Source: a virus. From it: a stretch of 26,044 nucleotides of DNA. Shown in pieces: positions 1-26,044 of this stretch. The notes below the pieces were generated by a model. That model searched no databases. It was not told where the DNA came from and saw only the letters and a program-made list of their open reading frames with translations. The stretch's first letter is position 1. Each line of letters starts with the position of its first letter. The stretch spans positions 1 through 26,044 of the IMG/VR virus record IMGVR_UViG_3300029922_002676; one strand, given 5' to 3'. A program made the translations under genes and the position numbers.

Positions 1-1244
1 GTCGGCCCGGTGACAAACCCCTGGCCCGCCACCAGCGCCGTCAGTCCGTTGCTCGTGGTCAGGGCCGCGGTAATCACATAATTGGTCGTGGCCAGCCCGT
101 TGGTCGAAGGGATCGGCGGCACATTCGTCACCAGCGGCACCCCATTCTCCGTTAACAACCCCACCACATTCAACGGCGCGGTCAGCGCCACCCAGTTCGA
201 CCCCGTCCCCTCCGCCAGAAAAAATTCCGCCGGCTGCGTGAAATTTATCGGAATCGTGAAATTCAATTCCCCGCTGTTGGTCGCCACGGTGTAATTGGTG
301 AACACCGGCCAGCCTCCCACCGGCGTGAGCAAATTGGTCGCCCCACGAATCGACCAGCCCGCCACCAGGTTCGTTTGATTAATGCTCAGCACCAGATTGG
401 TCCCCGTGCCATCCGCCGTCAGTCCGTCAATGTGTATCCACGCCGGGGCGGACGCCACGTCCGCCACCGTGAGGCCATTGAAGCGGTAACTGCAATGCGT
501 GACCCCGTTGGTGTCCGCACCGGCCAGCCACGGCGAGACCGTCCCGGCATGGGCGTCCACATACTGCTTGGATGCCGCGTCCGCCGGGTTCACCGGCGCG
601 GAAACCTGCGTCACCTGGCCCACCAGCGAGTTGGTGCGGTTCCACAGATTCGTCGCGTTCAAGCCATTGATGGTCAGGCTGCCCGCATTACCCGCCGCCC
701 CCACCACCGCCACCCGCACATTCTGGAAAATCGCCGGTTGACCGGCTGACACCACCACCCCGCCTGCGTTGGTGAGCGGGAACCACGCCGTGCCATTATA
801 ACTCAGCACCACCTCCTCGAACTGATTTGTTGGCGGGGTCGCGCCGCCGCCGCCCAGCAGGGGTGTGCCCAGGGCGAAGGAAAAAAACTGGCTGAACTGG
901 CCGATGTAATTGGAACCGTTGAAGGTCAGCGGATTGATATTGGTCAGCGTGACCAGATAACTGCTTTGCACCAGATTGCTGGTGATCCCCGTCGTCGTGG
1001 CCAGCGCATTGCTGATCTGGCCCGCAAACCACGCATTGCTCACCGCCTGCGCATTGAGTACCCCGGTAATCGTATTGTTGTTATTATTCACCTTTCCCCA
1101 GGCCACCGAATTCAAGTCCACTCCGATGTTGATATTCGTGATCGTCCAGGCCTGCGCCGTAGGCGCCAGAGCCAAAATGCCCGCCAAAACCATTGCGCCT
1201 GTTTTCCAGCTTTTGAACGGGAACCACTTAACGCCCGCCCTCAT
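1..1244 (-). CDS. Tail-fibre-like protein with N-terminal signal peptide (partial, 3' end outside window)
   Basis: The frame is open from an ATG at 1244 to the left edge (414 codons seen). A GGAG sits five bases before the ATG. Residues 1-32 look like a Sec signal peptide: a basic n-region, a hydrophobic stretch at about 18-29, and an Ala-Gln-Ala cleavage site before Trp33. The mature part is rich in Asn, Thr, Gly and Val. Residues 222-230 read DAASKQYVD, the motif that recurs in phage tail-fibre and collar proteins, and LATTNYV at 384-390 is a looser second copy. It is the last visible gene of the tail module, where fibres usually lie. A fibre with an export signal is odd, because virions normally assemble in the cytoplasm. 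It could instead be a surface protein that adopted fibre-type repeats. The fibre resemblance is seen in the sequence; the role is inferred. Confidence 0.72.
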   Translation of the reverse strand, partial: MRAGVKWFPFKSWKTGAMVLAGILALAPTAQAWTITNINIGVDLNSVAWGKVNNNNNTITGVLNAQAVSNAWFAGQISNALATTTGITSNLVQSSYLVTLTNINPLTFNGSNYIGQFSQFFSFALGTPLLGGGGATPPTNQFEEVVLSYNGTAWFPLTNAGGVVVSAGQPAIFQNVRVAVVGAAGNAGSLTINGLNATNLWNRTNSLVGQVTQVSAPVNPADAASKQYVDAHAGTVSPWLAGADTNGVTHCSYRFNGLTVADVASAPAWIHIDGLTADGTGTNLVLSINQTNLVAGWSIRGATNLLTPVGGWPVFTNYTVATNSGELNFTIPINFTQPAEFFLAEGTGSNWVALTAPLNVVGLLTENGVPLVTNVPPIPSTNGLATTNYVITAALTTSNGLTALVAGQGFVTGP

Positions 1245-1245
1245 T

Positions 1246-1275
1246 CTGGCTCCTGACTCCTGACTCCAGTCTCCT
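1246..1275. repeat. Short tandem repeat of a CTCCTGACT-type unit
   Basis: Two near-identical CTCCTGACT units follow each other and a related CTCCTG lies just beyond, in the 47-bp gap between the Cys-rich gene and the tail-fibre gene. On the coding strand these units also supply the purine-rich ribosome-binding region of the fibre gene. Confidence 0.5.
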
Positions 1276-1291
1276 GTTTTCATGTATATTT

Positions 1292-1573
1292 TCATAATTT
1301 TATTGTGTCTGGCACCCAGCGCGCCCAACGGCCCGCCGGACATTGTTGAAAGGCAAGTTGAACCGTCAGGGACAAATCCTTTTGACAGCACCCGAACAAC
1401 CGGCAGCGCCCCGCCGCGCCCTCCCCGCTCCGGTGTTCACACTCCTGGCAGATAACCAGCCGCTCCGCCGCCACCTCCACCGGAGCCTGAACGGGTCGAA
1501 CCACCGCCGTCCCTTTCGCCCGGCTCTCCCGGTTTAGACCTTTAACCCGTAATGAAGGAATCTGGTAACTCAC
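1292..1573 (-). CDS. Small Cys-rich, probably zinc-binding protein
   Basis: A 93-residue protein starting at GTG. Its start overlaps the stop of the large gene upstream in a GTGA arrangement (1570-1573), and a GGGAGGGA sequence precedes it, so the two are probably translationally coupled. Cysteines lie at 42, 45, 57, 62, 63 and 78, giving a C-x2-C, a Cys-rich centre and a terminal CPAGRW. Small proteins with paired Cys motifs ending in a C-P-x-G-x-W-like signature are, from general knowledge, common near phage tail-fibre genes and are thought to bind zinc. The first 35 residues are basic and unremarkable. The function is unknown; a role in tail assembly is inferred from position only. Confidence 0.65.
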   Translation of the reverse strand: MSYQIPSLRVKGLNRESRAKGTAVVRPVQAPVEVAAERLVICQECEHRSGEGAAGRCRLFGCCQKDLSLTVQLAFQQCPAGRWARWVPDTIKL

Positions 1574-4500
1574 GTCACTCCCTCCCCCGTATTCCCGCTA
1601 TCCGAGTTCAAATCCAGCGCCCCACTCCCGGCCGCCGGCGCATAACTGCTCACACACGGCAGATTTTCCGCATCCACATAATCAAACGTGCAGCCCGTCC
1701 CGCACGTGCCCTCAATGTTCAAACGGTAACCCCAGGTCGTCCACGCGGCGGTCGGCAGGCCCGTCGAGGAATCAAACCCGATCATCCCCGGCGCCCCCAG
1801 CCCGCTGGCACTCGTCACCGGCGAGGGATAACCAATCCCCGTCGGTGGCGTGGGCGCGGTCAGATTCGCGGCATTCCCCCCGTAATCCGGCACCGTCACC
1901 CGGGCCTCCACCAGCGGCGGATACGCGTAATGAAATCCATCCGCCTGGCACGTGCCGTCATCCACCTGCCAGGTACTGCCTCCATACGGAACGTGCGGGG
2001 CCTGCCACAGCAAGTCGGTCATTACCTCCTCCAACTCCGCCTGCCAGCGCGCGCCGTAACGTCCATCAAAGGTGAAGTTCGCCGGGAAACCCACGGTGGT
2101 GCCATTGTTGAAGGTCTCGCCATTTGGCGAAAGGCACAGTGCCCTCGCACAGCACGGACGGAAGACCAGCCCGGTTGAATTCTCATGCTGGGCCTGCGTG
2201 AACGCCGCATAACCGTAATTCGTCGCCGGCACGCCCGCCGCCGGCGGGGTGTTGCCCGCGCAATCCGTCACCGCTCCCAGCCGCGCCGCCTCGCCATTCG
2301 TGCGATAATCAAACGTCCAGTCCAGGTAAACCCAGTCGCCCTTGCGCCCGTTGTCATCCCACGACCAGTCCGGCGCGCCCTGGCTCATGATGTATTGTGT
2401 GCCCGCCACCGCGCTGTAAGTCGCCGTCACTTGCACCTGCGTTGGGCTCACCACCGTCGCGCTGAGATTGGCCGCCAGACTCGTCATCGCCTCGCTCACC
2501 CGGTTGCCCATGCTGTCGTAAGTGATCGCGGTGCTGTACAGGTCAAGGTGGTCGCCGGTCAGCAACCAGTTCTCCGCCGCCGCCAGGGTGAGGGTCACCG
2601 TGCCGTCGCCATTGTCCGTCACCCCGCTGACCGCATCGCGGCCCAAAATCGCCGGCGCATTGGGAAAGCGCAGCCGCCCAAACACATTCGTTGTGTCGCC
2701 ACTGCGCGAGCCCCAGGTCGGCGGCAAAGCCAGCACGAGGCTGCCCAGAGTCACCGTGCTGCCGCTCGCCGTGATGCTGTAAAATCCTCCCACGCTGGCC
2801 CCGCCCCACACACTCCCGCCTGGCACGGTCAAGGCGACCTCCGCCCCGGTGTCATTCAGACTGGTGAATGTTCCCCCCGGCGCGGGCGCGCTCAGGCTGG
2901 ACACAAAGCACACCGACCCTTCATCGAGCAGAAAGCGATCCGGCCCCGCCGGCCGGAAGAAATCATAACTCGGCCACAATTCAGGAAAGACCACGCATTT
3001 CTGTGCCCACAGCGCGTCCGCCCGGTGCGCCCGCGTATCCGGCGGGGTCGCGTAAATCTGCGTGTCGCTCTGGATCAAATAAGCAAACGGCGGCTTGTTG
3101 TAAGCGTCAAAATTGTTCGTCCATTGCGTGGCATTCAACGGCAATTGCGCGCCCGTGGCGGCGATCGCGTCACTCAACCACTGGCCGTACCCCTGGAGAT
3201 ACCAGTCCAGCTCGGATTCGCCCCCAATGTCATTGCTGCAGGCCGCCCAAACCTGCGCCCGGAAATCAAAGTAATCCTGGTAGCCCGCCGGGTTCGGCGC
3301 CCCCAACACTACTCCCGTGAGACCAAACTGCACCAGCGCCGTGGCCGCGCTGTTGCTCGCATCGAACCCGGCCGGAAACGTGAACCCGTAGGCATTCGGA
3401 TCAAACCACCCCACCTGGCTGTAAGTGGGTATCCAGTCGGCCGGACCGCCATAGTCCGGACTCTCCGGTGAATTGCCGGAACTGTCGTTGTTGTCTGGCG
3501 CGTAGGTCCAGCCCGGCGGCGGGGCCGACCCCGCGGTGAACGGCGCGTTGCCGTTAACGTCCGTGACCGGATTGCGCAGGTCATTCACACTGGCCGGCGG
3601 AAACTGGATCGGACTCACATTCGCCGGCTGCTCATCCCGCGACACCAGCGGCGCCACCTGCCACACGCCATCCGTGCGCGGCGGGTATTGCGCGTCGTCC
3701 GCCAAATTCCAGTACCCCAGCAAACTCAACACCTCCGCATACACACTCGCGGCCGGGTTTGCCCCCGACAACACCACGTCAATCTCCCAGGTGGCCGTGC
3801 CCGTCCCCGTCACGGTGTTGGTCCAATTCACCGTCGGACCGCCATCGCCCGCGGGACCGCTTCCCGTGGTCACCACCGGGGAGAGTGGCGTCATGGTTAA
3901 TAAAACCTTAAACTCCGTCGCACTGACCAGATAAGTCGTCAGCGCCACACTCACCCCGAGAAATCCTCCCGCTGTGGTAATGCACGCCAATGCCGTTGCC
4001 AGCGTGGTGGCATTGCCGCTATAGCCCGGCCCGGGTCCGCTGCCGGGCAGCGGGGCGCCACCGATCGCCACCCCGCCACAATTCGCCGTCCACGCGGCCA
4101 CGCAGTAGGCGGGGTCCAGGCCCGGCCAGACATTCAAGCCCGCATCCGTCGTCGTCGTCGGCCCGTTCGTTACCCCCGAGTGTGTGTCGCTGGTTTCCAA
4201 CGTCTGGCTAAGACTGTCCGTCGTGGCATTCGTCGTGAGTTGTAACTGCCCGGAACTGGCATTCACCGCCGTGGCAATGGTGCAAACCTTCGTTCCACCC
4301 CATGACGTTATGCTGGTAATCGTGTCATACAGGGTGCCATCCGGCAGATGTTCCACCTCCACTTGGGTGGCTGTCAGACTTTGGATCAGCGTGCAGGTGG
4401 CCGTCATCTGGGTGTATTTCACCTGGTCCGGGGTGGGCTGGTAACTCTCGTAAGCGCCGCCGTCCGGATACCCCGCCGATCCCGGCGAACAATAAGTGTC

Positions 4501-4926
4501 CGCGCAACCGCCCGCATCATGCGAGGTAAAGCCATAAGCCCCGTGCCATTGCCGCACCGCCTGCACCCACTTGCCCCCGCGCCGGCGGCAGTTCATCCCG
4601 AAACTCACCGTGCCGCTCAACTCATACGTGTTCACCGCCGCCCCCGGCAGCAATTGATTCGCCCCCGGCCCGATCCACGGAATCGTCGGCAGTCCGTTCG
4701 TGGGATGCGCTTCACAAGTGGACCCGCCTGGCGACGGCGTGTACCGCGTCACCGGCGGTCCCACTTCATTCGGCTGCAGCGTCACTTCCGTCGTGTTCTG
4801 CAACGCCGACAACCAATTGATTGTGGCATTCTGATGCTGGTACAGCCCGCCCAAATAAGCCTTGGGCGGCACAAACCACCCATCCGCCGGCTGCCGCCAC
4901 GGTTTGCCATATCCTCCGTGTCTCAT
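1570..4926 (-). CDS. Large tail-module protein of unknown function
   Basis: The 1118-residue protein I prefer starts at the ATG at 4926. The frame is open further upstream to 5043, but that stretch overlaps the end of the hub-like gene and encodes a repeat-like Arg-rich and His-rich segment, so I take it as untranslated. There is no signal peptide or membrane segment. The protein is rich in Gly, Thr, Pro, Asn and aromatic residues, and looks like a series of beta domains separated by Pro/Gly linkers. It has roughly twenty cysteines spread along it, including a CCARALC cluster near the C-terminus and a final TCGTGC, which is unusual for a cytoplasmically assembled tail protein. Position after the hub and before the fibre suggests a baseplate or central tip protein. 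I do not recognise the family. Confidence 0.7.
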   Translation of the reverse strand: MRHGGYGKPWRQPADGWFVPPKAYLGGLYQHQNATINWLSALQNTTEVTLQPNEVGPPVTRYTPSPGGSTCEAHPTNGLPTIPWIGPGANQLLPGAAVNTYELSGTVSFGMNCRRRGGKWVQAVRQWHGAYGFTSHDAGGCADTYCSPGSAGYPDGGAYESYQPTPDQVKYTQMTATCTLIQSLTATQVEVEHLPDGTLYDTITSITSWGGTKVCTIATAVNASSGQLQLTTNATTDSLSQTLETSDTHSGVTNGPTTTTDAGLNVWPGLDPAYCVAAWTANCGGVAIGGAPLPGSGPGPGYSGNATTLATALACITTAGGFLGVSVALTTYLVSATEFKVLLTMTPLSPVVTTGSGPAGDGGPTVNWTNTVTGTGTATWEIDVVLSGANPAASVYAEVLSLLGYWNLADDAQYPPRTDGVWQVAPLVSRDEQPANVSPIQFPPASVNDLRNPVTDVNGNAPFTAGSAPPPGWTYAPDNNDSSGNSPESPDYGGPADWIPTYSQVGWFDPNAYGFTFPAGFDASNSAATALVQFGLTGVVLGAPNPAGYQDYFDFRAQVWAACSNDIGGESELDWYLQGYGQWLSDAIAATGAQLPLNATQWTNNFDAYNKPPFAYLIQSDTQIYATPPDTRAHRADALWAQKCVVFPELWPSYDFFRPAGPDRFLLDEGSVCFVSSLSAPAPGGTFTSLNDTGAEVALTVPGGSVWGGASVGGFYSITASGSTVTLGSLVLALPPTWGSRSGDTTNVFGRLRFPNAPAILGRDAVSGVTDNGDGTVTLTLAAAENWLLTGDHLDLYSTAITYDSMGNRVSEAMTSLAANLSATVVSPTQVQVTATYSAVAGTQYIMSQGAPDWSWDDNGRKGDWVYLDWTFDYRTNGEAARLGAVTDCAGNTPPAAGVPATNYGYAAFTQAQHENSTGLVFRPCCARALCLSPNGETFNNGTTVGFPANFTFDGRYGARWQAELEEVMTDLLWQAPHVPYGGSTWQVDDGTCQADGFHYAYPPLVEARVTVPDYGGNAANLTAPTPPTGIGYPSPVTSASGLGAPGMIGFDSSTGLPTAAWTTWGYRLNIEGTCGTGCTFDYVDAENLPCVSSYAPAAGSGALDLNSDSGNTGEGVT

Positions 4927-4993
4927 AAAAAAGTGGTGGGTGGCGAGTGACAAGTGACCAGCGAAACGAGGTGCCTCCTCGTCACTCCCAAAT
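4927..4993. repeat. Junction repeat of GTCACTCGCCAC type
   Basis: The gap between the hub-like gene and the 1118-residue gene holds, on the minus strand, a CACTTGTCACTCGCCACC sequence related to the one at 8715-8790, plus a small hairpin (ACGAGG / CCTCGT). This repeat character is the main reason for placing the downstream start at 4926. Confidence 0.45.
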
Positions 4994-7081
4994 TCACTCC
5001 GGTATCGTCGCCAAAAACGCCGCCTTCCTCGTCGTCCCATCATTCAGACACAACCCGAACACCTGAAACTTCGCCGCCAGATTCACCGTCCCGCCCGCAA
5101 TGATATCCGCCTTCGCGAGAGTGATCGATGGCGCGGCGCTGTTCACCGCCGCCGTGCTGTTCACGATTTGATTGAGGATGAATTGCCCGTGTACCGGATC
5201 CATTTGCAGCGTGTTCGTCTTCGTGCTGTCCGTCGCGTCCGTGCCGGCAAAAACTTGCACGCCGTCATCCGGGCTGGCGTGCGTCGTGTTTTCCTTCGCC
5301 GTGTCATCCGGCATCGCGGCATTCGCCCCCCCGTTCGGCAGGCCGCTCGTGCGCTCGTTCGGATTGATGCGCGAGAGATCCCGATTCTGAAAAATATTGA
5401 AAAGCTGCACCAACTGCCCCGCCTCCAAATGCTCCACCGGCCCGCACCGCACCTGCGTGCGCGCGCTCGTCATCCCCGTGGCCGGCGAATTGATGAAATC
5501 CAGCGTCACCTCCTGGATCATCGCGTTCATCGCCGCCCAGGCACTCGCCCCGCCGCTCACATTAAGCCCGTGTTTGCCCGGCTTGAGGATCGTCGTGAAC
5601 GGCTGCTCCAAAATCGTGTGCTCAAACTGGTATTGCAGCGTCGTCAAACTGTTGTACAAGCTCTCCGCCAGGCCCGCGGGATAAACCTCCCCCGTGCTCA
5701 AAAGCTGGTTCAGCGTATACACCGCCGACGGCGAATTGGTCAGCTTGATGCGCAGCGGATGCGGATGGTCGTTCGGCGTCTTGATCGGCAGCCACATCGG
5801 ACTGGCCGCCGTGCCCACGTTTTTTTGCCGCTGATAAGTAAAGTGCCCCGTCACAATCGCCTTCGTCACCAGCACCGGCCCGCCCCCGCTCAATTGCATC
5901 CACGCATGCGCCGTCCCGTGATCCTCCATCACGTAGGCGTACGTGGACAAATTCACCGCCGCCCCCGTCTCATCCACCACCGTGATGCAGGCTTTGCTCC
6001 CGTCATTGATCGCCGTGTTCAACAGCGCCAGCGAACCCGGCACCGTCTCCGGCTGGCTGAAGGCCGGCACCTTCAACTCCCACCAGCCCAGGTTCGTCGG
6101 GTCAAACACCGTGCTCGTGATCCGCGCCGTCACCTGTGTGATGCGCGGCCCCGTGAGGTCCAGGCTCGCGTCCAGACTCCGCAAGCCGCTGCTCACCGCC
6201 GGGTAAATGTCGCTCCCCACACTCACCACCGCCTCCCCGGCAATCGTCGCCGTTTCCTTGATATAAATCCCCACCCGGCTCGGCACCAAATCCGGCCGCG
6301 GCTTGACCTCGCTCGTCAAATGCGTTTGCACCACCCCGCTCGCCGGCGTGGCCATGCCCTCATACGGCAGCGTCACCGCCGTCAGATGCGACCGCTGGCG
6401 GACATTGAACGTCGGCGGCGTGGTCGTGTAATCAATCTCCGTCGTGCAATCCGGATGCGGCCGCAGGCAGTGCTTGATCGCCTCCGCGCACCGCACCGAC
6501 CGCACCGGGTAAAACGGCACGTACAATGCCGGGTCAATCTCCCCCACCTGCAAACTCACCCCGCAACTGATCGCATAATTCAAAATCTCCACCAGCGCCT
6601 GCCCCGTGGTGATGTGCGCATTCACCGGCGCCGGCGAATAAGTCACCCCTGGCGTTGCCTGAAACAGCACGCCATCCGGCCAGGTTGCCGTGCCATACGT
6701 CGGACTCGCCACCGTGCCCCCCGTGATCGTTTGCCACACCGCCTGCAACGTGATCAGGCGCAAGTCATACCACGCATCCTCCAGCGTCAATTCCGTGCTC
6801 ACCGCCCCGCCACTGGCCACCCCCGCATTGTCCGTCCGCCGCCCCTGAAAAAGAATTTCCCCACCGGACCATGCGCCGGCCACGTAGGCCCGGCCCGTGT
6901 GAATCACGCACGGCGTTTCAAACGGAATCACCGGCGTGCTGTCCGGGGGCACCCCCTCCAGCCGCAGCCGCGCCGTGCTCCCCCCATGCGTGCCAAACGT
7001 GACGCGCCAGTCCGAAACCCCCAGCGCCGTCAAACTCGTCTCCGTCGTCGTGCCCGAAATCGTATAAGCAATTGTTTCCAT
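4994..7081 (-). CDS. Tail hub / baseplate-like protein
   Basis: A 695-residue protein starting at ATG 7081. The N-terminal 100 residues (WRVTFGTHGGSTARLRLEG onward, then a GGEILFQGR segment) have the alternating-strand look of phage hub domains, in which a first beta domain reports a field effect on the tail tip. No membrane segment or signal peptide is visible. The C-terminal 150 residues are Asn, Thr and Ala rich. The gene follows the disordered coiled-coil protein and precedes the very large tail protein, the usual place of hub genes in siphovirus tails. The assignment rests on position and general fold impression, not on a diagnostic motif. Its codons end mostly in G, unlike those of the terminase gene on the same strand. 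Confidence 0.5.
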   Translation of the reverse strand: METIAYTISGTTTETSLTALGVSDWRVTFGTHGGSTARLRLEGVPPDSTPVIPFETPCVIHTGRAYVAGAWSGGEILFQGRRTDNAGVASGGAVSTELTLEDAWYDLRLITLQAVWQTITGGTVASPTYGTATWPDGVLFQATPGVTYSPAPVNAHITTGQALVEILNYAISCGVSLQVGEIDPALYVPFYPVRSVRCAEAIKHCLRPHPDCTTEIDYTTTPPTFNVRQRSHLTAVTLPYEGMATPASGVVQTHLTSEVKPRPDLVPSRVGIYIKETATIAGEAVVSVGSDIYPAVSSGLRSLDASLDLTGPRITQVTARITSTVFDPTNLGWWELKVPAFSQPETVPGSLALLNTAINDGSKACITVVDETGAAVNLSTYAYVMEDHGTAHAWMQLSGGGPVLVTKAIVTGHFTYQRQKNVGTAASPMWLPIKTPNDHPHPLRIKLTNSPSAVYTLNQLLSTGEVYPAGLAESLYNSLTTLQYQFEHTILEQPFTTILKPGKHGLNVSGGASAWAAMNAMIQEVTLDFINSPATGMTSARTQVRCGPVEHLEAGQLVQLFNIFQNRDLSRINPNERTSGLPNGGANAAMPDDTAKENTTHASPDDGVQVFAGTDATDSTKTNTLQMDPVHGQFILNQIVNSTAAVNSAAPSITLAKADIIAGGTVNLAAKFQVFGLCLNDGTTRKAAFLATIPE

Positions 7082-7244
7082 AAATCAGAATCCAAAATGT
7101 TGCACCGCGGTGGGGACAACCTGTCCCCAAAACCAACCTCTTTGCCGAGGCCCAATGGGCCGTCATGCCTCAGTCCAGCCCTCAAGAAATATGCATCCCT
7201 GCCTGTCTCGTTTCTGCTTTCCCGCTTACCGTCTTTCCTCGCCC
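7082..7244. repeat. Intergenic repeat block with GGGGACA/TGTCCCC hairpin
   Basis: This 163-bp gap contains a perfect 7-bp hairpin (arms 7112-7118 and 7122-7128, loop ACC) and a second small dyad around GGCCCAATGGGCC. A very similar GGGGAC/GTCCCC hairpin lies at 22677-22690 upstream of the first gene of the cluster, so this is a dispersed element rather than a gene-specific terminator. No run of T follows it on either strand. Confidence 0.5.
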
Positions 7245-8228
7245 TCATTGCCGGTTGAACCCCGCGTTCGCGTTCTGCCCCAGCAACCTCCGCACTTGGT
7301 CCGCCAGCCCGTCCAGCTCCGCCCGCTGCGCCGCCTGCAAGCGCGCCGAATCCCGCAATGCCTGCAACAGCGCAGCGTGCGTTTGCTGGTGCTGCGCCAG
7401 GTTTTGCTTCACCGCCCCCTGCAACTCCTGCCACCGTTCCGCCTCCGCCCGCCCGCCCGCCGTCGCTGGTTCCGGTCCCGCTTGCGACCGTGCGTTTGCC
7501 CCCGCCCCGGACCGCGCCCGTCCCGGGCGCAGCCACGTCAAACCGTCTGCCCACGCCTGGTTGTAACCTTCACCCAACGTCTCGTTTCCCGCATTCCGAT
7601 CCTGAACCTCCCTCCCCGGTTCCGTCCCGGGAGCTGTCTTCCCAGTATTTTGTTCATCGCCTTGCGACCACTGAAGTCCCTCCCGGCCGGCAAATATGGT
7701 TTCACCTGATTGATCAGGAGCGTCTTGCGATTCGTCAAAACCCTGTGCGCGTCCGGCCTGATTTCGCTTCACCAATGGCTGTTCGAAGCCTGGCAACCAC
7801 GCTTCTTCATTCTGCCTTCCCTCTTCTTCTTTCCCTGTGCGGGCCGGGGCGCGGTCGTGTTCCAAAACATCCGTGCGGCTTCCCGGTTCAGGCCTTGCAT
7901 CAACCCCTGACCGGTGCTCTTCTATTCTGGATGGACTGGCGGGCACCGAAGCTCCCGCCTCTCCACCGGCCAGGGCTGGTGGCGCTTGCTGCACCTCCTC
8001 TGCGTTTACCCCCTGACGCCGCTCGGTTAACGCCGGACCCTTCGCCGTGCGCAGGCTGGCCGTCTTGACAACGTCGCGTCCCGCCGTCCGGTTCTGCTCA
8101 ACGGGCTCAAATCCCACCAGCCCCAACTCCCGCCGCGTTTCCTCGCTCAACCCGCTGATATCCACCCGCAGCCGGATTGGCCCGTCGGCCTGCTTGCCCC
8201 TTGTCACCGGAAGGTTGTTGTCACTCAT
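7245..8228 (-). CDS. Hydrophilic protein with C-terminal coiled coil, in the tape-measure position
   Basis: A 327-residue protein starting at ATG 8228. Residues about 60-230 are rich in Gly, Glu, Gln, Arg and Ala and look disordered. Residues about 255-315 form a Gln, Ala and Leu-rich amphipathic stretch likely to be coiled coil. No membrane segment or signal is seen. It sits between small tail proteins and the hub-like gene, where a tape measure gene would be expected, but it is far shorter than typical tape measures (commonly above 600 residues) and has no hydrophobic segment. It could be a short-tail length determinant, a chaperone or an accessory protein. Competing long frames on the other strand here are Pro/Arg-rich and out of keeping with the gene order. 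Confidence 0.55.
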   Translation of the reverse strand: MSDNNLPVTRGKQADGPIRLRVDISGLSEETRRELGLVGFEPVEQNRTAGRDVVKTASLRTAKGPALTERRQGVNAEEVQQAPPALAGGEAGASVPASPSRIEEHRSGVDARPEPGSRTDVLEHDRAPARTGKEEEGRQNEEAWLPGFEQPLVKRNQAGRAQGFDESQDAPDQSGETIFAGREGLQWSQGDEQNTGKTAPGTEPGREVQDRNAGNETLGEGYNQAWADGLTWLRPGRARSGAGANARSQAGPEPATAGGRAEAERWQELQGAVKQNLAQHQQTHAALLQALRDSARLQAAQRAELDGLADQVRRLLGQNANAGFNRQ

Positions 8229-8258
8229 GGAAGTATTGGTTGGTTCGCCACCGCTCCG

Positions 8259-8708
8259 TCAAAACGGCGCCGTCGCCGTGAACGCCCCGCCGTTAAACGT
8301 ATATTTAAACAACGGCGCCGTCCCCAGCCAGTCCGGCATCTCCAGCACGTCCAGACTGCAATTCAGCAGCCAGCGCGTCGCCGTCGTGCTCACCCCCGCC
8401 AGGCTGATTTCCAAAATCCCCGTGCCCGGCAGGTAATTCGGATGATCCAGCGCAAACAGCAGCGCCCCCTCCGGATCCGGAAACTTCGCCGGCGTGTAAT
8501 CCGCGTCCCGCCGCACGTCAAAACTCAGCAGATTCCGCACATTCCCCCGGTCAATCGCCGTGTCAAACGCCGCCCCGTACCCCCGCACATGCTCCGTCAG
8601 CCGCCGTTGATTCAGCGTCACATTCATCTCCGTGAGACTGCGCGAAGTGTTGCACAGCACCACCGGCGCGCTGCGATTCGAATCCGGATAAAACGTCGCG
8701 GTAAACAT
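8259..8708 (-). CDS. Small tail protein (possible distal tail / tip component)
   Basis: I start the protein at ATG 8708 (149 residues); an in-frame extension to 8771 runs through repeat sequence and is less likely. The protein is a compact mixture of beta-type segments, with an internal RNLLSFDVRRD stretch and a C-terminal FKYTFNGG. It has no signal peptide or membrane segment. It sits 30 bp upstream of the disordered coiled-coil gene. In siphovirus-like clusters a protein of this size between the tail tube and the hub is often a distal tail component, but no family signature is evident. Confidence 0.5.
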   Translation of the reverse strand: MFTATFYPDSNRSAPVVLCNTSRSLTEMNVTLNQRRLTEHVRGYGAAFDTAIDRGNVRNLLSFDVRRDADYTPAKFPDPEGALLFALDHPNYLPGTGILEISLAGVSTTATRWLLNCSLDVLEMPDWLGTAPLFKYTFNGGAFTATAPF

Positions 8709-8788
8709 GGCTTGAGAAAGTGATGCGTGGCCAGGGACGCGTGACGAGCGGCAGCCGGTCTGGCTTGTCACTCGTCACCCGCCACGGG
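8709..8788. repeat. Inverted junction repeat, GTGACGAG / CTCGTCAC type
   Basis: The gap contains GCGTGACGAG at the left and ACTCGTCACCCGCCACGGG at the right in inverted orientation, related to the junction repeat at 4927-4993. It can form an imperfect stem in the transcript. Confidence 0.4.
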
Positions 8789-9040
8789 TCACTTGCTCCC
8801 GGCTCCTTTCGCCACCTGCGCCGCTACCGCCGCCGCGCTCGGCTGTTTTTTCAAATTGGCGAAATGATCCGCGTGCTGCTGAAAAAACGCATTCCACTGC
8901 GGAAAATCCAGCCGGTCATGCCCCGCCGCATTAAACGCCTCCAGCTTGAGATTTTCCGTCGTATAAGCATCCTTCCCCAGCGCCGTCACCGCCGCCGCCG
9001 AAGCCGTTTGATTGAGCTCGAATAATGTCGTCGTATTCAT
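8789..9040 (-). CDS. Small hypothetical protein downstream of the tail tube gene
   Basis: An 83-residue, Ala-rich, mostly helical protein starting at ATG 9040. No motif is recognised. Its place directly after the tail tube gene is where tail assembly chaperones are found in many long-tailed phages, but there is no sign of the frameshift extension typical of that pair, and the gene is followed by repeat DNA. Function unknown. Confidence 0.5.
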   Translation of the reverse strand: MNTTTLFELNQTASAAAVTALGKDAYTTENLKLEAFNAAGHDRLDFPQWNAFFQQHADHFANLKKQPSAAAVAAQVAKGAGSK

Positions 9041-9094
9041 ATTGAATGTTTAAGTTTGAATATTCTCTGCAGTTTGATTTTTGAAGCTTCCTCC
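9041..9094. repeat. AT-rich TTTGAAG-type dispersed repeat
   Basis: The gap carries AAGTTTGAATATTCTCTG followed by CAGTTTGATTTTTGAAGC. It belongs to the AT-rich family also seen at 10928-10983, 14307-14362, 15091-15142, 16302-16347, 17636-17745 and 25248-25284. Confidence 0.7.
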
Positions 9095-10051
9095 TCAGGC
9101 CGCCGCCACCGCAAAATACGCCCCCCTCACCCCGCTCGTCAGCGTCGGGGTCGCCAGCCACGCCACCTCCCCCTGCCGCAGCGCCGCGATCCCCCATGCC
9201 TGCTTCTGCTCCACCAGCGCCGCCCCGTACAAAGTCAACGGCGTGGACCCGTCCGCCCCCGTGACCGTCAGCGTCGCCCCGTTCGCCGCCCGGCTCCCCC
9301 CGCGCGCCGCCCCCGTCCCCTGCGCGTACAACGCGCTCAGAATGTTCTGCCGCGTCTGTCCCAGCGGAATCCCCCGCACCAGTCCCCCGACCGTCTTGAT
9401 CCGCTTGTTATACAGCCCGTATCGCGCCGGCACATCCTCCTCAAACGTCACCACCGGCTGGAACGTCAGCCCGTCATAAAAATCCGTGGCCGTGGCGAAC
9501 CCCGTCACACTGCCCCACGTCAGCGTGTAATTCTGCGTGATAATCCCCGCGTTCGTGAACCCGCTGTCCGCAAACGTCCCGCCCGTGTTCGCCTGCGTCA
9601 CCAGGCTGTTCGCCGCGCTCCAGTCATCGCCACTGCCGCGAATCGCCAGAAACGTCGCCGGCCCCAGCAGCGTCTTCCCCGGATGAAAATACATCTCCGG
9701 CATCTTCTCCAGCGCCACACTCGTGTAAATGTCCAGGCTCGCGTCCTGCCCGTGCACGCTCGCCGTCACATCTGTGTCCGTGAAAATGCCGCTCCCGATC
9801 GTCGGGTTCCCATAGGGAAACAGCAGACCCGCAATCGCCGTCGTCAGCCGCCCTTCCGGCGTGATATGAATCCGGTAATACAGCTCCTGGTCCCGTTTGT
9901 CCGTCAGCCCCAGGCCCGCCGCGCCCGTGTCCACGCCCGCATACATCAACTCCTGTTCGATGTGCGTGCCCGGTTTGGCATACAAACTCACCGGCGTGCC
10001 CGAATTATAAACCAGCCGCGCCGGTACCCGTTGAATTGAACTCCGTAACAT
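9095..10051 (-). CDS. Probable major tail (tube) protein
   Basis: A 318-residue protein starting at ATG 10051. It is rich in Gly, Ala, Thr and Tyr, with alternating beta segments and no membrane segment or signal, consistent with a tube-forming or structural tail protein. It comes straight after the gp37-like connector gene, where Mu-like phages have the tail sheath followed by the tube. Only one gene of this kind is present here and nothing resembles a sheath, so the tail would be non-contractile. The C-terminal third (TLTVTGADGSTPLTLYG) may be a separate surface-exposed beta domain. The call is by position and composition. Its coding strand is strongly G-rich at third positions. Confidence 0.5.
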   Translation of the reverse strand: MLRSSIQRVPARLVYNSGTPVSLYAKPGTHIEQELMYAGVDTGAAGLGLTDKRDQELYYRIHITPEGRLTTAIAGLLFPYGNPTIGSGIFTDTDVTASVHGQDASLDIYTSVALEKMPEMYFHPGKTLLGPATFLAIRGSGDDWSAANSLVTQANTGGTFADSGFTNAGIITQNYTLTWGSVTGFATATDFYDGLTFQPVVTFEEDVPARYGLYNKRIKTVGGLVRGIPLGQTRQNILSALYAQGTGAARGGSRAANGATLTVTGADGSTPLTLYGAALVEQKQAWGIAALRQGEVAWLATPTLTSGVRGAYFAVAAA

Positions 10052-10139
10052 AATGTTTTATTTGGTTGATGGTTTTTGCTTTTAAATTGCGCCCGGTGGC
10101 TCACCGGTCTTTGTTCTCTTCGTTTCCTTCTGTAAAAAA
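10052..10139. repeat. Junction repeat with CTTTGTTCTCTTCGTTTCC core
   Basis: This gap holds a pyrimidine-rich CTTTGTTCTCTTCGTTTCC segment, preceded by a small CCGGTG/CACCGG hairpin. It lies immediately 3' of the connector gene's stop on the minus strand. I take it as another dispersed host repeat. Confidence 0.35.
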
Positions 10140-10895
10140 TCAGGTGAAATTAATCGCCGCCGTGTCACTCCCCAGATACTGCACCCCGGCCGCAAAGCCG
10201 CGCGCCCGCACCGGGCCGCCGGTCGCCACCGTAAAAGGCCCGGTATACAGCACCGCCGTCGCATTCCCGCTCCACGGATGCGAATTGTCCAGCGTGTAAT
10301 AAATCGCCGTCGCCCCCGCGCAACTGATCGACACCGTCTGCGGCGCCGCCCCGCCATTCCCCTCGCCATCATTGGGCGTGATCTGCGGTCGCGGCAGTTT
10401 GATCAACGGGACCGCATCCGCCTCGCTCGCGTAAAAACTCACTCGCCCGCCGCGCAAGTTCGTGTCCGCTCCCATGGTGAAATGTGCGATTACCGGATTC
10501 CCCGGCGTCAGCGCCTGCGTGAACCCCACCGGCGTGTACAGCTTCAGCACCTTCGCCATCCGCGCCGCATAGACCCGCAATGGCACCCCCGTCCCGCGCG
10601 GACCATGATTCACCACCACATTCTCCACCAACTGCACCGTGATCGGCAGCTTCAGCGGCCCTTGTGGTAAATTCACATATTCATCCTCCGCCGATTCAAT
10701 CGGCAGCACCAGATACCCCGCCCCGAATTTGCCATCCGCGCCCGCCGCCAGGGCCGCTGTCGTCTTCGCCGCCAGCACCGCCTCCGTCGCCCCCGGTTCC
10801 ACCAGCACCCCCGGCCGCGCCGCCAGAAACGCATCCGCCTGGAGACACCCCAGAATATCCGCCTGAATCAACGGCCAAAGATCCGTGTATTGCAT
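10140..10895 (-). CDS. gp37-like tail completion protein with C-terminal chitobiase-type domain
   Basis: Started at ATG 10895 (251 residues), because the short upstream extension lies in AT-rich repeat. Residues 1-165 resemble phage tail-terminator/completion proteins: an N-terminal helix (LWPLIQADI), then beta segments with ITVQLVENVVVN and a final strand. Position after a gp36-like gene matches Mu gp37. Residues about 185-245 read YYTLDNSHPWSG, an LYTGPF segment and VRARGF, the signature spacing of the CHB_HEX_C_1 domain (chitobiase / beta-hexosaminidase C-terminal, Ig-like). Such domains are common on secreted proteins but unexpected on a tail terminator. The linker around 170-185 is Gly, Asn and Pro-rich. 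The N-terminal assignment is inferred from position; the C-terminal motif is directly visible. Confidence 0.6.
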   Translation of the reverse strand: MQYTDLWPLIQADILGCLQADAFLAARPGVLVEPGATEAVLAAKTTAALAAGADGKFGAGYLVLPIESAEDEYVNLPQGPLKLPITVQLVENVVVNHGPRGTGVPLRVYAARMAKVLKLYTPVGFTQALTPGNPVIAHFTMGADTNLRGGRVSFYASEADAVPLIKLPRPQITPNDGEGNGGAAPQTVSISCAGATAIYYTLDNSHPWSGNATAVLYTGPFTVATGGPVRARGFAAGVQYLGSDTAAINFT

Positions 10896-10927
10896 AAAAT
10901 TAAAAACCAAGTGTTTCGCTATTGTTT

Positions 10928-10983
10928 ATTGAAGTTTGATGGTTCTCTGAATTTTGAAGTTTGGATTTTGAATTTTAAGTTTG
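10928..10983. repeat. AT-rich TTTGAAG-type dispersed repeat overlapping a gene end
   Basis: The copy reads GAAGTTTGATGGTTCTCTG, then TTTTGAAGTTTGG and TTTTGAATTTTAAG. The stop codon of the gp36-like gene (10975-10977, minus strand) is inside it, so the last residues of that protein are encoded by the repeat. Confidence 0.75.
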
Positions 10984-11403
10984 CCCCAACCCATCAAAAC
11001 TCCTTGTCTCCACCCACCGTCCCCGCCGCGCCAGCCCCACCGCCCCCGGCCGGCTGGCCTTGCGGCGCGCGATCTGCAAAAAATACGCCTCCGCCTCGTC
11101 ATGCGCCGTCTTGCGCTCCGCCGTTTGCAGCCCCTGGCCCGTGGGCAAGGCCAGCAGATACTTCCAGCGCACCAGCGCGATCGCCCGGTTCTTCTCCCCC
11201 GGTGGCACCGTCCCCGCATCCACCGCATCCACCAGCCGCCCGCCATCCTCGTACGCCTGGTAAATTTGGTTCACCACCAGCGCAATAATCGCCGGCAGCG
11301 AAGTGCTCGAGGTGTCGCCCTTCGCGGCATCGCAGGCCGCCGTCTCGCTGTCATTAAACTGCGCCAGCACATCCGTCGTGGTAAGCGTGATCCAGGGAAT
11401 CAT
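10975..11403 (-). CDS. gp36-like head-tail connector protein
   Basis: A 142-residue protein starting at ATG 11403. The N-terminus (MIPWITLTTTDVLAQFND) and the helical body with a conserved-looking RAIALVRWKYLLALP stretch match the look of phage gp36/DUF1320-type connector proteins, which sit on the portal and join head to tail. The gene order capsid, connector, tail completion, tail tube is as in Mu-like phages. The last residues derive from the AT-rich repeat that supplies the stop codon, so the C-terminus may have been altered. No start-site Shine-Dalgarno is visible. Confidence 0.6.
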   Translation of the reverse strand: MIPWITLTTTDVLAQFNDSETAACDAAKGDTSSTSLPAIIALVVNQIYQAYEDGGRLVDAVDAGTVPPGEKNRAIALVRWKYLLALPTGQGLQTAERKTAHDEAEAYFLQIARRKASRPGAVGLARRGRWVETRSFDGLGQT

Positions 11404-11427
11404 AAAATAAAATACATTGGTTTGTTT

Positions 11428-11468
11428 GAGGCGCGGGGCCCGGCCTCTAGCCCCGCGCCCCGCGCCTC
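11428..11468. repeat. GC-rich inverted repeat (12-bp perfect arms)
   Basis: GAGGCGCGGGGC at 11428-11439 is mirrored exactly by GCCCCGCGCCTC at 11457-11468. Similar GC-rich GCCCCGCGCCTCGCG-type text occurs at about 12041-12075 and 13173-13200, so this is a dispersed family. In the minus-strand transcript it forms a very stable stem between the secreted protein gene and the gp36-like gene. No T-run follows, so an ordinary terminator is unlikely; attenuation or RNA processing is possible. Confidence 0.6.
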
Positions 11469-11477
11469 GTGCCTGTC

Positions 11478-11999
11478 TTAAGGCGTCACCACCGCGTCGA
11501 TTTCAATTTGGAAACCCGGCGCGTTGCTGCAAGTCGTGCTCAACTTGCTGCCCTTGAAGAGCACCGTCGAATCCGAGTACGGCCACTCCAGATTCGTGAA
11601 GGTCACCAGCGTGTTCGTCCCCGCCAGCGGAATCGTCCAGCTAAACGGCGCGCCCGTCGTGTAGATCAGGTTCGTGCCCAGCAGGCTGTTCGTGTACCCC
11701 GCGCCCGAGCCCGGACTGAAGTCCACGTTCAACGTCACGCTGCCATTCAGCGCCGTCGTGTTGGTCGTCACCACCGTCGCCCAGAGGCCCGGCCGGTGGA
11801 ACCCCGAGTAATTCAGGAAGTTCGTCCCCACGAACACATTCGTGAGCGACTGGTTGTTCGTCAGCGTGCCCGCATACAACGGCACCGGCCGCGGCAACAC
11901 ATAAGCGCCAGTCTGCGCCGAAGCATTAATCCCGCCCAGCAGCCCGCCCAAGCCCGCTGCCAGGACTAGGTGCTTGAATATTGAAGTTTTAATTTTCAT
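11478..11999 (-). CDS. Secreted protein of unknown function within the head module
   Basis: I start the 173-residue protein at ATG 11999. An in-frame upstream ATG at 12056 would put 19 repeat-encoded residues in front of a clear signal peptide: Lys-rich n-region, hydrophobic core LVLAAGLGGLLGG, and an ASA-type cleavage site before Gln. The mature part is rich in Asn, Thr, Leu and Gly and looks like beta sandwich, with two cysteines at most. It lies between the major capsid gene and the gp36-like connector gene, 80 bp after the capsid gene, and is read in the same direction. In Mu this slot holds a small virion or head protein. A Sec signal here is unexpected. I do not recognise the family. 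Confidence 0.65.
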   Translation of the reverse strand: MKIKTSIFKHLVLAAGLGGLLGGINASAQTGAYVLPRPVPLYAGTLTNNQSLTNVFVGTNFLNYSGFHRPGLWATVVTTNTTALNGSVTLNVDFSPGSGAGYTNSLLGTNLIYTTGAPFSWTIPLAGTNTLVTFTNLEWPYSDSTVLFKGSKLSTTCSNAPGFQIEIDAVVTP

Positions 12000-12079
12000 T
12001 GAATAGTGATTGTTGGTTTTTGAAGTTTGCCAACGGATCGTTGCCCCAAGCCTCATGCCCCGGGCCCCGAGCCTGGGCT

Positions 12080-13129
12080 TTAGTTAACTGCGATGATTTG
12101 GATGCCGCTCGTATGCTGCGCGTGAATCAGTTCATAGTTCTCCACCGTCAGCGCGACTTTCTTCACGCCCAGGTCCGTCACGTACACCGCGTACTCGCCG
12201 CTGCCGTGATTGCCGTTGAAGACATGGCGCACGATGTTCGAGGGATCCATCGGACCCGCGTCCTTGATCCCCGTGAAGAGCAGCACATTCTGGCCGATGA
12301 TTTCCTGCTTCGCCGTCGCCGTGCTCTGGTAGCGCTCCGCGTTCACCAGCACATTCGGCACCCCCAGCGCCACCGCCAGTTGCTCCTCCGTGTACGCCGC
12401 CGCCCGCGCCAGCGCCCCGGCGTTTAGTTCACTTTCGTAGGCATTCGCGCGTTTCAAATGCGCCTTGTCGCCGTACGCCACGTTCTGCGGATAAAAGCCC
12501 GTGCTGTCCGCAATGCTCAGAATCCGCGACTTCAGGTCCAGGTCCGGATTGCTCGAATTGTCCCACACCGTGCTCGCCGTCACCGCGGCGCTCTGGTAGA
12601 TCGCCATCGTTTCCAGAATCGTGGCGCGGTTGAGAATGTCGATCAGCCACTTCGTGTGCAGTTGCTGCCACTCGGGCTTGGACTTGATTTCGTCGCGATC
12701 CAGAATCACCGAGAGGCCGCGGTTAAAACCTTGCAGATCGCTCTTGGTGACCGTGCGCTGCCGGATTTCCGGGAAGTCAGCCAGCAGCCCGCGCTTCACT
12801 TTCGTGTAATCCACCGTTTCCCACGGCTCGAATTCCGTGTACGTCGAGAGCCGGAAAATCCGGCTGTCCGTCGGGCGGGGCGGCGCGAGGAAATCGCGCA
12901 GTTTCACCAGGCCGTTGCCCACCATGCTGTCATAGCTGGCCGCGAAGAGGGTGAGGTCTGTGATTGGTTCGGCCGTGCGCAGGATGGAATCGTTCGCCAG
13001 GCAGACCATGCCGGGCTGGAGGTTGTGATAATCATTCGCCAGGGCCACCCCCTGCGAATGGAGCGAGCGATGCAGCGCCTCGTTGTTTAAGGCAATCGCC
13101 CGCGGTGTCGGTGTTGGTATTTGGCTCAT
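12080..13129 (-). CDS. Major capsid protein (HK97-fold type)
   Basis: A 349-residue protein starting at ATG 13129. Size, position after protease, scaffold and capsid-cement genes, and composition fit the HK97-fold major capsid proteins, possibly of the group called capsid protein E. Features seen include an N-terminal helical arm, a central segment with many charged residues (VKRGLLADFPEIRQRTVTKS), a helix (ARAAAYTEEQLAVALGV) that ends in VPNVLV, and a C-terminal beta part ending in IQIIAVN. That helix followed by a V-N-V pattern is typical of the spine helix and A-domain entry of this family. No signal peptide. The product would form the shell after cleavage or release of scaffold. Confidence 0.8.
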   Translation of the reverse strand: MSQIPTPTPRAIALNNEALHRSLHSQGVALANDYHNLQPGMVCLANDSILRTAEPITDLTLFAASYDSMVGNGLVKLRDFLAPPRPTDSRIFRLSTYTEFEPWETVDYTKVKRGLLADFPEIRQRTVTKSDLQGFNRGLSVILDRDEIKSKPEWQQLHTKWLIDILNRATILETMAIYQSAAVTASTVWDNSSNPDLDLKSRILSIADSTGFYPQNVAYGDKAHLKRANAYESELNAGALARAAAYTEEQLAVALGVPNVLVNAERYQSTATAKQEIIGQNVLLFTGIKDAGPMDPSNIVRHVFNGNHGSGEYAVYVTDLGVKKVALTVENYELIHAQHTSGIQIIAVN

Positions 13130-13213
13130 ATTTATTTGGGTTTTTGGATTTTGGAATTTCAGTTTAAGTTATTTGGCCCCGCGCCTCGCGCCCCGGGCCT
13201 TCCGCCTTTTTTC
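13130..13213. repeat. Junction repeat, AT-rich plus GC-rich CCCGCGCCTCGCG text
   Basis: The gap before the capsid gene contains TTTTTGGATTTTGGAATTTC, of the AT-rich family, followed by GGCCCCGCGCCTCGCGCCCC, of the family seen at 11428-11468. Nothing else is evident. Confidence 0.5.
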
Positions 13214-13780
13214 TCAACTCGGGTTGGTCGGGAACGTCAGCGTCGTCCCCGTGAGCACCACCTGGTAGGGGTCGAAGGGCACGTAGGGCACTTCGCCGGT
13301 GCTGCTGGTCGTGGGCATGCTCGCCGCGGCGCGGCCCACCACCCAGTAGGTGCCGTTGACGGTCACGGTGGTGATGTCCTGCACCCGCCCGGCAGCGGCG
13401 GCGATGAGCAGTTTGTCGATCGTCACCGTGGTGCCCGCCACCGCCACGCCCAGTTCCAGCCCCGGCCGCGCGCCCAAACGGCGGACGTTGAAGGGATCAG
13501 ACGGATTCAGCGGCGCATCACTGGAGGGCCCCAGCGGGATGGTTGCTCCCGAGGCGATGTCGCCGTACTGGTAGCCGCTGGCGCCGCGCTGCACCAGCAG
13601 GTAACGGCCGGGCCAGGGATTGCTGACATTGTAAACCGAGGCCGGGTCGAGCAGCAGGGTTTCAATGCCGTTTTCGTTGAACATCCCGAGGGCATTCGCC
13701 AGCGGGACCGGACGGGGACACGGGGACAGCCGCCGGCCAATCGCCGTCAGCATTCGACTAATGAGGGTGCTTTTATTCAT
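13214..13780 (-). CDS. Putative capsid decoration (cement) protein
   Basis: A 188-residue protein starting at ATG 13780. The middle and C-terminal part (GRVQDITTVTVNGTYWVVGRA) has the look of DUF2190-type capsid cement proteins, in which a short beta domain with a conserved V-G-x-A turn sits on the outside of the shell. It is longer than usual (about 110 residues for the family), with an N-terminal extension. The gene lies between the scaffold/coiled-coil gene and the major capsid gene, exactly where decoration proteins occur. A 232-bp gap rich in inverted repeat separates it from the upstream gene. Confidence 0.6.
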   Translation of the reverse strand: MNKSTLISRMLTAIGRRLSPCPRPVPLANALGMFNENGIETLLLDPASVYNVSNPWPGRYLLVQRGASGYQYGDIASGATIPLGPSSDAPLNPSDPFNVRRLGARPGLELGVAVAGTTVTIDKLLIAAAAGRVQDITTVTVNGTYWVVGRAAASMPTTSSTGEVPYVPFDPYQVVLTGTTLTFPTNPS

Positions 13781-13815
13781 TCGTTTGTTTGGTTGTGAGG
13801 TTTGGTTTTTTTTCT

Positions 13816-13983
13816 AACCACGGATGGACACGGATAAACACGGATTCAAAAGATTGCTGGAGGAGACGACCTGGGGAGTCTCTAAATAAATCCCTGAAAC
13901 AGAAAACCAGTGAGACTCGCCACCTCGTCTCCTGCTGATAAAAATAAATCCGCATCCGTGTTCATTCGTGTCCATCCGAGGTT
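13816..13983. repeat. 168-bp long inverted repeat between scaffold-type and capsid-cement genes
   Basis: The left arm (13816-13882) begins AACCACGGATGGACACGG; the right arm (13912-13983) is its imperfect reverse complement and ends in CCGAGGTT. Both arms also share the inner GGAGACGA and GAGTCTC segments, giving about 70-bp arms around a 29-bp loop. A third, partial copy of the outer part lies inverted at about 20627-20690. In the minus-strand transcript this forms a long hairpin between the morphogenesis genes and the capsid genes. It is a dispersed repeat family rather than a gene. Confidence 0.8.
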
Positions 13984-14012
13984 TAAATTTTGTTTTGGTT
14001 GGTTGCGGTGGC

Positions 14013-14306
14013 CTACTTCGCGTTTCGGCTTTTCGCCTTCCCGCTGTCCGCTTTGCTTTGATCGTATTGCTTCTGCCGTTCGATCACCGCCAGGGCCTGG
14101 TCACGCGCGAGGCCGATGGCCATTTTGGCGGCCACCAATTTCTCCGTCGCCGCGCGTTCCTGGTCGGCGGTTTCATAGGCGGCCAGCCGCCGGTTCGCCG
14201 CCGCCAGTTCCGCCGTCAGCCGCCTGATCTTCGCCGCCTCCGTCTCCGGTTTCGCGGTGGCGTTGTCTGCCTGGGCATCAGGCACTAGTAAAACAGGTTG
14301 TCTCAT
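14013..14306 (-). CDS. Small coiled-coil protein
   Basis: I start the 97-residue protein at ATG 14306; the upstream in-frame extension to 14402 would be encoded by the AT-rich repeat and the protease end. Residues about 25-60 (AAKIRRLTAELAAANRRLAA) form a strong heptad-like coiled coil and the C-terminus is Lys-rich. It follows the protease/scaffold gene. It could be an accessory scaffold or an assembly helper; no family is recognised. Confidence 0.55.
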   Translation of the reverse strand: MRQPVLLVPDAQADNATAKPETEAAKIRRLTAELAAANRRLAAYETADQERAATEKLVAAKMAIGLARDQALAVIERQKQYDQSKADSGKAKSRNAK

Positions 14307-14362
14307 ATTGAATTTTGGAGGTTGATTATTCTTTGGATGTTGGAGGTTAAATTTTAAAGTTT
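14307..14362. repeat. AT-rich TTTGAAG-type dispersed repeat
   Basis: The segment GTTGATTATTCTTTGGATGT is close to the copy at 25248-25284 outside the phage cluster. It fills the gap between the protease and the small coiled-coil gene. Confidence 0.65.
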
Positions 14363-15870
14363 CAAAATTGCTTCGGCAGCAATTTTGCCGCCAGCCCCGC
14401 ATACCTCGGCAGGGTCATGATGTTGTTATGCGCCCGCGCCGGATTCTGCCCGGTGGCGATGAGTTCGGCCTGGAAGGCCTGGTTGTATTCGTTCTGGAGT
14501 TGTTGCTGCTCGTTGGGCAGACCGGCGTTTTGCTTGCCGCTCTGGACCTCCTGGCCCGCGGTCTTCACCACCGTCGCCCCGCCGAGCAACCCCCGGGCCG
14601 CCAGTTCAAAGTCGGGGCTGTTGGCAAGGGTCGTGATGTGCGCGTCCCGCTGCGCCACCGTCGCCTTGCCGCGTTGGATGGCCAGGTCGGTTATGGCTTC
14701 CGCCCGGCCCTGGCGCTCGGCGTAACGCGCGCTCTTTTCATTGGTCAGCGCGGTGGCGGCGTCGATGGCCTGCTCACGGAACTGGTCGCGCTCGGTTTCC
14801 AGCGCCGTGAGGCGGTCGTTCAGGGTCTGGCGTTCATTCCCCAGCGTTGCGACGCTGGCGGTGGTGGTGGTGTGCAGTCGCTGGAGCGCTTCCAGGATCT
14901 GGGTTTCGGTGGGATTTTCGGCGTTGGCCAGGGCCGCGCCCTGGGCCAGCAGCCAGCCGGTGATTAATTTCATGTCAGATGGTTGGGGGTGTTCGGTTGC
15001 TTCCTCGTTAAGTTGGATCGCGACGCCGTCGAGGGACCCAACGCCGGATAAATTTGCCAATGCCTCCGTCCGTACTGCGCCCGCATGGAGGCTTGAAGTT
15101 TGAAGCTTCTCTGAAGTTTGAATATTGGATTTTGAATTTTCCGAATTGGCCAGCGATTCCACTCCCGAAATATTCGGAAACGGCGTGAGCGCCACGGAAA
15201 TCAATTTGAACGGCCGGCAGCGGATGGCATCAGCCAGGCCCGGGACGCGAGGCTCGGGGCGCGCGGCGTTTTGAATCGGCCGCACATACCAGAAGCTGCT
15301 GGGGAATTTCCAGCCGGCCGCCACGGCGGCTGCGCCGTCGGCGTCCAGGGCGAAATGCGCCTCGAGGCCGCGCGGGGTTTTGCGGATTTGATCCACCACG
15401 CCGATTTTGATTTTTTCGCCGCCGCCGGAGATGGCCTGCGGGTCCACCTCGGCCAGGTCGCCGTGACCCTTGTAAACGGGCACCCCGATGAAGGCGCGCT
15501 TGAGCCGGCCGAAGAGCGAATTTTCTTTCGCCAGCAAAGCCTCGGCGGCGGCGTCATCCAGCACCTGGAGAAAGCGTTGTTCGCACACCCGGCCGCCTTC
15601 GCGATAGACGCGGGTCTTGGGCCATTCGCCGTAGGGAGCAATGAGGCACCAGCCGTCCTCGGCCAAGGCCAGGGTGTTGTCCAGGGACCAGCGGCTCACA
15701 TCGGCAGCCGGGGAACCAGCGAGGCTGTTCGCCAGCGCGACGGCGTTGCCGCTTTTGGAGTGCGGCAACAAGTTGCCGCTTTGGGACTCGGCGACATGTC
15801 CCCTGGTTCTAAAGCGCGGACATGTCCGCGCACTCCAAAATGTTTGGTTCGATCGTTTGAGGGTATTCAT
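14362..15870 (-). CDS. Mu I-like prohead protease with C-terminal scaffold
   Basis: A 502-residue protein starting at ATG 15870. Residues about 70-235 carry the Mu-like protease pattern: WCLIAPYGEWP, then IGVVDQIRKTPRGLEAHFAL, the AGWKFPSSFWYVRP segment, and LISVALTPFP, which corresponds to the active-site region of Mu gpI. Residues about 330-440 are helical and rich in Gln, Glu, Arg and Ala, as in internal scaffold (in Mu the scaffold, Z, is the C-terminal part of I). Two repeats are translated in frame: the 88-bp palindromic element at residues 11-39 and an AT-rich repeat at residues about 243-260, between protease and scaffold parts. The N-terminal 45 residues are therefore probably not part of the fold. 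The gene starts 31 bp after the portal gene, leaving no room for a MuF-type minor head gene. Confidence 0.8.
   Translation of the reverse strand: MNTLKRSNQTFWSARTCPRFRTRGHVAESQSGNLLPHSKSGNAVALANSLAGSPAADVSRWSLDNTLALAEDGWCLIAPYGEWPKTRVYREGGRVCEQRFLQVLDDAAAEALLAKENSLFGRLKRAFIGVPVYKGHGDLAEVDPQAISGGGEKIKIGVVDQIRKTPRGLEAHFALDADGAAAVAAGWKFPSSFWYVRPIQNAARPEPRVPGLADAIRCRPFKLISVALTPFPNISGVESLANSENSKSNIQTSEKLQTSSLHAGAVRTEALANLSGVGSLDGVAIQLNEEATEHPQPSDMKLITGWLLAQGAALANAENPTETQILEALQRLHTTTTASVATLGNERQTLNDRLTALETERDQFREQAIDAATALTNEKSARYAERQGRAEAITDLAIQRGKATVAQRDAHITTLANSPDFELAARGLLGGATVVKTAGQEVQSGKQNAGLPNEQQQLQNEYNQAFQAELIATGQNPARAHNNIMTLPRYAGLAAKLLPKQF
14363..14387. other. Perfect stem-loop over the protease stop codon
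   Basis: CAAAATTGCT (14363-14372) and AGCAATTTTG (14378-14387) are exact reverse complements with a 5-base loop. The element includes the last codons and most of the TGA stop of the protease gene. The downstream sequence on the minus strand (AAACTTTAAAATTT) is AT-rich but lacks a solid T-run, so it is at best a weak terminator. Confidence 0.6.
15091..15142. repeat. AT-rich repeat translated in frame inside the protease/scaffold gene
   Basis: The plus-strand core is GCTTGAAGTTTGAAGCTTCT followed by CTGAAGTTTGAATATTGGA. On the coding strand it reads NSKSNIQTSEKLQTSS. It aligns closely with the copy in the portal gene at 16302-16347. Confidence 0.85.
15753..15840. repeat. 88-bp palindromic repeat, copy 1 (inside the protease gene)
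   Basis: The ends TTTTGGAGTGCG (15753-15764) and CGCACTCCAAAA (15829-15840) are perfect 12-bp inverted repeats. Inside are a GCGGCA/TGCCGC hairpin and a GCGGACATGTCCGC palindrome, with a degenerate middle arm. The length and ends match copy 2 at 20535-20622 exactly. Here it is translated as residues 11-39 of the protease. Confidence 0.9.
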
Positions 15871-15901
15871 TGCTTGGTTCGCGTGGTGATGGTTTTCGTT
15901 T

Positions 15902-17599
15902 TCATTCCCGATCAGCTTTCAACGTCTCCGCCGCTTTGCGCCTTTGCGTTAATTCCCCGCGTAACGCCTGTGCCGCGCGGGAATTGCCGAGGCCGGTGAT
16001 TTCCAAATGTTGTAATTCTTCATTCGGCAGGCTGTAGCCCGGGCTGGGCATGGGCAGGGTCTGGCCGTCCGCGCCTTTGGGTGCCAATCCCGCCCGACTC
16101 CAAAACGCCGCCGCATCCACTTGCGGATCGGGCATGCCGGGCGACTCAGTTTGGATCGCTCCCGGCTCCGCACCTGATGCGATGGGTTTATCCAGCGTCG
16201 CCGCGCCCGCCGGTTCTGCCGGAGCGCGGACTTCAGTCCGCTTCAACGCCCCTGCGCTCTGCTCCGCCTGAACTCCCCCACCCGCTCCATTGGAGCTTGG
16301 GGCTTGAAGTTTCTCTGAAGTTTGAATTTTGGAGTTTGAATTTTCCGCCCCCGGCGCCTCCATCCCCACCGGTGGCGTGAGGCAGGGATCGTCATTGGCC
16401 GGCACGCGCCAGCGGAAGCGTTGGTACACATCCTTCAAGGCCACCCGCAACCCCAGCGGCACCAGCGTTTGCAGCGCCGTCAAATCCTCCGCGCGATAAT
16501 CCCCCGGCGGCGGCATGAGCGCGAACCAGGCGCGCGGTTCCTGGCCAAACAAATACCGGATCATTGGCCGGTCGATGCGCTCGTTGAAAACGCCGGTGAC
16601 CCACTTCGCATCCCGCCCCAGGAAAATCCCCGATTCCTCCTTCTGAATGCTCGCCCCCACCGGCGGATGCCCCGGCCCGTTCGACCGGTCGTTCTGGTGG
16701 TGCCGCACCCCGGTGGCCAGGTCAATGCCCCGGTAACATTTTGCATACAGCGAATTGCACCATTGGACCATCGGTTCGAAGGGCAGCGAATTACGGGACG
16801 ATTGTTCGAGAAACTTGAAGATCACACTGTCGTTGTGCAGCACCGCCCCGTCGTTCGCCATGGTCTGGAGCGCGGCGAGCGCCTGATTCCATTCGTCAGT
16901 ACCTTCCTGGGCGCTGGTCTGCGCATCCAGAAAACCGCTGCCGTAGCGCGCGTTGAAGAGACCCCAGTCGCGCAGGGCGAAGGCTTTGAGCGCGAAGATC
17001 AGCGAGAGCGGGCGCATCCAGCCGGAGTTGACGGCCGTGAGCCATTCGCCGCTCACGCAGGGCTGGCCGTAGACATCGAAGATGTGTTGCAGATAACCCA
17101 GATACCCCCGCCGCGCCTCGAAGAACCACAGCGGCGTGTGCCGGAATTCCGCCGTCACCTCCCGCGCCGCCGGATTGTCCACCCGCAGCAAAATCTCATG
17201 CGCACTGTAATAAGTATCCAGGGCCGACAGTGTCTGGTAAATCAACTCGTCCGTGCCGCCCGTGGCGTCCTGGTCCAGGGCGCGCGTGGCGGTGAGATGA
17301 TCGTAGAAGTACTGGAGCGCCGCGGCATGGCGGTCCCCCGTCAGCGAGCCGTCGCTGACGATCTGCCAGTCCAGGCCGGCGGCATCCGACTTGCGCTTGT
17401 CGGAGTTCACGGCCAGCTCGGCGTCGCGCTCCAGCATCACCTCCCAGGTTTTGCCGATGACGCGCAGTTCGCCGATGCGGAAGGCGTTGAGCTGGCTGGC
17501 GAGCATGGGCATGTCCAGCTCGGGCAGCGGCGAGTAGCGGAGGCGGATGGCCCATTCGATGCGGGCTTGGTTAAAGTGGCTTTGGCCTGATGGGTTCAT
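15902..17599 (-). CDS. DUF935 / Mu gp29-like portal protein
   Basis: A 565-residue protein starting at ATG 17599. The pattern fits the DUF935 portal family of Mu-like phages: an N-terminal LERDAELAVNSDKRKSDAAG region, then HEILLRVDN with a long helical body, WFFEARRGYLGYLQ, and a C-terminal segment with NAFNERIDRPMIRYLFG-like text (VFNERIDRPMIRYLFG). The portal forms the ring at the head vertex through which DNA is packaged. An AT-rich repeat is translated in frame at residues about 418-433, beyond the core, and the remaining tail is Ala, Pro, Glu and Gly-rich. Base composition changes abruptly more than once along the gene (see findings). No Shine-Dalgarno is seen before the start. Confidence 0.85.
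   Translation of the reverse strand: MNPSGQSHFNQARIEWAIRLRYSPLPELDMPMLASQLNAFRIGELRVIGKTWEVMLERDAELAVNSDKRKSDAAGLDWQIVSDGSLTGDRHAAALQYFYDHLTATRALDQDATGGTDELIYQTLSALDTYYSAHEILLRVDNPAAREVTAEFRHTPLWFFEARRGYLGYLQHIFDVYGQPCVSGEWLTAVNSGWMRPLSLIFALKAFALRDWGLFNARYGSGFLDAQTSAQEGTDEWNQALAALQTMANDGAVLHNDSVIFKFLEQSSRNSLPFEPMVQWCNSLYAKCYRGIDLATGVRHHQNDRSNGPGHPPVGASIQKEESGIFLGRDAKWVTGVFNERIDRPMIRYLFGQEPRAWFALMPPPGDYRAEDLTALQTLVPLGLRVALKDVYQRFRWRVPANDDPCLTPPVGMEAPGAENSNSKIQTSEKLQAPSSNGAGGGVQAEQSAGALKRTEVRAPAEPAGAATLDKPIASGAEPGAIQTESPGMPDPQVDAAAFWSRAGLAPKGADGQTLPMPSPGYSLPNEELQHLEITGLGNSRAAQALRGELTQRRKAAETLKADRE
16302..16347. repeat. AT-rich repeat translated in frame inside the portal gene
   Basis: The plus strand reads GCTTGAAGTTTCTCTGAAG then TTTGAATTTTGGAGTTTGAA. 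On the coding strand it gives NSNSKIQTSEKLQA, nearly the same peptide as in the protease copy, so both copies sit in the same translation frame relative to the repeat. Confidence 0.85.
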
Positions 17600-17635
17600 G
17601 TGATTGTTTAAAATGATTTGAGTTCTCGATTTAAA

Positions 17636-17745
17636 AATTCAAAATCCAAACTTCAAACTTCAGGGAATAATCAAAATCCAAATTGCGCGCCCACGGTTGG
17701 GACTTGATGTTTGAGGTTTCTCTGAATATTGAAGTTTGAATATTC
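17636..17745. repeat. Inverted pair of AT-rich repeats between terminase and portal genes
   Basis: The left half contains ATTCAAAATCCAAACTTCAA and CAGGGAATAATCAAAATCC; the right half contains TTTGAGGTTTCTCTGAATA and TTGAAGTTTGAATATTCA in opposite orientation. The two can pair around a GC-rich centre. The right end includes the last codons and stop (17744) of the terminase gene. Confidence 0.75.
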
Positions 17746-19366
17746 ATAGGAACACCCGGGCGGTCACGCGGCCCATGCCGAAGTTGCCGGGGGTGAGGCG
17801 GGGGTTGGAGAGCGGGCTGAAGGCGACGGGGGCGGACGTGGCGGCGGCGTCGCGGAGGGCGAGGGCGAGGGCCCAGAAATGGTCGGCGTGGCCGGCCTCG
17901 GTGCGGGTGGCGGCGATGCTGACGCGGCCACCGGGGCTGACGAGGCGCTCGGGTTTGCGCAGGTCCTCCAGGGCTTCGGCATCGAGCTGGACTTCGAGGG
18001 TGAGGGTGCGGTGCTCGAAATGGGCGAGGAGGTCGGTGGCGAGGTTTTCGGTGACGCGGGCGGTCTCGGCGGCGCGGCCCTCGACACGGAGGTGGTCGTT
18101 GATGGGTTCGGTGCGGCTGAAATTGATGCCGCGCACGCGGGACCGCCATTTTTCCTGGGCGTATTCGACGAGGCCAAGGCCGAGGCCGGTCATGTCGATG
18201 CTGATGCCACGGAAGCGGGGCAGCGCGAAAAGCGGATTGAGTTGCTCCTGCTGGCGGGGCAGGCGGAGGCCGGCCATGCGGAGGAGGGCGAGGAGGCGAC
18301 GCTGGGAACCGGATTTTTCGACGACGGCGATGACGGACAAATCGCGGTGGCGGCCGACATCCTGGCCGGCGTGGAGGGTGCCCTCGGCACGGCGGAGGCA
18401 TTCGAGGGTGGCGGCGGACCAGGCTTGGTGGTCGATGGCCAGGCCGGGGCGCTCGGCGGCCTGGATGAGTTCATGGGTGAGGAGGCACATGTTCTCATCG
18501 TTGAACTGGCATTCGTAATTCTGGTCGTAGGCGCGCTTGTCGAGGGCCTGTGCGCGAGCGGCGTCGGGCGTGATGGGCTGGCGGGTATTGGCGTCGTAAA
18601 TCGGGACGCCCATTTCCCAGGCACCGGTGCGGGTGACGCGGGAGACGCGAAAGCCGCTGGTGGAGCTGAAACACTGGCCATTGACGGGGCCATCGCCGGC
18701 GCACATGCGGTAGAACATGTTGTGCTTGCCGTTGCCGGTGGAGGCAATGCGGCAGAGGAATTGGGGGTTGGCGGACAGGATGGGTTCGGCGGCCTCCCAG
18801 ATGGCGTTGGAGTTTTCGTGAAAGGCAAATTCATCGAGGATGAGGTCGCCGGAGAAGCCGCGGGCGGTGCGGGGGTTGGCGGCGAGGACTTTGATGCGGC
18901 CGGTGCGTTCGGTGTTTTTCCCGGACATAAAACTGACACGCACCTCCATGCGCATATTCTCATATTTAAGGTCGGCGGATTGATCGGTGGTATGCATGAG
19001 GATGCCCAACTGGTTGCAGACCAACTGGCACTTGAGGACGAACTCACCGCCGTTATCGCGGGAATTGGACAGGACGGTAATGAGCCAGGTGTCATTTTTG
19101 GCCAATTGGCGCATCAAGCGGTCCACGCACCAGGCGGCCAAAGTGTGGGACTTACCGATTTGTCGCGACCAGTGGAGGATCAAGATTCCTGACTTGTGAT
19201 TATCGAACACAGGAGCCTGATATGTACGGAGGTTTAGCAACCCAACGCCCAACTCGCCGGGCAACGGACTCCGGGACAGAGGAGCCGGCTGGTCCGGGGC
19301 GGACAGTGGAACCGAGGCGGAAGCGCCAGCCGGTTTGTTTTTAAATCTTTTGGCGGGAGCTTTCAT
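17744..19366 (-). CDS. Phage terminase large subunit (Mu gp28-like)
   Basis: I start the 540-residue protein at ATG 19366, which overlaps the upstream gene's stop in an ATGA arrangement; an in-frame start at 19492 would lie within that gene. The ATPase domain has a variant Walker A (SRQIGKS, residues 67-73) and Walker B (LILDEFAF, acidic D178 and E179). The C-terminal nuclease domain shows three acidic positions of the RNase H-like fold: D336 in GQDVGRHRDLSV, D391 in ISIDMTG and D495 in AGHADHFWAL. This is the complete set for a headful packaging motor. It is followed by the portal gene after a repeat-filled gap. Codons end mostly in C, unlike the tail genes. Confidence 0.92.
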   Translation of the reverse strand: MKAPAKRFKNKPAGASASVPLSAPDQPAPLSRSPLPGELGVGLLNLRTYQAPVFDNHKSGILILHWSRQIGKSHTLAAWCVDRLMRQLAKNDTWLITVLSNSRDNGGEFVLKCQLVCNQLGILMHTTDQSADLKYENMRMEVRVSFMSGKNTERTGRIKVLAANPRTARGFSGDLILDEFAFHENSNAIWEAAEPILSANPQFLCRIASTGNGKHNMFYRMCAGDGPVNGQCFSSTSGFRVSRVTRTGAWEMGVPIYDANTRQPITPDAARAQALDKRAYDQNYECQFNDENMCLLTHELIQAAERPGLAIDHQAWSAATLECLRRAEGTLHAGQDVGRHRDLSVIAVVEKSGSQRRLLALLRMAGLRLPRQQEQLNPLFALPRFRGISIDMTGLGLGLVEYAQEKWRSRVRGINFSRTEPINDHLRVEGRAAETARVTENLATDLLAHFEHRTLTLEVQLDAEALEDLRKPERLVSPGGRVSIAATRTEAGHADHFWALALALRDAAATSAPVAFSPLSNPRLTPGNFGMGRVTARVFL

Positions 19367-20013
19367 TCGGGTTGGGGCTGTTCCTCGGCAATACGACCAA
19401 ACAACTGAAACCGAATGCGGCGCATTTTTTCCTCGTCGCTGAGATTGGGGTCGCGCTGAATGGCACGCAGCTCGGGCAGCCGCTCGTGGCATTTTTCGGT
19501 TGCGTCGAACTCGTATTTGTCGCGGTCGAGCAAATAGCGTTTAACCTGGGTGTGGGCGCGGATGGTGGTAAGCCCAAGGCCGAAATCGGCGCGGGCGAGG
19601 GCTTCGAAATAGGCGTGCCGGATTACCTCATCGCGAACTTTATCCACGGTCCAGTCGGGGTGTTGCTGTCTAATCTGGTCTTCATTGGCCTGGAGACGCT
19701 CCGCCGTCTGTTGACGTTCCACCTGGTCCAGATCCCAGGTGCGAAAATAAGTCAATTGTTTGTCGCAATCCAAATGGATGCCAAACTGATCCAGCAATTC
19801 CTGGCGCTTGGTTTCCTGCGTACCACCAGTGGCAAATTTCTGGCGCCAGGACTCGCGGTCCGCCTCAGAAAAAGTCTTGGTCCAAAGGTCTTTCAACTTG
19901 CCCATTTCCGGATTTTTGCTGGGCTGCCGTTTCTTAACCCGGCCGCGCTTGTTCAAAGCCAGGAGGATGCTTTTGGCGGGTGGTGGCGGAGAATTTGGAT
20001 CGGCGGTTTTCAT
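19363..20013 (-). CDS. Putative terminase small subunit (gp27-like)
   Basis: A 216-residue, highly charged, mostly helical protein starting at ATG 20013, just 15 bp after the winged-helix-like gene and overlapping the start of the large terminase by 4 bp. It has a Lys/Arg-rich N-terminus, a long helical centre with YFRTWDLDQVERQQTAERLQ, and a C-terminal helix. Mu has gp27 (DUF3486) in this position, thought to be the DNA-recognising terminase subunit. I see no residue signature that proves the family; the call rests on position, charge and translational coupling. Confidence 0.6.
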   Translation of the reverse strand: MKTADPNSPPPPAKSILLALNKRGRVKKRQPSKNPEMGKLKDLWTKTFSEADRESWRQKFATGGTQETKRQELLDQFGIHLDCDKQLTYFRTWDLDQVERQQTAERLQANEDQIRQQHPDWTVDKVRDEVIRHAYFEALARADFGLGLTTIRAHTQVKRYLLDRDKYEFDATEKCHERLPELRAIQRDPNLSDEEKMRRIRFQLFGRIAEEQPQPE

Positions 20014-20028
20014 AGGAATTTATTTCGA

Positions 20029-20277
20029 TTACAGTTCCCCCAGCACGGCCTCGCCGGCGTCGTTGATGTTCCAGAGCCGGCCCTTGAATTTGCTGTGCAG
20101 GCCGGTGATCCAGGCGGCGGTATCGCATTTTTGCAGTGCCGCTTCAAATTCCGTGCGGGTGCACTGGGTTACCAGGTTTACCTCCGCGTGCAGCGGCAGG
20201 TCGTTGATCTGGCCGCCCTCCAGCTCGTGCAGCACGGTGAGGATGGCTTTGGCGATTTTGAGTTCTTTTTTGGTCAT
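20029..20277 (-). CDS. Small winged-helix-like protein (gp26 position)
   Basis: I start the 82-residue protein at ATG 20277 (MTKKELKIAKAILTVLHELE); the in-frame extension upstream would have no support. Its helix-turn-helix-like middle (EAALQKCDTAAWITGLHS) followed by a strand and WNINDAGEAVL is reminiscent of winged-helix proteins, where a final beta hairpin makes the wing. Mu-like clusters often have a small ArsR-type or gp26-like gene before gp27. Role unknown; possible DNA binding in packaging or late gene control. It is followed 15 bp later by the putative small terminase. Confidence 0.5.
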   Translation of the reverse strand: MTKKELKIAKAILTVLHELEGGQINDLPLHAEVNLVTQCTRTEFEAALQKCDTAAWITGLHSKFKGRLWNINDAGEAVLGEL

Positions 20278-20405
20278 AAATTTATTTTCAATTTGGCCGG
20301 CATGGCGCGCTGCGCCGTCCCCGCCCGCGCGGCAGCCGGCGGAACGAATGTGGTGAGTCGTCCCTTCGCCAGGTCTGCCGCCGGCCGGCAATTGGGAAAT
20401 CGTGA

Positions 20406-20482
20406 TTCGGAGCGCGGCGGCCGCGCCGCTTCGGCAGGTCGGTCAGTGGTTGATCCAAGCCCGCGACCGCGCGCGCTCCGAA
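20406..20482. repeat. 77-bp palindromic element with TTCGGAGCGCG ends
   Basis: The 11-bp terminal arms are exact reverse complements. The interior is GC-rich with a GCGGCGGCCGCGCCGC dyad near the left end. It differs in sequence from the 88-bp family but has the same design: short perfect ends and internal palindromes. No second copy lies in this window. Confidence 0.6.
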
Positions 20483-20534
20483 AATGGTTGGTGGGTGGCT
20501 GATGCCGGATGCTTGGTGAGCGCCGATGGCGAGG

Positions 20535-20622
20535 TTTTGGAGTGCGGCAGCAAGTTGCCGCTTTTGGACTCGATGACATGTCATCGAGTTCCAAAGCGCG
20601 GTCATGCCCGCGCACTCCAAAA
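20535..20622. repeat. 88-bp palindromic repeat, copy 2 (intergenic)
   Basis: Ends TTTTGGAGTGCG and CGCACTCCAAAA are identical to those of copy 1. Three internal arms are visible: GCGGCA/TGCCGC, a perfect palindrome CTCGATGACATGTCATCGAG at 20569-20588, and GCGG/CCGC. Together with the outer stem this gives a four-stem, cloverleaf-like fold. It lies in the gap between the membrane/coiled-coil gene and the winged-helix-like gene. Confidence 0.9.
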
Positions 20623-20674
20623 TGTTCGCATCCGTGTTCATCGGTGTCCATCCGTGGTTCATGCCTGTCCGTGG

Positions 20675-21076
20675 TTAAAATTTATTCACATAGTCATCCG
20701 CCGCCGGCAGCTTGGCCCCCACCTGGCCGGCGATGGACGCGATCCCCACGAGCACGCGCTCGAAGCGGGCGTTGATGTGCCGGAGGGTCCGCGCGCGGTC
20801 CTCCTGGATGGAGCGCAATTCGAGGTCATGCGCCTCCAGCCGGCGTTCCAATTCCGCCAGGCGGGCCTCGGTGGCCTCGTGGTTGTAGCGGCGCGGCGCC
20901 TTGCGCACTTCAATCGGCGGATTGTCATTCAACCGCGTCGGCTCCGGCCGCCGCAGATGCTGGGCAATCCAGATCACCGCCCCCGCCGCCCCCATCAGCA
21001 CGAGCAGCGACATGCAGAAGTACTTCCAGAACGAGTCCGGAATCGCATCGATGGTTTGGGCCTGGGCGAGGGTCAT
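20675..21076 (-). CDS. Membrane-anchored coiled-coil protein (gp25/DUF2730-like)
   Basis: I start the 133-residue protein at ATG 21076, four bases after the lipase stop. Residues 16-38 form a single transmembrane helix (FWKYFCMSLLVLMGAAGAVI) and residues about 66-110 a coiled coil (ATEARLAELERRLEAHDLEL). This layout matches the DUF2730/gp25 protein of Mu-like phages and also that of some spanin-type lysis proteins. The stop codon lies inside a dispersed repeat. Position directly after the lipase makes a role in lysis plausible; the topology cannot be decided from sequence alone. Confidence 0.6.
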   Translation of the reverse strand: MTLAQAQTIDAIPDSFWKYFCMSLLVLMGAAGAVIWIAQHLRRPEPTRLNDNPPIEVRKAPRRYNHEATEARLAELERRLEAHDLELRSIQEDRARTLRHINARFERVLVGIASIAGQVGAKLPAADDYVNKF

Positions 21077-21080
21077 AAAA

Positions 21081-21959
21081 TCAAAGCGGAAAGCGGGAAA
21101 CCTGGCCGGGCGACGGTGGGTTGGCGACGGTTGTTTCCGCTGGCCCGCCTGCCCGCGTTCCGCCTGGGGTTTCAAGCTGATTCAGTGCGTTGACGTATCC
21201 CGCCATGAAATGATCGGTGATCAGCACGTCGTCCAGGCGGCGGTAAGCCCGGTACAGCCCGAGGCCATCGGACACGAGCCGTCCGATGAACGAGGGATCC
21301 AGCACCAGCTCCCCCACGGCATTGATCAATGCCATCTCACCCGCGTGCTTATAACCCAATAGTACTCCCGGCACACGCGGCACGATGTCGTTCTGGTTTA
21401 CCGTCCGGTATGTCTTTGCTCCGAGTAAAGACGAATAATGGGTGGCAAAGGTGCGGTCGCCCACCCGGGGCTGGCCGAAGGTGTAGATGCTGTGCACCGG
21501 CAGGCCCTGCGCCTGCAAAAACCAGGCGGCCAGCACGGCCAGCGCGCCGCCCAGGCTGTGGCCGGTCAGGAGGAGGACCCGGGAGGCTTTGGGCTCTGCG
21601 CCTTGGACTTTGGGCGGGACGAGGAAGGCGAGGAGGTCCGGGAGGATGGAGTTGATGGCGGTCAGGAAGCCTGCATGCACCCGGGCCGGCGAGCCGGGCA
21701 GCGGCCGGAGGGGGAACTCCGCATCGGTAATCCAATCCCGCAGGCTGGCGGTGCCGCGAAAGGCAATCACGGTGCAATCGTCATAAGTGGTGACCGTCAC
21801 ATGGGTGCCCGTAGTCTTGTTCTGGCAAGTGATGATCCCGCCGGGTGGAAGGGGCTCGGAATAAATCCCCGGGTCATACGCCGCCAGGCTCGCGGCCGCC
21901 AGTGCCCGGGCATTGGCCAGCACGAAGCCGGGTTGGTTGAGGCTGAGGGAGGAGGTCAT
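21081..21959 (-). CDS. Class 3 lipase (alpha/beta hydrolase) in the lysis position
   Basis: A 292-residue protein starting at ATG 21959. It has the hallmarks of the lipase class 3 family: a strand plus oxyanion turn FRGT (67-70), the nucleophile elbow GHSLGG (133-138, Ser135), FGQPRVGD after the next strand, Asp191 in NDIVPRVP as the likely acid, and His250 in TDHFMAGYV as the likely base. Members hydrolyse acylglycerols or related lipids. There is no signal peptide or membrane segment, so export would need a helper or membrane breakage. In Mu-like gene order, the endolysin lies just here, before the gp25-type gene. It could therefore serve host lysis, but a metabolic or virion role cannot be excluded. 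Stop and next start are 4 bp apart. Confidence 0.85.
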   Translation of the reverse strand: MTSSLSLNQPGFVLANARALAAASLAAYDPGIYSEPLPPGGIITCQNKTTGTHVTVTTYDDCTVIAFRGTASLRDWITDAEFPLRPLPGSPARVHAGFLTAINSILPDLLAFLVPPKVQGAEPKASRVLLLTGHSLGGALAVLAAWFLQAQGLPVHSIYTFGQPRVGDRTFATHYSSLLGAKTYRTVNQNDIVPRVPGVLLGYKHAGEMALINAVGELVLDPSFIGRLVSDGLGLYRAYRRLDDVLITDHFMAGYVNALNQLETPGGTRAGGPAETTVANPPSPGQVSRFPL

Positions 21960-22020
21960 GGGAGTGATGAGGGGCGAGATTGGTGCGGTTTAAAAGCTGC
22001 TTCGTTGGCTTCGGTTAAAA

Positions 22021-22530
22021 TCAAGGTTTCCCGGCGGCGGCGCTGGCGGCGGCCCCGATGACGTTGCCAACGGCGGTGCCACCGGCGTTGATGGCCGCGA
22101 CGGCATTGGTGGTGATCGTCGCGCTCACGTTGCCCACGGTAAAACTGTGCGCGCCGCCCAGCGCCCCCTGGTTCGTCACCCCACTGACCACCTGGCTCGC
22201 TGCCGGATCGGTGAAGAGAAAGGTGCCGCCGCCCCGGCTGCGATCCGTCCACGTCTCGCGATAGGCCACAAAAATGCGCGGACCGTTCGCCAGCCAACCG
22301 GTGCCGGTGTTCGTCTCCCCGGTGAAGGCAAACTCCGTGTACGCATTGGTCTCGCCCCCCGGCAGGCTCAGCCCCCCCACCGGTTCAATGACCCGCCAGT
22401 CCGGCGGCACCGCCGCGCCGTACTTGACCAGCTCATGCGCGGTGGTGGAGGTTTTGGAGAAATGCGCGCAGCCGTTGCCCACGGCGGCGGCGGACAGAAG
22501 GCACAGAATGGATGGAATCGCTTTTTTCAT
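22021..22530 (-). CDS. Lipoprotein-like secreted protein, first gene of the phage cluster
   Basis: I start the 169-residue protein at ATG 22530; the frame is open to 22746, but the extra residues would be encoded by repeat DNA and would hide the signal. The N-terminus is a signal peptide (KK, hydrophobic ILCLLSAAAV) with Cys21 in GNGC, a loose lipobox. The middle is beta-type (FVAYRETWTD, GTFLFTDP). The C-terminus has a glycine-zipper-like GTAVGNVIG followed by Ala/Gly, a type seen in membrane-active proteins. It precedes the lipase by 61 bp. Function unknown; a part in lysis or in the cell surface is possible. Confidence 0.6.
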   Translation of the reverse strand: MKKAIPSILCLLSAAAVGNGCAHFSKTSTTAHELVKYGAAVPPDWRVIEPVGGLSLPGGETNAYTEFAFTGETNTGTGWLANGPRIFVAYRETWTDRSRGGGTFLFTDPAASQVVSGVTNQGALGGAHSFTVGNVSATITTNAVAAINAGGTAVGNVIGAAASAAAGKP

Positions 22531-22676
22531 AATGGATGGTTGGTTGGTTTTTATTTTAGCCTTTAGCCTTTCAGAAATTGCTCCCGGCGGCCGCCCAGAC
22601 TGAAGCGCGGGCCGCCGCCGGACGCGTGCGGGAGGGCGGCACATGGCAGGCTGCTGGGCAAGTTCGTTTCCGGGAC

Positions 22677-22690
22677 GGGGACCTGTCCCC
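22677..22690. repeat. GGGGAC/GTCCCC hairpin
   Basis: A 6-bp perfect stem with a 2-base centre, of the same kind as the 7112-7128 hairpin. Confidence 0.5.
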
Positions 22691-22729
22691 GCCGCCGTTT
22701 TGGCCGCGCCCTCCGCTCGTTCACCGCGT

Positions 22730-22767
22730 ATGATGCAATTCATCATGTGAGTAGTATGCCACTACTC
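22730..22767. promoter_or_regulatory. Two adjacent dyads, possible operator sites
   Basis: ATGATGCAATTCATCAT (22730-22746; perfect 6-bp arms) is followed by GAGTAGTATGCCACTACTC (22749-22767; perfect 7-bp arms). They lie about 200 bp upstream of the first gene of the minus-strand cluster. The size and symmetry suit dimeric repressor sites, but no promoter elements are obvious and a dispersed repeat is an equal possibility. Confidence 0.35.
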
Positions 22768-22778
22768 GCAAAAAAAGC

Positions 22779-22795
22779 CCGTTTCCCGGAAACGG
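22779..22795. promoter_or_regulatory. Palindrome CCGTTTCCCGGAAACGG, possible binding site
   Basis: Perfect 8-bp arms around one central base. A very similar site lies at 22924-22944, about 147 bp away, which favours a protein binding site over chance. Confidence 0.4.
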
Positions 22796-22840
22796 AAAAC
22801 GTCAAAACGGTCAAAAAAGTGACGGTCAGCGGTTCGCAAA

Positions 22841-23073
22841 ATTCGCAAACCAGCTAAAACCAATGGGTTGCAACAATGTAAATATTTTCTTTTTAAAGCA
22901 GTTATAAACCTTAAATTGACAATTCCCGTTTCTGGGAAACGGGATTTGGGTCGAAACCGGGTTGGGCGGCGGGTTCAAAAACCGGGGTCGAACGTGAAAT
23001 ATCCCCAATGTTTATGGGAGAACCATCTACACTGCATCTGAGTTGTACCTCCTAAAAAAGTTGGTTTGCGAAT
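22841..23073. repeat. AT-rich island bounded by inverted 12-mers ATTCGCAAACCA
   Basis: ATTCGCAAACCA at 22841-22852 is repeated inverted as TGGTTTGCGAAT at 23062-23073. The enclosed DNA is clearly more AT-rich than its surroundings. TTCGCAAA also occurs directly repeated just outside the left 12-mer (from 22833). Confidence 0.45.
22924..22944. promoter_or_regulatory. Palindrome TCCCGTTTC-TGG-GAAACGGGA, possible binding site
   Basis: Nine-base perfect arms with a 3-base centre. Its core (CCCGTTTC/GAAACGGG) matches the dyad at 22779-22795. A TTGACA (22916-22921) lies directly beside it on the plus strand, but no matching -10 is seen. Confidence 0.4.
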
Positions 23074-23089
23074 CGGACCACTTTTTTAG
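23052..23089. other. Long stem with CTAAAAAAGT / ACTTTTTTAG arms
   Basis: The 10-bp ends are exact reverse complements and the stem can extend by GGT/ACC with one bulged base. On either strand the 3' arm carries a run of six T, so it could act as a bidirectional terminator, though the stem base is AT-rich. Confidence 0.5.
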
Positions 23090-23094
23090 CGGGC

Positions 23095-23119
23095 AAAACC
23101 GCCCGGGGAGGGCGGTTTT
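23095..23119. terminator. Strong bidirectional hairpin AAAACCGCCC / GGGCGGTTTT
   Basis: Perfect 10-bp stem with a 5-base loop. A-runs at the 5' side and T-runs at the 3' side on both strands fit a short bidirectional rho-independent terminator. No gene ends close by, so it may isolate the phage cluster from host transcription or end a small RNA. Confidence 0.5.
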
Positions 23120-23243
23120 AAGTTATAAAATATTAACCGGCAGGGAGATATGCAATAAAAGTTACGCGTCCCGTTTTCGGTATTAAATGGACCAAAACCC
23201 GGGTATCGCCCCCCGTTGGGGTGCAAAAATCATGGGGCCGGGG

Positions 23244-23440
23244 TACCCAGCCCGACGGGCCACTGCCATTGACTTAAGGGTCGTCGGCGTTCAAAAGACG
23301 ATTTTGGGCACGTTGCGTTGAGCCAGTGCGTACGAGGTTTTCCGCGAGGGCGCGGAAAACAGCGCCCGGGGCGGGCGCGCTCCCCATGCCACTTCCGAGC
23401 GCGGGCTTAAGTCAATGGCAGTGGCCCAGCGGGCTGGGTA
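23244..23440. repeat. 197-bp element with 35-bp inverted ends
   Basis: The left arm 23244-23278 (starting TACCCAGCCCGACGGGCCAC) and the right arm 23406-23440 (starting CTTAAGTCAATGGCAGTGGC) pair at 33 of 35 positions. The 127-bp interior has a perfect TTTTCCGCG/CGCGGAAAA hairpin (23338-23359) and a GCGCCC/GGGCGC hairpin next to it. No transposase is encoded and no clear target duplication is visible. It may be a MITE-like element or a structured RNA. Confidence 0.75.
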
Positions 23441-23502
23441 GAGGGCGCGGTTCGGGTCGGCGGCCTGACGGGACGCGACAAACCATCCGGCAAAATGAAA
23501 AA

Positions 23503-23528
23503 CGGGCCGGGTCAAAAGACCCGGCCCG
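23503..23528 (-). terminator. Rho-independent terminator of the minus-strand PEP-CTERM gene
   Basis: An 11-bp perfect GC-rich stem (CGGGCCGGGTC / GACCCGGCCCG) with an AAAA/TTTT loop. On the minus strand it is followed by TTTTTCATTTT. It lies 90 bp after the stop of the PEP-CTERM gene. Confidence 0.85.
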
Positions 23529-23618
23529 CATAAAAATCCCACACCTCGCCGGCAATCAAAAAGAGCCTGGTCACCCTGGCCAGGACAGATATTTAATATT
23601 TACGTTATAAGCGACTGG

Positions 23619-24173
23619 TCATCGCCGGCGGAACCGCCGCGCCAGCAGGCCCAGGCCGCCGACCAGCAGCCCCGCCAGCATCGGCGCGGGCTCCGGCGTG
23701 GGCGTGAGCGAGACATCGTCGAGGTAGGTATAAGCCGGATCATTGGCAGTAATGAATTCCAGGGTGTCGCTCCCCGTGCCCGTGACATTGACCGACAAAT
23801 CCTGATACACATTATAGGGGCCGGTATCCAGTTCGGAATACACGGGCGCGCCGTCCCAATCCACCACCAGGCTCGTGGTGGGTGTGCCATTGCTGATAAA
23901 ACGCGCGAAACTCAGGGTGTAAGCCTCCCCCGCCGTGGTCGCAACGGTCTGCGAAAGGGTGTCCGGATTGCGGCTGTATCCCGCAATTTGCGCGGCATAG
24001 TTCCCGCTGTTGACCGGCGACGTGACAATATACTCCGGAAACGAGTTGGCGCCGGTGGTCCAGCCCGTGAAATCACCCGTCTCGAAGCCGCCATTGACGA
24101 TCAGATCCGCGCGGGCCGGAGCGGCCAGCGCCAGCGCCGCAGCGCCGGATAGCAGCATTAATTTGGTGTTCAT
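23619..24173 (-). CDS. PEP-CTERM sorting domain protein with galactose-binding-like domain
   Basis: A 184-residue protein starting at ATG 24173. Residues 1-22 are a signal peptide with an ARA cleavage site. The mature N-terminus DLIVNGGFETGDFTGWT is the characteristic opening of secreted jelly-roll (carbohydrate-binding-like) domains, and the C-terminal strands end with YLDDVSLTP, also typical. Residues about 159-184 are a PEP-CTERM signal: PEP, a hydrophobic helix (MLAGLLVGGLGLLA) and a RRFRRR tail, which directs processing by an exosortase and display or release at the surface, often with exopolysaccharide. It has its own promoter candidate and terminator. Confidence 0.9.
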   Translation of the reverse strand: MNTKLMLLSGAAALALAAPARADLIVNGGFETGDFTGWTTGANSFPEYIVTSPVNSGNYAAQIAGYSRNPDTLSQTVATTAGEAYTLSFARFISNGTPTTSLVVDWDGAPVYSELDTGPYNVYQDLSVNVTGTGSDTLEFITANDPAYTYLDDVSLTPTPEPAPMLAGLLVGGLGLLARRFRRR

Positions 24174-24290
24174 AACATGGTTGGTGTTCTGCGCTATGCT
24201 GGTGCATGAGTTTTACCTGTGTTATTCCCCTCCCTTGCCCGGGACACGCAGTCCCCGCCCACCGGGGCGATGTGCGTTGTATCCCTTCAC

Positions 24291-24319
24291 ACTATACATC
24301 CAAACCGGGAAAAATGCAA
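24291..24319 (-). promoter_or_regulatory. Sigma70-type promoter candidate for the minus PEP-CTERM gene
   Basis: On the minus strand TTGCAT (24319-24314) and TATAGT (24296-24291) are separated by 17 bases, close to consensus. The transcript would have a leader of about 110 bases. Confidence 0.55.
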
Positions 24320-24462
24320 TTGTAAATTAGCAATTAAACATTGACAAGCAGTTCTGCTAATAACTGATGCGGGTGCATCGAAATCAATTAGAACCCACAA
24401 AACCGACATTTGACTTTCGCTCCCCATGGCCGTCAAGGATGTTAAAATCTGCCAAATACCGC

Positions 24463-24489
24463 TTGACTTTTGCTGATTATTAGTATTAA
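24463..24489 (+). promoter_or_regulatory. Weak promoter candidate for the plus PEP-CTERM gene
   Basis: TTGACT at 24463-24468 and TATTAA at 24484-24489 have a 15-base spacing, shorter than ideal. Confidence 0.3.
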
Positions 24490-24575
24490 ACAAACTATAA
24501 CAAGCCTCACCCCCGGCAAAATTCGTGATCTGGCCGGGGAAAACCGGGGATAATCAAGCGTTAGAAAAGCAACCC

Positions 24576-25118
24576 ATGACATTTATGAGCAAAAACGTTT
24601 CCGCCCTCCTTGCCACCCTCGTGCTGGGCTTCGCCGCCCCCGCGCAGGCAGATTTAACCTGGGCCTGGGCCTTTTCCGGCGTGTTCGGCTTTCGGGGCAG
24701 CGCGGTTTCCGGCGAGGGCACCCTCACCACCGGACCGCTCAACGACGGTGCCTACCCGGTCACCAGCATAGACGGCTCCTTTGCCGGCAGTTCCATCTCG
24801 GGTTTGAGCGTCAATTATTCTTTTCATGGCCTGGTTCCCGACAACACCTTGTACACCCCGGGAAACAATGGCTTGGACAGCCTCCAGCTCAGTTCGACGG
24901 GCCTGTCTTTTAGCATCACCGGCGGCGATGTGATCAATCTGTTTGATGAAGCTGGCTATGCGGCCAGTGATCTGAACAATCAATTTCTGGAAGCCGGCAA
25001 CTTTATTGCCATCGAGATCCCGGCCGCCGCCCCGGAACCTTCCCAGGTCGTTTCACTGCTTTCCCTAGCCGGGATCGGCGGGGCCGGCCTGCTGCTCCAG
25101 CGCCGCCACCGCAAATAA
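24576..25118 (+). CDS. PEP-CTERM sorting domain protein
   Basis: I start at ATG 24576 (180 residues); the ATG at 24585 is equally possible, and the longer frame from 24525 would put a polar stretch before the signal. The signal peptide has the hydrophobic core ALLATLVLGFAAP and AQA cleavage before Asp. The middle part, with repeated Gly/Ser/Leu-rich strands such as GLSFSITGGDVINLF, has no recognised domain; such beta-only proteins are common among PEP-CTERM substrates. The C-terminus has the PEP motif (AAPEPSQVV), a hydrophobic helix (SLLSLAGIGGAGLLL) and QRRHRK. It faces away from the other PEP-CTERM gene. Confidence 0.88.
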   Translation: MTFMSKNVSALLATLVLGFAAPAQADLTWAWAFSGVFGFRGSAVSGEGTLTTGPLNDGAYPVTSIDGSFAGSSISGLSVNYSFHGLVPDNTLYTPGNNGLDSLQLSSTGLSFSITGGDVINLFDEAGYAASDLNNQFLEAGNFIAIEIPAAAPEPSQVVSLLSLAGIGGAGLLLQRRHRK

Positions 25119-25247
25119 CCCCGGCCCACCACCGCCGCCCGCATCAACGCCCGTCGTCCCGCGTGGCGACGAATTGGTGTTCTCCGCATTTATCCTGCCC
25201 ATTCATCCACCAGCCCCCCCTGATAAGAATCGCCAATCCCCCACTGG

Positions 25248-25284
25248 TTTGAAGTTTGATTATTCTCTGGATGTTGGATGCTGG
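25248..25284. repeat. AT-rich TTTGAAG-type dispersed repeat, outside the phage cluster
   Basis: It reads TTTGAAGTTTGATTATTCTC then TGGATGTTGGATGCTGG. This copy in host-type DNA shows that the family is not confined to the phage genes. Confidence 0.7.
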
Positions 25285-25402
25285 CGCTTGGTTCTTTCCT
25301 CTTTCCCTCCGCCCGGCTAGGATGGGTCAAACTAAATGAACCGTAACAATCCAGCCCCCGGCCGCGTCCAGCATTACTGAATACCGGATCAGAAGTCCCC
25401 GC

Positions 25403-26044
25403 ATGCCCAACGTGTCCCCCGCCCCGGCCGCCGGTCTGCCCGCGCAAACAGATTTGTTTGCCGCGACCGCCCCGCCGTCGGTTCCGCCGCCGTCAGCCCC
25501 GCCGCCGTGCATCCTGCGCGGCCCCGCCCGCCCGGACCTCCTCCGCCATGAGACCCTCGGCGATCTCCTCGCCGCCACCGCCCGCCGCCGGCCCCGCCAT
25601 CCCGCCCTCATCTGGGGCCAGCGCACCGTCACCTACGCCGAACTCGAATCCGACAGCCAGGCCATCGCCCGCAGTCTGGCCGCCCAGGGAGCCGCCCCCG
25701 GCAAAATCATCGGCCTCTTCCTCCCGCGCGGCGCCGACTTGCTCATCGCCCAGGCCGCCATCACCCACAGCACCGCCGCCTGGCTCCCCTTCGATGCCGA
25801 AACCCCGCTCGACCGCGTCAAAACCTGTCTCGATTCCGCCGGCGCCCTGGGCCTCCTCACCACCCGTGACTGGCTCCCGCGCCTCGCCGGCCTCCCGGTC
25901 CCCGTCTGGGCGGTCGAAGACCTCCGCGAGGACCCGCCGCTCGCCACGATCCCTCCGCCGCAGGGCACCCCCGATGACCCCGCCTATGTGATTTACACCT
26001 CCGGCTCTACCGGCGTGCCCAAGGGCATCGTCCTCAGCCACCGC
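25403..26044 (+). CDS. Adenylate-forming enzyme, NRPS-type adenylation domain (5' part only)
   Basis: The frame is open from ATG 25403 to the right edge (214 codons). After a Pro/Ala-rich leader (residues 1-37), the adenylation fold begins at about 45. Core motifs are visible: A1-like TYAEL (77-81), A2-like AAWLPFDAETPLDR (125-138), and A3 YTSGSTGVPKG (198-208), the phosphate-binding loop. Such domains activate an amino or aryl acid as its adenylate for loading on a carrier protein. Motifs A4 to A10 and the specificity pocket lie beyond the window, so the substrate and whether this is an NRPS module, a loading enzyme or a stand-alone ligase cannot be told. The start codon has no strong Shine-Dalgarno. 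Confidence 0.85.
   Translation, partial: MPNVSPAPAAGLPAQTDLFAATAPPSVPPPSAPPPCILRGPARPDLLRHETLGDLLAATARRRPRHPALIWGQRTVTYAELESDSQAIARSLAAQGAAPGKIIGLFLPRGADLLIAQAAITHSTAAWLPFDAETPLDRVKTCLDSAGALGLLTTRDWLPRLAGLPVPVWAVEDLREDPPLATIPPPQGTPDDPAYVIYTSGSTGVPKGIVLSHR

Follow-up and report, generated by a model that had tools for sequence, protein, structure and literature searches.

In the textbook account, lysis of a didermic host requires a holin, an endolysin and a spanin, and to our knowledge mycobacteriophage LysB offers the only known analogy for a membrane lipase as a standard part of lysis. What, then, does an intact lipase gene do at the head of a gene cluster ordered like that of phage Mu? In Mu this place holds the SAR endolysin gp22, the spanins gp23/gp23.1 and the releasin gp25 (PMC9239132). 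The DNA analysed here, referred to as the window, is an entire 26,044-bp record from a virus collection (IMGVR_UViG_3300029922_002676), classed as linear. Genes were identified throughout as simple ORF calls, and several of the records compared with the window are fragments. The features of the window are as follows.

23619-26044: host chromosome, encoding exported, PEP-CTERM-like proteins and, at 25403-26044 on the plus strand, the first part of an AMP-binding/NRPS-like enzyme (TIGR01733, E = 1.7e-32)
22730-22801, minus strand: block conserved ahead of the cassette, comprising a terminator-like hairpin (22780-22801) and the palindrome ATGATGcaattCATCAT (22730-22746); presumably regulatory
22021-22530, minus strand: lipoprotein, 'lpp', 169 aa, with a signal peptide, Cys21, a conserved W-D..GGG core and a Gly-zipper-like C-terminus
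21081-21959, minus strand: class 3 lipase, 292 aa, leaderless, catalytic triad Ser135-Asp191-His250
20675-21076, minus strand: protein with an N-terminal transmembrane (TM) segment and a coiled coil at the place of Mu gp25 (releasin), from position and alignment; RR just past the TM segment
20029-20277, minus strand: small winged-helix-like protein at the Mu gp26 position; this slot cluster was found at 90/123 terL loci
19363-20013, minus strand: gp27-like protein upstream of TerL, from position and tblastn matches in relatives
17744-19492, minus strand: TerL, terminase large subunit (Terminase_6N/6C, PF03237/PF17289); the true start is probably internal
15902-17599, minus strand: Mu-type portal, DUF935 (Portal_Mu, PF06074, E = 4.2e-37)
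14362-15870, minus strand: Mu I-type protease/scaffold (Mu-like_Pro, PF10123, E = 1.7e-6)
12080-13129, minus strand: probable major capsid protein, from position and a weak match to PHROG 1005 (E = 0.034)
1570-11403, minus strand: connector and tail genes g142, g256, g318, g170, g327, g695 and g1157, with colinear orthologues in genome G324
3-1391, minus strand: start of a tail-fibre-like protein truncated by the end of the record, ORF of at least 463 aa with a D-A-A-S-K-Q-Y-V-D tract; partial match in G324

The Mu-like order proposed in the initial annotation of this DNA was borne out by Pfam for TerL, portal (PF06074) and protease (PF10123); the capsid, gp36 and gp37 are assigned from synteny. 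As in the Mu lysis cluster, the three-gene cassette of the window stands just before genes in the order gp26-gp27-TerL-portal-protease-capsid, and the lytic-enzyme gene is followed by one for a predicted TM/coil protein with two basic residues past its TM segment. Unlike in Mu, the enzyme is a lipase and not a muramidase, no spanin was recognised, and the protein at the gp25 position is not a DUF2730 protein by Pfam. A promoter scan found no sigma-70-like promoter in the cassette region. The hairpin/palindrome block upstream of the cassette is also conserved in G324, as seen by alignment and a terminator scan. A spacer of about 390 bp (20281-20674) separates the TM/coil gene from the winged-helix gene, which nearly abut in relatives; it contains a 62-bp imperfect inverted repeat (20517-20640) and is partly conserved in G324.

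The lipase matches Lipase_3 (PF01764) with E = 1.2e-31 and 110 bits against a curated cut-off of 22, and PHROG 21992 ('esterase/lipase') with E = 1.9e-25. A profile built from seven sequences, those of the window lipase and six of its relatives, hits class 3 lipases of fungi whose structures are solved, with E-values down to 1.5e-33. In the aligned lipases the GHSLG motif with Ser135, D191 and H250 is invariant; profile and triad together place the protein among the class 3 lipases. The first reading of the locus, an intact GHSLGG lipase between a lipoprotein-like and a TM/coil protein, holds in its coordinates and gene content. With the Thermomyces and Rhizomucor enzymes (PDB 1dt3, 4tgl) it shares the fold family, the triad and the order of the catalytic residues; unlike them, it is leaderless and encoded in a phage late operon. 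Judging from its sequence, it would hydrolyse lipid esters or membrane phospholipids. By a crude hydrophobicity rule, a signal or TM segment is absent from 88 of 89 phage lipases, which suits an enzyme released by a holin or by lysis.

With TerL and the lipase family as queries, about 150 viral loci were obtained; the lipase loci among them were gathered by the lipase search itself, so that their frequencies are no estimates. Among records with both genes in the stretch fetched, 30 non-redundant IMG/VR records besides the window have the lipase 0.45-2.8 kb upstream of terL and on the same strand (30/30); one further record, L157, has a weak terL match on the strand opposite to the lipase. Between the two genes lie the TM/coil gene at the gp25 position, the winged-helix gene and the gp27-like gene, and the triad is intact in all 31 terL-linked lipases, the window included. 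This recurrence confirms the lipase/terminase co-occurrence for which the initial annotation had advised a search, and rules out that the lipase is a chance neighbour of phage genes, the objection it had raised against itself.

The divergence of the lipase was uncorrelated with that of terL (Mantel r = -0.03, p = 0.67), which rules out co-inheritance of the two and indicates that the lipase is exchanged between phages and tied to the slot rather than to a lineage. L004 and L228 are relatives without the lipase; its place is taken in them by an unrelated GHSNG alpha/beta-hydrolase, which suggests a need for esterase-type activity at this position. The loci related to that of the window are found in Verrucomicrobia. 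In isolated phages (a Cylindrospermopsis phage, P-SSM2, vir526 and SCTP-2) the lipase has non-lysis genes as neighbours. Such neighbours, in cyanophages as in the other isolates, rule out that every phage class 3 lipase is linked to lysis.

Cargo may occupy the slot as well, namely a Dam-type methylase in L003, L004 and L138. A DNA adenine methylase-like gene lies between the lipase slot and the TM/coil gene in L003 (7881-8669), L004 (7733-8626), L138 (7258-8031) and L287 (8824-9603). A small hydrophobic protein of 72-91 aa is encoded behind the lipase or in its stead, before the TM/coil gene, in L004 (7635-7853), L063 (8342-8578), L132 (6815-7090) and L287 (9600-9833). It is a holin candidate and is absent from the window.

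An exported envelope protein is encoded just upstream of the lipase in nearly all lipase/terL loci. The lpp family of the window accounts for nine phages (window included), a barrel for thirteen and a third family, the lipoprotein 'CATA', for six; at most of the remaining lipase loci the partner is of other exported types. Cys21, W94 and GGG100-102 are invariant in the alignment of the nine lpp members. Structure prediction, advised in the initial annotation, was informative for the barrel of the relatives, an eight-stranded protein with a confident model (pLDDT 81), and unusable for the window lipoprotein, whose AlphaFold model is unreliable (pLDDT 50) and for which no sequence relative was found in the PDB; a structure-based reading of this lipoprotein was dropped because the model was too poor. 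The barrel resembles the small outer-membrane barrels Ail (the nearest solved fold), OmpA and OmpX, as well as phage-encoded barrels.

Pairs of this kind could also be morons, i.e. lysogenic-conversion genes, in which the integrated element expresses an envelope protein and a lipase that alter the host surface or keep other phages out, their storage near the lysis region being incidental. Lambda keeps lom and bor near its lysis region, and Lom presumably belongs to the same class as the Ail/OmpX-type barrels that the partner of the relatives resembles. Envelope proteins also occur at the same position where there is no lipase (a barrel in L063, a lipoprotein in L009), the lipase moves independently of terL, and the region is variable and accommodates methylases. 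A surface role is, however, at odds with the absence of a signal peptide in 88/89 lipases, which suits an enzyme released at lysis; the lipase moreover heads a late operon, with its stop codon 4 bp from the start codon of the gene at the gp25 position, and is replaced at the same place by an unrelated alpha/beta-hydrolase. We consider a moron pair unlikely, if worth keeping in mind. The regular order of envelope protein before enzyme recalls, in addition, the lipases of type VI secretion systems, which are likewise preceded by their immunity proteins. The lipase might then be a toxin from which the lipoprotein shields the producer, or a virion-associated enzyme injected at entry; both are very improbable, given that its gene lies in the lysis slot and not in the tail module and that the partners of this single lipase family come from at least three unrelated families.

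The third protein of the cassette has a predicted TM segment and coil with RR at their junction, a topology derived from its sequence. It did not match the DUF2730 profile (PF10805), which rules it out as a DUF2730 (Mu gp25) protein by Pfam; the same profile matches one of 17 syntenic proteins. The label 'gp25-like' given to it at first thus rests on its position and predicted TM/coil topology. In phages with DUF2730, an endolysin gene is almost always close by (PMC9239132). Neither of the lipase neighbours in the window matched the PHROG i-spanin or o-spanin families; the spanins beside the lipase of L177 were recognised.

Seven Pfam families were searched for peptidoglycan hydrolases, NLPC_P60 in 19 records and GH108, Amidase_2, Phage_lysozyme, SLT, M15_3 and Hydrolase_2 in 77. 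No domain of the seven was found in the 26-kb window, so that neither the muramidase or amidase reported missing at first nor any other canonical endolysin, which would have spoken against the original proposal, is recognised there. Nearly all lipase-bearing Verrucomicrobia phage records were likewise negative for the seven families. These results favour the initial view that the lipase takes the endolysin's place and is the sole lysis effector. Close lipase-less relatives, however, also lack a recognisable endolysin (GH108, Amidase_2, Phage_lysozyme, SLT, M15_3 and Hydrolase_2). The absence is therefore clade-wide rather than peculiar to lipase phages, and is no proof that the lipase replaced an endolysin.

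Moreover, lipase and endolysin can occur together: in L165 and L169 a GH108 endolysin is followed by the lipase, and in L172 and L207 the lipase is followed by a small lipoprotein and an M15_3 endopeptidase, the L207 peptidase being assigned by its likeness to that of L172. In L177 and other large T4-like contigs the lipase adjoins recognised Rz/Rz1-type spanins. Cases of these types put the lipase within lysis modules beside the endolysin, nearer to the place of the spanins. In the record of L003 (G002), a lipase phage, the tail module includes a gene for an NlpC/P60 protein, and in distant Mu-type relatives lysozyme-like genes (GH108, Hydrolase_2 or others) lie at a distance of about 2 kb from terL. 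A 142-aa protein is common to L009 (7897-8325), which is lipase-less and where it adjoins gp25, and to L158 (2-406), where it adjoins the lipase; it is a candidate endolysin of a new type. As a papain-like endolysin, the L009 protein has a weak Pfam hint (papain-like MOA C-terminal domain, 0.045) and no PDB match. Since an intact sacculus would also be expected to hold the cell together, the lipase as sole effector is improbable. It is likely that the endolysin of the window's phage group is unrecognised or encoded elsewhere, i.e. that a peptidoglycan hydrolase is hidden somewhere.

An additional, membrane-disrupting lysis enzyme with a spanin- or LysB-like role fits the lipase better than an endolysin substitute. 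What remains of the lipid-directed lysis cassette proposed at the outset is its link to the lysis region, its exported partner and its leaderless lipase; the substitution for the endolysin is not supported. LysB is a cutinase-like serine alpha/beta-hydrolase that cuts mycolyl-arabinogalactan esters in mycolata (PMC6116114). The window enzyme is, like LysB, a G-X-S-X-G serine hydrolase in a lysis module, and LysB is proposed to strip the outer lipid barrier; unlike LysB, it is not cutinase-like, and as a member of Lipase_3 and PHROG 21992 it falls outside the LysB family. Verrucomicrobia are, besides, without mycolic acids. In the literature searched, which leaves out most subscription journals, we found no comparable lipase among the lysis cassettes for Gram-negative hosts.

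Is the element a phage at all, as was assumed at first? Within one Verrucomicrobia order, 29 of 320 genomes encode the lipase family, and genome G324 carries the cluster of the window in the same gene order. Identities between the two are 70% for the lipoprotein, 57% for the lipase, 74% for the TM/coil protein, 76% for the winged-helix protein, 40% for the gp27-like protein, 76% for the portal, 69% for the protease, 89% for the capsid and 66-89% for most tail genes, g327 being poorly conserved. TerL is only 30% identical (window 17744-19492; L283, the orthologous G324 locus, 7800-9197), which shows an apparent exchange of TerL between the two loci and continuing contact with phages. The AMP-binding/NRPS-like host gene lies upstream of the lipoprotein gene in both, with 83% amino acid identity, and on its other side the G324 cluster is bordered by chromosomal genes including those for 6-phosphogluconolactonase and phosphomannose isomerase and accA. 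This shared host flank rules out that the window is a complete phage, and it is probably not an ordinary one; the comparison points instead to a phage late-gene block fixed in the chromosome, with no early module. The host neighbour itself (window 25403-26044; L283 14552-18625) is an NRPS-like enzyme, 1357 aa long in G324, that combines AMP-binding and carrier-protein domains with a hexapeptide-repeat domain at its C-terminus.

Seven relatives (L002, L005, L007, L142, L287, L290 and L291) have transposase-like genes a few kb upstream of the lipase; these are not named by Pfam, and the copy in L291 adjoins a TniB-like ATPase. Neither their homologues nor an early module was found in the 26-kb window or in G324, where the DNA examined spans 47.5 kb around the cluster. 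Such a loss would suit a decaying prophage remnant with a cargo lipase of no present function. A remnant of this age should, however, show stops or frameshifts. All ORFs of the cluster are intact in both species at dS of 0.58-1.23 (0.59 for the host neighbour), and dN/dS is 0.09-0.38 over 15 genes: 0.24 for the lipoprotein, 0.27 for the lipase, 0.14 for the portal, 0.16 for the protease, 0.09 for the capsid and 0.10-0.25 for the tail genes tested. Decay is thus quite improbable. It is also unlikely that two transposable phages inserted independently at a single site and both lost the same modules, and a domesticated late-gene prophage block, possibly akin to a gene transfer agent, appears to be the simplest reading.

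Taking these observations together, we favour, with some reserve, the view that about 20 kb of late genes, descended from a transposable siphophage of the Mu type, have become fixed in a Verrucomicrobia chromosome. The window would hold one end of this block, whose first operon (lipoprotein, lipase, TM/coil protein) would be an egress cassette. The leaderless lipase would be made in the cytoplasm and reach the envelope late in the cycle, let through by the TM/coil protein and perhaps by other membrane damage as well. Guided by the envelope protein, it would then hydrolyse membrane phospholipids, most likely those of the outer membrane, alongside an unrecognised or host-supplied peptidoglycan-cutting activity, until the envelope fails and lets the particles out. 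A lipase module recurring in dozens of Mu-type phages, regularly paired with an envelope protein and in some phages swapped for an unrelated hydrolase, would add an enzymatic route for breaking the Gram-negative envelope, and hints that Verrucomicrobia and their viruses may break it partly by attacking membrane lipids.

RcGTA and CcGTA are gene transfer agents of Alphaproteobacteria (PMC6209664, PMC13236601), and CcGTA is released without a recognised holin-endolysin pair (PMC13236601). The block shared by the window and G324 resembles them in being a compact head-tail-terminase block at a fixed chromosomal site, shared here by two species only, under purifying selection and without replication, integration or transposition genes in the G324 contig and the window record. 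It differs from them in its Mu-type ancestry and in carrying a putative lysis cassette of its own as the first genes of the cluster, and it is known from the genes of two species. We found no gene transfer agent of Verrucomicrobia in the literature searched. A copy fixed in two species is a concrete candidate for one. It is a bolder and doubtful step to suppose that a Mu-descended agent of Verrucomicrobia, kept at this fixed site, would release its particles by a lipase-led envelope-lysis cassette rather than by a recognised set of holin, endolysin and spanin, and that active Mu-type phages of the phylum would use the same lipase module.

Separately, a homologue of the Mu-type major capsid protein, 28-31% identical to that of the window, was observed among host genes in six related small genomes (G339-G344), at L324 2763-4327, L325 2460-4024, L326 10928-12475, L327 3419-4423, L328 2289-3323 and L329 161-1724. 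It is mostly preceded by a g188-like gene, with no other phage genes in the flanking DNA examined, and is perhaps a domesticated, encapsulin-like shell.
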